In this document: positions 1-64,000 of the stretch, piece after piece
Position numbering within the stretch: the stretch's first letter is position 1
Layout of the letters: each line of letters opens with the position of its first letter
NCBI GenBank assembly: GCA_021555105.2
Contig: CP134604.1
Span: forward strand, 310,001-374,000
Length of the DNA stretch: 64,000 nt
DNA from: Thalassospiraceae bacterium LMO-JJ14
GTDB taxonomy: Bacteria > Pseudomonadota > Alphaproteobacteria > Rhodospirillales > Casp-alpha2
Reading direction: 5' to 3'
The notes under the pieces: generated by a model
What the model saw: the letters and a program-made list of their open reading frames with translations, nothing else
What the model was told of the DNA's origin: nothing
Database searches by the model: none
Program-made: the position numbers and the translations under genes

Positions 1-335
1 ACGGCAGTTTGAAAATCCAGCTCGTCATTGATGACCTTGGCGCGGAATTCACCCGACGCCTGAAAGTCGGATGTCCGGGCGATGGTCAGGCGCCGTAATA
101 TCAGAATTACAGAACCGTCATCCGGAGGCATCGCAAAAATCACGGTGCCGCCGGTACTTTGGCCTGCACCCGTAACCGTATATGCGGTGCTCAGTATCTG
201 CAGAACTCCGTCGACATAAACTTCTAGATCGGGTCCTGCAAAGACAGGGAAGGGATACGCATAGGTCGTCGTGACGCCGTCGCCGGTATAATTTATACGC
301 GGCGCAACATCACCGATCTGAATATGATCCGTCAT
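1..335 (-). CDS. Phage tail fibre protein, N-terminal part (cut by window edge)
   Basis: Only the first 111 or so codons are in the window; the gene runs off the left end. The start at 335 has an AGGAG ribosome site 7 bases upstream. The product begins MTDHIQIGDVAPRINYTGDG and matches, nearly residue for residue in its conserved positions, the first 110 residues of the tail fibre encoded at 415-2160 (IQIGDVAPR, YPF..F, DLEV, YTVTGAG, RRL.I.RTSDF, ELDF). This is the T7 gp17-type N-terminal fibre domain that attaches the fibre to the virion. It is the second fibre gene in tandem; its receptor-binding part is not visible. Confidence 0.75.
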   Translation of the reverse strand, partial: MTDHIQIGDVAPRINYTGDGVTTTYAYPFPVFAGPDLEVYVDGVLQILSTAYTVTGAGQSTGGTVIFAMPPDDGSVILILRRLTIARTSDFQASGEFRAKVINDELDFQTA

Positions 336-414
336 AACTTTACTCCTGGTTCATTGAATTGAAGAGACGCATACGCACTGAGGAAGCGCGGTTCGCTTGC
401 CTACGCGTACGCCG

Positions 415-2160
415 TCAGTACATCGCAATCAGGCCGACGCAGTCGTGACAGCGGACCTGCTTATTGTTGGCCGATTTCAGCCGATAACTCAGCGATGCCC
501 CGGCCTGCGACGAAACATCCGTCTCGATCCGATATAGTTCCTTACCCACCGCGCCGAGATTGCCGACCTTGGTCCACGTCCCCATCGTAAACGTGACGCC
601 GCCATCGATGCTGATCTCCATCGTCAGGTCGGTTCCCGGTGTAATGCTCTCCTGCGGTTCAAGAACCACATATGCCATCACGTCCGAAGGATTGGCGGTA
701 TCAAGTGTCACCGCTGAGGGCGCCAGCGTCATGTTCGCCGGCGCGCCAAGGTCAAAACCGAAATTATCGATCCTGTCGTATGAACCCGGCGCATTGACGC
801 CGACGGCGATATACACGTCTGCGCTCGAGGCCGCCGTCATGGTCCGCAGCAGAACATCGTTCTTGTAGACCTTGAACGTCGAGCCTTCCCGGTTGATCCG
901 GAACGCATCGCCGCCGGCAACGGAAATCGTCGCTTCGGAGCTATTGTCGCCCATCAGATAAAACGTGTTTGATGCATGCATGATGCCAAACGGAATGTTG
1001 GCGCCTGACAGTCCGAAATCGACGCCCACAGTCGAATTGAATGACCCGATTGCCGAGGCCAGCAGGCAGGCGACTTTTAAACCTGTCGTGCCGCTGGTGC
1101 TACCCACCGTCGTCCAGGTAAAGGACAGGTCAAAATCTCCGCTGACCACGGCTGTCCGATAGATGCCCAAGTTGTACGTCGTCGGCATGACGCTGCCGTC
1201 CGGTGTCAGCGTGAAACTGCCGACAGCGCCGGCATAATCGGCCGACGCAAACGTCACAAATGGCGGATTATGATAATAGTCACCGTTGGCATCATAGAGT
1301 GCGCCGGTAGCCACACCGAGACTGTCGATCGCAAAGTCGTCAGCAAGCAAGAACGGACCAACGTTTCCCGTAATGCCTGCGGCATCGTTCGACGCCATGA
1401 CATAGGCGAGTGCGCTCGCCGCCAGATCTCGTGCCGTCTGATCCAGGGGAACGCCCAGTGCGGCAAAAGCCTGCCCCGCGCGGAGCGGCGTCATGGCCTT
1501 GGTGTCGTCCGTACCTGCCACCGCATCGGCCTCGGACGCGATACCGAAATCCGTCAGTTCCGGCAAGGGATGCGCATGGTCGGCGGCGCTTACCTGCCCG
1601 GATGATCCGGCCGCTCCTGAACCGCTGTCCGCAAGCGGCAAGGCCGTTGAAACGGACAGGCCCGTGACGGTGTCGATAAAACTGCTGATTCCGGCGTTCC
1701 CGTCCGCATCGAATACGACGGCCCGCCCGGACCTCGAAGCCGTATCCGGCAGCGTCAGTGCCGCCTGTGTATCCGTTTTCGAAAGCCGGAGCGAGCGGAC
1801 AAGGTCGTCGTTGACCTGCTGCAGCCCTGCCGACAGGAAATCCAGTTCGCCGTTGATAATCCCGGCTTTGAAATCGCCGGATGTGACGAAGTCCGACGTG
1901 CGCCGAATGCTCAGGCGACGGACAAGCGTCACCGCAGCATTGGCAGGCGGGGGCGAAACGAAATCGACAACACCCCCGGCGCGTTCGCCCGCGCCTGCGA
2001 CCGTATAGTCGGCATTTAACGTCTGCATAACGCCGCCAACAAAAACTTCGAGATCCCGTTCGGAGAAAATGGCAAACGGATAGCTGTAGTGCGATATCGT
2101 ACCGTCCGCCGTGTAGCGGACACGGGGGGCAACATCGCCGATCTGGATTTGATCACTCAC
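415..2160 (-). CDS. Phage tail fibre / host recognition protein, T7 gp17-type N-terminus
   Basis: A 581-residue protein when started at the GTG at 2160. That start is preferred because a GGAG lies 7 bases upstream and the product then begins MSDQIQIGDV, matching the paralogue at 1-335; an ATG two codons earlier sits too close to the ribosome site. Residues 1-115 resemble the T7 tail-fibre N-terminal domain (RYTADG, YPFAIF, DLEVFVGG, RTSDFVTSGDF). The rest is beta-rich, with a region near residues 270-490 that looks like a lectin/LamG-type jelly roll (Gly, Ser and aromatic rich, FKVYKNDVLLRTM), and a C-terminal domain with Cys-His-Asp-Cys near the end. It probably binds the host surface. It lies downstream of the endolysin gene in the structural operon. 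Confidence 0.75.
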   Translation of the reverse strand: MSDQIQIGDVAPRVRYTADGTISHYSYPFAIFSERDLEVFVGGVMQTLNADYTVAGAGERAGGVVDFVSPPPANAAVTLVRRLSIRRTSDFVTSGDFKAGIINGELDFLSAGLQQVNDDLVRSLRLSKTDTQAALTLPDTASRSGRAVVFDADGNAGISSFIDTVTGLSVSTALPLADSGSGAAGSSGQVSAADHAHPLPELTDFGIASEADAVAGTDDTKAMTPLRAGQAFAALGVPLDQTARDLAASALAYVMASNDAAGITGNVGPFLLADDFAIDSLGVATGALYDANGDYYHNPPFVTFASADYAGAVGSFTLTPDGSVMPTTYNLGIYRTAVVSGDFDLSFTWTTVGSTSGTTGLKVACLLASAIGSFNSTVGVDFGLSGANIPFGIMHASNTFYLMGDNSSEATISVAGGDAFRINREGSTFKVYKNDVLLRTMTAASSADVYIAVGVNAPGSYDRIDNFGFDLGAPANMTLAPSAVTLDTANPSDVMAYVVLEPQESITPGTDLTMEISIDGGVTFTMGTWTKVGNLGAVGKELYRIETDVSSQAGASLSYRLKSANNKQVRCHDCVGLIAMY

Positions 2161-2201
2161 GATCATTCTCCTTTCCTGGAAGCGATAGAACGGGTCACGC
2201 C

Positions 2202-2648
2202 CTATTCCACGTTGTTGTAGAAGACATGCCGTCCGATGGTGGCGGCGATCTCGCGGCCCTTGGCCCAGGGCGGCTCGACACCGATGGCGTGATAATGCGT
2301 GGCGCCGTCGGTCGGATCCTTGAGCGCACCGCCCAGCGCGCGTCGGGCGACGCGCTTGCAGGTCTTGAACACACTGTTGCCGCCGTCGACCTTGAGCAGT
2401 TTTTCCAGGTTTGGATCCTCGTCGTTCCAGCACGAGAATTGCCACGGCTTGTGACATACTTCGATCAGGTCGTTGCCCCACCAATATCCGCCGCGGCGTC
2501 TCGCACGGCGCACCCGGTTGAGGATCACACACGCCACGGCCTCCTTGCCGCGCACCGGCTCGCCTCGTGCTTCGCCATAGATCGTGCGGGCCAGCACATC
2601 GATTTCCCGATCGCGGCGCGCGCAATCGTTCGCTGTCTGTTCAGACAT
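2202..2648 (-). CDS. Cell wall hydrolase, SleB type (phage endolysin)
   Basis: 148 residues of the SleB-like Hydrolase_2 family, which cleaves peptidoglycan glycan strands. The family hallmark ARTIYGEARGEP is at residues 20-31, with the probable catalytic Glu26; VACVILNRV follows, then KPWQFSCW and the C-terminal THYHA motif. There is no signal peptide, so release would need a holin or virion delivery; no holin was recognised nearby. GGAG lies 7 bases before the ATG. The gene sits between a terminator (2678-2706) and the tail-fibre gene, the usual place for a lysis or virion-associated lysin. Confidence 0.85.
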   Translation of the reverse strand: MSEQTANDCARRDREIDVLARTIYGEARGEPVRGKEAVACVILNRVRRARRRGGYWWGNDLIEVCHKPWQFSCWNDEDPNLEKLLKVDGGNSVFKTCKRVARRALGGALKDPTDGATHYHAIGVEPPWAKGREIAATIGRHVFYNNVE

Positions 2649-2677
2649 CGGTCTTCTCCTTCTTCGGTTTTGAAAAC

Positions 2678-2706
2678 AAAAAAGCCGCCGGCGGGATGCC
2701 GGCGGC
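2678..2706 (-). terminator. Rho-independent terminator
   Basis: Read leftward, a perfect 9-bp stem (GCCGCCGGC / GCCGGCGGC) with a 5-base loop is followed by six T. It ends transcription of the 254-residue gene before the endolysin gene. Confidence 0.9.
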
Positions 2707-2747
2707 GGATGAACCTTCGATTTATCGTACGAACGTATTTATGTCAT

Positions 2748-3512
2748 TCAGTCGACGACAATCTCGTGCCAGTGCGCATCGAACTTGCGCCGCACGGTCG
2801 CTTCATCGTCACCCGGTTCTAAGTACTTGTAGAGGAAGACCAGAACCTTCTTGTCGATGGGCGCCAGCGTTATTCGGTGAATTCGGTCAGCGCCGTCATA
2901 GGTTAGGCTTTCGCGGTAAATCCGATGGTCATTCCTAACGCCGAAGGACTGATAAATTTCTTCAAGTAACGCACTCGCCTGCGCGTACTCGTCCTGATCC
3001 TCATCTATCAAAATAAGGACAGAATCAATTGTATCTGTTTCAGCATCAACGTGAATACAGGTGGCCCCGTCCACCTCATGCTTGAAAAATTCGCCACACC
3101 CCGCAGCGGCCCAAATTCTCTGCATCTCGGATTGGGCAATCACACTGATCAATGCGTCGTATTTTACTGATCTCTTTGAGACCAAGGTTACGCGGATATC
3201 GTCCAGCACTGCATCTATTTCGTCGATTGCACGGCGAACGGCACCATTTTGGGACGGGTGTTTCAGAAAAGCGTAGTATTTCGGTGATTTTAACCAACGA
3301 TAGATATTGCCGCTCCCCTTCTTGAACTCGTAGGTCAGCAGAACCTGACGCACAAACGCCCAGTCCCGCTCGGCGCCTTGCGCGTCTGCACCAAACGCCG
3401 CGTGCGGCAACATGGCAACGAGCCCGGCACTTGCCATAGCTCGCCACCATCCGCCATTCGTCAGCACATCGATGATTGTTCGCTTCACTATCTGACCTAC
3501 ATGTCCAGCCAC
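2748..3512 (-). CDS. Exported or membrane-anchored protein of unknown function; possible immunity partner of the upstream PG-binding-like protein
   Basis: 254 residues from the ATG at 3512; a GTG at 3488, directly after the upstream stop, would give a cleaner signal sequence (about 33 residues, ending ..PHAAFG-AD). The rest is predicted soluble and extracytoplasmic. The stretch IYRWLKSPKYYAFLKH...VRRAIDEIDAVLDDI and the C-terminal LYKYLEPGDDEATVRRKF loosely recall DUF2927-type secreted proteins; that match is uncertain. It has two cysteines (in AAGCGEF and GATCIHV). It overlaps or directly follows the gene at 3497-4099, as each partner gene does in array 2, so it may protect the cell from that gene's product. 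This is inference from layout. Confidence 0.5.
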   Translation of the reverse strand: MAGHVGQIVKRTIIDVLTNGGWWRAMASAGLVAMLPHAAFGADAQGAERDWAFVRQVLLTYEFKKGSGNIYRWLKSPKYYAFLKHPSQNGAVRRAIDEIDAVLDDIRVTLVSKRSVKYDALISVIAQSEMQRIWAAAGCGEFFKHEVDGATCIHVDAETDTIDSVLILIDEDQDEYAQASALLEEIYQSFGVRNDHRIYRESLTYDGADRIHRITLAPIDKKVLVFLYKYLEPGDDEATVRRKFDAHWHEIVVD

Positions 3513-4099
3513 TCGTAGGGATCATAACTGCCGCGGCCGTATGGAGAATAGCGTTTTGGATTGATTCCCATCCCACCGCCACTGCCGCCACGGAAGGGGC
3601 GCGCGTTCTTGGGTGATGTTTTCGCTCTTCGCACGGCATCCTTCCTCTGCGAATCCTTTGTTACTTCGTCGATGTATTTTTTCTTTGCATCGTCTTCCAG
3701 CTTTTCTCTGGATGCCTTTTCCAATGTATCTAGGAACGGAGAGTCTTCGTCCGAAGTCTTCTGTCGCCGTTCGCGTTGAAGCGCATCGCGCCGTTCCTTC
3801 CGGCGGGCCGTGGCCCCATGCCGTTCCCGCTCGGCGGCCTGTGCTTCGGCAACCCGTTCGTTCATGGACTGCTCGGTCTCGCCACCCGGCTTCATCACGC
3901 CGTCGATCTTGAGCTTATTAGCCTTCTGATACGCCTTGATGCCGTCAAACATCGGCTCGTCCGGGTACGGCGTCATGCCGTATGAAGGTGTCTTGTAATG
4001 GCCGAGCGCCTTGAGCGTGGCCTTGGTCTGCAGCGTGTCGTCTTCGTGGACCTGTGCGGCACGGTCGACACGGCTCGCAAGTTTCAACGGATAAAACAT
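3497..4099 (-). CDS. Small protein with PG-binding-like head and variable basic C-terminus
   Basis: 200 residues from the ATG at 4099, chosen because AAGGAG lies 6 bases upstream. Residues 25-85 form a PG_binding_1-like domain (FDGIKAYQKANKLKIDG followed by PGGET) shared with the proteins starting at 11866 and 20596. A charged helical segment (residues 85-160, rich in Arg, Lys and Glu) leads to a short Gly/Tyr-rich tail ending SYDPYEWLDM. No catalytic motif is recognised in the tail. It is preceded by a strong hairpin and followed by a gene for an exported protein. It could be the smallest of three related effector-like proteins, or a virion component. Confidence 0.6.
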   Translation of the reverse strand: MFYPLKLASRVDRAAQVHEDDTLQTKATLKALGHYKTPSYGMTPYPDEPMFDGIKAYQKANKLKIDGVMKPGGETEQSMNERVAEAQAAERERHGATARRKERRDALQRERRQKTSDEDSPFLDTLEKASREKLEDDAKKKYIDEVTKDSQRKDAVRRAKTSPKNARPFRGGSGGGMGINPKRYSPYGRGSYDPYEWLDM

Positions 4100-4129
4100 T
4101 TGGTACTCCTTCGGTTTAAACATATGAAA

Positions 4130-4157
4130 GGGCCACGCCGGTTTTTCGGCGTGGCCC
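4130..4157 (-). terminator. Hairpin terminator after capsid genes
   Basis: A perfect 11-bp stem (GGGCCACGCCG / CGGCGTGGCCC) with a 6-base loop, followed leftward by CTTTC. It separates the capsid and 89-residue genes from the PG-binding-like gene. A similar hairpin, also followed by CATATG, precedes the third head-domain gene (20630-20651). Confidence 0.7.
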
Positions 4158-4220
4158 CACCCATACGGGCGCCAGGAAGCCCCGGCAGGCTGCGGACAGT
4201 TTTCTCTGTCCAGTGCGCGA

Positions 4221-4490
4221 TCAGTCGGTGTCGCTACCGCCGATCTGCGTCATGTCGGCGATGTCGACGGTGCCGGATGCGTTGGCATTCACATAGAAAA
4301 TGCCCCCCGCCGGCGTGCCGTCGGTATCGACGTTGGCGAACAGCATGTCCCCGACACGGAGCATGTCCGCCGCATCGTTGAAGTAGCCTGCCGTATCGAC
4401 AGCCGCGGCGGTATCCACCGTCGTGTAGTGCCAGAGCGTGAAGCCGTTGGCATAGGCCAGCACGCTCAGATCCTTCGATTTGAAGGCCAT
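4221..4490 (-). CDS. Small phage protein after the major capsid gene (possible head decoration protein)
   Basis: 89 residues, beginning MAFKSKDLSVLAYANGFTLW. It is acidic with no Cys and a predicted beta-rich fold (MLRVGDMLFANVD, GIFYVNA). It lies 27 bases downstream of the major capsid gene with its own ribosome site (AAGGAG), where decoration or head-completion proteins are often found. No catalytic motif is visible. The family is recognised only as a phage structural-region protein. Confidence 0.5.
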   Translation of the reverse strand: MAFKSKDLSVLAYANGFTLWHYTTVDTAAAVDTAGYFNDAADMLRVGDMLFANVDTDGTPAGGIFYVNANASGTVDIADMTQIGGSDTD

Positions 4491-4517
4491 GGTCGGTCTC
4501 CTTTCAGTTACTGATGA

Positions 4518-5336
4518 TCAGGATTCGAGGCAGCGCATGGAAACCACGCCGGCCGTATCGACCAGCACCGCGCCCTGGCTCATCGAGTTGTTGATGAAGT
4601 TGGCGGCGCGGTCACCGTGCCACGTGATGTCGGTCTTCACTTCGGAACCGACGGCATGGCCGATCGCGGTCTTGTGGTACCAGTAGCAGTACCGGACGTT
4701 CGACGTCTTCGTCAGGCCCGAATGCGGCATCCACAAAGCGCCCAGCCAACGCTTGGCCTGGGTGCCTTTCCACGGCAGATCGTCATCGCCGATATAATCG
4801 GCATGCGCGAACTCCGAGATCGCCAGCAGGTCCGACCACTGTTTCCAGCCGACGATGGCATAACGCTCACCGTCATCCGGCACGTCGGCATCGCCGAGCA
4901 TCTCGAACGCGCTCAGCACCTTGGCCTTGGTCAGGCCGTCGGCGCCGGTACCGGCATAGTTGGTCGAGGTGTCGAGCTGTTCGATGACCAGCTCATCGGT
5001 TTTACGCCCCAGTGCATAAGCACCGGCGCGCGCGATCACACCGCGCTCGTCGTGCGCGGTCTTGAGCTCGTCCAGACTGTCGACCCAGTCACCGGCGTAG
5101 TAGTCGTAGAGCGTACACTCCACCGGGTCGTGATCGACGTTCATCACCGGCACCTTGCCGTGACGCGCCTTGGTCGACGCCGTGCCCTTGCCGATCTTCT
5201 GGAAAGTGGTCGACGAGCCTTTGATGTCGTTCTTGGTCCGAACGGTGTTCCGAAGCTTCGAGCCCATCCGCTGGTAAGCAAGATGGACATCCGCCTGGAA
5301 ATGTTTGACGAACGATTGTTCGACGGAAGTGGACAT
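4518..5336 (-). CDS. Phage major capsid protein
   Basis: 272 residues starting MSTSVEQSFVKHFQADVHL. Features typical of phage coat proteins of this type are the N-terminal segment naming a binding surface (QADVHLAYQRMGSKLRNTVR), the central DHDPVECTLYDYYAGDWVD, the ALGRKTDELVIEQL helix, and the C-terminal IGHAVGSEVKTDITWHGDRAANF. It probably self-assembles into the head shell on the scaffold encoded at 12016-12729. In related phages scaffold and capsid genes are adjacent; here about 6.7 kb (array 1 and hipBA) separates them. The ribosome site is GGAG. Confidence 0.75.
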   Translation of the reverse strand: MSTSVEQSFVKHFQADVHLAYQRMGSKLRNTVRTKNDIKGSSTTFQKIGKGTASTKARHGKVPVMNVDHDPVECTLYDYYAGDWVDSLDELKTAHDERGVIARAGAYALGRKTDELVIEQLDTSTNYAGTGADGLTKAKVLSAFEMLGDADVPDDGERYAIVGWKQWSDLLAISEFAHADYIGDDDLPWKGTQAKRWLGALWMPHSGLTKTSNVRYCYWYHKTAIGHAVGSEVKTDITWHGDRAANFINNSMSQGAVLVDTAGVVSMRCLES

Positions 5337-5398
5337 AGGTCCTTCTCCATTTCAGTTGATGTTAAGTTTGAGTGAAAACCGGCCGGCGCGGGTTGTGG

Positions 5399-5527
5399 CA
5401 TGACGCCGTGTCATGCCGCCCACGCTGCCGGGACGCGCAATCAAGGCCGGGCGACACGAACATGTCCGCGCCCGGTTATCCTGATGCAAAAGTGAAAAAT
5501 CGAATATTGTGATCTATAAATAGATCA
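5399..5527. promoter_or_regulatory. Divergent control region between the capsid gene and hipBA
   Basis: The 214 bases between the capsid start (leftward) and the antitoxin-like gene (rightward) hold two inverted repeats. CATGACgccgtGTCATG at 5399-5415 lies in the capsid gene leader. TGATCTATAAATAGATCA at 5510-5527 has 7-bp arms and a TAAA centre, sits about 25 bases before the hipB-like start in an AT-rich segment, and is a good candidate operator for autoregulation by the HTH protein. Nothing else was recognised. Confidence 0.45.
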
Positions 5528-5550
5528 TTTATACTATACATGACTTGTTA

Positions 5551-5907
5551 ATGGATCATAGTGACGAAATGGCGAAGCCTGCAAACAGAAGCTTTTCCCG
5601 CTATGCCCGCGAAGCTGCAGAGCTTCTGGGGATACAAATTCACAATGCCCGCATCGAACGCAGACTGAGTGTTAAGGAACTCGCGGAACGCGCAGGCGTA
5701 TCGCGCGGTCTCGTTCAGCGCGTCGAACGGGGTGATCCGGGAAGTTCCATCGGGGCCGCTTTCGAACTGGCGGCGATCGTCGGCGTGCGCCTGTTCGATA
5801 ACGACCCGTCAGCGTTGCCGCGCCACCTGTCCCAGGCGCGCGACAAACTTTCCCTGCTGCCGAAATCGGTCCGGCCTGCAAAAACAGAGGTGAATGATGA
5901 CTTCTGA
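5551..5907 (+). CDS. HipB-like XRE-family antitoxin/regulator
   Basis: 118 residues from the ATG at 5551 (an ATG at 5569 is also possible; neither has a clear ribosome site). Residues 25-85 are an XRE helix-turn-helix (GIQIHNARIERRLSVKELAERAGVSRGLVQRVERG). The gene overlaps the hipA-like gene by 11-14 bases, the usual antitoxin-toxin coupling. It probably binds the toxin and represses the operon through the inverted repeat at 5510-5527. It is read against the surrounding phage operon, which suggests a separately acquired accessory module. Confidence 0.8.
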   Translation: MDHSDEMAKPANRSFSRYAREAAELLGIQIHNARIERRLSVKELAERAGVSRGLVQRVERGDPGSSIGAAFELAAIVGVRLFDNDPSALPRHLSQARDKLSLLPKSVRPAKTEVNDDF

Positions 5908-7162
5908 TCCAAGCGCCGATGAAGCTTTTGTTTGGATTTGGCTGCCGGATGCTGCCGAACCTGTCGTCGCCGGGCGCGTTGCCCGCGACGCAGAGCGCCT
6001 GATCTTCAATTACGGTCAAAGCTATCTCGACCGCCCTGAAGCGATACCGATCTTTCTGCCGGAATTACCTCTGCGCAGCGGCGCCATCATGCCGGAGCCC
6101 GGACTGAACATGGCCGGGTGTCTGCGCGACGGCGCGCCGGACGCCTGGGGGCGGCGCGTGATCCTCAACCGGGTCTTCGGCCGGGAGGGTACAAATATCG
6201 AAATCGATGCGCTAGACGAGCTTGCATATCTTCTGCAATCGGGTTCCGACCGGATCGGCGCTCTGGACTTTCAGTTGTCTGCGCAAGAATACATACCCCG
6301 CGCTCCCCGGAGCGCAACACTCAAGGAACTTCAGAGCGCCGCTGAAATGGTCGAACAGGGCATCCCCTTGACGCCCGAACTGGAACTGGCGCTCAACCAC
6401 GGGACGTCACTGGGCGGCGCTCGGCCAAAGGCGATGCTGATCGACGGCACCCGCAAGCTGATCGCCAAGTTCTCGTCCTCTTCCGATACGTATAATGTCG
6501 TCAAGGGTGAGTACGTCGCGATGCGTCTCGCGGCAATGGCGGGGCTCGACGTGGCCCCTGTCGTGCTGGAACGCGTACAGGGAAAAGAAGTGCTTCTGGT
6601 CGAACGCTTTGACCGAACCCCAACGGCGGGCGGCTGGCACCGCAAGGCGCTGGTGTCGGCCCTAACCATATTGGGTCTCGACGAGATGATGGCGCGCTAT
6701 GCCAGTTACGAAGATCTGGCGGAGGTCATCCGCCACCGCTTTACGTCTCCGAAGGCAACGCTGCATGAGTTGTTCGGGCGCATCGTCTTCAATATCCTGT
6801 GCGGCAATACCGATGATCATGCCCGCAACCATGCGGCATTCTGGGACGGCACGTACCTGACCCTGACCCCGGCATACGACATTTGCCCGCAAGGCCGCGC
6901 CGGCAACGAAGCGAGTCAGGCAATGCTGATCACAGGCAACAACCGCATGAGTACGCTTGAAAACTGTCTGACGGCGACGCCGAACTTCCTGCTGGACGAC
7001 AACGATGCGAAGGACATTATCGCCAAACAGATCGATGTCATTCGCGACAACTGGAATGCCGTGTGCGACGAGGCCTCAATGAACGACGTCGAGCGCACCC
7101 TGTTCCGTCAGCGCATGTTCCTGAACCCGTTTGCATTCGAAGGCGCACCAGAGTTCGGATAA
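5894..7162 (+). CDS. HipA-like serine/threonine kinase toxin
   Basis: 422 residues of the HipA family, kinases that halt growth by phosphorylating translation factors (glutamyl-tRNA synthetase for E. coli HipA). Visible motifs are SLGGARPK (172-179, ATP loop and autophosphorylation region), the AKF lysine near 192, the catalytic loop GNTDDHARN (304-312) and the metal-binding YDI (328-330). All core residues look intact, so the kinase is probably active. A second ATG at 5897 has the better ribosome spacing. The stop codon is followed within a few bases by a truncated copy of the array 1 cassette repeat, so its 3' junction looks recombined. Confidence 0.85.
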   Translation: MMTSDPSADEAFVWIWLPDAAEPVVAGRVARDAERLIFNYGQSYLDRPEAIPIFLPELPLRSGAIMPEPGLNMAGCLRDGAPDAWGRRVILNRVFGREGTNIEIDALDELAYLLQSGSDRIGALDFQLSAQEYIPRAPRSATLKELQSAAEMVEQGIPLTPELELALNHGTSLGGARPKAMLIDGTRKLIAKFSSSSDTYNVVKGEYVAMRLAAMAGLDVAPVVLERVQGKEVLLVERFDRTPTAGGWHRKALVSALTILGLDEMMARYASYEDLAEVIRHRFTSPKATLHELFGRIVFNILCGNTDDHARNHAAFWDGTYLTLTPAYDICPQGRAGNEASQAMLITGNNRMSTLENCLTATPNFLLDDNDAKDIIAKQIDVIRDNWNAVCDEASMNDVERTLFRQRMFLNPFAFEGAPEFG

Positions 7163-7304
7163 TCCTGCGGCGTCGGCGACCGCGTGCTCGTAGCGGGCGT
7201 ACGGATCCTCGGGGTCGCAAGACTTAGCCTTTCAACCGGAACGTGCTAAAAAACCGCACCGGTCCTTGCATAACGGATGCAGGAACGGGACGACGGAGCA
7301 TGTG
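7163..7304. repeat. Array 1 cassette repeat, copy 1 (truncated)
   Basis: About 140 bases nearly identical to 8409-8552 and 9640-9781. It contains, read leftward, the codons for the DPEDPCARYE start of the C-terminal module (7202-7216) and a conserved 90-base non-coding piece that carries the ribosome site and probable promoter of the rightward partner gene. The coiled-coil coding part present in the other copies is missing here; the hipA stop codon takes its place. Confidence 0.8.
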
Positions 7305-7991
7305 ATGAGCAACGGCAGCAAACCATCGATGAACACAAGAAAAAAACTGGTGTTTCTTGCCGCAGGCATCGGTGCATTTTTCCTCCTGATCAATCTGCTG
7401 CCGCAGCGGTGGCCGCTGTTCCCGGCGGAGGATTCCATCTTCCGTGCCGACCGCCTTCTCCGTGACGGAAAGTGTACGGAAGGGTACGCCATTTACGAAA
7501 AGTTGGCGGCGAAATCTCCCTCGGGTGCCGACTACCTCAGCATCGGCGACGACAAATATGAGGGCTTCTGCGGCGGGCAGGATATTAAAGGCGCCATCGA
7601 AGCCTATCGAAAGGCGGCATTTAAAGGCACGTGCTCCGCCAATTTCTATTTAGCCGCCGTCGCCCTCAAGCACCAGAACATCGACGGCGTCGATCAGGCC
7701 CCGCCCGCGAACAATCTACTTGCTGCAGCAATCTGTTCGAACGGGATTACTGATCAAGAACTGATCCATCGATATTTCAACAAGTTGACGAGGCATCGTG
7801 ATGCGCTGGGTATCCAAGATAACGCCAACCTCAGGGATGCATTCCGAACGGCATTAGAAGGAAGAAAGTTCTACCTCTCTCTCCCTTATGAGCACAAACG
7901 ACCTATCGCCGAGAATATGCGTGACGGTATCGGCTATGACGCCAATCCAGAGCCCCTCAGCAGGACCGCAGCCCGCAAACCATTGAAGTGA
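7305..7991 (+). CDS. Array 1 partner protein 1: membrane-anchored, Sel1/TPR-like, four cysteines (putative immunity protein)
   Basis: 228 residues from the ATG at 7305 (GGAG 6 bases upstream). Residues 10-35 are one membrane segment (KKLVFLAAGIGAFFLLINLL); the rest should be periplasmic. The soluble part has helical repeats of Sel1/TPR type (AIEAYRKAAFKGTC). Four cysteines (DGKC, FCGG, GTCSANF, AAICS) are conserved in all three array 1 partners, which suits two disulfides. It converges on headless cassette C1, ending 32 bases from it. It is nearly identical at its N-terminus to partner 3 and clearly different from partner 2. Protection against the facing C-terminal module is inferred. Confidence 0.6.
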   Translation: MSNGSKPSMNTRKKLVFLAAGIGAFFLLINLLPQRWPLFPAEDSIFRADRLLRDGKCTEGYAIYEKLAAKSPSGADYLSIGDDKYEGFCGGQDIKGAIEAYRKAAFKGTCSANFYLAAVALKHQNIDGVDQAPPANNLLAAAICSNGITDQELIHRYFNKLTRHRDALGIQDNANLRDAFRTALEGRKFYLSLPYEHKRPIAENMRDGIGYDANPEPLSRTAARKPLK

Positions 7992-8023
7992 AAGATGGCA
8001 AGGTTTGGGACCAAGACACACCG

Positions 8024-8464
8024 TTACTCTCGCTGGCATTTCGCAAGGTCCGCCCTGGCTTGCGCGAGCATTCTGTTCGCTTCCGCCAAATCGGCAATCG
8101 TTTCCCTGTGTGCATCGTTTCTTTGCGTCATTTTGAGCCGAAGGTCACTCACTTCTTCCCGAAGTTCAGCCAGCTTGTTCAATAGCTTTCTTCGTTCGCG
8201 CAGATAATCGCCCTTGCGCGATCCGATCAGCGCATCGACGCCGGTGATGACGAGCGACGGATGCAGCCCGGCGCCGAGGTAGTAGGTCCGCATGCCGCGC
8301 AAAATGTCGAGGATCTGCTGCTTCTCACGTTCCAGTTCCATGACCTGGTTGGCGAGGTCGTTGATCTCGCGTTCCAGCTCGTCGGCGCGGGCTTCCAACG
8401 CTTCGACCTCGTCCTCGGCGTCGGCGACCGCGTGCTCGTAGCGGGCGCACGGATCCTCGGGGTC
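8024..8464 (-). pseudogene. Headless C-terminal cassette C1 of array 1
   Basis: An open frame matching the last 145 residues of the full-length protein at 10502-11866, starting at DPEDPCARYE. It keeps the coiled coil (ALEARADELEREINDLANQV), the TYYLGAGLHPSLVITGVDA segment and the end EANRMLAQARADLAKCQR; the middle (residues after VDA) differs. It has no ATG or GTG: six codons before DPEDP the frame meets a stop (TGA), and the only in-frame candidate is a TTG inside the coiled coil. It is therefore either a silent donor for recombination with the full-length gene or, less likely, a weakly translated small protein. Confidence 0.65.
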
Positions 8465-8552
8465 GCAAGACTTAGCTATTCAACCGGAACGTGCTAAAAA
8501 ATCGCACCGGTCCTTGCATAACAAATGCAGGATCGGAACGATGGAGCACATC
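8409..8552. repeat. Array 1 cassette repeat, copy 2
   Basis: Near-identical to 7163-7304 and 9640-9781; only a few substitutions. It includes the conserved coding start of the C-terminal module and the shared leader of the rightward partner gene. Homology continues leftward into the coiled-coil coding region (to about 8290), giving over 250 bases of identity with the full-length gene for recombination. Repeat spacing is about 1.24 kb. Confidence 0.8.
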
Positions 8553-9194
8553 ATGGACGATTTAAGTAGCTCGCCGCTGGTCGTACGCATGAAGACGTCA
8601 GCTATTATCGCTGTCTTACTGACGATACTAGGGCTGATATTCTTGTTGCCAATCGAGAAACCATTTTTTCTGGCAGACGACTCCGCCATCAGAGCCGACC
8701 GATTGCTTGCCGAAGGCAAATGCAAGGAAGGCTATGCCATTTACGAGAAGCGGGCCGCCGACGGCCGTTACGACGTTTCGTGGCAAACGGTCGGCAGATT
8801 GAAATACCGCGGCGCATGCGGTGGCCAGGACCTGCCCGGCGCTATCGCCGCTTACCGACAGGCCGCACGAGAAGGCGCTTGCGGTGCTAACTTCCGGCTC
8901 GCCGGAATCGCACTGCTTCATCCAGACGTGCCGGGCGTTACACAGGTATCACCAGCGAATAATCTATTCGCTTCTACGATGTGTGCCTTCAACACCAGTG
9001 ATGACAAGATCGTTCCACTGTTTTTCGAGAGCAGGTCCTTGCCACCTGCTTTCGAACAGTTGAAGCCGCTGTTCCTGGAAGCCCTGGAACGACGCCGCAA
9101 TTTCAAAACTTTAGCAGCGGACGAAAAGAAGAGGATCGTGACGGCACTCGTCAACGGTCATGGCTACGATGCCAATCCCAAAACCGACCGGTGA
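8553..9194 (+). CDS. Array 1 partner protein 2: membrane-anchored, four cysteines (putative immunity protein)
   Basis: 213 residues from the ATG at 8553 (GGAG 6 bases upstream). It has one N-terminal membrane segment (TSAIIAVLLTILGLIFLLPI), then a Sel1/TPR-like periplasmic part (GAIAAYRQAAREGACGANF). The four cysteine positions, the RADRLL..GKC.EGYAIYEK motif and PANNL are kept, but the sequence is strongly diverged from partners 1 and 3. It converges on cassette C2, which is likewise diverged from C1 and the full-length C-terminus. This parallel divergence is the best sequence evidence that each partner is matched to its own C-terminal module. Confidence 0.6.
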   Translation: MDDLSSSPLVVRMKTSAIIAVLLTILGLIFLLPIEKPFFLADDSAIRADRLLAEGKCKEGYAIYEKRAADGRYDVSWQTVGRLKYRGACGGQDLPGAIAAYRQAAREGACGANFRLAGIALLHPDVPGVTQVSPANNLFASTMCAFNTSDDKIVPLFFESRSLPPAFEQLKPLFLEALERRRNFKTLAADEKKRIVTALVNGHGYDANPKTDR

Positions 9195-9255
9195 GGTGCA
9201 GACACACAATCGTCTAACTTCATTCGCCCGTCAGGAATCCTGTTCACAAGGTTCA

Positions 9256-9693
9256 TTAACCTTCACAGCGCCGAAGATCGGCCTCAGCGCGGGCGAGCTG
9301 TCCACGTGCGTGTGCTAATTTTGCGCTCATATCTTGCCTTTCATGTAAAAAATCACGCATATCGTCGCGAACAGGATCGAGCACCCGTTGTATACGATCC
9401 AATTCGTCCAAAAGCTCTTCCCTCTGACGATAGAACTCTTCATCGCTCATCCCCAAGGCTCGGTTGAACTCTCCGACCCCGGCGTCCGGGTGTAGCTTGG
9501 CCCCGACGTAAACGGCCGTCATGCCCTGAAGCCGCTCAAGCACCTGCTGCTTCTCACGTTCCAGTTCCATGACCTGGTTGGCGAGGTCGTTGATCTCGCG
9601 TTCCAGCTCGTCGGTGCGGGCTTCCAACGCTTCGACCTCGTCCTCGGCGTCGGCAACCGCCTGTTCGTAGCGGGCGCACGGATCCTCGGGATC
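9256..9693 (-). pseudogene. Headless C-terminal cassette C2 of array 1
   Basis: An open frame that matches the full-length gene from DPEDPCARYE through LEREINDLANQVMELE, then diverges (ERLQGMTAVYVGAKLHPD..., ending LARAEADLRRCEG). The predicted structure stays helical with a Cys three residues from the end, as in the others. There is no native start codon; the nearest in-frame candidate is a TTG inside the coiled coil. It represents a second specificity type relative to C1 and the full-length protein. Confidence 0.65.
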
Positions 9694-9781
9694 GCAAGAC
9701 TTAGCCTTTCAACCGGAACGTGCTAAAAAACCGCACCGGTCCTTGCATAACGGATGTAGGATCGGAACAACGGAGCATGTG
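9640..9781. repeat. Array 1 cassette repeat, copy 3
   Basis: Third copy of the leader-plus-coding repeat. Its coding half is closer to the full-length gene (10870-10942; both have the GCAACCGCCTGTTCG variant) than copies 1 and 2 are, suggesting that this is the most recent duplication or conversion. Confidence 0.75.
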
Positions 9782-10468
9782 ATGGGCAACGGCAGCAAAC
9801 CACCGATGAACACAAGAAAAAAACTGGTGTTTCTTGCCGCAGGCATTGCCGTGTTTTTCGTGCTGATCAATTTGCTGCCGCAGCGGTGGCCGCTGTTCCC
9901 GGCGGAGGATTCCATCTTCCGTGCCGACCGCCTTCTCCGTGACGGCAAGTGCGAGGAAGGGTATGCCATTTTCGAGAAACTGGCCGCGAAAGAAGCGGCA
10001 CCTGTGACATACCTCCGCATCGGCGATGACAAGTATGAAGGCCTCTGTGGCGGCAAGGATCCAGCAGGTGCCGTCAAAGCCTACCGAAAAGCGGCATTGA
10101 AAGGCATGTGCTCCGCAAATTTTTATCTGGCAGCTGTTGCTCTCATGCATCCGCAGATCGTCGGCGTCGAGCAAGCTCCGCCCGAGAACAATTTATTCGC
10201 GGCCACGATATGTTCACGCGGATTATCGGACGAGGAACTAATGCAACAGTATTTTATCGACTTTACTAGGCATCGTGATGCCCTAGGTGTTCTAGATAAT
10301 GCTGGCCTACGGGATGCTTTTCGTGACGCATTACTGAAAAGGCAGGCGTACCTCCACCTGCCGGGCGAAAAGAGACGGTCCATCGCCAAAGATATTCGCG
10401 ATGGCATCAATTATGACGCCAACCCGAATCCTCTGCGGTGGACCGAAACCCGAAAATCGTTGAAATGA
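9782..10468 (+). CDS. Array 1 partner protein 3: membrane-anchored, four cysteines (putative immunity protein of the full-length protein)
   Basis: 228 residues from the ATG at 9782 (GGAG 6 bases upstream). One N-terminal membrane segment (KKLVFLAAGIAVFFVLINLL) is followed by a Sel1/TPR-like periplasmic part with four conserved cysteines. The first 60 residues are almost identical to partner 1. Its 3' end faces the 3' end of the full-length gene with 33 bases between, so it is the partner of the active C-terminus. Convergent rather than co-directional order is unusual for toxin-immunity pairs and would give it independent expression. Confidence 0.6.
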   Translation: MGNGSKPPMNTRKKLVFLAAGIAVFFVLINLLPQRWPLFPAEDSIFRADRLLRDGKCEEGYAIFEKLAAKEAAPVTYLRIGDDKYEGLCGGKDPAGAVKAYRKAALKGMCSANFYLAAVALMHPQIVGVEQAPPENNLFAATICSRGLSDEELMQQYFIDFTRHRDALGVLDNAGLRDAFRDALLKRQAYLHLPGEKRRSIAKDIRDGINYDANPNPLRWTETRKSLK

Positions 10469-10501
10469 TTCTGGCACTATGCTCACAGGCTCAGCTAGCT
10501 T

Positions 10502-11866
10502 CTACGTGCGTTGACATTTCGCAAGGTCCGCCCTGGCTTGCGCGAGCATCCTGTTCGCTTCTGCCAGATCAGCAATCGACTCCCGATACGCATCCACCTT
10601 TAGCTGCATGATTGATCGAATATTGGCAACCTCGCCGCGAAGCTTGGTTAAATCGGCAAGAAGTTGATTCCTATCACGTAGATATTCCTTCTTGTCCGGT
10701 CCGAAAAACGCGTCGATCCCGGTAATGACGAGCGACGGATGCATCCCCGCGCCGAAGTAGTAGGTCCGCATGCCGCGCAAAATGTCGAGAATCTGCTGCT
10801 TCTGACGTTCCAGTTCCATGACCTGGTTAGCGAGGTCGTTGATCTCGCGTTCCAGCTCGTCGGCGCGGGCTTCCAACGCTTCGACCTCGTCCTCGGCGTC
10901 GGCAACCGCCTGTTCGTAGCGGGCGCACGGATCCTCGGGATCGTCCTGTCCATGATCGTTCTGGCCCGGATCGTCCGGTGTTTCGTTCGGTTCGTCCGGA
11001 TCGTCCTGGCTGGGATCGTCGGGCACCGGCTTTTCATCTTCGCTGCCGGGATCGGTGGCCGCGCGGATTGAGCCCGGACGGGACGCAAGGCTCGGCGCGT
11101 CGGCTTGTGCCATTTCCGGATTCCGCTCTGCACCGTAATCACGGGTCATCTCACCCAGCGCGGATTCAAGCACGTCGCCCGCCTTTTCAACGAGAAGCGT
11201 GAGGCCGCGTTGGGCACGCTGGCGGTATTCAGCACTGGCCTGTTTAGCATCCGCTGCGGCTTTGCGGGCACCGGCGGCGCGTTTTTCCTCGAGCCTGCGC
11301 GCACGCTCGGCCTGTTCGTGGCGAGCGCGGGCGTCGGCACGCCGGGCGTCCTCGCGGGCTTTTTCAAGCCGGTCGCGGTCCTGCGCCTTGCGGTAGTCGG
11401 AGCGGGTTTCGTCGCTCAGGTTCGCCTTGATGCGTGCCTCGGCGGCGGCGACCGCGTCGTGCTTCGCATCGGCACGCAGTTTGGCGTTCAGCGCCGCGTC
11501 CCCGGTGGCAGGGGGCGGTGTGGATGGCTGTTTGACAAAGCCCTGCCCGGCAAGGCGCGAGAACGCCCGCTCCGTCGGCCCGCCCGGGTTGACGACACCG
11601 TCCCGCTTGAGGGTGCTGTCCATACGTTCCTGGGCACCGATGATGCCCTTGAACAGCGTTGCGTCGGCATGCGCCTGTGGTGCATCCATCAAACCGTTGG
11701 CGGCCAGTGCGCTTGAGACTTTCGTCACGTCCTTGGGTGCATTCTCACCCCCGATCCCGACGGACCCGGCAAGGTTTGTGCCCGATGCGCGTTCAGCCCG
11801 CGCGGCGGATGCGGTTTGAAGATTCCGTACGGCGGTATCTGCGGCTGCATTGTCGGTCGTACCCAT
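10502..11866 (-). CDS. Full-length array 1 protein: PG-binding-like head, coiled coil, acidic linker, exchangeable C-terminus
   Basis: 454 residues from the ATG at 11866 (AAGGAG 7 bases upstream). Residues 45-105 are the PG-binding-like head, ending DGVVNPGGPTE. Residues 125-235 are a long charged, Ala-rich coiled coil. Residues 272-312 are an acidic linker of repeated DDP units. From residue 310 (DPEDPCARYE) the sequence is duplicated in cassettes C1 and C2: a coiled coil, then TYYFGAGMHPSLVITGIDAFFG, then a second helical stretch ending KCQRT. No signal peptide or enzyme motif is recognised. It lies between scaffold and capsid genes, so it may be packaged in or displayed on the particle. 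An effector role is inferred from the cassette layout; a purely structural virion role is the alternative. Confidence 0.65.
   Translation of the reverse strand: MGTTDNAAADTAVRNLQTASAARAERASGTNLAGSVGIGGENAPKDVTKVSSALAANGLMDAPQAHADATLFKGIIGAQERMDSTLKRDGVVNPGGPTERAFSRLAGQGFVKQPSTPPPATGDAALNAKLRADAKHDAVAAAEARIKANLSDETRSDYRKAQDRDRLEKAREDARRADARARHEQAERARRLEEKRAAGARKAAADAKQASAEYRQRAQRGLTLLVEKAGDVLESALGEMTRDYGAERNPEMAQADAPSLASRPGSIRAATDPGSEDEKPVPDDPSQDDPDEPNETPDDPGQNDHGQDDPEDPCARYEQAVADAEDEVEALEARADELEREINDLANQVMELERQKQQILDILRGMRTYYFGAGMHPSLVITGIDAFFGPDKKEYLRDRNQLLADLTKLRGEVANIRSIMQLKVDAYRESIADLAEANRMLAQARADLAKCQRT
10943..11030. repeat. Degenerate GATCGTCC repeats encoding the acidic linker
   Basis: Imperfect repeats built around GGATCGTCC(T/G) encode the DDP-rich linker immediately before the exchangeable C-terminus. 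The boundary between conserved head and swapped tail lies at the left edge of this repeat (10942). Confidence 0.6.
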
Positions 11867-11885
11867 AAATTGTCTCCTTCTTGAT

Positions 11886-11924
11886 AAAAGGACGGGGGTG
11901 CCGCCGGAAGAGAACGGCACCCCC
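11886..11924 (-). terminator. Hairpin terminator after the scaffold gene
   Basis: Read leftward, a 10-bp GC-rich stem (GGGGGTGCCG / CGGCACCCCC) with an 11-base loop is followed by GTCCTTTTA. It separates the scaffold gene from the full-length array 1 gene, so the latter may be a separate transcription unit or depend on antitermination. Confidence 0.7.
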
Positions 11925-12015
11925 GCCAGTCACGGGGGAGCTGCGAATACCCCAAACGCGCTCGACCCCGAAGACCGGGTCCAACCCGGCCCCGGCCTCA
12001 TACCCGGGCCGTGTG

Positions 12016-12729
12016 TCAGCCCGGGTAGAGCTTCTCGAAGCCGGCGCGGACTTTCTCGACCAGCGCCGGGTCCTGGTCGCGCCAGTAGCGCGGATCGGCC
12101 ATCATGGCGCGAAGTTTCTTTTCGTCGAGATCGCCGGCTTGGCGATTGCCGTCCCGCGCGATGCCCGGTTCGTCCGCCTCCATCATGCGATGAAGTGCCA
12201 GCACGCCTTCGAACGAGGAGCCGAGCGCCTGCGTCACTTCTTCGGGCAGATGCGCTCTTGCCCAGTCACCAAGCTGTCGCGAGACCGTGTTCCAGCGTTC
12301 CTTGCCGCCGAAATACTCCTCAAGCCGGCCCTGAACGCCCGCCGTTTCGGCACCGCGGCGCGCGTCCTGCAGGTGCGGCTCGACGTATTTTTGCGCCAGG
12401 TCATAGACGAGTTGCGCCTGTTCGTTGGTGAACCCTGCCTGATGCAGAATTCTGTCGACATCGGGATCGCTCTGTTTGTCGCCGCAGTCGATGCAGTAAT
12501 CTTCATGGGTCTCCGGGACAATTCCGGTGCCGCGCGAAAACCGTTGTTCCAGCGCCTGATACGAACGCCACAACGAGCCGGTACGAACCTGGCCCTTTTC
12601 CTCGTCCCAGAACTTGTCGGGCAGGCCCTTCGGACGCGCGCGCTTTGCCGGTGGCTCGCCGGTCATCTGCGACGGTTCGGTTTCGCTTGCGGAATTCGGT
12701 TGATGGTTTTCTTTCATAGTCTCAATCAT
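12016..12729 (-). CDS. Phage scaffolding / capsid assembly-like protein
   Basis: 237 residues, mostly helical and charged. The stretch ARPKGLPDKFWDEEKG followed by SLWRSYQALEQRF is characteristic of scaffold proteins of podovirus-like phages (GLP.KFWD..., L..SY..LE). The N-terminal 35 residues are low complexity. It lies directly downstream of the portal and Bbp19-like genes, the expected scaffold position. GGAG is at good distance from the ATG. The capsid gene it should serve lies 6.7 kb further on. Confidence 0.6.
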   Translation of the reverse strand: MIETMKENHQPNSASETEPSQMTGEPPAKRARPKGLPDKFWDEEKGQVRTGSLWRSYQALEQRFSRGTGIVPETHEDYCIDCGDKQSDPDVDRILHQAGFTNEQAQLVYDLAQKYVEPHLQDARRGAETAGVQGRLEEYFGGKERWNTVSRQLGDWARAHLPEEVTQALGSSFEGVLALHRMMEADEPGIARDGNRQAGDLDEKKLRAMMADPRYWRDQDPALVEKVRAGFEKLYPG

Positions 12730-12741
12730 GGTCGTCTCCTG

Positions 12742-13032
12742 TCAGTCGTTTATGTGATTTGAATTTGACTCGGACATAGGTCCGTTTCGGCCACGTTCGA
12801 TCAGCACCTGAAGGTGGCTGACCAATTGACGTTGCCCTTCGAGATGACGCAGATGCGCATCCCCGCTGTCCGGCCCGAGCGCCCGCTCCAGCGTGATCGT
12901 GCGCAGATACGCCAGCAGCCTGCGCCCGTCCGCGCCCTGGAAACACCGCGCGGCAATTAACGCGAGTTCCGTCGGGTCCGGCCTGGGATCATCTGCAACC
13001 GCGTCACCCACACGGATCGGATTACTGGACAT
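12742..13032 (-). CDS. Bbp19-like small phage protein
   Basis: 96 residues. The core CFQGADGRRLLAYLRTITLE, then HLRHLEGQRQLVSHLQVLIE, follows the pattern of the Bbp19 family (F..G..GR.LL..LR..T, later EGQR.LV..I...I), found next to portal genes in podoviruses; function unknown. It overlaps the portal gene by 11 bases, so the two are translationally coupled. Confidence 0.6.
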   Translation of the reverse strand: MSSNPIRVGDAVADDPRPDPTELALIAARCFQGADGRRLLAYLRTITLERALGPDSGDAHLRHLEGQRQLVSHLQVLIERGRNGPMSESNSNHIND

Positions 13033-14668
13033 GCGTCACCTCCGGCGTTTCGGCGCCGGTTGGCTCGGCGCCTGCACCCGCTACGTCGGCACCTGGCGCC
13101 CCGGAGCCGAGCACATCGCCCAGCGCTCCCAGGAAATTGCCGTCGCCGAGACCCGGCAGCTGCGGCAGGTCGGCCGCGCCCCCCATCGGCAGGTCGGCCA
13201 TTTCGTCATCGCTGCGCAGGATGTCTTCCGGCACGCCGTAAGCGGCGGCCAGATAACGCGACGTCTTGATCGGATCCATCAGCTTCATGGCTTCAGGGCC
13301 CAGCGCATTGACGGCGGTGATCCATTCACGGACCAACCCGGCATCGCGTTGGCGCCGGTGATTGGCGAGCGGCGAAGTGTAGGTCATCTCGACGACACGG
13401 CTGTCGATTTCAAAACGCGTGATCTCGCCCCGGCGCTGCAGGATACCGACGGCCCGGAGCGCCAGCGGCGTCAGCAGTTCCGATTGCAGCCGCCCGTAGG
13501 TCGCCCCCAGAAGCCGTGCCATTTCCAGCGAACGTTCGACGACTTCCGTCGCCGACATGTCCGGCTTGTCGGGCTGGCCCAGCATGTCGACCATCAATGC
13601 ATGACGGATGCGGCTGCGCATCTGTTCAAGAACGTCGGTCGACAGCGTCATGTCGTTGGCCGGCTTCAAAGGCGTCAGGCCGGCGGACCCGACCGCCTTC
13701 GGAATGATGGTGCCCGGCTCAAGCTTGATCGTCGCCGGGTTCAACACCCCGTCGTCGTCGGCCTGCCAGATCCCGGTAACGGCGATAGACGCGTTCTTAA
13801 GGATCAGCTCGACCACCTTGTTCGCGGTCTTGATGTCGGGCAGCGCCTTCATCACCGGCGAGCGGCCGTAGATCTCACCGGGCGCCTTGACCCAGCGGAA
13901 GTTGATGAACGGCGAGGATCGGAACGTGCCGGACCGCAGCACCCGGGCCTCATTGCCGGCACCTTCACCGGCTTCACGGACGGCGACATAGTCATAGCCG
14001 CGCTTCCCCGGATAGACGGCTTCGATCACGGCAACTTTCATGTCGGCGTTTTCGTCTTCGGCTTCCTTGTCGCCCTGCACCGCCTCGGGATAGCGCTCGG
14101 CAAATTGCATCATCGTCAGTTCGCTGCGCCGGAACGTGCCATCGAGCCGCCCCGACAGGCTTTCCTCGAACACCACCTCGGCAAGCGGCACGGCGGTGAA
14201 CCGGAACGCCGAGGCTTCTCCGATAGGCGCCTCCTCGAACATCAGGCACGCGGTGCCCGCCGTCACCAGATCGAGATAGCACTGGTGCATTTCGACAGCG
14301 AAGTTTGAACGGTCGAAATGCCCTTGCAGCGCCGCCGCCGTATGGCCGAGAAGGTCGGCCATGGCATCGTGCTGCGCCTCGGGTGCCTCGCGGCCGGGCT
14401 TGAAGTCGAACCAGCGGCCCCATGGGGGGGTCAGTTCCGACAGCAGGCTGGCGGCTAGCTGATCCACGGCATCGGTCGCCGTCGCATCGTAAAGTCGTGT
14501 GCCCTTCTTGGCCCCGGGCGAAGCCCCGGCAATCACGGCGTCGCGTTGCGGCAAAGCGAATTCATAACATTCACGCCAATGCCCTTCCCAAGGCTGGCGG
14601 CGTTCCTTGGCACGGGTATAGCGCTGGATCAATTTTTCCGGATCGAGTGTCGTTTCTTTCTCGCTCAT
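13022..14668 (-). CDS. Phage head-tail connector (portal) protein
   Basis: 548 residues of the bacteriophage head-to-tail connecting protein family (podovirus portal). Typical landmarks are the N-terminal RRQPWEGHWRECYEFALP, LLSELTPPWGRWFDF, the middle YGRSPVMKALPDIKTANKV, and LSTDVLEQMRSRIRHALMVD. It forms the dodecameric ring through which DNA passes. The C-terminal 60 residues are Gly/Ala/Pro rich. The gene is full length. A large terminase gene is normally just upstream, but none is found there; array 2 occupies that position. Confidence 0.85.
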   Translation of the reverse strand: MSEKETTLDPEKLIQRYTRAKERRQPWEGHWRECYEFALPQRDAVIAGASPGAKKGTRLYDATATDAVDQLAASLLSELTPPWGRWFDFKPGREAPEAQHDAMADLLGHTAAALQGHFDRSNFAVEMHQCYLDLVTAGTACLMFEEAPIGEASAFRFTAVPLAEVVFEESLSGRLDGTFRRSELTMMQFAERYPEAVQGDKEAEDENADMKVAVIEAVYPGKRGYDYVAVREAGEGAGNEARVLRSGTFRSSPFINFRWVKAPGEIYGRSPVMKALPDIKTANKVVELILKNASIAVTGIWQADDDGVLNPATIKLEPGTIIPKAVGSAGLTPLKPANDMTLSTDVLEQMRSRIRHALMVDMLGQPDKPDMSATEVVERSLEMARLLGATYGRLQSELLTPLALRAVGILQRRGEITRFEIDSRVVEMTYTSPLANHRRQRDAGLVREWITAVNALGPEAMKLMDPIKTSRYLAAAYGVPEDILRSDDEMADLPMGGAADLPQLPGLGDGNFLGALGDVLGSGAPGADVAGAGAEPTGAETPEVTHVQ

Positions 14669-14670
14669 GA

Positions 14671-14892
14671 TCAGTCTCCAAGCTTGTCTTTAAGCCCGCT
14701 GCCCGCCGCCTGAGCGGGAGCGCTGCTTTGTTCAAGTACGCCACGCTCCGACGTGGCGATGGTCCCTGCACGTCCGCGGCGGCGGCGCTCGATAGCCTCG
14801 AGCCTGCGTTTACGTTCGTCCTCGGCCGGGTCCGTCACCGGTGTCGGCGGCGGCAGTGGCGGTGCGGACGGTGCGGAAAAGAATCCACCCAT
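14671..14892 (-). CDS. Small Pro-rich virion-region protein upstream of the portal
   Basis: 73 residues starting at the second of two ATGs (14892), which has the better ribosome spacing (AAGGAG). It begins MGGFFSAPSAPPLPPPTP and continues with ERRRRGRAGTIATSERGVLE, a recurring small protein of podovirus structural operons (Pro-rich start, then RRRRGRAGTI.TS..GV). Function is unknown. It is the first gene after the terminator at 14922-14949 and ends 2 bases before the portal gene. Confidence 0.6.
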   Translation of the reverse strand: MGGFFSAPSAPPLPPPTPVTDPAEDERKRRLEAIERRRRGRAGTIATSERGVLEQSSAPAQAAGSGLKDKLGD

Positions 14893-14921
14893 GTTCATTC
14901 TCCTTATCTAAGGTTCAGGCA

Positions 14922-14949
14922 CAAAAAAGGGCGCCCGAATGGACGCCCT
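14922..14949 (-). terminator. Terminator in the late-operon leader (module copy 1)
   Basis: Read leftward, AGGGCGTCC / GGGCGCCCT forms a 9-bp stem (one G-U pair) with loop ATTC, followed by TTTTTT. It lies between the promoter at 15069-15097 and the first late gene, so late transcription must pass it. Confidence 0.85.
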
Positions 14950-15027
14950 GCGAAAAAAGTTCATTATTTCTGAAGTTATTGAGCGTTTGGCCGCCAATTC
15001 ATGCCAAAGCCCGGCCAATATACAAAA

Positions 15028-15062
15028 GCCCCGGATTGCGGACACACTTGTCCCCGGGACTT
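15028..15062 (-). promoter_or_regulatory. Structured 5' leader hairpin (module copy 1)
   Basis: Read leftward, immediately after the probable transcription start, AGUCCCGG pairs with CCGGGGCU (8 bp) around an inner GGACA / UGUCC stem with a 3' bulge GCAAU. The same structure with compensating base changes occurs at 20758-20790. It could be an RNA antitermination (put-like) element or a REP-type palindrome. Confidence 0.6.
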
Positions 15063-15068
15063 GAGGTA

Positions 15069-15097
15069 ACTATAAAAAATACCTATCCGTGTGTCAA
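15069..15097 (-). promoter_or_regulatory. Sigma-70-type promoter for the phage late operon
   Basis: Read leftward: TTGACA (15097-15092), a 17-base spacer, then TATAGT (15074-15069), close to consensus. The start point would be near 15062, at the leader hairpin. The -35 box lies inside the 3' end of the open frame at 15083-15430. Confidence 0.75.
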
Positions 15098-15430
15098 TAA
15101 AATTTTTTCATTTATACAGTGTGTCGCAAATCTGTCCTTCATGACGGCATACGACACCATGACATCGTCGCGCGGGTCGCCCTCATGCGCCGGGAATTCC
15201 TCCCGGTCGGGCATCGGCTCGGCGATGTCGGTGCGTGGTGAAGCACCGTTACCATCGAGCACGTCCTTGAACATTCCCTGCATGATCATCGCCTTGCCGA
15301 GCGGTGTTTTCAGGAATGCAGGATCGCGGGCGAGTTTTTCGAGATCCTCGCCTGCGCTCTTCAACGCCTTGTCGATATCCTCGGGCGAGGCCGGTGCGGC
15401 GCCGCCCGGAAACGGCGCGGCCCCCGGCAT
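15083..15430 (-). CDS. Open frame of unknown function, probably a truncated remnant
   Basis: 115 codons beginning MPGAAPFPGGAAPASPEDIDKAL and ending in a tail (FATHCINEKILLTHG) encoded by the promoter module sequence, so the natural stop appears lost. No ribosome site is seen; the frame is open upstream into the end of partner gene D (VLLAPP precedes the Met). The middle (AGEDLEKLARDPAFLKTPLGKAMIMQGMFKDVLDG) is helical. It may be the 3' remnant of a phage gene disrupted when array 2 was built. No homologue is recognised. Confidence 0.35.
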   Translation of the reverse strand: MPGAAPFPGGAAPASPEDIDKALKSAGEDLEKLARDPAFLKTPLGKAMIMQGMFKDVLDGNGASPRTDIAEPMPDREEFPAHEGDPRDDVMVSYAVMKDRFATHCINEKILLTHG

Positions 15431-15447
15431 CGGTGGTGCGAGCAGAA

Positions 15448-16008
15448 CTATTTCAGGGTTAGGTCGGTGACTGCCTTGATGAGATCGCAGTGCATTCGTT
15501 CCGCCGCAGTTTCCTCCGGCGAGCCGCTATCGAATTTTTTCAGCGCACTATAGCTTGCATATAGCTCTGCAATTTCCGAGTTCGGATGATCCTGTGCATA
15601 GTAAAACGGCATCAGGTCCTCGACCTTGCCGTTCGCTTGACGCCAATTCGACGCACGAGAACTCAGCGCACCATCTAACAAGAGCCCGAAAAACCCTCTT
15701 GGACCGTCGTAGCCTTTCTCGACCAGCGGCACGATAATCATTTCGCCAATTTCGACGTAGAACGTATCCGTAGATTCCAGGTAATAGCGGAGCCGTTTCC
15801 GGTGCCAGTCATTCAAATGCGCGCCATAGAATTCGACAGGGGTGTTAAGGGAATTGGCATCACAAAATGGCCGATAGGGCCGCATCGGCAGATACGCGAT
15901 CGCGCAAAGAAGTATACCGACGATAGCATATCCAATTATCCATTTCTGCCACTCGGGCATGGGCTTGCGGCTTCGCCTTGGTTCGTTGGTATTTCGATCT
16001 TGTGTCAT
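15448..16008 (-). CDS. Array 2 partner protein D: membrane-anchored, two-cysteine protein (putative immunity protein)
   Basis: 186 residues from the ATG at 16008. One membrane segment (WIIGYAIVGILLCAIAYLPM) follows a charged N-terminus. Family signature shared by partners A-D: a Cys just after the membrane (RPFCDAN), FY.EIGE..IVPLVEKG, HPNSEIA.L, and a second Cys near the end (MHCDLIKAVTDLTLK). The two cysteines suggest a periplasmic disulfide tying juxtamembrane to C-terminal segments. It lies downstream of cassette CT3 and a hairpin. It ends with the same 18 bases across its stop codon as partner A. Confidence 0.6.
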   Translation of the reverse strand: MTQDRNTNEPRRSRKPMPEWQKWIIGYAIVGILLCAIAYLPMRPYRPFCDANSLNTPVEFYGAHLNDWHRKRLRYYLESTDTFYVEIGEMIIVPLVEKGYDGPRGFFGLLLDGALSSRASNWRQANGKVEDLMPFYYAQDHPNSEIAELYASYSALKKFDSGSPEETAAERMHCDLIKAVTDLTLK

Positions 16009-16088
16009 TCTTCCGTCCCGCTTGCATCGTATGCCTGCGTTTACCATCGTATGTCTGCGTTTACCTATGTCAGGTCCAAAGCGCTTTT

Positions 16089-16120
16089 GTCACACCGCCA
16101 TCCTAAAATGGCGGTGTGAC
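16089..16120 (-). terminator. Inverted repeat between CT3 and partner D
   Basis: A perfect 13-bp inverted repeat (GTCACACCGCCAT / ATGGCGGTGTGAC) with a 6-base spacer, followed leftward by AAAAGCGC. It is the same element as at 17915-17946. It has no run of T, so it may be an attenuator, an mRNA stabiliser or a recombination landmark rather than a strong terminator. Confidence 0.6.
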
Positions 16121-16171
16121 TGAAAAGCGGCGGTTTATGGCTTAGCCTGATTGGGCTTTGTGTCGTGCCAA

Positions 16172-16345
16172 TTAAAGCGGGGATTGGTCCCAGACCCGGT
16201 TGATCTTGTAGTTGTGGGCGATGCCGGCGTCCGCCAACTCCTTCGCCCCCATCACATCGCCGAGATCACCGGATTCGAAGTCATAGTTCTCGTTCCCGTC
16301 ATGAACGACGCGACCTTTGATGTGGATTTTATTTGCTGCGGAATG
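16172..16345 (-). pseudogene. Headless, internally deleted C-terminal cassette CT3 of array 2
   Basis: It directly follows the partner C stop codon in the same frame (no start codon) and matches the C-terminus of the full-length protein: IHIKGRVVHDGNENYDFES, GDLGDVMGAKELADAGIAHN, YKINRVWDQS, then a premature PL stop. Compared with CT1 about 60 bases are missing between two GGATTGG copies, removing the FEGTVDI...NPRF part. It would be inactive if expressed; it could still donate its 5' part. Confidence 0.7.
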
Positions 16346-16918
16346 CTATTTCAGGTTCGGATCGGTGATGGCTTGATACAGGTCGCACTTCAATTCGGAT
16401 TTCTGCAATCGGTCGAGTTTTTTTGGATTGTCGCCAAATACAGCCTCGGAATAGGCGCGGTCCAGTTTGGCAATCTCGGAATCGGGGTGTGCATTGACAT
16501 AACGCTGCACAGACCAGGATGCGATCTTGGCGTTGGTTTGTCCCCAAATAAAATCAAGTGGATCTATAAGTAGAAGCAAGACCCGCCCTAACGGATCAAC
16601 GGGATTTGCCTCGTCACCATTTTCGATAAATGGCACCAACACCATATCATTTATTTCCAGATACAGCGTGTTGGACCCAGAAAAATAATTTTTCAGGGTT
16701 TCGCGATAAATTTTCGACAATTTTGGGCCGTAGACTTCATTCGGCAGTTTAACGGACTCGGTTTCGCAAAACGGTCGGTGTAACTGTACCGGCATGTAGC
16801 TTATCCAAAGAACCACGATTGCCGACAGCCCCCAAATGAACCAGCGTCTGTTCGACTTCCGGCGACGCCGCTTTTCTCCACCAGTTGCTTTATCAAATAA
16901 GTCGTTATTTTTTTCCAA
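16346..16918 (-). CDS. Array 2 partner protein C: membrane-anchored, two-cysteine protein (putative immunity protein)
   Basis: 190 residues from a TTG at 16918, chosen because AGGAG lies 6 bases upstream and no ATG is available. The order is Lys/Arg-rich N-terminus, one membrane segment (WFIWGLSAIVVLWISYMPV), RPFCETE, the conserved YRETLKNYFSGSNTLYLEI and VLVPFIENG, HPDSEIAKLDRAY, then LKCDLYQAITDPNLK. It is AT-rich compared with its phage neighbours, as expected for horizontally moving immunity genes. It follows cassette CT2. Confidence 0.6.
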   Translation of the reverse strand: MEKNNDLFDKATGGEKRRRRKSNRRWFIWGLSAIVVLWISYMPVQLHRPFCETESVKLPNEVYGPKLSKIYRETLKNYFSGSNTLYLEINDMVLVPFIENGDEANPVDPLGRVLLLLIDPLDFIWGQTNAKIASWSVQRYVNAHPDSEIAKLDRAYSEAVFGDNPKKLDRLQKSELKCDLYQAITDPNLK

Positions 16919-16980
16919 AATTCACTCCTACCTTTAACTGCTTGTTTCTATTGCCACTTATGCAAGGACCATAGGGAAAA

Positions 16981-17012
16981 TTCACACCGCCACTCGAAAG
17001 TGACGGTGTGAA
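16981..17012 (-). terminator. Inverted repeat between CT2 and partner C
   Basis: TTCACACCGCCACT / AGTGACGGTGTGAA, 14-bp arms with one mismatch and a CGAA loop. It is in the same position as the other array 2 hairpins but with a different outer sequence, so the structure rather than the exact sequence is kept. Confidence 0.6.
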
Positions 17013-17028
17013 TCTTTTCAAGCCCCAC

Positions 17029-17293
17029 TTACTTGCCCGGCACCTTGTCGAACCACTTGATGTTCGGATTCGAAAGAATATTGCCATGCGAGCCGGACGT
17101 TACATCTACAGTCCCCTCGAAGGTCTGACTCCACTTGCGAATTGTGCGGAAATTATGGGCGAGACCGGCATCGGCTAATCCCTTCGCACCCATCACATCG
17201 CCGAGATCACCGGATTCGAAGTCATAGTTCTCGTTCCCCTCATGAACGACGCGACCTTTGATGTGGACCTTGTTGTCGCAATGGGAAAGTTGG
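17029..17293 (-). pseudogene. Headless C-terminal cassette CT2 of array 2
   Basis: An open frame matching the last 85 residues of the full-length protein: CDNKVHIKGRVVHEGNENYD, GDLGDVMGAKGLADAGLAHN, RTIRKWSQTFEGTVDV, LSNPNIKW. The domain is complete, but the frame enters directly from partner B sequence in another frame and has no ATG of its own. It keeps every residue conserved among CT0-CT3, so it could restore a functional C-terminus if recombined into the full-length gene. Confidence 0.65.
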
Positions 17294-17854
17294 CTATTCC
17301 AAGCTCGGATCAACAATGCGCTTGGTGAGTTCGCAAAACCGAACATCCTTATCCAAATACGAACCCCGCTCACCGCTCCCCAATTGGGTATCCCACGTCA
17401 CATACATCTTCGATATCTCTGAATTCGGGTGTTTTTTCTTAAAATTGGAAAGAGCGTTATAAGCCACTTTCCAATGCGTCGAATCCCATGATCTGTCTGT
17501 GTCGTTGAAGACAATATCGAAGAACCGCTCTACTCTGCTATTGCGAGAATCAGACAATCCCGGATGGACGAGCGGCACCAATACACGGTCGCCGATTTCG
17601 AAAAAAGGGACGCCACTGTTTGCCAGCGCACGGGTGAGAGTTTCCCGATAGTACGTGGAGAGATGCGTCCCGTAATGTTCACCCCGCCACCCCTCATTCC
17701 CGGCGCCGCAATAGGGGTTGTAAAACGTCATGGGCATCGTTGTTACCCACCAAACGGCAATGCCCATAACGGTAAGGACGGCCAGCCTCTGTCGCCATTT
17801 GGCCCGAACTCGGCGTTTGCGTTCGTTTTCATCGTTGCTTTGGTCGTCGGTCAT
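17294..17854 (-). CDS. Array 2 partner protein B: membrane-anchored, two-cysteine protein (putative immunity protein)
   Basis: 186 residues. The order is charged N-terminus, one membrane segment (LAVLTVMGIAVWWVTTMPM), NPYCGAG, HLSTYYRETLTRALANSGVP, FFEIGDRVLVPLVHPG, HPNSEISKMY, then RFCELTKRIVDPSLE at the end. Length and motif order match partners A, C and D. It lies downstream of cassette CT1 and the hairpin at 17915-17946. Its function is inferred only from its position and membrane topology. Confidence 0.6.
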   Translation of the reverse strand: MTDDQSNDENERKRRVRAKWRQRLAVLTVMGIAVWWVTTMPMTFYNPYCGAGNEGWRGEHYGTHLSTYYRETLTRALANSGVPFFEIGDRVLVPLVHPGLSDSRNSRVERFFDIVFNDTDRSWDSTHWKVAYNALSNFKKKHPNSEISKMYVTWDTQLGSGERGSYLDKDVRFCELTKRIVDPSLE

Positions 17855-17914
17855 GCTGAAATCCTGTCCGTATCTTGTGCTTGCTTTCGCTCATGATAGG
17901 TCTAGAGCGCTTTT

Positions 17915-17946
17915 GTCACACCGCCATCCTAAAATGACGGTGTGAC
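17915..17946 (-). terminator. Inverted repeat between CT1 and partner B
   Basis: GTCACACCGCCAT / ATGACGGTGTGAC, one mismatch relative to the perfect copy at 16089-16120. The flanks (GAGCGCTTTT on one side, GAAAAGCGGCGGTTTAT on the other) are also shared with that copy, so the whole CT-hairpin junction was duplicated. Confidence 0.6.
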
Positions 17947-17960
17947 TGAAAAGCGGCGGT

Positions 17961-18233
17961 TTATCGTTTAGGACGAGCCTCCGGCAGATTGCTCCAAGTG
18001 AAGCGCGGATTGGCCAATTCCTCTCCGTTAGGTGTCTGCACGATATCGACCGTCCCTTCGAAGGATTGGTCCCAGACCCGGTTGATCTTGTAGTTGTGGG
18101 CGATGCCGGCGTCCGCCAACTCCTTCGCCCCCATCACATCGCCGAGATCACCAGGTTCGAAATCATATGTCTCCGAGCCATCTTGATCGACGCGGCCTTG
18201 ATGTGGATATTGTTGCTGCAACGGAGAGCAGAA
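17961..18233 (-). pseudogene. Headless, frameshifted C-terminal cassette CT1 of array 2
   Basis: It begins right after the partner A stop. Sequence equivalent to NIHIK is followed, after loss of one base, by GRVDQDGSETYDFEPGD, VMGAKELADAGIAHNYKI, RVWDQSFEGTVDI and ANPRFTW. It has no start codon in either frame except a TTG. The frameshift lies upstream of the conserved core, so a crossover downstream of it would still yield a working tail. Confidence 0.65.
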
Positions 18234-18740
18234 CTATTTCAGGGTCGGGTTGACGACGGCCTTAATAAGGTCGCATTTCAGCTTATCCTTTGCGGCATCA
18301 CCACGTGCATCCGGGTTGGCGCCAATTTCGGCGTCCGCAACAGCCCTGTTCAATATAGCTACCTCGGAATCGGGATGGTCGTCGGCATAAACCATTGCTG
18401 CATCTAAAGCCGTCTTATCGTTCAACGATCTAGTTAAAATATTTCCAAAATTCAGCGGAACGAGTACTCGCTCGCCCAATTGAAAATATGGAATTTCCGA
18501 ATAGGACAGGGCGTAGAGAAGCGATTTTTGATATGTGTGGGACAATCGTGAATCCAAGACGGTCACAACATCTCCATAACGATTTTCGCAGGTCGGCTGG
18601 TAAAAACGAACTGGCATGAAGAGAACCCAAAAAATTACAAAAACCAGCCCTGCCACTATTACGTTGTGCCTGACTGTAGTTCTGCGGTGGATCGCAATTT
18701 TTTTTTCTTCTGCCGATTTTTCATTTCTTGGGTAGGTCAT
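18234..18740 (-). CDS. Array 2 partner protein A: membrane-anchored, two-cysteine protein (putative immunity protein of the full-length protein)
   Basis: 168 residues from the ATG at 18740. One membrane segment (NVIVAGLVFVIFWVLFMPV) is followed by QPTCENR, LSHTYQKSLLYALSYSEIPY, FQLGERVLVPL, DHPDSEVAILNRA and LKCDLIKAVVNPTLK. It shares the juxtamembrane and C-terminal cysteines with partners B-D but is diverged elsewhere. It is the first gene after the full-length protein, the standard immunity position. It is clearly AT-rich relative to the full-length gene. Confidence 0.6.
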   Translation of the reverse strand: MTYPRNEKSAEEKKIAIHRRTTVRHNVIVAGLVFVIFWVLFMPVRFYQPTCENRYGDVVTVLDSRLSHTYQKSLLYALSYSEIPYFQLGERVLVPLNFGNILTRSLNDKTALDAAMVYADDHPDSEVAILNRAVADAEIGANPDARGDAAKDKLKCDLIKAVVNPTLK

Positions 18741-18800
18741 TGTTACTATCCTGTTATTTCTGGATTTCTTACTCTCTCGAATATGTATGGAAGGGCCGGA

Positions 18801-18844
18801 AGAAAATTTGCGCCGCCACACGCCGGAGACGGCGCAAAATTTCT
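18801..18844 (-). terminator. Inverted repeat between the full-length gene and partner A
   Basis: An imperfect inverted repeat centred on TTTGCGCCG / CGGCGCAAA, extended by AT-rich arms, lying directly after the full-length gene's stop codon. It is positionally equivalent to the other three array 2 hairpins, with a different sequence. Confidence 0.55.
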
Positions 18845-18850
18845 TGCAGA

Positions 18851-20596
18851 CTAGTAACTCCGATTTTTCGGATTTTTATCCTTCCACGTGTCCTGCCATT
18901 TGAACCGCGGATTAGTAAGAGCATTACCGTTCTTGGCGGGCGATACATCCACTGTGCCTTCGAATGTCTGACCCCACTCCCGGATTGTGGTGAATTCGTG
19001 AGCAATATCAGCATCTGAAAGACTCTTCGCGCCCATCATGTCCCCAATCCCGCCAGACTCGAAGTCGTACCGCTCGCTACCGTCGTGATCTACATTTCCT
19101 TGTATGTAAATTTTATCGCCACGACGTGTCGCCGTGAACCTAGCCTTCGATGTGAAATCCTTGCGGCCTTCCGCCAACGCGTCATCTCGCTTCGAGCGGT
19201 CAAGAGAGGCAAGATCGTCGATCGCGCCACCGGCTTTCCGCTCGACGTCCCAATAGTCATCCAGATAAGTTGTTTCACCATCCTTGAGGGACCGCAGTTT
19301 ACGGTTGTTGACCTCTTTGCCTGAGATTCCGAGGAACGTCTGCGTCTCGAACCGCTTCCGGTTTTCGGTCTCGGCGTCCCGGATAAACGGATCCTTGCGC
19401 GCTTCGTCGCGCGGGATCGTCTTCGCCGCGCCCTTGCCGTTAAGGAAATGATCCAGGTTGTCGGCGGCCTTGGTGTAGCCCTTGGCCCGGTATTCCTTCG
19501 AGAGATTGGACAGGTTGTCCTTCACCTCCTGCGGGCTGCCGGTGGCGTTGATCCATGCCGACTTGGCAACGTCGGCAGCGGCACCGCCGATGTCACCCGC
19601 CGTCTCGCCGAGCTTACCCGTCCATTCATCCGGATCGCGGTACTTGGCGCCCGGTTCCAGCATCAGGTCATCCGGCGATTTGAGATCATCCGTTTTATCC
19701 TTCGGCGCGGACGGACTCCGGGCGTCCTGAGACTCGGGCGTCTGTTGGGCGGGCGCGTCCCGCCGAGCCGGTTCCGTCACTTGATCGGCTCCTTCGGCGG
19801 CGGCAATTTGCGCCAGCAGCCGCACGTTGGCGGGCGCGATACCCTGACGGGTCTTTTCCAGCAGCTCATCGGCCTGTTGGGGGTCGTTGTCGCGGACCTG
19901 CTTGATCAGATCGCCGATCTCGTACACCGCCTTGGCACCGTCGGTGTTGATAGCGTCCGTGGTGAAGCGGTCGAAGTCGCCGATGCCACGGCGTTTCGCC
20001 AAAGCACGTGCCATGCGCCGGTTTTCCGAAACCACGTCATCGGACAGCGCGTAGGGTGGGTGTTCCGCAGGCGGCTTGTCGATAGTTGGCCCGGCCAGGC
20101 CGGAAACCAGGCTGTCCGAACGCTCTGGACCCCGGCCTGCGCCGGGGTGACGTGACGGGGTGTCGGAATGACGAGGGGCGGGCTGTGCCGCATCGGCCTT
20201 CTCAGCCGTGTTTCCGGCGAGCGTCTTGATCAACCCCCCGGCGACCTTGGCCAGCGTGCGGATGGTCTCGCCGCCCGGATTGATCTGGCCATCGACCTTC
20301 AGCCTGTTCTGTTTCTGGAACGCGCGCGTCGCCTCGCGGGTGCGCTCGCCCCAATAGCCGGTCGGGCCGTCGGTCTTTTTCAAATCCAGCGCGCCGCTGC
20401 GGCCCAGCATGGTTTCGACCTTGGCGACATCGCGGCGATCGTTCTTGCCCTGCTCACCGACCGGACGCGACAATTTCGACGCATCGCCCAGGTTCGTCAG
20501 CTCCGGTTCCGGCTTCGGTTTCGGCGGCACCCGGCCGAACGGGTCCCTGTCTTCGTTTTTCTTCAGATCGTCGCGCAGTTCAAGCGGATTATACAT
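18851..20596 (-). CDS. Full-length array 2 protein: PG-binding-like head with exchangeable C-terminal domain
   Basis: 581 residues from the ATG at 20596 (AGGAG 9 bases upstream). Residues 52-115 form a clear PG_binding_1-like domain (GYWGERTREATRAFQKQNRL, DGQINPGGET). Residues 135-310 are a low-complexity, Pro/Asp-rich and helical linker. Residues 320-480 are a charged helical region. The tail from about residue 493 (DKIYIQGNVDHDG) is repeated in CT1-CT3. Residues conserved in all variants include E-x-Y-D-F (508-512), MGAK, the His of AHE/AHN (533), R-x-W, and QTFEGTVDV. There is no signal peptide. The motif and the closing strand loosely recall the colicin M catalytic domain. Its head, cassettes and partner genes fit a polymorphic toxin; activity is unproven. 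Confidence 0.65.
   Translation of the reverse strand: MYNPLELRDDLKKNEDRDPFGRVPPKPKPEPELTNLGDASKLSRPVGEQGKNDRRDVAKVETMLGRSGALDLKKTDGPTGYWGERTREATRAFQKQNRLKVDGQINPGGETIRTLAKVAGGLIKTLAGNTAEKADAAQPAPRHSDTPSRHPGAGRGPERSDSLVSGLAGPTIDKPPAEHPPYALSDDVVSENRRMARALAKRRGIGDFDRFTTDAINTDGAKAVYEIGDLIKQVRDNDPQQADELLEKTRQGIAPANVRLLAQIAAAEGADQVTEPARRDAPAQQTPESQDARSPSAPKDKTDDLKSPDDLMLEPGAKYRDPDEWTGKLGETAGDIGGAAADVAKSAWINATGSPQEVKDNLSNLSKEYRAKGYTKAADNLDHFLNGKGAAKTIPRDEARKDPFIRDAETENRKRFETQTFLGISGKEVNNRKLRSLKDGETTYLDDYWDVERKAGGAIDDLASLDRSKRDDALAEGRKDFTSKARFTATRRGDKIYIQGNVDHDGSERYDFESGGIGDMMGAKSLSDADIAHEFTTIREWGQTFEGTVDVSPAKNGNALTNPRFKWQDTWKDKNPKNRSY
20125..20152. repeat. REP-like palindrome inside a coding region
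   Basis: A palindrome with arms CCCCGGC / GCCGGGG flanked by CTGGA and TGACG, the form of common proteobacterial intergenic REP elements. It lies in frame within the linker of the full-length array 2 protein and encodes residues near 150-160 (HPGAGRGPERS). Confidence 0.6.
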
Positions 20597-20629
20597 CGTG
20601 CAGGTCTCCTGTATTTGCATATGAAAGAA

Positions 20630-20651
20630 CCCCGCCGGTTTTTCGGCGGGG
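20630..20651 (-). terminator. Hairpin before the full-length array 2 gene
   Basis: A perfect 8-bp stem (CCCCGCCG / CGGCGGGG) with a 6-base loop, followed leftward by TTCTTTCATATG and the ribosome site. It has the same arrangement as 4130-4157, ahead of another head-domain gene. Confidence 0.55.
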
Positions 20652-20667
20652 CGCATCGGTTCAGGCA

Positions 20668-20695
20668 CAAAAAAAGGCGCCCGGATGGACGCCTT
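20668..20695 (-). terminator. Terminator in the array 2 leader (module copy 2)
   Basis: Read leftward, AAGGCGTCC / GGGCGCCTT with loop ATCC, then TTTTTTT. Stem changes relative to copy 1 (14922-14949) are compensating (AAGGCG/CGCCTT against AGGGCG/CGCCCT). Confidence 0.85.
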
Positions 20696-20757
20696 CGCGG
20701 CAATAAACATTGTTTTGGAGAAGCCCCGTCACCGGGGCCTGAAACGAAAAATCACGG

Positions 20758-20790
20758 GATGCGGACACACCTGTCCCCCGTGACTTGAAT
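20758..20790 (-). promoter_or_regulatory. Structured 5' leader hairpin (module copy 2)
   Basis: Read leftward, AGUCACGGG pairs with CCCGUGAUU (9 bp) around the invariant inner GGACA-GGUG-UGUCC stem with a 3' bulge GCAU. Relative to copy 1 a C-G pair has become A-U and a U-G pair U-A, which supports a selected RNA structure. Confidence 0.6.
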
Positions 20791-20792
20791 GC

Positions 20793-20821
20793 ACTTTAAT
20801 TTTTCAAAGGCGGGGTGTCAA
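20793..20821 (-). promoter_or_regulatory. Sigma-70-type promoter for array 2
   Basis: Read leftward: TTGACA (20821-20816), 17-base spacer, TAAAGT (20798-20793). Spacing and position relative to the leader hairpin are identical to the late promoter at 15069-15097. Confidence 0.65.
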
Positions 20822-20854
20822 TAAAAAAATCGGGCAATGAGTGTATTTTCTCTT

Positions 20855-20912
20855 CGGTCCCGCCACATTATCCCACGGCGGTCCCGCCACATCATCCCAC
20901 GGCGGTCCCGCC
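20855..20912. repeat. 24-bp tandem repeat at the tldD 3' end, possible attachment-site remnant
   Basis: Two full 24-base units (one mismatch) and a partial third. The rightmost lies in the last tldD codons and includes the stop. The duplication of a gene's 3' end exactly at the phage-chromosome border is what integration at tldD could leave; simple slippage is the alternative. Confidence 0.4.
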
Positions 20913-22328
20913 GACCGTCAGCCCGTCAATCCTGAGCGTCGGCTGGCCGACGCCGACCGGCACGCCCTGGCCGTTCTTGCCGCAGGTGCCGATACCGGGA
21001 TCCATTTCCAGATCGTTGCCGATCATGGTGACCTTGGTCAGCACATCCGGACCTGAACCGATCAGGGTCGCGCCCTTGACCGGGGTGGTCGCCTTGCCGT
21101 TTTCGATCCTGTAGGCCTCGGTACACGTAAACACGAACTTGCCGTTGGTGATGTCGACCTGGCCGCCGCCGAACGACGTCGCATACAGACCTTTGTCCAC
21201 CGAAGCGATGATCTCATCGGGGTCCTTGTCGCCGGGCAGCATATACGTGTTGGTCATGCGCGGCATCGGCATGTGGGCATAGGATTGCCGGCGGCCGTTG
21301 CCGGTTGAGCCCTCGCCCATCAGGCGCGCGTTCATGCGGTCCTGCATGTAGCCGGTGAGAATACCGTCCTCGATCAAAGTCGTGCAGTTGGACGGCGTGC
21401 CTTCGTCATCTACCGTCAGCGAGCCACGGCGGTCCTGCAACGTGCCGTCATCGACGACCGTGACACCCGGCGATGCCACGCGCTCACCCCTGAGGCCGGC
21501 AAACGCCGACGTTTTCTTGCGGTTGAAATCGCCTTCGAGCCCATGGCCGATGGCCTCGTGTAACAGGATGCCCGGCCAGCCGGCACCCAGCACGACGACC
21601 ATCTCGCCGGCCGGCGCAGGCTCGGCCTGCATGTTGACGCGCGCCTGGCGCAGTGCTTCGTCGACGGCGGGCTTCCAGGCTTCGGGCTGCATATACGTAT
21701 CGAAGTTGATCCGCCCGCCCATGCCGTGCGAGCCCATTTCCATGCGGCCATCCTTTTCAAGGATCACCTGTACATTCAGGCGCACCAGCGGACGGACATC
21801 AGCGACGCGCATGCCATCTGCGCGAATGATCTGCACCGCCTGCCACGAGCCGAGCACCGAAGCGGTAACCTGCTTGACGCTGTCATCAAGCGAACGCGCA
21901 TAAGCATCCATGTCGGCGAGCAAAGCGACCTTGTCCTCGAACGGGACCAGCGCCAGGGGATTGTCGTCGCCGTATAACGCACGGTTGGTCTGCGCCAGGG
22001 GGACGGCAGCAGCCCCCGTGTGGCCGCGCGTCACGGCCTGGACCGTGTCGGATGCGCGCAGCAAAGCCTGTTCGGACAATTCGGACGCGTGCGCATACCC
22101 CGTCGCTTCGTCGGCAACCGCCCGCAGGCCGAAGCCCTGCGCGGTATCGAAGCTGGCGCTTTTCACGCGGCCGTCATCGAACATGATGGATTCCGACTGG
22201 CGATATTCCAAAAACAGCTCCCCGTCATCGGCATGCCTGAGAGCGTCGCTTGTGATCGCTTCGGCTTTGTCGCGGCTGAGCGCGGTATCCGTAAAAAACA
22301 ATGCGTCGGTGGTCGAAAGATCGGTCAT
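20892..22328 (-). CDS. tldD: Metalloprotease TldD
   Basis: 478 residues of the TldD/PmbA family; TldD pairs with TldE (PmbA) to degrade unfolded peptides and to process microcin- or RiPP-type peptides in the cytoplasm. The zinc motif HEAIGHGLEGD is near residues 256-266. The SPGVTVVDDGTL and GTPSNCTTLIEDGILTGYM segments and the C-terminal TCGKNGQGVPVGVGQPTLR are typical. Length is normal. The 3' end is duplicated as a tandem repeat at the phage border. It is divergent from the DUF3422 gene. Confidence 0.93.
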   Translation of the reverse strand: MTDLSTTDALFFTDTALSRDKAEAITSDALRHADDGELFLEYRQSESIMFDDGRVKSASFDTAQGFGLRAVADEATGYAHASELSEQALLRASDTVQAVTRGHTGAAAVPLAQTNRALYGDDNPLALVPFEDKVALLADMDAYARSLDDSVKQVTASVLGSWQAVQIIRADGMRVADVRPLVRLNVQVILEKDGRMEMGSHGMGGRINFDTYMQPEAWKPAVDEALRQARVNMQAEPAPAGEMVVVLGAGWPGILLHEAIGHGLEGDFNRKKTSAFAGLRGERVASPGVTVVDDGTLQDRRGSLTVDDEGTPSNCTTLIEDGILTGYMQDRMNARLMGEGSTGNGRRQSYAHMPMPRMTNTYMLPGDKDPDEIIASVDKGLYATSFGGGQVDITNGKFVFTCTEAYRIENGKATTPVKGATLIGSGPDVLTKVTMIGNDLEMDPGIGTCGKNGQGVPVGVGQPTLRIDGLTVGGTAVG

Positions 22329-22427
22329 TGGCTTGCCTCTGGGTTTCCGCTATGACGTTGCAGCGTTTTAAGAGCCTTCGTGTAATATAGTGATGGCAGA
22401 ACGTGTTGACGAGGCGGAGTTCCGAAA

Positions 22428-23723
22428 ATGGCTTTCGAAGAACATCCATTGCGCGCCGAGCTGACGGCGGAAATGAACGCCCGGCCCCATGCCGTGATCT
22501 CCGCGCCGGCGCAAATCTCGCATATCGCCTGCGTCACCGGTGAAGCCGCCGGCGAAGACGACCGTGAACACCTGATCGAGCTGTGCCGCACCTTCAAGAT
22601 TTCCGCGCCTGCCGCATCGGCGTCGCAGTTCGATGCCGACTTCGGACCGTTCCGCCTCAAATGGGAACGTCATACGGAGTTTTCCACCTATACGCTGATC
22701 AAGGAAGCCCGCTTCGAGCAGCCTTTCAAGGACTGCCCCATCAGTGAAGTGCCTTCGGACTGGCTGGACAAAATGCCCGGCAAAGTTCTGACCGCGATGC
22801 ATATCGCCATCGAAACGGGCGCCACGCCTGAGCGCGAAGGTACGGAGCTTGCAGGGCTGTTCGACAACAACTCGATTGTCGGCGGTTCGATCTCCGAAAA
22901 CCGCGCTTCCGTTTGGACGGATTACCAACTCCACGCGGACGGATTTCTCCGCTTCCTTGTCCGCGATTGCGAGATGAGCGCATCATCGCTCGGGCGCTAT
23001 GTCAAACGGCTTTGCGAGCTGGAAACCTATCGCATGATGGCGTTGCTGGCGTTGCCGCCGGCCCGCGAAGCGCGCCCGGTCATCGCCAAGCTCGAACAGG
23101 ATCTTTCCGACATTCTGCAGACGCTGGCTTTCAGCGACGGCACCGACGACGAACAGCGGCTGCTTGAACTGCTGTCCAAGGTCGCGGCGGAAACGGAACG
23201 CACATCGGCATCGCTGAATTACCGCTTCAGCGCTTCACGCGCTTATCAGGAACTCGTCGCGCAGCGTGTTTCCGGCATACGGATCGGCCGCATCAACGGG
23301 GTTCAGCCGTTCACCGACTATGTCATGACCCGCTTTGCTCCGGCCATGGAAACCCGCGACAATCTGTCGCGGCGCATCGAAACGCTGAGCCGACGGGTCG
23401 CACGCGCCAGCGACCTGTTGCGGACCCGCGTCGATGTGGCACTGGAAGCGCAGAACCGCGATCTTCTGCAATCCATGGACCGACGCGCCAAGCTGCAACT
23501 GCGCCTGCAACAAACGGTCGAGGGCCTGTCCGTCGTTGCCATCAGCTACTACCTGCTCGGTCTGCTCGGCTACATCGTAAAGGGCGTGCACGAAACCGCG
23601 CCCGTCGAGTTCGAGACCGATGTCGTCATCATGGCCTTGATGGTTCCGGTCATCGCCGCCGTCTGGTGGGGCGTTCACCGGATACGCGATGCCGTCCTGA
23701 ACGCGTCCAACCGCCAGGACTGA
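22428..23723 (+). CDS. DUF3422 family membrane protein
   Basis: 431 residues of the DUF3422 family, common in alphaproteobacteria and of unknown function. The N-terminus (EEHPLRAELTAEMNARPHA) and the central FTDYVMTRFAPAM are family landmarks. A long helical region (residues 190-370) precedes two C-terminal membrane segments (VVAISYYLLGLLGYIVKG and VIMALMVPVIAAVWWGV), so most of the protein should be cytoplasmic and membrane attached. It starts 99 bases from tldD, divergently. Confidence 0.85.
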   Translation: MAFEEHPLRAELTAEMNARPHAVISAPAQISHIACVTGEAAGEDDREHLIELCRTFKISAPAASASQFDADFGPFRLKWERHTEFSTYTLIKEARFEQPFKDCPISEVPSDWLDKMPGKVLTAMHIAIETGATPEREGTELAGLFDNNSIVGGSISENRASVWTDYQLHADGFLRFLVRDCEMSASSLGRYVKRLCELETYRMMALLALPPAREARPVIAKLEQDLSDILQTLAFSDGTDDEQRLLELLSKVAAETERTSASLNYRFSASRAYQELVAQRVSGIRIGRINGVQPFTDYVMTRFAPAMETRDNLSRRIETLSRRVARASDLLRTRVDVALEAQNRDLLQSMDRRAKLQLRLQQTVEGLSVVAISYYLLGLLGYIVKGVHETAPVEFETDVVIMALMVPVIAAVWWGVHRIRDAVLNASNRQD

Positions 23724-23770
23724 AGCTGGCGATAATCCTTGCCATGGCAAGGGCCGTTTCTTATAAAACG

Positions 23771-23828
23771 TCACGTGGTGATTTGTCCGACCGGCTTGCG
23801 GCCACGTTAAATAAACCCGCTAAAAGGT
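23771..23828 (+). ncRNA. SAM-II riboswitch
   Basis: CGTGGTGATTTG, then ACCGGCTTGC, GCCACGTTAA and GCTAAAA occur in the order and spacing of the alphaproteobacterial SAM-II aptamer, whose H-type pseudoknot binds S-adenosylmethionine. It lies about 75 bases before metZ, so high SAM should reduce expression. Confidence 0.92.
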
Positions 23829-23844
23829 CTCGGTTCGACGAGAC

Positions 23845-23872
23845 CCCTGGCGTGGACGTCAGGGTTTTTTAT
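23845..23872 (+). terminator. Terminator hairpin of the metZ riboswitch
   Basis: CCCTGGCGT... / ...ACGTCAGGG followed by TTTTTT. A smaller hairpin (GGTCTCG / CGAGACC, 23826-23845) sits between it and the aptamer. This is the likely expression platform. Confidence 0.8.
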
Positions 23873-23903
23873 TGGACCGGGGCCCCAGAATTGGAGGCTC
23901 CTG

Positions 23904-25103
23904 ATGAGCAACGATACATCTTCAAAATCATGGCGTCCGGCGACACAACTTGTGCGCGGCGGCACCTCTCGCTCACCTTTCGAGGAAACCTCGGAAGCCA
24001 TCTTCATGACGTCGGGGTACGTCTATCCATCGGCGGAAGAAGCCGAGTTGGCGTTCAAGGGCGATAAAAAGCGCTACATCTATTCCCGCTATGCCAACCC
24101 GACCCTGTCGGTGTTCGAGGAGCGCTTGGCACTTCTTGAAGGCACGCAACACTGCGTCGCCACGGCGAGCGGCATGTCCGCCGTGTTTGCCGCCCTGGCT
24201 TCACAGCTGAAAACGGGCGACCGGGTCGTCGCATCGCGCGCCCTGTTCGGATCATGCCTGTATATTATTGCCGATCAACTGCCGAAATACGGCATCGAGA
24301 CCGAGCTGGTCGACGGCACCGATTACGATGCCTGGGAAAAAGCCCTGTCGAAACCGGCCGACGTGGTTTTTCTGGAAACCCCGTCCAATCCGTGCCTTGA
24401 AGTGATTGACATCGCCAGGGTATCCGAACTGGCGCATACGGCAGGGGCCAAGGTCGTCGTCGACAACGTTTTCGCGACCCCCGTCCTGCAAAGGCCGATC
24501 GCTCTGGGTGCGGATATCGCCGTTTATTCCGCAACCAAGCATATCGACGGTCAGGGCCGCACACTGGGCGGCGCCATTCTCAGCAATGACGAAGAATTCA
24601 TTACCGATCATCTGACGCCATGGATGCGCCATACCGGTCCTGCGCTTTCGCCGTTCAACGCCTGGATACTATTAAAGGGGCTTGAGACGCTTGCCGTTCG
24701 GGTCCGCCAACATTGCGATAATGCAGGCAAGGTGGCGGCATTTCTGGAGGCCCATCCAAAAATCATCAAGGCCACTTATCCCGGCCTGCAGAGCCATCCG
24801 CAGCACAATCTGGCGTTGGCCCAGATGGACGGCAGCGGATCCAGCCTTGTCGCCTTCGAGATCAAGGACGGCAAAGCCGGCAGTTTCAAGGCCCTCAATG
24901 CGCTCAACATCGTCGATATCTCGAACAATCTGGGGGATGCCAAAAGCCTCATCACGCATCCGTCGACGACAACGCACCAGCGCCTGAGCGCCGATGAAAA
25001 AGCAGCGCTTGGCATCACCGAAGGTCTGGTTCGCCTGTCGGTCGGCCTTGAGGATGCGGATGACCTGATCGAAGATCTGGATCAGGCACTTTCGCGCGTC
25101 TGA
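23904..25103 (+). CDS. metZ: O-succinylhomoserine sulfhydrylase
   Basis: 399 residues, a PLP enzyme of the Cys/Met metabolism family that makes homocysteine from O-succinylhomoserine and sulfide, feeding methionine synthesis. The PLP lysine is in YSATKHIDGQ (about residue 212). TSGYVYPSAEEAE, YSRYANPT and ETPSNP are family motifs. The start has GGAG upstream. It is controlled by the SAM-II riboswitch at 23771-23828. MetZ rather than MetB or MetC is inferred from overall sequence and the riboswitch. Confidence 0.92.
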   Translation: MSNDTSSKSWRPATQLVRGGTSRSPFEETSEAIFMTSGYVYPSAEEAELAFKGDKKRYIYSRYANPTLSVFEERLALLEGTQHCVATASGMSAVFAALASQLKTGDRVVASRALFGSCLYIIADQLPKYGIETELVDGTDYDAWEKALSKPADVVFLETPSNPCLEVIDIARVSELAHTAGAKVVVDNVFATPVLQRPIALGADIAVYSATKHIDGQGRTLGGAILSNDEEFITDHLTPWMRHTGPALSPFNAWILLKGLETLAVRVRQHCDNAGKVAAFLEAHPKIIKATYPGLQSHPQHNLALAQMDGSGSSLVAFEIKDGKAGSFKALNALNIVDISNNLGDAKSLITHPSTTTHQRLSADEKAALGITEGLVRLSVGLEDADDLIEDLDQALSRV

Positions 25104-25107
25104 TCGA

Positions 25108-25920
25108 TTAAACGGCGTGGCGCGGCAAATCACATAGCCGCGCCGCCACCGGTCCGGGCTTGCCGCCACCGACGGGCTCGCCGTCGACGGCGATGACCGG
25201 GCGGATCGCGAGGCTCGAGGTCAGGAAAATTTCATCCGCGCGGCAGACCTCTTCAGCCGCAAGCGATCGTTCCGTCACGGTTTCTCTGTCCATCACGCAG
25301 GCCCGCATGATCCCCGGCAAAACCCCGTCCGAGACGGGCGGCGTGACCAGCGTGTCGCCATACCGACAAAAAAGATTGGCCGCCGTCGCTTCGCAGACTT
25401 GTCCGCGGGTGTTCAAAAGCAGCGCATCGTCTGCCCCGGTGGCGCGGGCTTCGCGGGCGGCAATGATGGCATCCAGATAATTCGTACTCTTGATCGAGGC
25501 CAAGGGGGAGTATTCGTTGCGCCGCGTTGATTTTGCGATGATCACGCTGAGCGGCACCTGCCCGCCGACTGTCCCCGGCGCGACGGATATCATAAGTGTC
25601 GGTGACGGGTTTTCCGGCGGCAGCACCCCGCGCGGCGCAGGACCGCGCAGCAAGGTAATCCGGGCCGAGCCTTCAATGACATTTTCAATGTCACAAAGCG
25701 CGGACATCGCGTCAGCAATTGCGGCGGCATTTTCCATCATGGGAATACCGAGAACCTTTGCCCCTGCCCCGATGCGCTGTATGTGCCGTTGTAGCCGGAG
25801 CGGTGCAGCGTCGATCAACGCCAGCGTCTCGAACACGCCGTCGCCCAGCAAAACCCCCCGCTCTCGCGCGTCAATTGCCCCCCCTGCATCGACGATATTT
25901 CCATTCAGCCAGATATTCAC
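25108..25920 (-). CDS. pabC: Aminodeoxychorismate lyase (class IV aminotransferase fold)
   Basis: 270 residues of PLP fold type IV. It converts 4-amino-4-deoxychorismate to p-aminobenzoate and pyruvate for folate synthesis. The PLP lysine is K144 in SIKSTNYLDAI; GDGVFETL at 26-33 and the late LFLTSS-type segment (EIFLTSSLAIRPV) fit the family. It overlaps pabB by 4 bases (ATGA), and that coupling supports PabC over a branched-chain or D-amino-acid aminotransferase. Confidence 0.85.
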   Translation of the reverse strand: MNIWLNGNIVDAGGAIDARERGVLLGDGVFETLALIDAAPLRLQRHIQRIGAGAKVLGIPMMENAAAIADAMSALCDIENVIEGSARITLLRGPAPRGVLPPENPSPTLMISVAPGTVGGQVPLSVIIAKSTRRNEYSPLASIKSTNYLDAIIAAREARATGADDALLLNTRGQVCEATAANLFCRYGDTLVTPPVSDGVLPGIMRACVMDRETVTERSLAAEEVCRADEIFLTSSLAIRPVIAVDGEPVGGGKPGPVAARLCDLPRHAV

Positions 25921-27284
25921 GACAACGCCTCACCCGTGACGCTGGCCAGCAGCGGACCGGCCTTGGTGCGCATTTCCTCATACTCGGCCGACGGGTCGCT
26001 GTCGGCGACAATGCCGCCACCGGCATGTGCCGCAACCGTTCCGTCCGAGACCATCAGCGAGCGTATCACGATATTGGAATCCATGGCCCCGTCCATACCG
26101 GCCCAGAACACACTACCGCAATAGGCTGCGCGCCTGGACGGCTCCAACTCATGAATGATTTCCATGGCGCGTATTTTTGGTGCGCCGGTGATCGAACCGC
26201 CAGGAAAGGTTGCCCGGAACAAATCGACGGCATCGAAACCAGGGCGGAGCTTACCAACCACTTCCGACACGAGATGATGCACTCGGGCAAACGTTTCCAG
26301 TTCACACAGGGCCGTCACCGCGACACTGCCGATCAGGGCGACGCGGGAAATATCATTTCTCAGCAGATCGACGATCATCAAATTCTCCGCACGGTCCTTG
26401 ATGCTCTCGGTCAACTCGAGCGCAAATTCGACATCGGTTTCAGGGACGTCGCCGCGAGGCCGTGTGCCTTTGATGGGCCGGGTCGAAATTTTACCCGCTG
26501 TATCTAGACGCAGGAATCGTTCGGGCGACGCACACAACAACTTATGATCCCTACCACACGAAACATAGGCGGCAAAAGGCGCCGGGGTTGCCCAGCGCAA
26601 ACGCCGGTAAAGCATGAACGGGCTCAGACCTGCGGGCAGATCGGCGATGGCCCGCGTCGTGATGTTGGCCTGAAAGATATCGCCGGCATAGATATAGTCG
26701 ATGGCGCGCTGCACGGCAGCTTCGTAAGCCGACCGGTCCATCTCCCAGCGCCACGCGGCGACGAGCGCACGGTCGAGTTGCGGCAAGGGCCCTGCGGCGC
26801 CAACCCGCGATGCCAGGGCTTCGAGCCGGCGTGCCGCCGACGGCCGGCCGGGAGCAATATCCGAAGCAATGACCCATGACCGATGTTCGAAGAGATCGAA
26901 TGCCAGTACGGTGTCATAAAGGCCGACAGAAATAGCCGGGAAACTGCTGCCGCCCTTGTCTGTGGGCAGCCGTTCGATCAGACCGCCCAATTCGTATCCA
27001 AGTAGGCCGCACAGGCCCGTCTGGAAAGGCGGCAGGGACGGGTCGGTATCGAGCCGCGCGAGATGCAGTATGCCACGCAGCTTGTCGAAAGGGTCCGCCG
27101 CACGCAGACAGTCGACGTCCTGGTGGACGACCTCTGCCGGATCGACGCATATGTAAGCATAACGGCCACGACCGCCGCCTTCATCGGCACTGTCGAGAAA
27201 CACCGCCACAGGATCATCGGCAAACGGCAAGAATGCCGAAACCGGATCCTTGTAGGGTATTTCCTTGGAGACGGGCTTGGCCAT
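25917..27284 (-). CDS. pabB: Aminodeoxychorismate synthase component I
   Basis: 455 residues of the chorismate-utilising family. It aminates chorismate using ammonia from PabA. Key motif RPIKGTRPRG (269-278): Lys272 is the PabB hallmark, where anthranilate synthase has Ala. Others are ASPERFL, DLLRNDI and GSITGAPK. The N-terminal half holds the smaller, less conserved domain. No glutaminase domain is fused, so PabA must come from elsewhere. Confidence 0.9.
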   Translation of the reverse strand: MAKPVSKEIPYKDPVSAFLPFADDPVAVFLDSADEGGGRGRYAYICVDPAEVVHQDVDCLRAADPFDKLRGILHLARLDTDPSLPPFQTGLCGLLGYELGGLIERLPTDKGGSSFPAISVGLYDTVLAFDLFEHRSWVIASDIAPGRPSAARRLEALASRVGAAGPLPQLDRALVAAWRWEMDRSAYEAAVQRAIDYIYAGDIFQANITTRAIADLPAGLSPFMLYRRLRWATPAPFAAYVSCGRDHKLLCASPERFLRLDTAGKISTRPIKGTRPRGDVPETDVEFALELTESIKDRAENLMIVDLLRNDISRVALIGSVAVTALCELETFARVHHLVSEVVGKLRPGFDAVDLFRATFPGGSITGAPKIRAMEIIHELEPSRRAAYCGSVFWAGMDGAMDSNIVIRSLMVSDGTVAAHAGGGIVADSDPSAEYEEMRTKAGPLLASVTGEALS

Positions 27285-27291
27285 GGCTTAC

Positions 27292-27311
27292 ACCGCCACC
27301 CGGGTGGCGGT
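27292..27311. terminator. Perfect 20-bp palindrome between dehydrogenase and pabB
   Basis: ACCGCCACCCGGGTGGCGGT, lying just after the dehydrogenase gene and 8 bases before the pabB start. A hairpin without a T-run; it may terminate or regulate translation of pabB. Confidence 0.5.
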
Positions 27312-27316
27312 CCCGA

Positions 27317-28303
27317 TCAGAAGCTGTCGCCGAGAACCCGATCCGGCGGCGCATGGCCGTCGACGAACGTCTTGATATTGATGAGAACCTTTTCTCCCAT
27401 ATCGAGACGGCCTTCGTGGGTCGCGGAGCCCATGTGCGGTAACAGAACGACATTGTCCAAAGCAAGCAGCTTCGGATTGACCGCCGGCTCGTGCTCGAAA
27501 ACGTCAAGACCGGCGCCGGCGATGTCGCCGTTGGACAGCAAACGCGTCAGTGCATTTTCATCGATGATCTCACCACGCGCGGTGTTGATGATAACAGCAT
27601 TTTCCCGGAGCAGCTTCAGCCGACGCGCTGACAACAAGTGATATGTCGCCGGCGTATGCGGACAGTTCACGGAAACGAAATCCATACGCGCCAGCATCTG
27701 ATCCAGGCTTTCCCAATAGGTTGCTTCCAGTTCGTTTTCGACGGCTTCAGGCACCTGGCGGCGGTTATGGTAATGGATCGACAGACCGAACCCGCGCGCG
27801 CGTCGCGCCACGGCCTGGCCAATGCGGCCCATCCCGATAATACCGAGCCGCTTGCCATAAATACGGTGACCCAGCATCCACGTCGGCGACCAACCGGGCC
27901 ATTCCCCGGAACGGAGCTGGCGCACGCCTTCGGTCAGACGTCTCGGCACGGCAAGCAGCAATGCCATCGTCATATCCGCGGTATCTTCGGTCAGGACATC
28001 CGGCGTGTTGGTAATCGTAATCCCGCGCTGTCGCGAGGTCGCCAGATCGATATGGTCGACCCCGGCGCCATAGTTGGCAATCAGTCTGAGTTTTGGGCCG
28101 GACTGGCTGAGAATTTTCGCATCGATACGATCCGTCACCGTCGGGACAAGAACATCGGCGGTCTTTACGGCCTCAACCAGTTCGGATGCAGGCATCGGCT
28201 TGTCATCAAGATTGAGACGGACATCGAACAGTTCCATCATCCGGGTTTCGATCGCATCCGGAAGTTTCCGGGTTACAACGACGATTGGCTTGTTTCGCGG
28301 CAT
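27317..28303 (-). CDS. D-2-hydroxyacid dehydrogenase (glyoxylate reductase-like)
   Basis: 328 residues, NAD(P)-dependent. The Rossmann motif GMGRIGQAVARRA is at 157-169, and the catalytic Arg243 (NTARGE), Glu272 (HEP) and His290 (LPHMGSAT) triad is complete. The closest known type is glyoxylate/hydroxypyruvate reductase (GyaR/GhrB); the exact substrate cannot be read from sequence. It sits upstream of pabBC but is separated by a palindrome. Confidence 0.85.
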   Translation of the reverse strand: MPRNKPIVVVTRKLPDAIETRMMELFDVRLNLDDKPMPASELVEAVKTADVLVPTVTDRIDAKILSQSGPKLRLIANYGAGVDHIDLATSRQRGITITNTPDVLTEDTADMTMALLLAVPRRLTEGVRQLRSGEWPGWSPTWMLGHRIYGKRLGIIGMGRIGQAVARRARGFGLSIHYHNRRQVPEAVENELEATYWESLDQMLARMDFVSVNCPHTPATYHLLSARRLKLLRENAVIINTARGEIIDENALTRLLSNGDIAGAGLDVFEHEPAVNPKLLALDNVVLLPHMGSATHEGRLDMGEKVLINIKTFVDGHAPPDRVLGDSF

Positions 28304-28406
28304 TTTCGGGCCCTTTCAACGCGCTTTGGTAGCCGTGGCCATAGCAATCCGCCGCTGGCTTGTCCAGTAACTTGACCATTGGCGCCACGATGGCGATAAA
28401 CAGGTG

Positions 28407-28931
28407 ATGAATATCAAAACCGCGCGCCAAATCCCCACCCTGCTGACGATACTCTTTATCGCCGGAATTACCATGTCCGTAATTCAGAGCGCACAGGCAC
28501 AGACGCAGGGGACAGGGTTACCCCTGCCCAGGTATGTCAGCTTACGTGCCGCAGAGGTTAATCTCCGCACCGGACCCGGCGTGCAATATCCCGTTGAGTG
28601 GATCTTCCAACGGGAATCCCTGCCGGTGGAAATCATCAAGGAATACCGGACCTGGCGCCTGGTTCGCGACTGGGAAGGCACGCAGGGCTGGATGCATCAG
28701 AGCATGCTGTCGGGCAAAAGGACGTTTCTCGTCACCGGCAAGGAGCGCACCATCCGCAGCGAACCCGATGCGAAAAGCCGGGCCGTTGCCATCGTTGAAT
28801 CCAGCACCATCGGCGAAATAACGTCCTGCCCGTCGGGTATCGGCTGGTGCAAGGTCCGCATCAAGGGGATCGAAGGCTGGCTCCGGCGAGTGGATTTCTG
28901 GGGCGTCTACCGCAACGAGGTCTTCGAATAA
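28407..28931 (+). CDS. Exported protein with two bacterial SH3-like domains
   Basis: 174 residues from the ATG at 28407. The signal peptide is TLLTILFIAGITMSVIQSAQA, residues 12-31 or so. Two SH3b repeats follow: VSLRAAEVNLRTGPGVQYPV through W.LVRDWEGTQGWMHQSML, and ERTIRSEPDAKSRAVAIVE through WCKVRIKGIEGWLRR. Such domains bind the cell wall or act as periplasmic adaptors. It is convergent with the DUF3501 gene (9 bases apart). Confidence 0.85.
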   Translation: MNIKTARQIPTLLTILFIAGITMSVIQSAQAQTQGTGLPLPRYVSLRAAEVNLRTGPGVQYPVEWIFQRESLPVEIIKEYRTWRLVRDWEGTQGWMHQSMLSGKRTFLVTGKERTIRSEPDAKSRAVAIVESSTIGEITSCPSGIGWCKVRIKGIEGWLRRVDFWGVYRNEVFE

Positions 28932-28940
28932 TCCGAGGAA

Positions 28941-29525
28941 TTAAGCCAAATCGCCTGTGAGCGCTTTGTGCGTGGCAGCGCTCAGAACCGCCATATGGCC
29001 GTATTTCGGATGCCCGATCCCGAGAACGGCACGGGCCGCAGATTTAAATTTTTCGACCTGCGCATCGGTGAACGGGAAATGGATGAACTGCACCGATGAC
29101 GCCTTGCCGGCGGCGGTCGTGCGGTCGATATCGTCCTCGGGAACGCCTTTGACGGTTTCCCCATCGAATTCAAGCGTAATGGTTTCCTCGACTCCGCCAA
29201 GACCGGCCAAAAATTCGTGGCGGCGGTTTTCGTCATCGATCTCGAACATCAGCGTTGCAACCAGCTCCCGGCCATTCGGAATGAGCGGATTATACGCCGT
29301 CAGCTCGTCGGCGATCTGTTCTTCGCCGCCCTTCTCGATATACAGCATCTCATGAACCTGATGCCACATGGTATCGAAGTTTTCGAAATAAAATGTCGCA
29401 TCCGGACCGCAGGAAACACGACGGTCACGCTTCATCACCGTGACGGCGGCACGGCGTTCCTTGCGGGTCTTCGCATATTCATCAATGGGGATGATGTCCG
29501 CGCGAGTGATTTCAGTCCTGGGCAT
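28941..29525 (-). CDS. DUF3501 family protein
   Basis: 194 residues from the ATG at 29525 (GGAG upstream). The N-terminal TRADIIPIDEYAKTRKERR and the central FENFDTMWHQVHEMLYIEKGGE are typical of DUF3501. The function is unknown, but the family is regularly encoded next to rubrerythrin and the CCG-domain Fe-S oxidoreductase, as here, which points to oxidative-stress or iron-linked redox chemistry. Confidence 0.88.
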   Translation of the reverse strand: MPRTEITRADIIPIDEYAKTRKERRAAVTVMKRDRRVSCGPDATFYFENFDTMWHQVHEMLYIEKGGEEQIADELTAYNPLIPNGRELVATLMFEIDDENRRHEFLAGLGGVEETITLEFDGETVKGVPEDDIDRTTAAGKASSVQFIHFPFTDAQVEKFKSAARAVLGIGHPKYGHMAVLSAATHKALTGDLA

Positions 29526-29548
29526 CAAACGATCTCCATTCCGTCTTG

Positions 29549-30880
29549 TTACAGTTCATACGCCCGGGCGAGCAGTTCGACCGGATGCTGCATGCTTTCA
29601 ATATTGTCGGTCGGCTTGTCGAGCATCTCTATGCCCTGCACGATGTGATCGCGCGCCAACGGGCATTCAGACAGCACGTACTTACTGCCCGCATCTGCAG
29701 CCTTGCGCGCCACCGGCTTGCCGACCTTGAGGCCCACTTCGAAGTTTTCCTTCATGATCCCCCAGGACCCGCCGTGTCCCGAGCAACGCTCGATCACGTT
29801 CAGGTCGAGATCGGGAATCAGGCGCAGCATTTCGGCGGCCTTCTGCCCCATGTTCTGGGCCCGCGAATGGCAGGAAATATGGACCGTCACGCCGCCGTCG
29901 AGCGCCTTCAAACCATCGGCCATGCCCTCTTTCTTGGCAATCGAGACGATGTATTCCGTGATATCGGAAGTCGCGGCGCTGAGCTTGGTGACGTTTTCAT
30001 CATCGCTCACGATCAGCGGCCATTCGAATTTCAGCATCAATGCGCATGACGGCACCAGGGCGATCACGTCGTAGCCCTTTTCGATCCACGGCAGCAGATC
30101 GGCGGCGGTCGCCTTGGCGCTTTCGGCAACGGCAGCAATATCGCCCTGTTCGAGTTGCGGCATACCGCAGCAGCGCGGATAAACGACTTCGGTTTCAACA
30201 CCGTTCCGGGCAAGGATGGCACGGGCGGCAGCCCCTATATCTGGGTTGTTGTAGTTGGCGAAACAGGTTGCATATAAAACCGCTTTGCGACCGAAAGCCG
30301 GAGCATCCTTATTGATTTCAGGCGCATCGGTCCGTTCGCTAAACGGCAGGGATGTAAAAGGCGGCAGCTTGGCCTTGCGGTCGACTCCCAGCGTCATTTC
30401 CATAGCTGGTCGCGTCAGCGCATTGCCGCATTTACCGGCCCAGTTGGCCAGTCCCGAAACCTTGCTCGCGATCTGGCCGTTACGGTCGGTTTTCGTCAAT
30501 TGTTCGGCGGCAAACGGGACCTTGCCTTTTTTCTGTTCAACGGCCCGGTAGCGAAGCATCAAATGCGGAAAATCAAGATTGAACTCATGCGGTGGCACAT
30601 ACGGACATTTCGTCAGGAAGCACATATCGCAGAGCGTGCAGGCATCGACGATCGGTTTGAAATCCTTGCTGTCGACAGCATCAAGCTCACCCGTCTCGGA
30701 TTCATCTACCAGATCGAAAAGTCTGGGAAAGCTGTCACAGAGGTTAAAACAGCGGCGGCACCCGTGGCAGATATCGAAAACCCGCCGCAGTTCTTCGTCG
30801 AGTTTTGCCTCATCGTAAAAATCCGCATCCTGCCAGGGAATGGGATGACGTTCCGGGGCTTCAAGACTGCCTTCGCTCAT
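29549..30880 (-). CDS. Fe-S oxidoreductase with CCG domains (GlpC/heterodisulfide-reductase-like)
   Basis: 443 residues. Two 4Fe-4S motifs lie near the N-terminus ([12 protein letters not shown] at about 39, [14 protein letters not shown] at about 82). The C-terminal half has two CCG domains ([11 protein letters not shown] and [10 protein letters not shown]), which bind another cluster. It is probably a cytoplasmic electron-transfer partner in the rubrerythrin-DUF3501 cluster; the donor and acceptor are not known. 20 bases separate it from DUF3501. Confidence 0.87.
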
Positions 30881-30932
30881 GTCGGCTTCCTCAATCTACA
30901 ATACCAATTCAACTCAACGAGTAGACGATGAA

Positions 30933-30950
30933 GGGGGGCATAAGCCCCCC
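30933..30950 (-). terminator. Hairpin after rubrerythrin
   Basis: GGGGGGC-ttat-GCCCCCC read leftward, followed by TTCATC. It lies between rubrerythrin and the Fe-S oxidoreductase, so transcription of the latter may be reduced. Confidence 0.6.
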
Positions 30951-30979
30951 TCCACAAACGCATCAGATAACCGATGCAA

Positions 30980-31396
30980 TCAGTCCATCGTGTCGAGGGC
31001 TTTCTGGAAACGTCCGGCATGCGACTTTTCCGCCTTCGCCAGCGTTTCGAACCAATCGGCGATTTCGTCGAAACCTTCATCGCGGGCGGTTTTCGCCATG
31101 CCCGGATACATATCCGTGTATTCGTGAGTTTCGCCGGCAATCGCTGCTTTCAGGTTGGCGTCGGTCGGGCCGATCGGCTCGCCGGTTGCCGGATCACCGG
31201 TCTCTTCGAGGAACTCAAGGTGGCCGTGCGCGTGACCCGTTTCACCTTCGGCGGTCGAGCGGAAAACCGCGGCGACATCGTTGTAACCTTCAACGTCAGC
31301 CTTCTGCGCGAAATACAGATAACGGCGGTTGGCCTGGGATTCCCCGGCAAATGCTTCTTTGAGATTGTCTTCGGTTTTCGTTCCCTTGAGGGACAT
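30980..31396 (-). CDS. rbr: Rubrerythrin
   Basis: 138 residues from the ATG at 31396 (AAGGAGG 6 bases upstream). A ferritin-like four-helix bundle with the di-iron ligands in [33 protein letters not shown] and AEKSHAGRF. There is no C-terminal rubredoxin domain (only the erythrin part), so it is the short form that reduces peroxide with an external electron donor, possibly the adjacent Fe-S protein. An Irr-type box lies 109 bases upstream. Confidence 0.9.
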
Positions 31397-31504
31397 GTGA
31401 TCCTCCTTCTGTGTAGATCGATCTGAATGACTTAAGAATCTTTTTTGGGCGATAAGGCCCGTGCACGCAGGTAATATGGCGCGCACCCGACAATGAGTCA
31501 ACAG

Positions 31505-31521
31505 TTTAGAACTGTTCTAAA
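31505..31521. promoter_or_regulatory. Irr box (iron control element) upstream of rubrerythrin
   Basis: TTTAGAACTGTTCTAAA matches the iron control element pattern TTTAGAA-N3-TTCTAAA. It lies between irr and rubrerythrin, so Irr probably controls rubrerythrin according to haem/iron status. Confidence 0.75.
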
Positions 31522-31547
31522 ATACAATTTCGGCTTTTTGCTGAAGC

Positions 31548-31964
31548 TCAGTCTTCGCTGACGCGAATGACGACATCGACGCGGGAAATTTTCGCGCCGC
31601 GGGGCGGTGTCGGGAGGCTGGAAACAACAACCTCGTTGGACGCGACGTCTTCAAGATGGCCATCGTTTTCGAAATAAAAATGATGGTGGTCCGAGGTGTT
31701 GGTATCGAAGTAGGAGCGCCCGGACTCGACCGCGATTTCGCGCAAAAGACCCGCCTGCGTGAACTGGTGCAGGGTATTATAGACGGTCGCCAGCGAGACG
31801 GAGACACGCGCCTCGGCCGCTTCGGTATGCAGCATTTCGGCACTGATATGGCGGTCGTCGCCACGGAACATCAGTTCAGCCAATGCAATACGCTGGCGTG
31901 TCGGGCGTAACCCGGCATCGCGCAGTTTACCGATGATCGGTGCGTATCGTTTTTGCTTGCTCAT
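31548..31964 (-). CDS. irr: Iron response regulator Irr (Fur family)
   Basis: 138 residues. The Fur-family winged helix is at 10-80 (GLRPTRQRIALAELMF, VSLATVYNTLHQFTQAGLL). The HHH motif (93-95, in SDHHHFYFE) is the haem/iron-sensing site of Irr and separates it from Fur. Irr in this class represses or activates iron genes in low iron and is degraded when haem is available. It is adjacent to fabI on one side and to the Irr box and rubrerythrin on the other. Confidence 0.9.
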   Translation of the reverse strand: MSKQKRYAPIIGKLRDAGLRPTRQRIALAELMFRGDDRHISAEMLHTEAAEARVSVSLATVYNTLHQFTQAGLLREIAVESGRSYFDTNTSDHHHFYFENDGHLEDVASNEVVVSSLPTPPRGAKISRVDVVIRVSED

Positions 31965-32010
31965 ATAGCCTACTTAATGATTCCACTCCGAAATGGCAAT
32001 GCTTCAGAGA

Positions 32011-32850
32011 CTAACCCTCGTCCTTGTGAGGGTACGGCACGCCGACGATGTTATAGCCGCTGTCGACATATTGCACCGATCCAGTGACGCTGAGGGACAG
32101 GTCGGAAAGCAGATAAAGCGCAGAGCCGCCGATGTCGTCCAGTTGAACGTTACGGCGCAGGGGAGAGTGCTGCTCATTCCACTTGAAGATATGCCGGGCC
32201 CCGGCAATTGCACTGCCGGCGAGGGTTCGCATCGGCCCTGCTGAAATCGCATTGACGCGAATGTTCTCTGGTCCGAGATCGGATGCCAGATAACGAATGC
32301 TCGCTTCCAGCGCGGCCTTGGCGACACCCATGACGTTATAATTCGGCACAACTTTTTCGGCACCATAGAACGACAGGGCGATCATGCTGCCGCCATCTTT
32401 CATGTGCGGTGCGGCATGGCGGGCAAGCGACGTGAACGAATAACACGATACATCCATGGTACGCTGAAAATTCTCACGCGTTGTCGCTACGTACTTGCCC
32501 TTGAGTTCCTGTTTGTCGGAATAGGCAATGGCGTGAACCACGAAATCGATCGACCCCCATGCATCGGCACACGCACCGACGGCAGCGGCAATCGAGCCTT
32601 CGTCTTCGACATCGCAAGGCACGATGACCTTTGAACCTACACCCTCGGCAAGCGGGCGCACGCGGCGTTCAATAGCATCGTTCTGATACGTGAACCCCAT
32701 CTCGGCGCCATGCGCTGCAAGCGTGTTGGCAATCCCCCAGGCGATGGAATGGTCGTTGGCGACCCCCATGATCAGACCACGCTTGCCTTTCATGAGATTG
32801 GACTTCATGGCGAGGCGGCTCGCGGCGTCGGATAATTTTTGTTCGTTCAC
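32011..32850 (-). CDS. fabI: Enoyl-ACP reductase, NADH type
   Basis: 279 residues from a GTG at 32850. It is an SDR-fold enzyme that completes each fatty acid elongation cycle. Visible motifs are GVANDHSIAWGIA (29-41), the catalytic Tyr171-x6-Lys178 (YNVMGVAK) and the upstream Tyr162. The gene is 4 bases from fabB, forming fabA-fabB-fabI as in many alphaproteobacteria. It is the usual target of triclosan-type inhibitors. An N-terminal extension of about 15 residues relative to E. coli FabI is common in this group. Confidence 0.93.
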   Translation of the reverse strand: MNEQKLSDAASRLAMKSNLMKGKRGLIMGVANDHSIAWGIANTLAAHGAEMGFTYQNDAIERRVRPLAEGVGSKVIVPCDVEDEGSIAAAVGACADAWGSIDFVVHAIAYSDKQELKGKYVATTRENFQRTMDVSCYSFTSLARHAAPHMKDGGSMIALSFYGAEKVVPNYNVMGVAKAALEASIRYLASDLGPENIRVNAISAGPMRTLAGSAIAGARHIFKWNEQHSPLRRNVQLDDIGGSALYLLSDLSLSVTGSVQYVDSGYNIVGVPYPHKDEG

Positions 32851-32854
32851 TGGT

Positions 32855-34075
32855 TCATGCCTCGTAACGCTTGAATGCCAGCGTTGCGTTGGTGCCGCCG
32901 AAACCGAAACTGTTGGAAATGACGCAATTCAGATTGGCGTTATCGATGCGCTGGCGGACGATGTCGGCCTCGCCAGCGTCGGGGTCGAGATTTTCGACGT
33001 TCGCCGAGGCCGCGACGAAATCGTTGTTCAACATGATCAGCGAATAAATCGCTTCATGTGCGCCGGTGGCACCCTGCGAATGGCCGGTCAGCGATTTGGT
33101 CGATGAAATCTTCGGCTTGTGTGCGCCGAACACTTCCTGGATCGCCCCGATCTCGGTCATGTCGCCGGCCGGCGTCGAGGTGCCGTGCGCATTGATGTAA
33201 TCGACCTTGGTGTTGCCGAGACCGGCGGTCGCCAACTGCATGCAGCGGCGCGCGCCTTCGCCCGACGGCGCGACCATGTCGACACCGTCCGACGTCGCAC
33301 CGTAACCGACGATCTCGCCGTAAATCTTCGCGCCGCGCGCCTTGGCATGCTCCAGCTCCTCAAGCACCACGACCCCGGCACCACCGGCGATCACGAAACC
33401 GTCGCGATCGACGTCGAACGGCCGCGACGCACGCGTCGGCGTGTCGTTGTACTTGGACGACAAGGCACCCATGGCATCGAACAGCACCGTCAGCGTCCAG
33501 TGCAGTTCCTCGGCACCGCCGGCGAACACGACGTCTTGCTTGCCCCACTGGATCAGTTCGGCGCCGTTGCCGATGCAATGCGCGCTGGTCGAGCATGCCG
33601 ACGATATGGAATAGCTGAGCCCGCGCATGTGAAATGCCGTCGACAGGTTGGCCGACACGGTCGAGCACATGGCCTTCGGCACGGCGTAAGGGCCGATCCG
33701 TTTAGCCCCCTTTTCACGCGCTGTGTCCGCCGCTTCGACCTGGGCCGATGTGGACGGCCCGCCGGACCCCATGACAAGCCCGCTGCGTTCGCTGCACACC
33801 ACGGTTTCGTCCAATCCGGAATCGGCGATCGCTTCCTGCATGGCAATATAGCCATACGCAGCGCCATCACCCATAAAGCGGCGCAGCTTGCGGTCGATCC
33901 TGTCTTCGAGATCGACCGTCGGTGCGCCATGGACATGGGAGCGGAAACCACGCTCGGCATACTCTTCACAGAAAACAATACCGGACTTTCCGTCCCTCAG
34001 GTTCTGCGTCACCTGGCCAACGTCGTCGCCGATCGGCGATACGATGCCCATGCCCGTTACGACCACACGTCTCAT
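32855..34075 (-). CDS. fabB: Beta-ketoacyl-ACP synthase I
   Basis: 406 residues, thiolase fold. Active-site Cys161 (SSACSTSAH), a His near 296 ([11 protein letters not shown]) and a His near 331 ([11 protein letters not shown]) make up the condensing-enzyme triad. With FabA it controls unsaturated fatty acid synthesis. It is 34 bases from fabA and probably co-transcribed. Confidence 0.94.
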
Positions 34076-34109
34076 TTAGCCCTCTCTTCGTTGTCAGTTA
34101 TAGCCGCAA

Positions 34110-34637
34110 TCAATCGTCGGCCGTGAACAACGTTACCTTCAAATCGGATGCCTCGTAGGCGACATTTCCGTCCACTTTCATGACGCCATCGGCAATCCCG
34201 AGCGTAATCTTGCGGCTCATGACCCGCTTGATATCGACACGGTACTCGACCAGCGATTTGTCCGGCGTTACCTGATCGGTAAACTTGACCTGCCCGACGC
34301 CCAGCGCGCGGCCGCGCCCTGGCGCCCCGCTCCAACCGAGATAGAAGCCGACCATCTGCCAAAGCGCGTCCAGCCCCAGACATCCCGGCATCACCGGGTC
34401 GCCCTGAAAGTGGCAATCGAAAAACCACAGGTCTTTTTTGACTTCGAGCTGCGCCTCAACAACACCCTTGTCATAGGTCCCGCCGGTATCCGCAATATGC
34501 GTAATCCGATCGAACATCAGCATCGGCGGCAGCGGCAATTGTGCATTGCCGGGACCGAACAGTTCGCCACGGCCGCAGCTCAATAAATCTTCGTAGGAAT
34601 AGCTCGCTTGTTTCGTCAAAAATAAGCCCCTCACCAT
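34110..34637 (-). CDS. fabA: 3-hydroxydecanoyl-ACP dehydratase/isomerase
   Basis: 175 residues from the ATG at 34637; a TTG at 34619 with GAGGGG upstream would start at [13 protein letters not shown] and fits the family N-terminus better. It is a hotdog fold with catalytic His76 ([18 protein letters not shown]) and Asp90. It introduces the cis double bond at C10, the first step of unsaturated fatty acid synthesis. First gene of the fabA-fabB-fabI operon. Confidence 0.94.
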
Positions 34638-34766
34638 CTGAAACCGGCTCTCGGGTTCTTCAGATTTCCCGAGTTACCCTTATAGCGCATCAATAAGCGA
34701 AATCCGAGGGTGGTGCACGAAAAAAACCCTCCACAAACAAGGCTTATTGACGCCGCCCCAACAGCA

Positions 34767-34804
34767 AAACGGGGCGGCTGATCGAAAAATCTGCCACCCC
34801 GTCC
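34767..34804 (-). terminator. Terminator after pnp
   Basis: Read leftward, ACGGGG.GGC / GCC.CCCCGT with an AT-rich loop and TTTTG after it. It ends the ribosomal/RNA cluster before the fab operon. Confidence 0.7.
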
Positions 34805-34831
34805 TATCTTTTCAGGCCTAGCCAGTACCGG

Positions 34832-36982
34832 TTAGTCCCGTTTTTTGCGTTCGCCAACCTGCTCGGTGATATCCTCGCCGGTTTCCTGATTAACAACACG
34901 CATTGAAAGCTTCACTTTGCCGCGATCATCGATCCCGATCAGCTTGACCTTGACCTGGTCGCCTTCGTTGACCACATCCGTCACTTTCTCGACACGGCCT
35001 TCAGCCATTTCCGAGATGTGCACGAGGCCATCACGCGGGCCGAGGAAGTTCACGAAAGCGCCGAAATCGACGACTTTCACGACTTTCCCGTCATAGATCG
35101 CACCGACTTCCGGTTCGGCGACAATGTCACGAATCCAGGCAGCGGCACGATCGCCGGCTTCGGCGTCAACTGCCGCAATACGCACCGAACCGTCATCTTC
35201 GACGTCGATCTTGGCGCCCGTGGTTTCACAAATTTCACGGATAATCTTGCCGCCCGGGCCGATGATGTCGCGGATCTTCTCCGGATTGATCTTCATCGAC
35301 GTGATGCGCGGGGCGTTGCCGCTGACCTGCTCGCGGGCATTCGTCAGCGCCTTGGCCATTTCATCAAGGATGTGCAGACGGCCTTCTCTTGCCTGATCGA
35401 GCGCGATCTGCATGATTTCCTCGGTAATCGAGGTGATCTTGATGTCCATCTGCAAAGAGGTCACACCGTTTTCCGTACCGGCGACCTTGAAGTCCATGTC
35501 ACCAAGGTGATCCTCGTCACCCAGGATATCGGAAAGAACCGCATAACGATCGCCTTCCTTGATCAGACCCATGGCGATACCGGCAACCGGGCGCGGCAGC
35601 GGCACACCGGCGTCCATCAGCGACAGCGACGTGCCGCAGACCGTCGCCATCGACGACGAGCCGTTGGATTCGGTGATGTCGGAGACCACGCGGATCGTGT
35701 ACGGGAACTCTTCCTTCGACGGCATGATCGGGTGCATGGCGCGCCAGGCAAGCTTGCCGTGGCCGACTTCGCGACGGCCCGTGAAGCCGAAGCGACCAGC
35801 TTCACCGACCGAGAACGGCGGGAAGTTATAATGCAGCATGAAGTTCTCACGGTAGTTATCCGCGAGACCGTCGATGATCTGTTCGTCCTGGCCGGTGCCG
35901 AGCGTCGTCGTCACCATGGCCTGCGTTTCGCCGCGCGTGAACAGGGCCGACCCGTGTGCACGCGGCAGGATGCCGACTTCGCTGGCGATCGGACGAACCG
36001 TTTTGGTGTCGCGGCTGTCGATACGCACGCCGGTATCGAGGATATCGTTGCGCACGATGTCCTTTTCGAGGTTCTTGAGAACATCTCCCATCACGGCGGA
36101 GAGCAGATCCTGATCAATGCTGTCATCGGCCTGCAGCTTTTCTGCAGCGGCTTTCTTGACCTCGGAGATTTTCGCCTGGCGATCCGATTTCACCTTGATG
36201 CCGTAAGCGGCACGCAGGTCATCGGCGGCGGCGTCGGAGATGCGCTTGGCGATCTCGTCAAGACCGGCCGGCGCTGCCGGCAGTTCCATCGGCTCCTTGG
36301 CACAGGCTTCGGCGAGATCGATGATTGCATCGATCACCGGCTGGAAGCCGCGGTGGCCGAACATCACGGCTTCGAGCATCTGCTGCTCGGAAAGCTCGCT
36401 GGCTTCGGATTCAACCATCAAAACGCCTTCCTGCGTCCCGGCGACGATCAGATCGAGATCGCTCTCGGCCATTTGCGCCAGCGTCGGGTTCAGAACCAGC
36501 TCGCCATCGACACGGCCGACGCGCGCGCCGCCGATCGGGCCCATGAACGGCAGGCCGGAAATGGTCAATGCGGCCGACGTGCCGATCATTGCAAGAATAT
36601 CGGTTTCGTTTTCAAGATCGTGCGACACCACGGTGCAGATGACCTGGGTCTCGTTCTTGAAGCCTTTGACGAACAGCGGACGGATCGGACGGTCGATCAG
36701 GCGGGACGTCAGCGTCTCGCGCTCGGACGGACGGCCTTCACGCTTGAAAAAGCCGCCTGGGATCTTACCGGCGGCAAACGTTTTTTCGACGTAATGAACG
36801 GAGAGCGGGAAAAAATCCAAACCCGGTTTGGGGCTCTTTTCGCCAACCACGGTGCACAGCACCTTGCTCTCGCCAAGGGTTGCCATGACGGCCCCATCGG
36901 CCTGACGGGCAATCTTGCCGGTTTCCAATACCAGCTTCTGGCCGGCCCATTCGATCTCTTTACGGAATTCCTTAAACATCAT
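34832..36982 (-). CDS. pnp: Polynucleotide phosphorylase
   Basis: 716 residues. Two RNase PH domains, an all-alpha linker, a KH domain (about 555-615, with [14 protein letters not shown]) and a C-terminal S1 domain (about 620-690). It degrades RNA 3' to 5' using phosphate and works with RNase E. Length and domain order are standard. It lies downstream of rpsO, as in most proteobacteria. Confidence 0.97.
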
Positions 36983-37119
36983 TGTCTTTCCTCATCATAC
37001 ATACAACGCCGTGTCACCCGACACCGGCGCAACCCGCAGCCACCTCGGTCGCGGGCGAAGCGCAGAGCCACAAACATCTCTCAGCGTACTGAAAACATGA
37101 AGCGGCTTGCGCCGTCAGG

Positions 37120-37146
37120 GGTGCACACCCACCATGGATGTGCACC
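37120..37146. terminator. Hairpin between rpsO and pnp
   Basis: GGTGCACA / TGTGCACC with an 11-base loop, just after the rpsO stop. In enterobacteria this interval holds RNase III/RNase E processing sites controlling pnp; a similar role is possible. Confidence 0.5.
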
Positions 37147-37156
37147 GCTAGCCGCA

Positions 37157-37426
37157 TTAGCGGCGCAGGCCTAGCTTTTTGACTATGCCTTCGTATCGCT
37201 TCTCGTCCTTTTTACGCAGGTAATCGAGAAGCCGGCGGCGTTGACCCACCATCATCAGCAGGCCACGGCGCGAATGAAAATCCTTGGCATGGGTTTTCAG
37301 GTGTTCGGTCAGATTGATAATCCGTTCGGTCAGAACGGCGACCTGCACCTCGGGAGAACCCGTATCGCCGTCTTTGACGGCATGTTCTTTGATAAGCTCT
37401 TGCTTACGTTCGGCGGTAATCGACAT
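37157..37426 (-). CDS. rpsO: 30S ribosomal protein S15
   Basis: 89 residues, the family's usual length, beginning [20 protein letters not shown] and containing the conserved [27 protein letters not shown] and RRRLLDYL. It binds the central domain of 16S rRNA early in assembly. Confidence 0.98.
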
Positions 37427-37440
37427 CGTAATCTCCTAAT

Positions 37441-38376
37441 CTAGATGTTCATGACACGGAACGGCTTTATTTCACCGCCCGTAATGCGCGCCAGAGCCAA
37501 CAACGTGCCGTTCGCCGTCACCTGGACGACATCCCCTTGAGCGATATTTCGAAGGGGGGACCGCTGTGCGACAGGCAGGATGGGAACACCCTGCCCCTGC
37601 CTTAGTCTGCGCGCTTCCTGCTCCGTCAGGGCTAGTGCCGGGATGTCGTCCAGCACAGTCTCGACAGGAAGCAGATGCTTCTTCAGAAGCGCCGCCGCAT
37701 GGACGCCTTCATCAGCTTCGAAGACTTCCATTTTTACAGCCTTTTCAATAGAAAAAGGCCCAACGGCAGTGCGTCTGAGGCGCCTTATATGGCCTTCGCA
37801 TCCCAAGTGCAAGGCCAGATCTCTTATCAGGGCACGGACGTAAGTCCCCTTGCCGCAACGCATTTCGAAGTCGGCATGATCGGCGTCCGGCATCCCCGTG
37901 AGCCGCAAGGACTCGATGTCGACTTCGCGGGGGGCAATTTCCACGGTTTCGTCACGGCGTGCCCGCTTGTAAGCGCGCTCGCCATCCACCTTGACGGCGG
38001 AATAGACCGGCGGCACCTGCGTGATCCGGCCCGTGAAAAGCGGCAGCGCGGCCTCTATTTCCGCCTCTGAAGGCCGTTTGTCCGAACGGGCAATCACCTC
38101 ACCCTCGGCATCGTCGGTGCTCGTGCTCTCGCCCCAGCGGGCGCGGAATTCATAGGTTTTAAAGCCGTCCATGGCGTATGCCTGGGTTTTCGTCGCCTCG
38201 CCGAAGGCAATCGGCAATACGCCGCTCGCCAGCGGATCCAGCGTCCCGCCATGACCGACTTTTTGGGCACCGGTGAGCCACTTGATGCGTCCGACACAGC
38301 CGTTCGAGGACGGCCCTTCAGATTTATCCAGGATCAGCCAGCCGTGAATTGGCGTGCCTTTACGCCCGCGCGCCAT
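37441..38376 (-). CDS. truB: tRNA pseudouridine-55 synthase
   Basis: 311 residues. The N-terminal catalytic domain has the nucleophile Asp in GHGGTLDPLASGVLP. It makes the universal pseudouridine in the T-loop of tRNA. A C-terminal PUA-like extension (about 250-311) follows. It starts at the rbfA stop codon, indicating coupling. Confidence 0.96.
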   Translation of the reverse strand: MARGRKGTPIHGWLILDKSEGPSSNGCVGRIKWLTGAQKVGHGGTLDPLASGVLPIAFGEATKTQAYAMDGFKTYEFRARWGESTSTDDAEGEVIARSDKRPSEAEIEAALPLFTGRITQVPPVYSAVKVDGERAYKRARRDETVEIAPREVDIESLRLTGMPDADHADFEMRCGKGTYVRALIRDLALHLGCEGHIRRLRRTAVGPFSIEKAVKMEVFEADEGVHAAALLKKHLLPVETVLDDIPALALTEQEARRLRQGQGVPILPVAQRSPLRNIAQGDVVQVTANGTLLALARITGGEIKPFRVMNI

Positions 38377-38787
38377 CTATTCACCGCTTTCCGGATCTTC
38401 GTCGTGCTTGATATCGCGCGCAACATGCGGATTGCGCAGCACCGCATCGATACGCGCCGCTTCATCGAAACTCACGTCGGCGGCGAACGATATTCTCGGA
38501 ACATGGCGCAGTTGCACGTTTTTCGCGACCCAGCTACGCAAGAACCCGGACGCCCTGTTGAGCGCCTCGACGATCTGCCCGCTGTCGCCGCCACCCAGCG
38601 GCACCACATAGGCGGTGGCGTTCTTAAGATCGGGACTGACGCGGACTTCGGTCACGGTGACGGCCACGCCCTTGACCGCGGGATCACGAATTTCACCGCG
38701 CTCCAGCGCCTGAGCGATGACATGGCGGACTTCTTCACCGACACGCAATTGGCGTTGCGAAGGCGCCCGCGCAGGCTGACGGCTCAT
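38377..38787 (-). CDS. rbfA: Ribosome-binding factor A
   Basis: 136 residues, KH-like fold, containing QLRVGEEVRHVIAQALERGE and ITEVR-like AVTVTEVRVSPDLK. It is needed for 16S rRNA 5' end maturation and cold adaptation. It lies between infB and truB in the conserved order. Confidence 0.95.
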   Translation of the reverse strand: MSRQPARAPSQRQLRVGEEVRHVIAQALERGEIRDPAVKGVAVTVTEVRVSPDLKNATAYVVPLGGGDSGQIVEALNRASGFLRSWVAKNVQLRHVPRISFAADVSFDEAARIDAVLRNPHVARDIKHDEDPESGE

Positions 38788-38816
38788 GGTATCTGCTCCT
38801 CAGATTTCAACCGCCC

Positions 38817-41426
38817 TTAAAGCTCGCGGCTGACTTCCTTGATTTCGAAGCACTCGATCTTGTCGCCGACCTGAATGTCGTTGTAATTGGCAAACGCCAT
38901 ACCGCATTCATAGCCTTCCTTGACCTCGCGGACATCGTCCTTGAAGCGCTTGAGCTGGCTCAGCTCGCCCTCATGCACGACGACATCGTCACGAACAAGG
39001 CGGACCTTGGCGCCACGTTTGACCTGGCCTTCGGTGATCATGCAACCGGCAATCTTGCCGACCTTGGTGATCGAGAAGACTTCGCGGATTTCCGCATAAC
39101 CGAGCAGCTCCTCGGAAACATCCGGCGACAGCATGCCCGACAGCATCTTCTTCACATCGTCGGTCAGGTCGTAAATGATCGAGTAATAGCGAATATCGAC
39201 ACCATCGCGCTTGGCCGCTTCGCGGGCCTGCGGGTTGGCGCGGACATTGAAGCCGACGACCAGGGCATTGGACGCACGAGCCAGAGTGACGTCGGATTCG
39301 TTGATGCCGCCGACGCCGGAGTGCAGAACCTGCACTTCGACTTCCTCGGTCCCCATTTTGGTCAATGCGCCGATGATCGCTTCCAGCGAACCATGCACAT
39401 CGGCCTTGATGATGACGGGCAGCATTTCAGCCTCGCCTTCCTTGATTTTCTCGAACATCTGTTCAAGCGTGCCGCGTGCACTGACAGAGGCGCGGGCGTC
39501 GCGGTCACGACGCTGACGGAATTCGGAAACCTCGCGCGCCTTCGCCTCGTCGCTGACAACGACGACATCGTCGCCTGCCAGCGGTGTGCCGTTCAGGCCC
39601 AAGACCTCGGCGGGCATCGACGGGCCGGCTTTGTCGAGCTTGTTGCCATGCGCATCGGTCAACGCACGCACGCGGCCCCACTCGGCGCCGGCAACGAAGA
39701 TATCGCCGACATTGAGCGTACCGCTCTGTACAAGAACCGTCGCCACGGAGCCGCGGCCCTGTTCCATCTTGGATTCAACGACGACGCCTTCAGCCGGACG
39801 GTCGGGATCGGCCTTGAGGTCGAGCAATTCGGCCTGCAAAAGGATCGCTTCCAGAAGCTTGTCCAGGTTCGTGCGCTTCAGCGCCGAAACCGGGATGCAG
39901 AGCACATCGCCGCCCATGTCCTCGACCTGAATGTCATGGCTCAGAAGATCGGTCTTAATGCGATCGGGATTGGCATCCGGCTTGTCGATCTTGTTGACCG
40001 CGACGATGATCGGCACGCCCGCCGCCTTGGAGTGGTGGATGGCTTCGATCGTCTGCGGCATGATGCCGTCATCGGCGGCGACACACAACACGACGATATC
40101 CGTCACCTTGGCGCCACGCGCACGCATTTCTGTAAAGGCGGCGTGGCCGGGTGTATCGATGAAGGTGATATTATTGCCGTCGGCGGTCGTCACCTGGTAT
40201 GCACCGATGTGCTGGGTAATCCCACCGGCTTCATGATTGGCGACATCGCTCTCGCGCAGCGCATCAAGCAACGAGGTCTTGCCGTGATCGACATGGCCCA
40301 TCACGGTGACCACCGGTGCGCGCGACACCCTTGCGCCGTCTTGTGATTCCACATTGATCACAAGATGGTCTTCGACGTCGGCCTCGCTGACGCGTTTCAG
40401 GCGGTGGCCGAATTCCTGCACCACCAGTTCCGCCGTATCGGCGTCGATGCTCTGCGTAATTGTCGCCATGACGCCCATTTCCATGAGTTTCTTGACGACG
40501 ACACCTCCGCGCTCGGCCATCCGGTTGGCCAGCTCCTGTACGGTGATCGTTTCCGGAATGACGACATCACGGATAACCTTGCCTCCTTCTGAACGGCGTT
40601 CGCGCTGTTTTTCACGGTCGCGGTCGCGCTGGCGTTTAACCGACGCCAGCGAACGGCGGTGTTCTTCGAGTTCCTCGAAGGATTCCGCTTCGGCAATGGT
40701 CAGTTTTCCATGGCGGCGCCGCTCTTCGCGGGTCTTGCCCGGCGAAGGGCGTTTGGCATCGGCCTTGACCGCCTTGCCCTTGCGGGCCGCTTTATCTTCA
40801 CCTTCGCCGTCGGCAGCAGCATCGTCGCCCGCCGGACGTGTTTCACGAGCAGCTTCCTTGGAGCGGGATTTACGTTCCTCCACAAGAAGCTTGGCTTCAA
40901 GCTCCTGGGCTTCCCGGATGGCTTTTTCTTCCGCTGTTTCCTCGGGTTGCTCAGCGGCAGCTTCCTCGACAACGTCTTCTTCTTTTTCGTCAACGCGGCC
41001 AAGATCGGAAAGCTGCGGCTTGCCGCGGCCCGTCGGTTTTGCTTCCTCGCCGCCCTGGCGCGCGGATTCAAGTGCACGCATCCGTGCTTCGCGCTCGCTC
41101 TCGGTAAGCTTGGAAATATTCGCAAGTTCGGTCTCGGTGACGGCAGGCGCAGGCGCCGGCGCTTCGGGCGCCTCGGTAGCGGCGGCATCACTGGCCTCGG
41201 CCAGACTGGCGTTCCCGAAACCGGCCTTCACTTCGGCCATGTCTCCGGACGTGTCCGTCACGAAAGTCCGTTTCCGCTTTTTCTCGACGGTCACCATCTT
41301 GGAGCGCCCATGCGAGAAATTCTGCTTCACCTGACCGGTCTCGACCGTCTTGTTCAGTTCCAGTCGGCCGGGCTTGGCAAGGCCAAGCGGCTTTTTGCTG
41401 TTTTCAGTCTCTTTGGCGTCACTCAT
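38817..41426 (-). CDS. infB: Translation initiation factor IF-2
   Basis: 869 residues. A long charged, Ala/Glu/Arg-rich N-terminal region (about 1-290), the IF2_N domain near 295-345, the GTPase core with [15 protein letters not shown] near 372-386, [18 protein letters not shown] and [11 protein letters not shown], then the C-terminal fMet-tRNA-binding domains. It delivers initiator tRNA to the 30S subunit. It overlaps ylxR by 4 bases. Confidence 0.97.
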
Positions 41427-42046
41427 TTGCTTACGTCCATTTCCCCCGGTCGAAAACCGGTCAATCTCTCACACTCTCTTTTTAGCGATACCGCCAGTCC
41501 GCCACGCTGAATCGTCAAATACGAAACAACGCCCTTACCCGCGGCCTCACCCATTTCGCTGCTTGTCAGGCCGCTGACGACCGGCGTTTTGCGGGCCGCA
41601 TAGATGACATCTTCCCTGGCCCCGCCGGCATCAATCGCAATTGCGACCAGACCCGCACCGCCGGCTTCCAACACTTCAAGCACCCGGTCGTAACCGAAAA
41701 TCAGAAGATCGGAACGCCGTGCCAGGCCGATAATATCCTGACAACGCTTGGCCAACAGGGCCTCGACACGTTCCGCCAGATCTTCCGGCACCGTAACCTG
41801 AGCTTTTGCCGCGCGTGCAAAAAGCTTCTTGGCGCATGCCGTCTTCAGTGCATTCACGTCCGCGCTAAGCCAGATCCCGCGGCCAGGCAAACGCTCGCCA
41901 AGATCAGGTACTATAACATCATCCGGGCCGACGACGAACCGCAGCAACCCATGCTTGGGCGCCGTCTCGCCAGAGACGATACACCTGCGCTCGGGCGCGC
42001 CGGTCTCTCTGCTCTCGGGCTTCGTCATTTCAGCCAGTGCCGTCAT
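41423..42046 (-). CDS. ylxR: YlxR-family RNA-binding protein with L7Ae-like domain
   Basis: 207 residues. The N-terminal DUF448/YlxR domain ([27 protein letters not shown]) is fused to an L7Ae/L30e-like domain ([15 protein letters not shown]), the arrangement usual in alphaproteobacteria. It is encoded between nusA and infB. The role is poorly known; it binds RNA and may act in translation or RNase P control. Confidence 0.9.
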
Positions 42047-42068
42047 TTATACCTGTCTTCCCGTTTGC

Positions 42069-43649
42069 TTACTCAGCCGGTTCCGCCGAAACTTCTTCCG
42101 CAGCTTCTTCGGCTGTCTCTTCGTCGGCGAACCAGTGCGCCCGCGCCGCCATGATCAGTTCATTCGCCTGATCCATGTTCATCGATCCGGAAGGCGCAAT
42201 TTCAAGAAGCTCGTCACCGGCGAGGTCGGCCAGATCGTCACGCGTCTTGATGCCTTTTTCGCCAAGCGCCACCATCAGCGATGCCGACATGCCTTCCAGC
42301 TCGGCGACATCTTCCTCGACGCCAAGCTCTTTGCGTTTGGCGTCCATTTCCTCTTCGCGTGTGGCAAGGTGATTGCGCGCACGCGCCTGAAGCTCGGCGG
42401 CAACGTCTTCGTCGAAGCCTTCGATGTCGGTGAGATCCTCGACCGGCACATAGGCCACTTCCTCGGCCGAGCTGAAGCCTTCCGTCACCAAAAGGTGTGC
42501 AATCACGTCGTCGACATCGAGTGCATCCACGAACATCTTCGAGCGGTCCTGGAATTCTTTCTGACGGCGTTCGGATTCCTCGGCCTCGGTCAGGATATCG
42601 ATATCCCAGCCCGACAACTGCGATGCCAGACGCACGTTCTGGCCACGACGGCCGATGGCGAGCGAGAGCTGCTCGTCGGGCACCACGACTTCGATCTTGT
42701 TGTTGTCTTCGTCGAGCACGACCTTGGCGACTTCGGCCGGGGCCAGCGCGTTGACGATGAACGACGCGGCATCGGGCGACCACTGAATGATATCGATCTT
42801 CTCGCCCTGCAGCTCACCGACAACGGCTTGCACGCGCGAGCCGCGCATACCGATGCAGGGGCCGACCGGATCGATCGAGCTGTCATGCGAGACAACGGCG
42901 ATCTTGGCGCGCGAGCCCGGATCGCGGGCGACCGACTTGATTTCGATGACGCCGTCATAAATTTCCGGCACTTCCTGCGCAAACAGCTTGGCCATGAAGT
43001 CCGGGTGCGTGCGCGACAGGAAAATCTGCGGGCCGCGCGGTTCCTGGCGGACATCGGCGATATAGGCGCGGATGCGGTCGCCGTTGTTGAAATGCTCGCG
43101 CGGAATCGATTCGTCGCGGCGCAGGATCGCCTCGGCACGGCCGAGGTCGATGATGGCATTGCCGTATTCCATCCGTTTGACCAGCCCATTGACGATTTCG
43201 CCGATGCGGTCCTTGTATTCCTCGTACTGGCGCTCGCGTTCCGCTTCACGGACTTTCTGCACGATAACCTGTTTTGCCGTTTGCGCGGCGATGCGCCCGA
43301 AATCGATCGGCGGCAGAATATCGACGATGAATTCGCCGGCCTGCGCATCAGGCTTTTTGCTCAGTGCTTCGCTCAGGAACATCTGCGTCACTTCGTTTTC
43401 GCGCTCGGCACCGTCTTCCAGTACCTCGATATAACGCGCCAGCATGATTTCGCCGCTTTTGCGGTCGATGTGGGCGCGGATATCGTGCTCATGACCGTAT
43501 TTCGAACGGCCGGCTTTCTGGATCGCCATTTCCATGGCTTCCAGTACCTCTTCGCGTTCAATACCTTTGTCACGCGCCACCGTATCGGCAACGACCAGCA
43601 GTTCGGGCCGGGCGTGTACGTCACCGGCTTCCATAAGCGTTTCACTCAT
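42069..43649 (-). CDS. nusA: Transcription termination/antitermination factor NusA
   Basis: 526 residues. N-terminal RNA polymerase-binding domain, S1 domain (about 135-200), two KH domains ([37 protein letters not shown]), then two helix-hairpin-helix acidic repeats at the C-terminus, ending in an Ala/Glu tail. It binds polymerase and nascent RNA and takes part in Nus antitermination, which could matter for the phage leader modules. It overlaps rimP by 8 bases. Confidence 0.97.
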
Positions 43650-44145
43650 GAGCTTTTTCTTCCTCTAGCTTGGCAAGCATCTCGTCCGTAATGATGAGTT
43701 TGGCTTTAGCGATGGCGGCATGTTCAAGTCGGACCTGCTCGCCATCAATATCGATTAAAACATCGGCACCGTCGGTGCCGTCGACCCGGCCGCGGAACTT
43801 GCGCCGCCCGTCGATCAGGGATTTCATTTCTATCTTGGCGTCAAAACCGGCAAAGCGGTCGTAATCGCCAAGGCGCACCAGCGGCCGGTCCAGGCCGGGC
43901 GAGCTGACCTCTAGCGAATAGGCGCTCTGGATCGGGTCTTCGACGTCCAGCACCGCGGACACTGCGCGCGAGATATCCGCGCAATGATCAACCGTCATTT
44001 CGCGGCCATCCAACGGCTCGGCCATAATTTGCAGAACGGCATTATTGCCGCCGCTAAGCGAGACGCGCACCACATTGAAGCCCATCGCTTCAATGGTCGG
44101 CGTCAGCAGCTGTTCAACGCGTGCAGCCAGCAATTCCTCGCTCAC
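43642..44145 (-). CDS. rimP: Ribosome maturation factor RimP
   Basis: 167 residues from the GTG at 44145 (AGAGGA upstream), giving the start MSEELLAARVEQLLTPTIEA. Typical motifs are DHCADISRAVSAVLD, YSLEVSSPGLDRPL and FRGRVDGTDG. It assists 30S subunit assembly and is first gene of the nusA-infB operon. Confidence 0.93.
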   Translation of the reverse strand: MSEELLAARVEQLLTPTIEAMGFNVVRVSLSGGNNAVLQIMAEPLDGREMTVDHCADISRAVSAVLDVEDPIQSAYSLEVSSPGLDRPLVRLGDYDRFAGFDAKIEMKSLIDGRRKFRGRVDGTDGADVLIDIDGEQVRLEHAAIAKAKLIITDEMLAKLEEEKAHE

Positions 44146-44195
44146 ATCTGTCCTCTTGGCTTGGCCGGGCGGTCCCGTGGATCGCAAATCGGCAT

Positions 44196-44271
44196 TAAAA
44201 AAGGCGGGCCGTTGGCCCACCCATCAATCTCTATTACATCGTTAGATTAACGAGTGCCCTCGTAAGGGCAC
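44196..44271 (-). terminator. Two hairpins between trmB and rimP
   Basis: Read leftward, GTGCCCT-tacg-AGGGCAC (44271-44254), then GGGCC-aac-GGCCC followed by GCCTTTTTT (44224-44196). The second looks like a terminator. Because it lies about 50 bases before rimP, these may form a leader attenuator of the nusA operon rather than only ending trmB transcription. Confidence 0.6.
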
Positions 44272-44355
44272 GGCTGATATATCCAGATTGCCCAGGAAAA
44301 GCAAGAGGATTGTCAGGAAATCAAGGACCTAGGCCGATCCGTTCATGGCTTCCGT

Positions 44356-45084
44356 TCATGGCCGGAAACGGCGACGGAAGCTCAGATACGCGGGCTTGTC
44401 GCCCTTGGCCAGGGCCTTGGTTTCATAGCGCGTCGGCACCCAGTCCGCAGGCGGCCTGCGCCAGTCTTCGGGACCTTGCGCCGTCCACGACCAATCGGGA
44501 TGCCGCCGTGCCTCGCCAAGCGCCCAGGCGACATAATCCATATGGTCTGAGGCGAACAGCAGGACCGTATCGTCACGTGCGATCCGGGCGAGTGCACTCA
44601 GGGTTTCCGCCTGAAAAATACGCCGCCTGTTGTGGCGTGCCTTGGGCCAGGGATCGGGGAACAGGATATAGATCCGCGATACCGAAGCTTCCGGCAGACG
44701 TTCCAGCAACAAACGCACGTCATCATCGAAAAGGCGGATATTCCCAAGACCCATGCTTTCGACATCTGCCAGCAACGCGGCAAGCCCGTTGATGAAGGGT
44801 TCGCAGCCGATGAAGTCGATATCCGGATTGGCCGCGGCCTCGCCGCTCAGGTGCTCGCCGGCACCGAAACCGATTTCCAGGCGGAGTTCGCGGGCCGGCG
44901 GACCGAAGCCGGGCTCGAACACAACCGGCCCGGCCGACGAAGCATCGGCAATCAGAAGCTGCGGCAGAAGTTCGTCGACCAGATGCTGACGGCCGGGGCG
45001 GAGCTTATGCGTCCTGCGCCGGCCGTACCACATGGGTTTCCCTGACGGGTCTTTCGGTGGGTCCTTCGGCATGTCCCGGGACAT
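44356..45084 (-). CDS. trmB: tRNA (guanine-N7-)-methyltransferase
   Basis: 242 residues; GAGGGG lies 7 bases before the ATG. SAM-binding class I fold with LEIGFGAGEHL, IGCEPFINGLA, and the TrmB-specific IYILFPDPWPKARHNRRR. It methylates G46 in tRNA variable loops. It is 23 bases from metK, which supplies the SAM. Confidence 0.95.
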   Translation of the reverse strand: MSRDMPKDPPKDPSGKPMWYGRRRTHKLRPGRQHLVDELLPQLLIADASSAGPVVFEPGFGPPARELRLEIGFGAGEHLSGEAAANPDIDFIGCEPFINGLAALLADVESMGLGNIRLFDDDVRLLLERLPEASVSRIYILFPDPWPKARHNRRRIFQAETLSALARIARDDTVLLFASDHMDYVAWALGEARRHPDWSWTAQGPEDWRRPPADWVPTRYETKALAKGDKPAYLSFRRRFRP

Positions 45085-45107
45085 GAGACGGCCCCTCTAC
45101 AAATGGC

Positions 45108-46274
45108 TTAGAAAGCGCTCTTCAAGGCGTCTGCGATGTCCGTGCGCTCCCACGAGAACCCGCCATCGGCTTCAGGCTCGCGCCCGAAATGACCGTAAGC
45201 CGAGGTCCGGGCATAGATCGGACGGCTCAGCTCCAGGTGCTCGCGAATGCCGCGCGGCGACAAATCGACCAACTCGCAAAGTTTTGCCGCAATCGCATCC
45301 TCGTCGACCTTTCCGGTCCCGTAGGTGTCGATGTAAACCGACAGCGGCTTTGAGACGCCGATCGCGTAAGCAAGCTGGATCGTGCACTTGTCGGCCAGAC
45401 CGGAAGCGACGACGTTCTTCGCCAGATATCGCCCGGCATACGCTGCCGAACGGTCGACCTTGGTCGGATCCTTGCCGGAAAATGCCCCGCCGCCATGCGG
45501 CGCGGCACCGCCATAGGTGTCGACGATGATCTTGCGGCCGGTCAGACCGGCGTCGCCATCGGGCCCGCCGATCACGAAGCGGCCGGTCGGGTTGACGTAG
45601 AATTCATCTTCCGGGCACATCCAGCCGGCGGGCAAAATGCCCTCGACAATCGGACGAACCAGCTCGCGGACATCATCCTGCGACAGGTCTTCATCGTGCT
45701 GCGTCGAGACGACGACCGAGGTCGCGCGGACGGGCATACCGTTTTCGTACTGCAGCGTGACCTGGCTCTTCGAATCCGGGCCGAAACCGGAAAATTCCCC
45801 GGATTTCCGCTTAATCGCCATTTCCTTGAGGATGCGATGCGAAAAATGAATAGGGGCCGGCATCAGGCTATCGGTTTCATTGCAGGCATAGCCGAACATG
45901 ATACCCTGGTCGCCGGCGCCTTCGTCCTTGTTGCCGAGCGCATCGACACCCTGTGCAATATCGATGGACTGCGGATGCACATGCACCTGCACCTCGGATT
46001 TTTCCCAGTGGAAATTATCCTGATCGTAGCCGATATCCTTGACGGCCAGACGCGCAAGCTCTTCCATCCTGGAGGCGGGTATGTCGCCGGCACAACGTGT
46101 TTCGCCGGCAAGAACGATCAGATTCGTCGTCACCAGGGTTTCAACAGCGACACGCGCACCTGCATCGACAGCAAGGTATGCATCGACGATTTCATCGGAA
46201 ATCCGGTCACAGATTTTGTCCGGATGTCCTTCGGATACGGATTCGCTGGTAAAAAGATAATTTGATCTGCTCAA
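45108..46274 (-). CDS. metK: S-adenosylmethionine synthetase
   Basis: 388 residues from a TTG at 46274, chosen because GGGAGG lies 7 bases upstream and the product begins [20 protein letters not shown], the normal family start. ATP and methionine sites are [17 protein letters not shown] and [22 protein letters not shown] riboswitch lies upstream, so its product represses it. The TTG start may lower translation. Confidence 0.95.
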
Positions 46275-46344
46275 GTCGGTCCCTCCCGAGCTTAAAAGTA
46301 AAACCTGCATCATGGACCGGGGGCCGCGTATCGATCACGCTATT

Positions 46345-46402
46345 AGCCCACTTAGCTCAGTATTTTATGTGGCGGCAAGCGGTCCAAATCCATCCACAAC
46401 GC
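46345..46402 (-). ncRNA. SAM-II riboswitch
   Basis: Read leftward: GTTGTGGATGGATTTG, ACCGCTTGC, GCCACATAAAA and GAGCTAA follow the SAM-II pattern seen at 23771-23828 with the same pairing (GTGG with CCAC, pseudoknot with GCTAA). It lies about 75 bases before the metK start. Confidence 0.82.
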
Positions 46403-46507
46403 CGAAACAGGCGCGCAGGTCTTTTTGCAACTTCCAAGCTTCGCGTCAAGACAATCCGCCTTGATGATCAAACGTGGGTGTTAACGCCCGGATCGAGCGG
46501 CCACGGG

Positions 46508-46987
46508 TCAGCTCTCGTCCGGGAGGTTCGCCATGGAGCGTAACAGGTCGAACAGACGCTTGCGGATTTTATCATCCTGAATCCGGTAATAAGCGCGCAC
46601 CAGTTCCAGCGTTTCCTGACGGGCAAGTGGATCGTCGGTGATATTTTCCTGGCCCTGATCGGACATCCCCGTCGCTATGGGTTTGATCGGCTTGCTGCTT
46701 CCCGGCAAGGTTATGGTCGGCATATCCTGGAAAAAGAAGGATACCGGTACTTCGAGAATACTGCTGAACTGATAAATACGGCTACAACCGATACGGTTTG
46801 CGCCTCGCTCGTATTTCTGGATTTGCTGAAATGTCAGACCAACAGCCTCACCGAGTTTTTCCTGTGACATGCCAAGCATGGTCCGGCGCAAACGGACACG
46901 GCTACCGACGTGAACATCAACGGGGTGCGGCGTGCCGGGGGGAAACTCTCTCTGGCGGCGGCCGCGTCCAATTCCGGCGGGGCTCAT
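46508..46987 (-). CDS. XRE-family transcriptional regulator
   Basis: 159 residues from the ATG at 46987 (GGAG upstream). HTH at about 28-85: VGSRVRLRRTMLGMSQEKLG, FQQIQKYERGANRIG. The C-terminal part (DDPLARQETLELVRAYYRI, KRLFDLLRSM) is typical of regulators encoded upstream of metK in alphaproteobacteria, related to PraR-type proteins. Its targets are not visible here. Confidence 0.85.
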   Translation of the reverse strand: MSPAGIGRGRRQREFPPGTPHPVDVHVGSRVRLRRTMLGMSQEKLGEAVGLTFQQIQKYERGANRIGCSRIYQFSSILEVPVSFFFQDMPTITLPGSSKPIKPIATGMSDQGQENITDDPLARQETLELVRAYYRIQDDKIRKRLFDLLRSMANLPDES

Positions 46988-47089
46988 GTAAATCTCCGGC
47001 AATCTAGCCAACGCGACTCTCCTTAACTGAACAGTTCAAAGTTCGATCCGTCAGCGCCAGGCATGTCATACGCAAAATCTGAGATTGGC

Positions 47090-48658
47090 TCAGGTTTTGC
47101 CGGGTTTGCGCCTATAACGACCGAACAATCCGCTAAGTATACCGAGCCACGCGATAATCAAACCTGTGGATTGTCCGTAGATTGCAAAGAAAGTTTCCGC
47201 GAGGGGCCGCGGCAAGGGGGCGTCTATAACCCCCTGTTCATCCAGTTCGATACGGTTTCGCACCCGGCCGAACGGGTCGATAACGGCACTGATGCCGGTA
47301 TTGGCGACCCGGACCACGGGAAGCCCTTCCTCGATGGCGCGAAGCTTTGCCTGCACGAGATGCTGTCTCGGCCCCGTCGACGGCCCGAACCAGGCGTCAT
47401 TCGTTATATTCAGGATCCAGGCCGGGCGGTCCTTCGGATCGACGACATGCCCTGAGAAAATGACCTCATAGCAGATAATCGCTGCAAATGGCGGCAGTCC
47501 TTCGAAATGCTGGGTTTTCGGGCCGGGGCCGGGAGTAAAGTCGCCCCTTCCCGCGGTCAGTTTCTCGAATGGCAGATAGTTGCGGAGCGGTACGTATTCG
47601 CCGAACGGTACAAGATGATATTTATCGAAAACGTCAACGATCTTGCCGTTGCCGTCGATGACAAAAAGACTGTTATAGACATTTCCGTCCTTATCGCGGC
47701 GCGGCGCGCCGAATATCAGAGCGCCTCCGGCCGGCACGGCCGCGGCAAGCGCGGGCGGAATATCCGAGTCGGGGCCGATAACATACGGCACGTTGGTTTC
47801 CGCCCAGATGACGTGGGTCGGCGCACCGGACGGACCCACAGTGCGTTTGCTCATCGCCATCTGCTTGAGAACATGTTGTTGGCGCAGACCGGACTGCCAT
47901 TTAAGCGCCTGCGGGATCGCCGGCTGGATGAGCCTGAGAACGATACCCTCATGCGTCAGCAGGCTTGCATTGTCTACTCGCCAGGTGCCACCTGCCCACA
48001 GCAACGGCAGCAACACACCGAATCCCAGAACCTGCAAGGCACAGCGCCGAAATGCCTGGCGCTCGCAATTATATAAAAGCACCGGCGCGGTAAAAATCAT
48101 CACCGTCAAAAAGCCGAGCCCCAAGCTGCCGACCCAGGCCGCGGACTGCATCATCTCGGGCAGACCGCCCCAGACCGAAGCAACGGGATTCCATGGGAAT
48201 CCGGTCAGGACCCAGCCGCGCAACCATTCACTTAGCGCCCAGCACCCGGCAAAGGCGGCCACCAGCAACGGGCCGAAACGCGTGTATTTTTTGGCCAGGA
48301 AATGGAACACCGCTGCGTGCAGCGCCGTATACAGAGCCATGCCGGCGGCAATGCCGATAACCGCCATCGGCATCAGCGCGGCATAGCGCTCGGCATCGAC
48401 CAGAAAGGCATGGCCGATCCAGTAAAAGCCGCCGCCGAACCAGCCGAGGCCAAACAGCCAGCCTTCCACCACGGCACGGCGCCATGTCGCCGCCGTCCAC
48501 ACCAGCAGGGCAAATCCCGCCAGTGCGGGCCACAGCATTACGATGACATAGAACGGCGGCAGCGCCGCAACCGCGCCGAGACCGAGGAACAAAGCCGCAA
48601 GCTTCCGATACCGCCCGTTTTCCAGAACGGCTGCCAGGAAGCTCACAGCCTGAGTCAC
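47090..48658 (-). CDS. lnt: Apolipoprotein N-acyltransferase
   Basis: 522 residues. Six to eight N-terminal membrane segments (to about 215), then a periplasmic nitrilase-type domain with Glu (WAETNVPY), Lys (FDKYHLVPFGEYVPLR) and Cys (ICYEVIF) making the catalytic triad, and a last membrane segment. It adds the third acyl chain to lipoproteins. It overlaps corC by 4 bases. Confidence 0.95.
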   Translation of the reverse strand: MTQAVSFLAAVLENGRYRKLAALFLGLGAVAALPPFYVIVMLWPALAGFALLVWTAATWRRAVVEGWLFGLGWFGGGFYWIGHAFLVDAERYAALMPMAVIGIAAGMALYTALHAAVFHFLAKKYTRFGPLLVAAFAGCWALSEWLRGWVLTGFPWNPVASVWGGLPEMMQSAAWVGSLGLGFLTVMIFTAPVLLYNCERQAFRRCALQVLGFGVLLPLLWAGGTWRVDNASLLTHEGIVLRLIQPAIPQALKWQSGLRQQHVLKQMAMSKRTVGPSGAPTHVIWAETNVPYVIGPDSDIPPALAAAVPAGGALIFGAPRRDKDGNVYNSLFVIDGNGKIVDVFDKYHLVPFGEYVPLRNYLPFEKLTAGRGDFTPGPGPKTQHFEGLPPFAAIICYEVIFSGHVVDPKDRPAWILNITNDAWFGPSTGPRQHLVQAKLRAIEEGLPVVRVANTGISAVIDPFGRVRNRIELDEQGVIDAPLPRPLAETFFAIYGQSTGLIIAWLGILSGLFGRYRRKPGKT

Positions 48659-49614
48659 TTGGACCCCTTGGATTCCGACTGTTCGGTCTTTGATGACCCC
48701 TTACGGATGCGCACCCGATGGATGCGCCTTGGATCGGCATCGAGAATTTCAAATTCCGTGCCGTCCGGCAGGCTGATGATTTCGCCCCTGATCGGGACCC
48801 GGCCGGCAATCGAGAAGACAAGACCGCCGAGGGTGTCGATGTCTTCATGCTCGTCGTTGCTGAAGCTCTTGCCCAGGCGCTCCTCGAAAGTTTCCAGTTC
48901 GATGCGGGCATCGGCAACCCACGAACCGTCGCGTCGATGTTCCATTTTTGGATCATCGTCGTTGTCATGCTCGTCGTCGATTTCCCCGACGATTTCCTCG
49001 ACCAGGTCCTCAATGGTAACCAGGCCGTCGACACCCCCGAACTCATCGACCACCAGCGCCATGTGCGAACGTTTGACGCGCATTTCCAAAAGCAGTTCCA
49101 GCACGCGCATCGACGGGGCCACGAAAAGAAGTTTGCGCTGCACGTCTTTCAGTTTGAATTCCGCGTCGCGGCCACGCCAGCCGACCACATCCTTGATATG
49201 CACCATACCTTGTGCGTCATCGAGGGTTTCGCTGTAGATCGGCAAACGGGAATGGCCTTCGCGGGTGGCAACGTCGATGACTTCCTGCAAAGAAGCATTG
49301 ATCGGAATAGCCACAATATCGGCGCGCGGCACCATGACGTCATAGATGGTAAGGTTTCTGAGTTCGAGAATATTGGCGACAAGCAACCGCTCGTCCGGGT
49401 CGAGCGGCTGTTCCGATTCTTCGCGCTCGTCGATCAGCTCATCCAGCGTATCGCGCGCTGATCCGTTCGACCCCGAAATCCGCTTGAGATTGCGCATCCA
49501 GAGCCGGATGCGGTCGGAAAAATTCTGGTTCTTGCCGCCGTCGTCGTCTCCGTCCCCTTCCGGACTCGGAGGCTCCTCAATTGGATTTGAATCTTTCATA
49601 TCCGGGTCTGTCAT
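48655..49614 (-). CDS. corC: CorC-type CBS-domain protein
   Basis: 319 residues. A tandem CBS pair (about 85-215; VMVPRADIVAIPINASLQEV, DGLVTIEDLVEEIVGEIDDE) and a C-terminal CorC_HlyC domain. It lacks the N-terminal membrane domain of the longer hemolysin relatives, so it is soluble. Proposed roles are in magnesium/cobalt efflux. It forms a coupled ybeY-corC-lnt run with 4-base overlaps. Confidence 0.93.
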   Translation of the reverse strand: MTDPDMKDSNPIEEPPSPEGDGDDDGGKNQNFSDRIRLWMRNLKRISGSNGSARDTLDELIDEREESEQPLDPDERLLVANILELRNLTIYDVMVPRADIVAIPINASLQEVIDVATREGHSRLPIYSETLDDAQGMVHIKDVVGWRGRDAEFKLKDVQRKLLFVAPSMRVLELLLEMRVKRSHMALVVDEFGGVDGLVTIEDLVEEIVGEIDDEHDNDDDPKMEHRRDGSWVADARIELETFEERLGKSFSNDEHEDIDTLGGLVFSIAGRVPIRGEIISLPDGTEFEILDADPRRIHRVRIRKGSSKTEQSESKGSK

Positions 49615-50108
49615 TCTTTCAGGGCCGCCAACCGGCCGTCATAGGGGTTTGCAACGCCGCGTGATGCAAGAATTTCGATTTCCAGCGTTTCCATTTTTTC
49701 CGCGTCTTCATCGGTTTCGTGATCATATCCGCCAAGGTGCAGCATGCCATGCACCAATAAATGACAAAAATGATCGGCAAATGACAATCCCTCAGCGGTT
49801 GCCTCACGCTTGACCGTTTCAAGCGCCAGCGAGATATCGCCGAGCGGCAAGGGCATATCGCCGGGGAAACCGTCCGCCGCACTTTCCCCCGACGGGAACG
49901 ACAGCACGTTGGTAGACGCATCCTTGTCCCGGTAGCAGGCATTGAGTGTCTGCTGGTGCGCATCGTCCGTCAGCACCACCGACACTTCATATGGACGCGA
50001 CGGATAGTTCAGAAACGCGTAAGCCGCGCCGAGCACTTCCCGGCAGAAATCCGCGGGGTCATCCAGCGCCTGACGCCAGGCCGGATCGGCTATATCGACA
50101 TCGATCAT
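49611..50108 (-). CDS. ybeY: Endoribonuclease YbeY
   Basis: 165 residues from the ATG at 50108 (GGGGA 6 bases upstream), giving MIDVDIADPAWRQAL; an ATG at 50156 is also in frame. The zinc motif HGMLHLGGYDH and SFADHFCHLLVHG are intact. It processes the 16S rRNA 3' end and takes part in ribosome quality control. It follows phoH and overlaps corC by 4 bases. Confidence 0.92.
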   Translation of the reverse strand: MIDVDIADPAWRQALDDPADFCREVLGAAYAFLNYPSRPYEVSVVLTDDAHQQTLNACYRDKDASTNVLSFPSGESAADGFPGDMPLPLGDISLALETVKREATAEGLSFADHFCHLLVHGMLHLGGYDHETDEDAEKMETLEIEILASRGVANPYDGRLAALKE

Positions 50109-50145
50109 CAGGTTTCCCCGCGCGCCATCAACGTCTGCAGTGGAT

Positions 50146-51189
50146 TCAGTCTTCATCGTCCCCTGCGGCCTTGTCTTCGTTCTTGTACTGCGCGCCCGCA
50201 CCGCGTTTGCTCTCAAGACTGTTGTAGGCCTTGACGATGCGGCCGACCAGTTGGTGGCGCACGACGTCACTGTCCTTGAAACGCAAAAAGCGGATGCCCT
50301 CAACCTGTGACAGGGCCTCGCGCGCATCGCGCAGCCCGGATCGTGTGCCGCGCGGCAAATCGACCTGGCTGAGGTCTCCGGTAATCACCATCCTGGAATT
50401 TTCGCCCAGACGCGTCAGGAACATTTTCATCTGCACCGCCGTTGTGTTCTGCGCCTCATCCAGAATAACAAATGCATTGGCAAGAGTGCGGCCGCGCATG
50501 AACGCCAGCGGGGCAACTTCGATCTCGCCGCTTTCGAGACGCTTCTGCACCTGCTGACCGGGCATCATGTCATGCAGCGCGTCATAGAGCGGGCGCAGGT
50601 ACGGGTCGACCTTTTCACGCATATCGCCGGGCAGAAAACCAAGCTGTTCACCGGCCTCGACCGCCGGCCGCGAGAGAATGATCCGCTCCACATCGCCCCG
50701 AACCAGGCGCTCGACCGCCTTGGCAACAGCCAGGTATGTCTTGCCTGTCCCGGCCGGGCCTTCGGCGAAAACCAGCTCCGACTCGTCGATGGCGCGCAGA
50801 TAGTCCGCCTGCGTCGGCGTGCGTGCGCTGACAACGCGATTGCGGGTGCTGACACCGGCATCCATGCCCGGCATCGAGCGCTCGGGCTCGGCGGAAAAGC
50901 GCAACATGGCATCGACTTCCGGTTGATCCACATCCTGACCCTTTTCGAGACGTTCATATAAAGCATCGAGAACGCTGAGGGCGCGGGCAACGGCTTCGGC
51001 GTCGCCGGTGATCGTAACCTCGTTCCCGCGGGCGTGAATAACGACCTTGAGGCTGCTTTCGATTTGCGCCAGATGGCTATGATGTGAACCGAAAAGGGCG
51101 ATGGCCAGCGCGTTTTTCGGGAATGTTTTCTTGCGTGTGACGGCACCGGAATCTTTTGTCCGGGTCACGGTGCGGCTGCCCCTGCTCAA
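50146..51189 (-). CDS. phoH: PhoH family ATPase
   Basis: 347 residues from a TTG at 51189 that overlaps the miaB stop; a GTG at 51168 is an alternative. Walker A is [16 protein letters not shown] and Walker B region [11 protein letters not shown]; an N-terminal KH-like stretch ([15 protein letters not shown]) is typical of the ybeY-linked PhoH/PhoL subgroup. Probably an RNA-dependent ATPase acting with YbeY. Confidence 0.92.
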
Positions 51190-52544
51190 GCGACGGCCTC
51201 CTGTTGATCACGGACGGCGGCGGAAAGGCTGTTTGGTTTCGCTGTGTCGATCATGACGGTGACGATCTCTCCCATAAGGTTGGTGGGCAACGATGCATGA
51301 ACTGCCTGCATGTAAGGGCTGCGTCCGACAAGCTGTCCGTCGCGCGCACCCGGGCGGTCGAACAGGACCGGCATCGTGCGCCCGACACAGCTCTCATTAA
51401 ACACGATCTGCTGACGATTGAGTTCGCCCTGCAGTTCCTGCAGCCGTTCGGATTTAAGCGCTTCGGGCACCTGGTCTTCCATGTCGGCGGCCGGCGTGCC
51501 GGGACGCGGACTGTATTTGAAGGAATACGCCTGAACGAACCCGACGTCGCGGACCAGTGCCATGGTTTCCTGAAAATCCGCATCCGTTTCGCCGGGGAAG
51601 CCGACGATAAAGTCGGATGAAAGGGCAAGATCCGGTTGTGCCGCACGCAAGCGGCTGACGATTTCCCGGTAATCTCCGGCGCTGTGGCGGCGGTTCATGG
51701 CTTTCAGAACCTTGTCCGAGCCGGACTGCACCGGCAAATGCAAAAATGGCATGAGTTCCGGTACATCGCGATGTGCCGCGATCAGTTCCGCGTCCACTTC
51801 AGCCGGATATGACGTGGTATAACGAATACGCTCGAGGCCGTCGATTTCCGCCAGCTCACGGATCAGTCTGCCAAGCGACCACTCCGCACCGTCATCATGC
51901 ACGCCATGGTATGCGTTGACGTTCTGGCCGAGCAGCGTGATCTCGCGCGCGCCCTTGGCGGCGAGAAGGCGGGCTTCGCGCAATACCGGATCGACAGGCC
52001 GGGAGAATTCCGCACCGCGGGTATAAGGAACGACACAGAAGGTGCAGAACTTGTCGCAGCCTTCCTGAACCGTCAGAAACGCGCTGGCACCCTCAAGCTT
52101 GCCGGCTTCCGGCAGCTGATCGAATTTATCGTCCGCCGGAAATTCCGTATCGACAACGGCCTGTCCCCGGCTTTCCAGTTCGCGCAGCATCAGCGGTAGC
52201 CGGTGATATGTCTGCGGGCCGAAGACCAGGTCGACATAAGGCGCGCGGCGCAGGATTTCCTCGCCTTCCGCCTGGGCGACGCAGCCGCCGACGGCAATGC
52301 GCATCGGACGTGAAGATTGAGCGCGCTCGGCCTTCTCCTGGCGCAGACGGCCAAGCTCGGAGTACACCTTCTCGGCCGCCTTCTCGCGGATATGGCAGGT
52401 GTTGAGGATAACCAGATCGGCACCGCTCATATCAGTGGCGCTGTCATATCCCAACGGCGCCAGAACATCGTGCATCCGCGATGCATCATAGACATTCATC
52501 TGGCAACCATACGATTTGATATGGACGGACTTTTTCACGGGCAC
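51186..52544 (-). CDS. miaB: tRNA-2-methylthio-N6-dimethylallyladenosine synthase
   Basis: 452 residues. N-terminal UPF0004 domain with three cluster cysteines ([24 protein letters not shown]), radical SAM core with [15 protein letters not shown] near 157, and a C-terminal TRAM domain. It methylthiolates A37 in tRNAs reading UNN codons. The start ATG has GAG upstream; phoH is coupled downstream. Confidence 0.96.
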
Positions 52545-52625
52545 TCTCTAAACCCCGGCATCATCACGGGGCGCGCTTTGACGCCAACTGCATTACGGGC
52601 GCGGAACATGATCATCGGCCATGCA

Positions 52626-52685
52626 CCTGTCAAGCTGGCGCCTGTCAAGCTGGCAACTTTCAAGCTGGCAACTTTCAAGCTGGTA
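52626..52685. repeat. Four 15-bp tandem repeats between fur and miaB
   Basis: Four adjacent 15-base units sharing TCAAGCTGG, in two close variants (first two CCTGTCAAGCTGGCG/A, last two ACTTTCAAGCTGGC/TA). No start codon and no gene fits. It could be a slippage repeat or a set of binding half-sites upstream of miaB. Confidence 0.8.
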
Positions 52686-52718
52686 ATTACCAAACGGCAC
52701 GCTCCATGAGCGATGTTC

Positions 52719-53147
52719 TCATTCAGCCTTGTCCGATTCCTTGAGGGGGACGCCGTATAGCTCCAGGCGATGCCCGACCAGCTTAAGCCCATGCTTGCGT
52801 GCCACACGTTCCTGCAGGCGCTCGATTTCCTCGTTTTGAAATTCGATCACGCGGCCCGTCTTAACATCGATCAGGTGATCGTGATGTTCGTCCGAAACCT
52901 CTTCGTAACGCGCCCTGCCGTCACCGAAATCGTGACGCTCGACAATGCCTTCGTCTTCGAAAAGACGCATTGTGCGATACACCGTGGCGATGGAGATTTT
53001 GGAATCCTGTTTCGAGGCGCGCCGGTAGACTTCTTCGACATCCGGATGGTCCTCGGCATCCGACAGAACACGGGCGATCACACGCCGCTGCTCCGTCATT
53101 TTCATGCCCTTGTCGACACACAGCCTTTCGAGGCGAGATACGTCCAT
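52719..53147 (-). CDS. fur: Ferric uptake regulator family protein (Fur/Mur-type)
   Basis: 142 residues from the ATG at 53147 (AAGGGA upstream). Winged helix (MKMTEQRRVIARVL, ISIATVYRTMRLFEDEGIV) and C-terminal metal-binding/dimerisation part with HHDHLIDVKTGRVIEF. It lacks the CxxC structural zinc motifs of E. coli Fur. In alphaproteobacteria this locus, next to miaB, encodes a Fur that often senses manganese (Mur) while Irr handles iron; both are present here. Confidence 0.9.
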   Translation of the reverse strand: MDVSRLERLCVDKGMKMTEQRRVIARVLSDAEDHPDVEEVYRRASKQDSKISIATVYRTMRLFEDEGIVERHDFGDGRARYEEVSDEHHDHLIDVKTGRVIEFQNEEIERLQERVARKHGLKLVGHRLELYGVPLKESDKAE

Positions 53148-53234
53148 AGCCATCCCTTGCCGTTCAACAGATTGATGGTAACGCCCCAATCACGCCGTGT
53201 GAAGGGGAGAGAGCATAATTGGATGACTTTGGGC

Positions 53235-53654
53235 TTATTTGGCGTTCCGGCGCGCGCCCGGCTTACGGCCGAGGCCGATTTTCTTGGCGAGCGAGCTTCG
53301 CTTCTTGGCGTAATTCGGCGCAACCATCGGATAGTCCGCAGGCAAACCCCACCGTTCGCGGTATTCTTCGGGTGTCATGTTATAGGATGTCTTCAAATGG
53401 CGCTTCAGCATCTTCAGCTGCTTGCCGTCCTCAAGACAGACGATGTAATCCGGCGTTATGGATTTTTTGATGGCAATGGCCGGTTGCGGACGTTCCTGGG
53501 GGGCATCGATGCTGCCCAGTGTTTGCAGCGTTGCGAAAACATCTTTTATGATCTGCGGCAAATCATTTGCGGCAATCGTATTGTTTGATGCGTGCGCAGA
53601 CACAATCTCAGAGGTAAGTTCAAGAAGGTCCGTTTGGGTCGGCTGCTCAGACAT
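53235..53654 (-). CDS. mucR: MucR/Ros family zinc-finger regulator
   Basis: 139 residues from the ATG at 53654. The core SITPDYIVCLEDGKQLKMLK, then HLKTSYNMTPEEYRERWGLP, is the Ros/MucR domain; only one Cys of the usual pair remains (VCLEDGKQ), as in the zinc-less MucR relatives. The C-terminal RSSLAKKIGLGRKPG tail is typical. MucR proteins silence AT-rich or acquired genes and control surface traits, so it could repress AT-rich array 2 genes; that is speculation. Confidence 0.9.
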   Translation of the reverse strand: MSEQPTQTDLLELTSEIVSAHASNNTIAANDLPQIIKDVFATLQTLGSIDAPQERPQPAIAIKKSITPDYIVCLEDGKQLKMLKRHLKTSYNMTPEEYRERWGLPADYPMVAPNYAKKRSSLAKKIGLGRKPGARRNAK

Positions 53655-53752
53655 TGGCTTTGGTTGACTCCGGTAAAATAAATTCTCGTGCGGCAAAAAA
53701 TAAGGTAAGCCACGTTTTATAAGTATATTCATTATTTGGTGCAAGTTATCCC

Positions 53753-54034
53753 ATGAAAAAAATCAATAATGATCAGAAAAGTATTTCTCCGGACCATACA
53801 ATAGACATCACCGGCCTGATCTGCCCCATGACCTTCGTGCGGACAAAGCTGCTCCTTGAGAAAATAGCCCCCGGCGACGTTCTCGAGGTCCGGCTCAAGG
53901 GCGAAGAGCCGCTGACAAACGTGCCCCGCTCCGCACGTCAGCACGGCCACACCATATTGTCGCTCACGCCTGAAACGCCGGACCAGGCGCCGGCAGGCAT
54001 ACACCGCCTGCTGATTCGCAAAGAAGACGCCTAG
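53753..54034 (+). CDS. TusA/SirA family sulfur carrier protein
   Basis: 93 residues. ITGLICPMTFVRTKLLLEKI carries the family CP-x3-T-K core, with Cys25 the sulfur acceptor in TusA. It probably passes sulfur in tRNA thiolation or Fe-S/Moco pathways. It is divergent from mucR and convergent with tsaB, 12 bases apart. It occupies the position where rimI often lies in this cluster. Confidence 0.88.
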   Translation: MKKINNDQKSISPDHTIDITGLICPMTFVRTKLLLEKIAPGDVLEVRLKGEEPLTNVPRSARQHGHTILSLTPETPDQAPAGIHRLLIRKEDA

Positions 54035-54046
54035 CCCATTTGTTGC

Positions 54047-54724
54047 TCAGGCCTTGGGCAGCGACACATCCGGCGGTCGCAGGTACAGCGGCGTCGCTGG
54101 GAAATTATCTCTTATATTCAAATTGTTATATCCAATCCTTGCAATGACACAAGGATCCGGAATGTCGACGTCATGCAAATGCCGGACATCGAAATTCGCG
54201 CCCAGGGCCTCTGCCACCCTGGCACCGCCATCGCCAGCGACGACGACTCGCCTACAGCCCTCCAGAAGCCCGCCAACCTGCTCCGGGCGTAATACTGCGG
54301 CCTCACCGATTGGCCCGCCCTGCGGGTTGAACAGGGCAATGAAGAGTTCTTCACGCTTGCTTTCAACGGCGATAACCAATGCGTCCGCGCTTTCGAGCGC
54401 ATCCGTTTCGAGTACTTGCGCTAATAATATGTCGAAAGTAATGATTCCGAGACAGGGGCGGGCAATGGCCAGTGCCAAAGCGCGCGCTGCGGCAAGACCG
54501 ATCCTGAGCCCGGTGAACGCGCCGGGCCCCCGGGTGACGGCAATCGCATCTATATCGGCGAAATCGACACCGCTGCGATCCATCACGTCATTGATCATCG
54601 GCAGCAAGGCTTCCGACTGGCCGCGCGCCATGCGCTCACGTGCGTCGGCAAGGCGTTCGCCATCACGGCACAGCGCCACGGCACAGCCGCTCGTTGCGGT
54701 ATCGATGCCGAGTACGATTGTCAT
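54047..54724 (-). CDS. tsaB: tRNA threonylcarbamoyladenosine protein TsaB
   Basis: 225 residues from the ATG at 54724 (GAGG upstream). It has an ASKHA-type fold: VLGIDTATSGCAVAL at the start, ITRGPGAFTGLRIGLAAARALA near 70-90. It supports TsaD in making t6A37 in tRNA. The rimI gene that commonly follows is absent; a membrane protein gene lies upstream. Confidence 0.93.
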   Translation of the reverse strand: MTIVLGIDTATSGCAVALCRDGERLADARERMARGQSEALLPMINDVMDRSGVDFADIDAIAVTRGPGAFTGLRIGLAAARALALAIARPCLGIITFDILLAQVLETDALESADALVIAVESKREELFIALFNPQGGPIGEAAVLRPEQVGGLLEGCRRVVVAGDGGARVAEALGANFDVRHLHDVDIPDPCVIARIGYNNLNIRDNFPATPLYLRPPDVSLPKA

Positions 54725-54756
54725 GTGCGCGCCTCGTTCCAGGAATACATGCCGGC

Positions 54757-56154
54757 TCACGAATACAACAGATGGCGGATGATAACCACATAAGTGGCCA
54801 CCACGCATGATGACAATGCGATCACCGGCGGACCCCAGCGCCAGGCGATGACATGACTGGGCAATCCCACGACACGTGCCATGAACAGCGTCGTCGCCGA
54901 GAACGGCGAAACCATGGTCGATGTCCCCCACACCCCGAGCAGTGCAATCGCCAGCACCTCGGGCGCAATGCCGATCACCTCGGGCGGCAGGACTTCACCG
55001 ACGAGGATGGCAATAATCACCGGATGCAGCCCCGCCATCCCCAGCAGCGAAGTGCCGAAAACGATCCCGACCACGATCACGTCTTCATGGATGCCGAATG
55101 TCTGCAGCCACACGCTGATTTTTTCCGGCGGCAGCACCTTGGAAACGCCAACCCCGAAAACGGACGCGGCGACAAAGGCAATCGCCTCGTTTCTGAGTTC
55201 CGGTATGTTGATGAATATGCGCTGTATCAGCGGCCGTGCGCCCAGTGACCAGCGCCGGCCGCGCTCGACCTGCACTGCCGCCCAGGCAATGGCGAACGGC
55301 GGGCCGATAACGCCAAGTGCAATGGGAATGGAGAGACCGATAATTTCATGCGCGCCCATAACCAGGAAAATCAACTGCACCAGAACGAGCGCGGCACGGC
55401 CGATGGTCACCGGTGTCAGGGGTGTGCCGCTTCGTGTTTGCCCGACGACCGGCTTTTCGCGCAGAAAGATGCGGTCATAACTCCAGCCAACCAGCAGCAG
55501 AAATACCGATAGGCACAAACCAAGAGGTGCGATCTCAATCCACCTGAGCCCAGGAATCGCGGTCAGAATGACCGATATGCTGACGTAGAACGGCCCCCAC
55601 GTCGACGCTGTCGTAAACCCATGCATCAGGCAGATCGACAGGCGTTTTTTCAACCGGGCATCGGTTTGCTCGCCGACCATGGACGAAAGCAGACTCATCG
55701 CCGCCAGATTCAACACAGAACCCAGAAAATGTCCGCTCAGCCATAAGATCGGGTAGCGCCGCCCGGCAGGCTGGCTGACCACCGCATCGCGCAGTGTCCT
55801 GAGCGAAGGGCTGGTGACCGCAGGCTCGCGGAGCCACATCACGGCGAAAAACATCACCAGGAAAATCTGCGAACGTTCAAGTCCGTTCATCATGCCGCCG
55901 ACGAGATCGCCGCCGGCCCAGGCACCGGCAAAGCCCAAACAGAATAGAAGTGCGCCGACATTCCGCTGCAGGGCGGGCGCCTTGGCGAATTCCAGAGCCA
56001 GGAACACTACCGTAAGCCCGATCCCGATTTCACGGCCGTAAGGGAATGGCCATATTCTCGAGATAATCGCAACGACGACCAGGACGAGGTAAATGCTTGC
56101 TGAAAACACGTTTCGTGTCACGTCGTCGCCTTGCTGCCAGAGAAACGAAATCAC
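54757..56154 (-). CDS. Polytopic membrane protein, transporter-like, unassigned
   Basis: 465 residues with about 11-12 hydrophobic segments (e.g. ASIYLVLVVVAIISRIWPF, IIGLSIPIALGVIGPPFAIA, EAIAFVAASVFGVGVS, VVGIVFGTSLLGMAGLHPVI, VLAIALLGVWGTSTMVSPFS). The repeated small-residue motifs (GLHPVIIAILVGE, WGTSTMVSPFSATTLF) recall the paired reentrant loops of ion-transporter superfamily carriers (DASS/ArsB/TRAP-like). I cannot name the family or substrate. It is the upstream neighbour of tsaB, 32 bases away. Confidence 0.6.
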   Translation of the reverse strand: MISFLWQQGDDVTRNVFSASIYLVLVVVAIISRIWPFPYGREIGIGLTVVFLALEFAKAPALQRNVGALLFCLGFAGAWAGGDLVGGMMNGLERSQIFLVMFFAVMWLREPAVTSPSLRTLRDAVVSQPAGRRYPILWLSGHFLGSVLNLAAMSLLSSMVGEQTDARLKKRLSICLMHGFTTASTWGPFYVSISVILTAIPGLRWIEIAPLGLCLSVFLLLVGWSYDRIFLREKPVVGQTRSGTPLTPVTIGRAALVLVQLIFLVMGAHEIIGLSIPIALGVIGPPFAIAWAAVQVERGRRWSLGARPLIQRIFINIPELRNEAIAFVAASVFGVGVSKVLPPEKISVWLQTFGIHEDVIVVGIVFGTSLLGMAGLHPVIIAILVGEVLPPEVIGIAPEVLAIALLGVWGTSTMVSPFSATTLFMARVVGLPSHVIAWRWGPPVIALSSCVVATYVVIIRHLLYS

Positions 56155-56181
56155 ACGCTAAACACGCGGGCTATAAATCTA

Positions 56182-56784
56182 TTATGCGACACGGCAGGCT
56201 TCTGCAAACGTGAGGCGCGGGCTGCGCGGGAAAAGATTCTTATCCGTGCCATAACCGATATTGCACAGGAAGTTGGATTCAACCGCTGTCCCGGCAAAAA
56301 ATGCGGCATCGACCTTTTTCTTGTCGAAGCCCGACATCGGACCGCAATCGAGCCCGAGCGCGCGCGCCGCGAGCATGAAATAAGCGCCCTGCAAGGTGCT
56401 GTTGCGGAATGCCGTTTCCCGGATCAACGCGGCATTCCCGGCGAACCAGGACCGCGCATCGTCGTGCGGAAACAATTCCGGCAATTTATCGTAAAACGCC
56501 ATGTCCTGGCCGATGATCGCCGTGGCCGGCGCCTGCATGGTTTTGTCGACATTGCCGCCCATCAGAAAGGGGCGAAGTTTTTCCTTTGCCGCCTTGGACG
56601 TGACGAAAACGATTCGTGCCGGGCTGCAGTTCGCGCTCGTCGGACCCATGCGGGCAATATCCCATATTCTCTCCAGCATGACCTTTGCGACCGGCTTATC
56701 CGACCAGGCGTTATGGGTCCGCGCTTCCATGAACAGCGTATCCAGCGCTTGTGCATCCAGCGGTGCTTTTGGTGAAAGTGACAT
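56182..56784 (-). CDS. RutE/malonic semialdehyde reductase-type nitroreductase
   Basis: 200 residues of the nitroreductase fold, FMN dependent. [13 protein letters not shown] and [17 protein letters not shown] near the N-terminus and [20 protein letters not shown] match the RutE subfamily, which reduces malonic semialdehyde to 3-hydroxypropionate. No other rut gene is present here, so the physiological substrate may differ. Confidence 0.87.
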
Positions 56785-56956
56785 TCAGGTCCTCCGCGGG
56801 CTTGATATTCAGGGGCGGCCGTGCGACGCGTCACAGCCGAAGCGGATCATCCGGTACATACTTGATGATCCTAAGACGATACCGCAACAATTCTTGCTAA
56901 GCTGACGTTAAGTCATCATGTTTCAGTTTGGTCTGCTGCTCATAGGGGGAGCGTGG

Positions 56957-58003
56957 ATGTTTTTATTTCGATTACTTGTTTTGCCGGTCGTACTCGCATC
57001 GGTAGCCGGCGGCTTAATGACGACGGCATCGGCGAGTGAGCCGGCGACCAAAGCCGTGGTCATTATGTATCACCGTTTCGGTGAAACGGACTTCCCATCC
57101 ACGAATGTTACCATGGAGCAGTTCCGCGCCCACGTCGAGGAACTGCGCACTGGTGGTTATCATGTCGAATCATTGCCGAAAATCGTCGCCGCCCTTAGAA
57201 GCGGCGAGAAGCTGCCGCCCAAAACCGTCGGCCTGAGTGTCGATGATGCCTATGAGAGTGTTTATTCGCGTGCCTGGCCGATCCTGAAGGAAGCCGGGTA
57301 TCCCTTGACCGTGTTTGTTGCCACGGACCCTGTCGAGCGAAATCTGCCTCGCTACATGAACTGGGATCAGCTGCGCGAGCTTGCCGATCAAGGTGTCACC
57401 ATCGGCAGTCAGACCAAATCGCACCCGCACATGGCCGATATTGGCCGCGAACGTGTCGTGGCCGAGCTTAGAAAGTCGAATGCCCTGTTCGAAGAGAAGC
57501 TTGGGAACGCGCCGGATCTGTTCGCCTATCCTTATGGCGAGGCCAACAATGACGTCATGACTCTGGTCAAAAGCGGTGGCTTCGTCGCTGCCTTCGGTCA
57601 GCATTCCGGCGCCATCGGCACCGGCAGCGAGCTATATTACCTGCCGCGGTTTGCCATGAACGAGGCCTTTGGCTCGCTTGACCGATTTAAGCTGGCGGCG
57701 AACGCGCTGCCGATACGGGTTGCCGACATAACGCCCGACGATCCGACCATATCCAGCCCGAACCCCCCGCTCATCGGTTTTACCCTGACATGGCCGGACA
57801 GGGGACTGGATCGCCTCAACTGTTATTCATCGCATGTCGAAAAACTTGATTTGCAGCGGCTGGGCAAGCGGATCGAGGTACGTACCGAAACCGCCATGCC
57901 GCCAGGCCGTACCCGGCTCAACTGCACCATGCCGGCCGGCAACGGCCGCTGGTACTGGTTCGGGCGGCAGTTCTACGTTTTGAAAAAAAATCAGACCGAC
58001 TGA
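56957..58003 (+). CDS. Exported polysaccharide deacetylase family protein
   Basis: 348 residues from the ATG at 56957 (GGGGAG 5 bases upstream). The signal peptide LLVLPVVLASVAGGLMTTASA is near 5-27. The NodB-type domain includes IMYHRFG, the metal-binding Asp pair LSVDDAYES, SHPHMAD (His ligands) and YPYGEANND. It probably removes acetyl groups from a periplasmic or surface glycan. The C-terminal 100 residues (two Cys: NCYSS, NCTMP) form an extra beta-rich domain. Its end overlaps the convergent glucosaminidase gene by 13 bases. Confidence 0.87.
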   Translation: MFLFRLLVLPVVLASVAGGLMTTASASEPATKAVVIMYHRFGETDFPSTNVTMEQFRAHVEELRTGGYHVESLPKIVAALRSGEKLPPKTVGLSVDDAYESVYSRAWPILKEAGYPLTVFVATDPVERNLPRYMNWDQLRELADQGVTIGSQTKSHPHMADIGRERVVAELRKSNALFEEKLGNAPDLFAYPYGEANNDVMTLVKSGGFVAAFGQHSGAIGTGSELYYLPRFAMNEAFGSLDRFKLAANALPIRVADITPDDPTISSPNPPLIGFTLTWPDRGLDRLNCYSSHVEKLDLQRLGKRIEVRTETAMPPGRTRLNCTMPAGNGRWYWFGRQFYVLKKNQTD

Positions 58004-59016
58004 TCGTCATCCTTGGCGTCGGCGACCAGACGCGCATCGTCCAGTTCACTCAGACCGTTGACGCCGATGATGGTGCTGACACTGTCGACATATTCCTCAC
58101 CACGCTCGGAATATTTCGTCAGGCTCTTGGCAAGAAGCAGCCCGTCCAGCGCATCGCCGCCCTGGCGCAGCACCGCACGTGTCTGGCGCAGCCCCTTGTA
58201 GGCGCGGTGTGTGTTCAGATTGCGCATGTATGCAGCAACGGATTGCTCCAAATTGTCAAAGGCGCGAACCTTGTGGTCCATACCTTCCGGGCGCTCGTTA
58301 GGAACCAGTCCCTCACCGTCGGCCGTGGTCCACTGGCCGTAAATGGCGTTGCCGTGCCGGGCAAACCGCGACGTGCCCCAGCCACTTTCTTCGGCCGCCT
58401 GCGCCATCGCCAACGAAGGGGGAATCACATCGACGCGCTGTAAAAGCGTGCCGAGGTTCTCGTCCTTGACCTTATAGCGCTCTGCCAGAACCGCCAGCCA
58501 CAGGCGGTCGCGGGCCGCAAGCTTGCCCCCTAGTGCCTGTTCCGCCTTAAGCCGGATCAAACGGTGGCGGTCTCTCAGAATGCGTTCGTTTTCCTGCAGG
58601 ATCAGCGGCAGCATGGTCTGAAAGAAAACCGTTTTCTTGAGGGATACTTCTGGAACGGCATGCAAATCGTGAGGCATCTCAGCAAGGAACACACGCGGCA
58701 CAGGCGATCCCTGTTCGCGCACTCTGTCCAGATGGTAGCCCATTTTGTCGAAGCGATCCGCCAACACATGTGCATCGCGTATCGACGCGATGGCGGGGCC
58801 TGCGGCGAGTTCCATATTTTCCGGCATATCTTCCGGCGCGACACGCTCAACGCCCTGATTCAGGTGCGCCGCTTCGGCGTGGGCCTGATCGAAGGAAACC
58901 CGGGGGCTGGCGGTGACGCCCGATGATTGCGGGCTGACAAGACTGGCGGATGCCGTGGCAATCACGGCAAAGCCGATGATGCTGAAGATCATGTGGTCGA
59001 ATTTACGAGTCGTCAT
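57991..59016 (-). CDS. Bax-like glucosaminidase-domain protein
   Basis: 341 residues from the ATG at 59016 (GGGAG upstream). One N-terminal membrane or signal segment (MIFSIIGFAVIATASASLV). The C-terminal half matches the Bax/FlgJ glucosaminidase domain: PPSLAMAQAAEESGWGTSRF with the likely catalytic Glu, HGNAIYGQWT, NLNTHRAYKGLR, KYSERGEEYVD. A probable peptidoglycan hydrolase in the periplasm. Convergent with the deacetylase. Confidence 0.88.
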   Translation of the reverse strand: MTTRKFDHMIFSIIGFAVIATASASLVSPQSSGVTASPRVSFDQAHAEAAHLNQGVERVAPEDMPENMELAAGPAIASIRDAHVLADRFDKMGYHLDRVREQGSPVPRVFLAEMPHDLHAVPEVSLKKTVFFQTMLPLILQENERILRDRHRLIRLKAEQALGGKLAARDRLWLAVLAERYKVKDENLGTLLQRVDVIPPSLAMAQAAEESGWGTSRFARHGNAIYGQWTTADGEGLVPNERPEGMDHKVRAFDNLEQSVAAYMRNLNTHRAYKGLRQTRAVLRQGGDALDGLLLAKSLTKYSERGEEYVDSVSTIIGVNGLSELDDARLVADAKDDDQSV

Positions 59017-59249
59017 AAATGCTCCCGGCGTCATGCTTACGGCATGCACGCCGTTCCCCTACTCTCGTTTCAGTCGCCCTGGGTTTTTTTCGGCTCAATC
59101 GATACTCATCCAACGGTATTTTTACCTGTCGGATCACTGGCCGGCTTTATTGTGGGAACATGGTTAACATAGACAACTTCGGCGCGCTACATATTTTAAG
59201 CGCCTCGTTTTGTTATCTAAAAAAGTCAATGAAACAGTGGGTTTACGAC

Positions 59250-59801
59250 CTATTCGACGGCCCGGACTTCCTGGACTTCGGGCACGTAATAGCGCAGCAT
59301 GTTCTCAATTCCGTGCTTGAGAGTCGCGGTCGAACTCGGGCACCCGGCACACGCACCCTGCATGTGCAGCGACACCACACCGCCTTCAAAACCCTTGAAG
59401 ACAATATCGCCGCCATCCTGTGCCACGGCGGGACGCACGCGTGTGTCGATCAACTCCTTGATCTGCTTGACGATCGGATCGTCTTCGCTGTCGGAGGATG
59501 TATCGCCGCCGACTTCGTCCTCGATCATCGGCCGGCCCGACTGATAGTGCTCCATGATGCCACCAAGGATTTGCGGGCGCAGAACATCCCAGTCCTTGTC
59601 ATCGGTCTTGGTTACGGTCACGAAATCGGACCCTAGAAACACGCCGGCCACACCTTCGATCGCGAACAGGCGCGTGGCCATCGGCGAACGGGCGGCTTCC
59701 GACTGTTCGGCGAAGTTCGCCGTGCCACTTTGCATAACGGCCTTACCGGGCAGAAACTTGAGCGTCGCCGGATTAGGGGTGCCTTCGGTCTGAATGAACA
59801 T
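59250..59801 (-). CDS. nfuA: Fe-S cluster scaffold/carrier, NfuA/NifU C-terminal type
   Basis: 183 residues from the ATG at 59801. N-terminal Nfu_N domain (MFIQTEGTPNPATLKFLPG) and C-terminal NifU-like domain with the cluster-binding GACAGCPSS. It carries 4Fe-4S clusters to client enzymes such as MiaB. It stands alone, 138 bases from trpS. Confidence 0.95.
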   Translation of the reverse strand: MFIQTEGTPNPATLKFLPGKAVMQSGTANFAEQSEAARSPMATRLFAIEGVAGVFLGSDFVTVTKTDDKDWDVLRPQILGGIMEHYQSGRPMIEDEVGGDTSSDSEDDPIVKQIKELIDTRVRPAVAQDGGDIVFKGFEGGVVSLHMQGACAGCPSSTATLKHGIENMLRYYVPEVQEVRAVE

Positions 59802-59939
59802 TTCTCTCTCCAATACCGCTGCCACGCACATCAGGGCAGCGTCGTTCGTCGCTGTCGGTCAGTATACCCCATAACGTGGGGCGGGGGATAGATACATGCA
59901 ACCTCGCAGATGGGCTCTGGCAACGAAGCTTTACATAAC

Positions 59940-60956
59940 TCAGCCGCGCTTTCTATTAGGACGCAGGAAGCCGATGACGTCCTGGACTTCGCGGAGCACC
60001 GGCTCGGCGATGGCGCGTGCGCGTTCCGCGCCATCCGCCAGCGCATCGTCGATGATCGCCTTGTCAGCCAGAAGGCGTCGGTATTCGTCCTGGATAGGTG
60101 CCAGGTTTGCCACGGCGACATCGGACAGACGCTCCTTGAGCGCGGAAAACTGCTGCCCGGCGAATTCCTGCACCGCCGCATCTACGGTGATGTCGGAAAG
60201 GGCCGCATAGATGCCGAGCAGATTTCTCGCTTCCGGGCGGTTTTCAAGGCCGGCCGTGCTGTCGGGCAGCAGGTCCGGATCGGTCTTGGCCTTGCGGATC
60301 TTGCGTTGAATGGTCTCGGCATCGTCCGTCATGTTGATGCGCGACAAATCGGACGGGTCGGACTTCGACATTTTGCTCATGCCGTCCTTCAACGACATGA
60401 CCCGTGTCGCGGCCCCCAGGATCAGCGGTTCGGGAACGGGAAACGTCTCGGTCTTGAAATCGTTGTTGAATTTTTGCGCGATATCGCGTGCCAGCTCCAG
60501 ATGCTGCTTCTGGTCCTCGCCGACAGGTACGTGCGTGCCTTTGTATAAAAGAATATCCGCGGCCATCAGGTTCGGATAGGCGAACAGCCCGACTGAGGCG
60601 TTTTCCCGGTCCTTGCCGGCCTTTTCCTTGAACTGGGTCATGCGTCCGAGCCAGCCCATGCGGGCGACACAGTTGAATATCCACGCCAGTTCGGCATGGC
60701 CCGAGACCTGCGACTGATTGAAGATGATGTGCTTTTGCGCATCGACACCGGCGGCAATCATCGCCGCAGCGACTTCGCGGGTCGACGCGCGCAGGCTTGC
60801 CGGATCCTGCCAGACCGTGATGGCGTGCAGATCGACGACACAGAACAGGCAGTCGTAATCGTCCTGCAACTTCACCCAGTTTCGGATCGCACCCAGATAG
60901 TTCCCCAGATGCAGGTTGCCGGTCGGCTGGACGCCTGAAAAAATTCGCTCGCTCAT
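59940..60956 (-). CDS. trpS: Tryptophanyl-tRNA synthetase
   Basis: 338 residues, class I synthetase. HIGH-type motif [10 protein letters not shown] (12-21) and KMSKS motif [11 protein letters not shown] (about 207-217) are intact. PTGNLHLGN and AADILLY are family landmarks. 78 bases separate it from murJ upstream. Confidence 0.97.
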
Positions 60957-61034
60957 GATCGGTTACGGTTCCGGTTGCTCATATAGAGAGCGGGTTATCG
61001 CGCGTAGCTTCAGGGTGGTCAAGGTTTGCCCCGC

Positions 61035-62582
61035 TCAGCGCGCGCGTCGCACCGTGGCCTTGATTTCCTGAATGGAATAGACACCGAACAGTCTGGCCGA
61101 AATCAGATACAGCGCGAGACCGCCGGCAATCAGCACAGCCAGCGTCACGACCTGTTCGATAGCGTTGCCGGACAGCCACGGCACGGCCCAGGCTGCGGCG
61201 AACCACAACACCCCGGCCATGATGACGCTGGCGCCGGCGATACCGAACAGCCGCGATATCAGCCGGGCGTCGGATTTGTAATGACCGCGCCGTGCCAGCA
61301 CGACCACCAGAAGAATGATATTGAGCCATGCCGAAACACTCGACGCCACCGCGATGCCGACATGACCGAGCGGCTGCATCAGCACAACATTGAGCACCAC
61401 ATTGACAAGCATGGCCAAGGCCGCGATTCGCACCGGCGTCGCGGTATCCTCGCGGGCGAAGTATCCAGGCGTAAAAACCCGGATCCCGACATAGGCCGGC
61501 AAGCCGATCGCATACGCCATCAAGGCCGCCGCCGTCGCGTCCGTCGCCGCGCTGTCGAAGGCGCCGCGCTCGAACAGGACCTGAATGATCGGCTGTGGCA
61601 TGACAATCAGCGCAAGCGCCGCCGGGACGGTCAGCAGCAGGGCGATTTCGATGCCGCGGTTTTGCGACGTGTTGGCCTGTTCGTCGTTCCCGGCCTCGAG
61701 CTGACGCGAAATCATCGGCAACAGCGCGGTTCCCACCGCGATGCCGACGACGCCCAGCGGCAACTGCGTCACCCGGTCGGCATAATAAAGATATGAAACC
61801 GCCCCGTCGGAAATCATCGTCGCCAGTATGGTCCCGATCAGCAGATTGATCTGGTACAGGCTGGCGCCGAAAACGACCGGCAGAATACGCCGCCCCAGCA
61901 CCCGGACCTTATCGCTGAGCACCGGCATGCGAAGGCGGAGAACGACACCTTCGCGGTGGCAATGCCAGGCAAGCCAGACAAACTGCACGATCCCGGCCGC
62001 GAACACTCCCCAGACAAGGGCGCGCCCGGACTCCGCGTCCGAGCCGCCGAACGCCAGCAGGAACGTGATCAGCGTGATGTTCAACAGCACCGGCGCGGCA
62101 GCGGCGGCGCTGAATTTACCGAAGGCATTGAGCACACCCGACTGCAGGGCAACCAGCGAGATGAACAGCAGATAGGGAAATGCAATCCTTGAAAACACCG
62201 TCGCCATTTCCATTTTCCCCGGTACCTGATCGAACCCCGGCGCCAGGTACGGCATCAGCCACGGCATCGCCAGTTCGAAGGCGGCAACGAAAACAAACAG
62301 CACGACGGCCAAAACGCTGAAGGCTTGCTCGGCAAAAATGCGGGCAGGCTCGCGCCCTTCGCCTTCGAGGCTTCTGGAAAACATCGGCACAAAGGCCGCG
62401 GCAAACGCCCCTTCTGCGAAAAGTCTGCGAAACAGGTTGGGAAACCGGAATGCGACGACAAAAGCGTCCGCCACCGTGCCGGCGCCGAGAAAGTTGGCGA
62501 TCAGGATATCGCGGGCAAAGCCGAAGATGCGGCTCAGCATGGTCATAGACCCGATGGCGGAAATGGCGCGAACCAGGTTCAT
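61035..62582 (-). CDS. murJ: Lipid II flippase MurJ
   Basis: 515 residues from the ATG at 62582 (MNLVRAISAIGSMTMLSRIF). Fourteen membrane segments of the MviN fold; the GFARDILIANFLGAG, RLFAEGAFAAAFVPMF and VTQLPLGVVGIAVGTALLP motifs are typical. It flips lipid II, the peptidoglycan precursor, across the inner membrane. Relevant here because lipid II is the substrate of colicin M-type toxins. Confidence 0.95.
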   Translation of the reverse strand: MNLVRAISAIGSMTMLSRIFGFARDILIANFLGAGTVADAFVVAFRFPNLFRRLFAEGAFAAAFVPMFSRSLEGEGREPARIFAEQAFSVLAVVLFVFVAAFELAMPWLMPYLAPGFDQVPGKMEMATVFSRIAFPYLLFISLVALQSGVLNAFGKFSAAAAAPVLLNITLITFLLAFGGSDAESGRALVWGVFAAGIVQFVWLAWHCHREGVVLRLRMPVLSDKVRVLGRRILPVVFGASLYQINLLIGTILATMISDGAVSYLYYADRVTQLPLGVVGIAVGTALLPMISRQLEAGNDEQANTSQNRGIEIALLLTVPAALALIVMPQPIIQVLFERGAFDSAATDATAAALMAYAIGLPAYVGIRVFTPGYFAREDTATPVRIAALAMLVNVVLNVVLMQPLGHVGIAVASSVSAWLNIILLVVVLARRGHYKSDARLISRLFGIAGASVIMAGVLWFAAAWAVPWLSGNAIEQVVTLAVLIAGGLALYLISARLFGVYSIQEIKATVRRAR

Positions 62583-62664
62583 CGCCGCAGCCTTGGGCCG
62601 GAATGCGGCATGGATATGGCGCCGGTCTTCTGTCTGGCCATAGTGCCCTTCAGCGGATCGGCGT

Positions 62665-64000
62665 TCACTCGGCGGCCTCGGGTTCGGCGCTGCCTGTCGT
62701 TCCGGTGATGGCGGCCAGAAGCTTGGCGCGCACATCCTCGATCTTGTTCGGCTGTTCCATTTTCAGCCCGAAGATGTCCTTCACGTAAAAAACGTCGACG
62801 ACCCGCTCACCATACGTCGTGATGTGCGCCGATGAAATCTGCAACCCCGCACTTGTCAGTACGTTGGTGGTGTCGTGCAGGAAGCCCAGCCGGTCACGGC
62901 CGTTCACCTCGATCACCGTGTGCGTCCGGCTCGCCTTGTTGTCGATAAGAACACGCGGCGGCACCTTGAAGACGCTTGTGCGGGACGGCATCGCATTGGC
63001 GCGTGCCTCCTTCAGTTCGTACGCCGGCGACGCGAGGCCGGAGAGTGCACGTTCCAGCCGGGTGCGGATACGCGCCATCCGCGCTTCACCGGAAATCGCT
63101 TCCGACTGCTTGTCCTGTACCCAGAACGTGTCCAGCGCCATGCCATTATTCAGTGTGACGATCTTGGCATCGACGATGTTGATGCTGCCCAGCGACAGCG
63201 CGCCGGCAACCTTGGCGAACAGGCCCGGATGATCGACGGTGAAGACGACGACTTCGGTCGCGTCATGGGCCTCGTCGGCGGTCAGGTCGATCACCAGATT
63301 CTGGTTGTTGATGGCGGCGGTTTTGATCAGTTCCGCATGACGCAACAACGCGTCGGTGTCGAACGTCAGCCAATAGGTATCGCGGCCTAGATCCAGGTGC
63401 GCTTCAATTCTTTCGGGTGTCCATTCGCTCGAACTCTCACTGAGCGCCTGAGCGAGCTTTTGCTTGGCTGTTTTCGCCCGCTTCGACAACCGCTCCTGCG
63501 GGCTTTCGCCGGACATCGCTTCGCGTGCTTGCCAGTATAATTCGCGCAGCAGCCCCGCCTTCCAGGCGTTCCAGACGTTGGGGCCGACGGCACGGATATC
63601 GGCAGTGGTCAGAATCAACAAAAGCCGCAGCCGTTCCGGCGACTGTACTATCTCGATGAAATCGGACACCGTTTTCGGATCATCGATATCGCGCTTGAAA
63701 GCCGTGTGGCTCATCAGCAGATGATGGCGCACCAGCCACGCAACGGTCTCCGTTTCCCAGTCGCTGAGACCCATGCGCGGGCCCAGCTTGAGCGCGATCT
63801 CGGCGCCCAGTTCCGAATGATCGCCACCCCGTCCTTTGGCAATATCGTGCAGCAAGACGGCCAGATACAACGCGCGTTTCGACTGCACCTCGCCGATCAC
63901 GGAGCACGAAACCGGGTGATCATCGATCAGGCGGCCGGTATCGATACCGTGCAACACGCCGATGGCACGGATGGTATGCTCGTCAACGGTATAGACGTGA
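62665..64000 (-). CDS. glnD: Bifunctional uridylyltransferase/uridylyl-removing enzyme GlnD (C-terminal part)
   Basis: About 445 C-terminal residues; the 5' part lies beyond the window's right end. The HD domain (YTVDEHTIRAIGVLHGIDTG, LAVLLHDIAKGRGGDHSELG) removes UMP from PII, and two C-terminal ACT domains (VVVFTVDHPGLFAKVAGALS and IEVNGRDRLGFLHDTTNVLT) sense glutamine. It links nitrogen status to PII. The missing N-terminus should contain the nucleotidyltransferase domain. It lies 82 bases from murJ in the usual glnD-murJ order. Confidence 0.95.
   Translation of the reverse strand, partial: HVYTVDEHTIRAIGVLHGIDTGRLIDDHPVSCSVIGEVQSKRALYLAVLLHDIAKGRGGDHSELGAEIALKLGPRMGLSDWETETVAWLVRHHLLMSHTAFKRDIDDPKTVSDFIEIVQSPERLRLLLILTTADIRAVGPNVWNAWKAGLLRELYWQAREAMSGESPQERLSKRAKTAKQKLAQALSESSSEWTPERIEAHLDLGRDTYWLTFDTDALLRHAELIKTAAINNQNLVIDLTADEAHDATEVVVFTVDHPGLFAKVAGALSLGSINIVDAKIVTLNNGMALDTFWVQDKQSEAISGEARMARIRTRLERALSGLASPAYELKEARANAMPSRTSVFKVPPRVLIDNKASRTHTVIEVNGRDRLGFLHDTTNVLTSAGLQISSAHITTYGERVVDVFYVKDIFGLKMEQPNKIEDVRAKLLAAITGTTGSAEPEAAE

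What the first reader, a model, noticed from the sequence alone, without database searches (positions are those of the whole stretch)
15448..20596. Array 2: a full-length PG-binding-head protein followed by three headless C-terminal cassettes and four membrane-anchored partner genes
Read leftward the order is: full-length gene, hairpin, partner A, CT1, hairpin, partner B, CT2, hairpin, partner C, CT3, hairpin, partner D. CT1-CT3 repeat only the last 85 or so residues of the full-length protein. The four partners form one family (membrane segment, Cys right after it, second Cys near the C-terminus). This is the layout of polymorphic toxin loci with silent tail-immunity cassettes (CDI, Rhs and MafB loci), but with a PG-binding-like head and inside a phage structural region. 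I do not know this family as a described system.
Basis: partly seen in the sequence, partly recalled or inferred. Interest (0 to 1): 0.92.

Follow-up and report, generated by a model that had tools for sequence, protein, structure and literature searches.

The report
Phage-linked cell-wall toxin with spare immunities
A toxin gene embedded in an old, inherited phage-particle gene cluster of Rhodospirillales bacteria probably attacks the building of the bacterial cell wall, and behind it lie leftover tail ends of earlier toxin versions, each with a protective partner gene still intact, so the locus reads like a record of past toxin swaps.

Summary
On the minus strand: a 581-residue gene (PG_binding_1 head), then four intact membrane-anchored partners (30-36% identical, TM segment followed by P-x-C and a second Cys), with three headless tail copies between them. 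Corrections: tail 3 is broken and is a recombinant mosaic of tails 2 and 1; tail 1 has a 1-nt deletion; the toxin domain is about 215 residues, so the tails are fragments of it; a fourth relic tail follows the last partner.

The reading as a polymorphic toxin locus is well supported. The same head carries unrelated tails in a sister species at the same site and in a viral contig. The tail family is nearly always followed by a partner, and partners almost never occur without a tail. Genome G706 shows an independent displacement with intact immunities.

The toxin domain is a distant colicin-M-like fold (profile, active-site motif, structure), so it probably acts on lipid II in the periplasm. This is inferred; two colicin M residues are missing.

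The "phage region" is a single-copy T7-like virion cluster spread through Rhodospirillales, with a portal tree following genera: probably domesticated, GTA-like. Delivery by its particle is plausible but untested. Array design: known kind. Head, tail/immunity family and setting: new variant.

The parts
18851..20596 (-). full-length toxin gene, 581 aa: disordered N-terminus, PG_binding_1-like head (aa 56-107), pre-toxin domain (about aa 180-262), colicin-M-like toxin domain (about aa 366-581)
   Evidence: PF01471 E 2e-8; SD AGGAG before ATG 20596; toxin domain boundaries from alignments A1/A3
18795..18850 (-). hairpin 1 between toxin and partner D (sequence different from the other three)
   Evidence: folding z -4.2
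18234..18740 (-). partner D: predicted membrane-anchored immunity protein, cognate of the present toxin by position
   Evidence: TM plus P-x-C plus second Cys; family A2
17961..18221 (-). tail CT1: displaced last ~80 aa of an older toxin, no head, no SD, 1-nt deletion at its 5' end
   Evidence: 54% identity to the full-length tail, E 2e-23; DNA alignment
17916..17945 (-). array-specific hairpin 2
   Evidence: only 3 copies in the genome; z -7.0
17294..17854 (-). partner C, predicted immunity protein
17029..17289 (-). tail CT2: displaced tail, reading frame intact
   Evidence: 59% identity, E 1e-27
16982..17011 (-). array-specific hairpin 3
16346..16918 (-). partner B, predicted immunity protein (TTG start behind AGGAG)
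16172..16325 (-). tail CT3: broken mosaic of CT2-like and CT1-like sequence with a large deletion and early stop
16090..16119 (-). array-specific hairpin 4
15448..16047 (-). partner A, predicted immunity protein (likely start 16008)
15083..15430 (-). relic of a fourth, probably oldest tail (unrelated type), attached to pre-toxin sequence in viral contig L011
   Evidence: same sequence in L011 2005-2784
13022..14668 (-). portal gene next to the array (context)
   Evidence: phrog_332 E 1e-103; order-wide homologs

Best explanation
A polymorphic toxin-immunity locus. A constant head (PG-binding-like module plus pre-toxin domain) presents a swappable C-terminal toxin, here a distant colicin-M-like domain that most likely acts in the periplasm of a competing cell and blocks cell-wall synthesis at lipid II. 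The gene directly behind it encodes an inner-membrane-anchored periplasmic immunity protein, probably held by a disulfide. When a new tail-immunity pair recombines in behind the head, the old tail loses its head and moves downstream with its immunity gene. Old tails decay and recombine with each other, while old immunity genes stay intact and probably still protect against kin that carry earlier toxin versions. Shown by sequence: head/tail polymorphism, tail-partner linkage, mosaic and broken tails, intact partners, independent displacement in another genus, weak but convergent colicin M similarity. Inferred: toxicity, lipid II as target, immunity function, retained cross-protection. Unknown: delivery; the linked podovirus-like particle is the first candidate.
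For: Polymorphism: sister genome G001, same chromosomal site beside TldD, head 80% identical over aa 4-129, unrelated C-terminus and a different, TM-less partner; viral contig L011, same head, another tail, another partner. Tail-partner linkage: toxin domain in 19 of 317 genomes of the order; about 20 of 25 inspected non-window copies are directly followed by a partner with one membrane segment near the N-terminus and a P-x-C behind it against 2 of 278 background ORFs. Reverse: of 21 partner hits in 317 genomes, 19 lie beside a toxin domain or tail; one of the other two is a broken gene and one sits at a contig end. Displacement: G706 has an intact head with a new tail and a new 3-TM partner, then only the last ~30 residues of the old colicin-M-like toxin, then two intact old partners. 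Recombination between tails. Colicin M similarity: profile vs three colicin-M bacteriocins E 3.8e-4 through the SDRYD active site, partner profile as control P 1; only colicin M among PDB sequences with the wider profile; colicin M, pectocins, syringacin and PaeM fill most top rows of the structural re-alignment, Z 4.9-6.0 over 135-169 residues, below BtpeA at 6.8; D-x-Y-D kept (18 D/4 E, 22/23 Y, 22/23 D). Immunity style like Cmi/BmiB/PmiB: one TM, periplasmic, two Cys (PMC5821083).
Against: No toxicity or rescue data. Foldseek gives no significant match, and Z values of 5-7 can arise by common arrangement. The PDB profile hits alone are not significant (E 0.2-2). No Pfam colicin M hit in any member. 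The His-Arg pair of colicin M has no clear counterpart. No export or delivery system was identified; TssC of T6SS is absent. Partner D may be cognate only by position.
Confidence: 0.72

Rival explanations
1. Structural or adhesive virion protein: the PG-binding-headed protein is a particle component whose C-terminus varies for function in the virion, and the tails and partners are by-products of tandem duplication.
For: Gene lies beside the portal; related PG-binding proteins occur in the same virion module in many genomes. Repeats are typical of tandem duplication.
Against: The partner is membrane-anchored and conserved beside the tail across distant genera. Tails are unrelated between sister genomes, and a toxin-like ORF of the genus ends in a PBECR1 nuclease-like match (E 6e-4). 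Toxins of the same domain with partners also occur next to rpoD or gpsA, away from virion genes. No virion domain matches the tail.
Confidence: 0.1
2. Lysis device: the colicin-M-like enzyme helps to lyse the producing cell when particles are made, and the membrane partners are timing inhibitors (antiholin-like).
For: The virion cluster has its own holin and endolysin, so a lysis context exists; colicin M hydrolyses lipid II in the periplasm (PMC11148199).
Against: Does not explain unrelated tails on the same head, several diverged partners, or loci outside the virion cluster.
Confidence: 0.08
3. Superinfection exclusion or kin recognition by the partners alone: the array is kept for the membrane proteins, which block phage or particle entry at the inner membrane; the toxin is secondary.
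For: All four partners are intact while tails decay; membrane-anchored periplasmic proteins are typical of exclusion factors (general knowledge).
Against: Partners follow the toxin tail type, not the phage or particle: they are absent where the same head has another tail and present beside the tail outside virion clusters.
Confidence: 0.06
4. Same polymorphic toxin system, but the toxin domain is not colicin-M-like in chemistry: a different periplasmic activity on a distantly similar fold.
For: Missing His-Arg; no Pfam hit; best structural row is the BtpeA C-terminal domain of a Bacteroides T6SS effector (Z 6.8), whose activity I could not look up.
Against: D-x-Y-D motif, colinear second motif (HYLxGxG), profile match and Cmi-like immunity design point to colicin M.
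Confidence: 0.25

Closest known systems
Polymorphic toxin systems with toxin-immunity cassettes (Zhang et al. 2012, PMC3482391; CDI, Rhs, MafB)
   Same: Constant head, swappable tail, immunity gene behind the tail, strings of old cassettes and immunity genes left by past recombination
   Different: No CdiB, Rhs or MafB domains found; PG-binding head linked to virion genes; displaced tails are only the last third of the toxin domain; array-specific hairpins between tail and immunity gene
MuF toxins of temperate phages (Jamet et al. 2017, PMC5576092; Bxa, PMC11699363)
   Same: [quoted passage not shown] MuF is thought to target the capsid
   Different: No MuF domain; T7-like cluster rather than typical temperate phages; cluster is order-wide and inherited; displaced tail arrays
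Colicin M family of lipid II-degrading bacteriocins (PMC5821083) and DUF3289/DUF943 T6SS pair (PMC11148199)
   Same: Probably similar fold, D-x-Y-D active-site motif, HYLxGxG motif, single-TM periplasmic immunity with two Cys as in Cmi/BmiB/PmiB
   Different: Very distant in sequence, no Pfam Colicin_M hit, His-Arg not found, fused to a PG-binding head instead of a receptor-binding part; immunity family matched nothing known in the searches made
Gene transfer agents (RcGTA and others)
   Same: Single-copy virion gene cluster apparently inherited with the host, often at a shared chromosomal place, without visible replication genes
   Different: T7-like podovirus genes, not the RcGTA type; no evidence here for DNA transfer; carries toxin arrays

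Membership tests
Polymorphic toxin system | constant N-terminus with non-homologous C-termini in relatives | tested here: met
   G001 same site, viral contig L011
Polymorphic toxin system | immunity-like gene directly behind the toxin and travelling with it | tested here: met
Polymorphic toxin system | headless tail cassettes and sign of recombination | tested here: met
   tails are partial toxin domains and one is broken
Polymorphic toxin system | tail is toxic and partner rescues | not testable with these tools
   needs expression assay
Colicin M family | detectable sequence homology over the activity domain | tested here: inconclusive
   hhalign E 3.8e-4 for one pair of profiles; PDB hmmsearch E 0.2-2 with colicin M on top or alone
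Colicin M family | Pfam PF14859 match | tested here: not met
   no hit in 23 members
Colicin M family | colicin M fold | tested here: inconclusive
   VIA-align Z 4.9-6.0 for pectocin M, syringacin M, PaeM, colicin M; Foldseek not significant
Colicin M family | catalytic D-x-Y-D | tested here: met
   the window copy has E at the first Asp
Colicin M family | His-Arg after the D-x-Y-D motif (from general knowledge of colicin M) | tested here: not met
   no conserved His-Arg in 22 residues after YD; in the three bacteriocins aligned here Arg is kept, His varies
Colicin M family | lipid II hydrolysis | not testable with these tools
   enzyme assay needed
MuF toxins | MuF domain in the head | tested here: not met
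   only PG_binding_1 reaches its Pfam cut-off
MuF toxins | gene next to portal/packaging genes | tested here: met
CDI / Rhs / MafB | two-partner secretion, Rhs repeat or MafB domains | tested here: not met
   no such Pfam match
T6SS effector | T6SS in the same genome | tested here: not met
   no TssC (VipB) in own genome, control rings in E. coli
Gene transfer agent (for the linked virion cluster) | conserved, mostly single-copy, vertically inherited virion genes | tested here: met
   56 of 100 relatives, mostly one copy; portal tree follows most genera; shared neighbours MCM/TldD across families
Gene transfer agent (for the linked virion cluster) | packages and transfers host DNA | not testable with these tools
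   needs particle isolation and DNA sequencing

The most novel reading that the evidence does not exclude
An order-wide domesticated podovirus-like particle of Rhodospirillales (a podovirus-type GTA-like element) carries PG-binding-headed polymorphic toxins as cargo and injects them into kin. In this strain the cargo is a lipid II-attacking, colicin-M-like enzyme delivered to the periplasm, and the array of old immunity genes decides which kin survive.
Probability: 0.3. Interest if true: 0.92.

Novelty: new variant of a known kind. Interest (0 to 1): 0.74.

Why it matters
It adds a phage-linked class of polymorphic toxins with a PG-binding head, a distant colicin-M-like tail and an immunity family that matches nothing known in the searches made. 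The locus keeps the steps of tail replacement visible: intact, frameshifted, mosaic and relic tails next to intact immunity genes, with an independent parallel in another genus. It also points to a widespread inherited podovirus-like cluster in Rhodospirillales that may be a toxin-delivery or gene-transfer particle. A named strain, Pacificispira spongiicola KN72, carries a comparable arrangement, so the ideas can be tested directly.

Tried and rejected
CDI/Rhs/MafB and MuF membership: rejected for lack of the defining domains. T6SS delivery in this genome: TssC absent. Direct Foldseek annotation of toxin and partner: no significant match; partner re-alignment best Z 4.3, so its fold stays unassigned. 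Pfam and NCBIfam on the toxin family: nothing useful. PF14859 search in 398 Pseudomonadota genomes was silent, but so were the controls, so it says nothing. Search of 50,697 phage records with the full-length toxin: no match. The first hairpin pattern was written wrongly and found nothing; corrected. Simple promoter and terminator scans were near chance and not used. Literature: no paper in the held library joins colicin M, Alphaproteobacteria and polymorphic toxins, and none was found describing this virion cluster as a GTA; the GTA report for Azospirillum that I read concerns RcGTA-like genes. Activity of BtpeA could not be looked up. I saw no integrase, repressor or replication gene in the own copy by reading ORFs; this was not a profile search.
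Full report
Observation. Read leftward there is one full-length gene (581 aa), then four partner genes with three headless tail copies and strong hairpins between them. Tails and full-length C-terminus are 54-59% identical, partners 30-36%. All four partners have one membrane segment near the N-terminus, a Cys in a P-x-C motif right behind it and a second Cys near the C-terminus. Three of the hairpins share a sequence found nowhere else in the 3.9 Mb genome and all four fold far better than shuffled sequence.

What the tails really are. Relatives show that the toxin domain is about 215 residues long, so the tails hold only its last third or so. CT2 is intact, CT1 has lost one base at its 5' end, and CT3 is broken by a large deletion. 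CT3 is also a recombinant: its first informative sites follow CT2 and the rest follow CT1, with 3 runs in 40 sites and no equal among 20,000 shuffles. Partners have Shine-Dalgarno-like sites in front of their starts and CT1 does not. Behind the last partner lies a relic (15430-15083) of yet another tail that is attached to pre-toxin sequence in viral contig L011. The array is therefore best read as layers of displaced tail ends with intact partner genes.

Polymorphism. In G001, a species of the same genus, the same head (80% identity over aa 4-129) sits at the same chromosomal place beside TldD but has an unrelated C-terminus and a partner without a membrane segment. Viral contig L011 has the same head with a further tail and a secreted-looking partner. 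The own genome carries further loci with related pre-toxin domains away from the virion genes, one of them again an array. In G706, a genome of another family, a full-length head with a new tail and partner is followed by only the last thirty or so residues of a colicin-M-like toxin and by two intact partners of this family: an independent case of the same displacement.

Linkage of tail and partner. A search with the toxin alignment found the domain in 19 of 317 genomes of the order. About 20 of 25 inspected copies outside the window are directly followed, often with overlapping stop and start, by a protein with one membrane segment near its start and a P-x-C behind it; among background ORFs 2 of 278 look like that. 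Exceptions are L052, L081, L094, the orphan L086, and L084, whose neighbour is convergent. The reverse search with the partner alignment gave 21 hits in 11 genomes, 19 of them beside a toxin domain or tail.

Nature of the toxin. No Pfam or NCBIfam family matches. A profile search of PDB sequences puts colicin M on top with two colinear stretches, the HYLxGxG motif and the D-K-Y-D-F active site; with a broader profile colicin M is the only hit, though not significant alone. A profile-profile comparison with three colicin-M bacteriocins gives E 3.8e-4 through the same site, and the partner profile as control gives nothing. The AlphaFold model is good (pLDDT 84); Foldseek finds nothing significant, while structural re-alignment puts the C-terminal domain of the Bacteroides T6SS effector BtpeA first (Z 6.8) and pectocins M, syringacin M, colicin M and PaeM in most of the next rows (Z 4.9-6.0, 135-169 residues). 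D-x-Y-D is kept, the His-Arg of colicin M is not found. Known colicin M immunity proteins of the Cmi, BmiB and PmiB types are likewise single-TM, periplasmic and two-Cys (PMC5821083). I conclude a colicin-M-like periplasmic toxin with moderate confidence and do not file it as a member of the family. The partner model (pLDDT 80) has no known fold match.

Setting. The genes around the array are a T7-like virion set: terminase, portal, scaffold, major head protein, tail proteins, internal protein and holin; the related viral contig L010 also has an endolysin. The portal has homologs in 56 of 100 relatives (42 of 60 good genomes, 31 of 54 genera), mostly one per genome, and in at least 510 loci of the GTDB collection; the best 80 are nearly all Rhodospirillales and relatives (Magnetospirillum, Azospirillum, Terasakiella, Caenispirillum and others). 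The portal tree groups by genus with few exceptions, such as Terasakiella. The cluster lies between methylmalonyl-CoA mutase and TldD in the own genome and in G057 of another family, and beside methylmalonyl-CoA mutase in several others. This is the pattern of an old, inherited, domesticated cluster, GTA-like but of podovirus type. PG-binding-headed genes sit within it in a number of genomes, for example in Pacificispira spongiicola KN72, where a PG-binding head with a colicin-M-like tail and a one-TM, P-x-C partner stands behind the scaffold gene. Related toxins with other heads stand alone elsewhere in chromosomes, so the particle cannot be the only setting.

Mechanism. Most likely: the head serves delivery or docking (inferred), the tail blocks wall synthesis in the periplasm of a competitor (inferred from similarity), the adjacent partner protects the producer (inferred from linkage and design), and recombination behind the head swaps the tail end, pushing old tails with their immunities downstream (supported by mosaic CT3, relic tails and G706). 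Zhang et al. 2012 already read strings of immunity genes as remnants of such swaps (PMC3482391); the locus here fits that model and shows intermediate stages. Whether the old partners still protect is open.

Verdict. The design is a known kind; the head, the distant tail with its immunity family and the link to an order-wide podovirus-like cluster make it a new variant of high interest.

Noticed in passing
window 7266-11920: Array 1: same design with another head (10502-11920), coiled-coil tails at 9256-9627 and 8024-8398, and convergent membrane-anchored repeat-protein (Sel1-like by eye) partners on the + strand (9743-10468, 8514-9194, 7266-7991), inserted between scaffold and major head protein.
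   Followed up: partly
window 1-20710 and G000:C1 about 298000-330710 (L120): Mostly single-copy T7-like virion cluster spread through Rhodospirillales, portal tree following genera, often beside methylmalonyl-CoA mutase: candidate podovirus-type domesticated or GTA-like element.
   Followed up: partly
L206 13174-15085: Pacificispira spongiicola KN72, a named strain, has a PG-binding head with colicin-M-like tail and a one-TM P-x-C partner behind the scaffold gene: a possible model.
   Followed up: partly
L065 5656-12101 (G000:C1:3876000+): A further tail-immunity array away from virion genes, with pre-toxin copies as possible homology arms and convergent membrane or secreted partners.
   Followed up: no
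window 11900-11991: tRNA-Pro (ggg) between scaffold and array 1; a similar stretch seems present at the same place in viral contig L010.
   Followed up: no
window 5545-7162: HTH gene plus HipA-like gene (judged by eye) between the major head protein and array 1.
   Followed up: no
L120 12212-13816: 534-aa protein with a PG-binding-like match near its C-terminus (endolysin-type PHROGs) in the virion cluster, with relatives in other clusters.
   Followed up: no
L058 6379-7719: In same-genus genome G002 a toxin-like ORF ends in a PBECR1-like nuclease domain (E 6e-4), beside another head of the array-1 type.
   Followed up: no
L011, L053, L065: Several toxin linkers contain short GGxGDD stretches like single RTX calcium-binding repeats just before the variable tail.
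   Followed up: no
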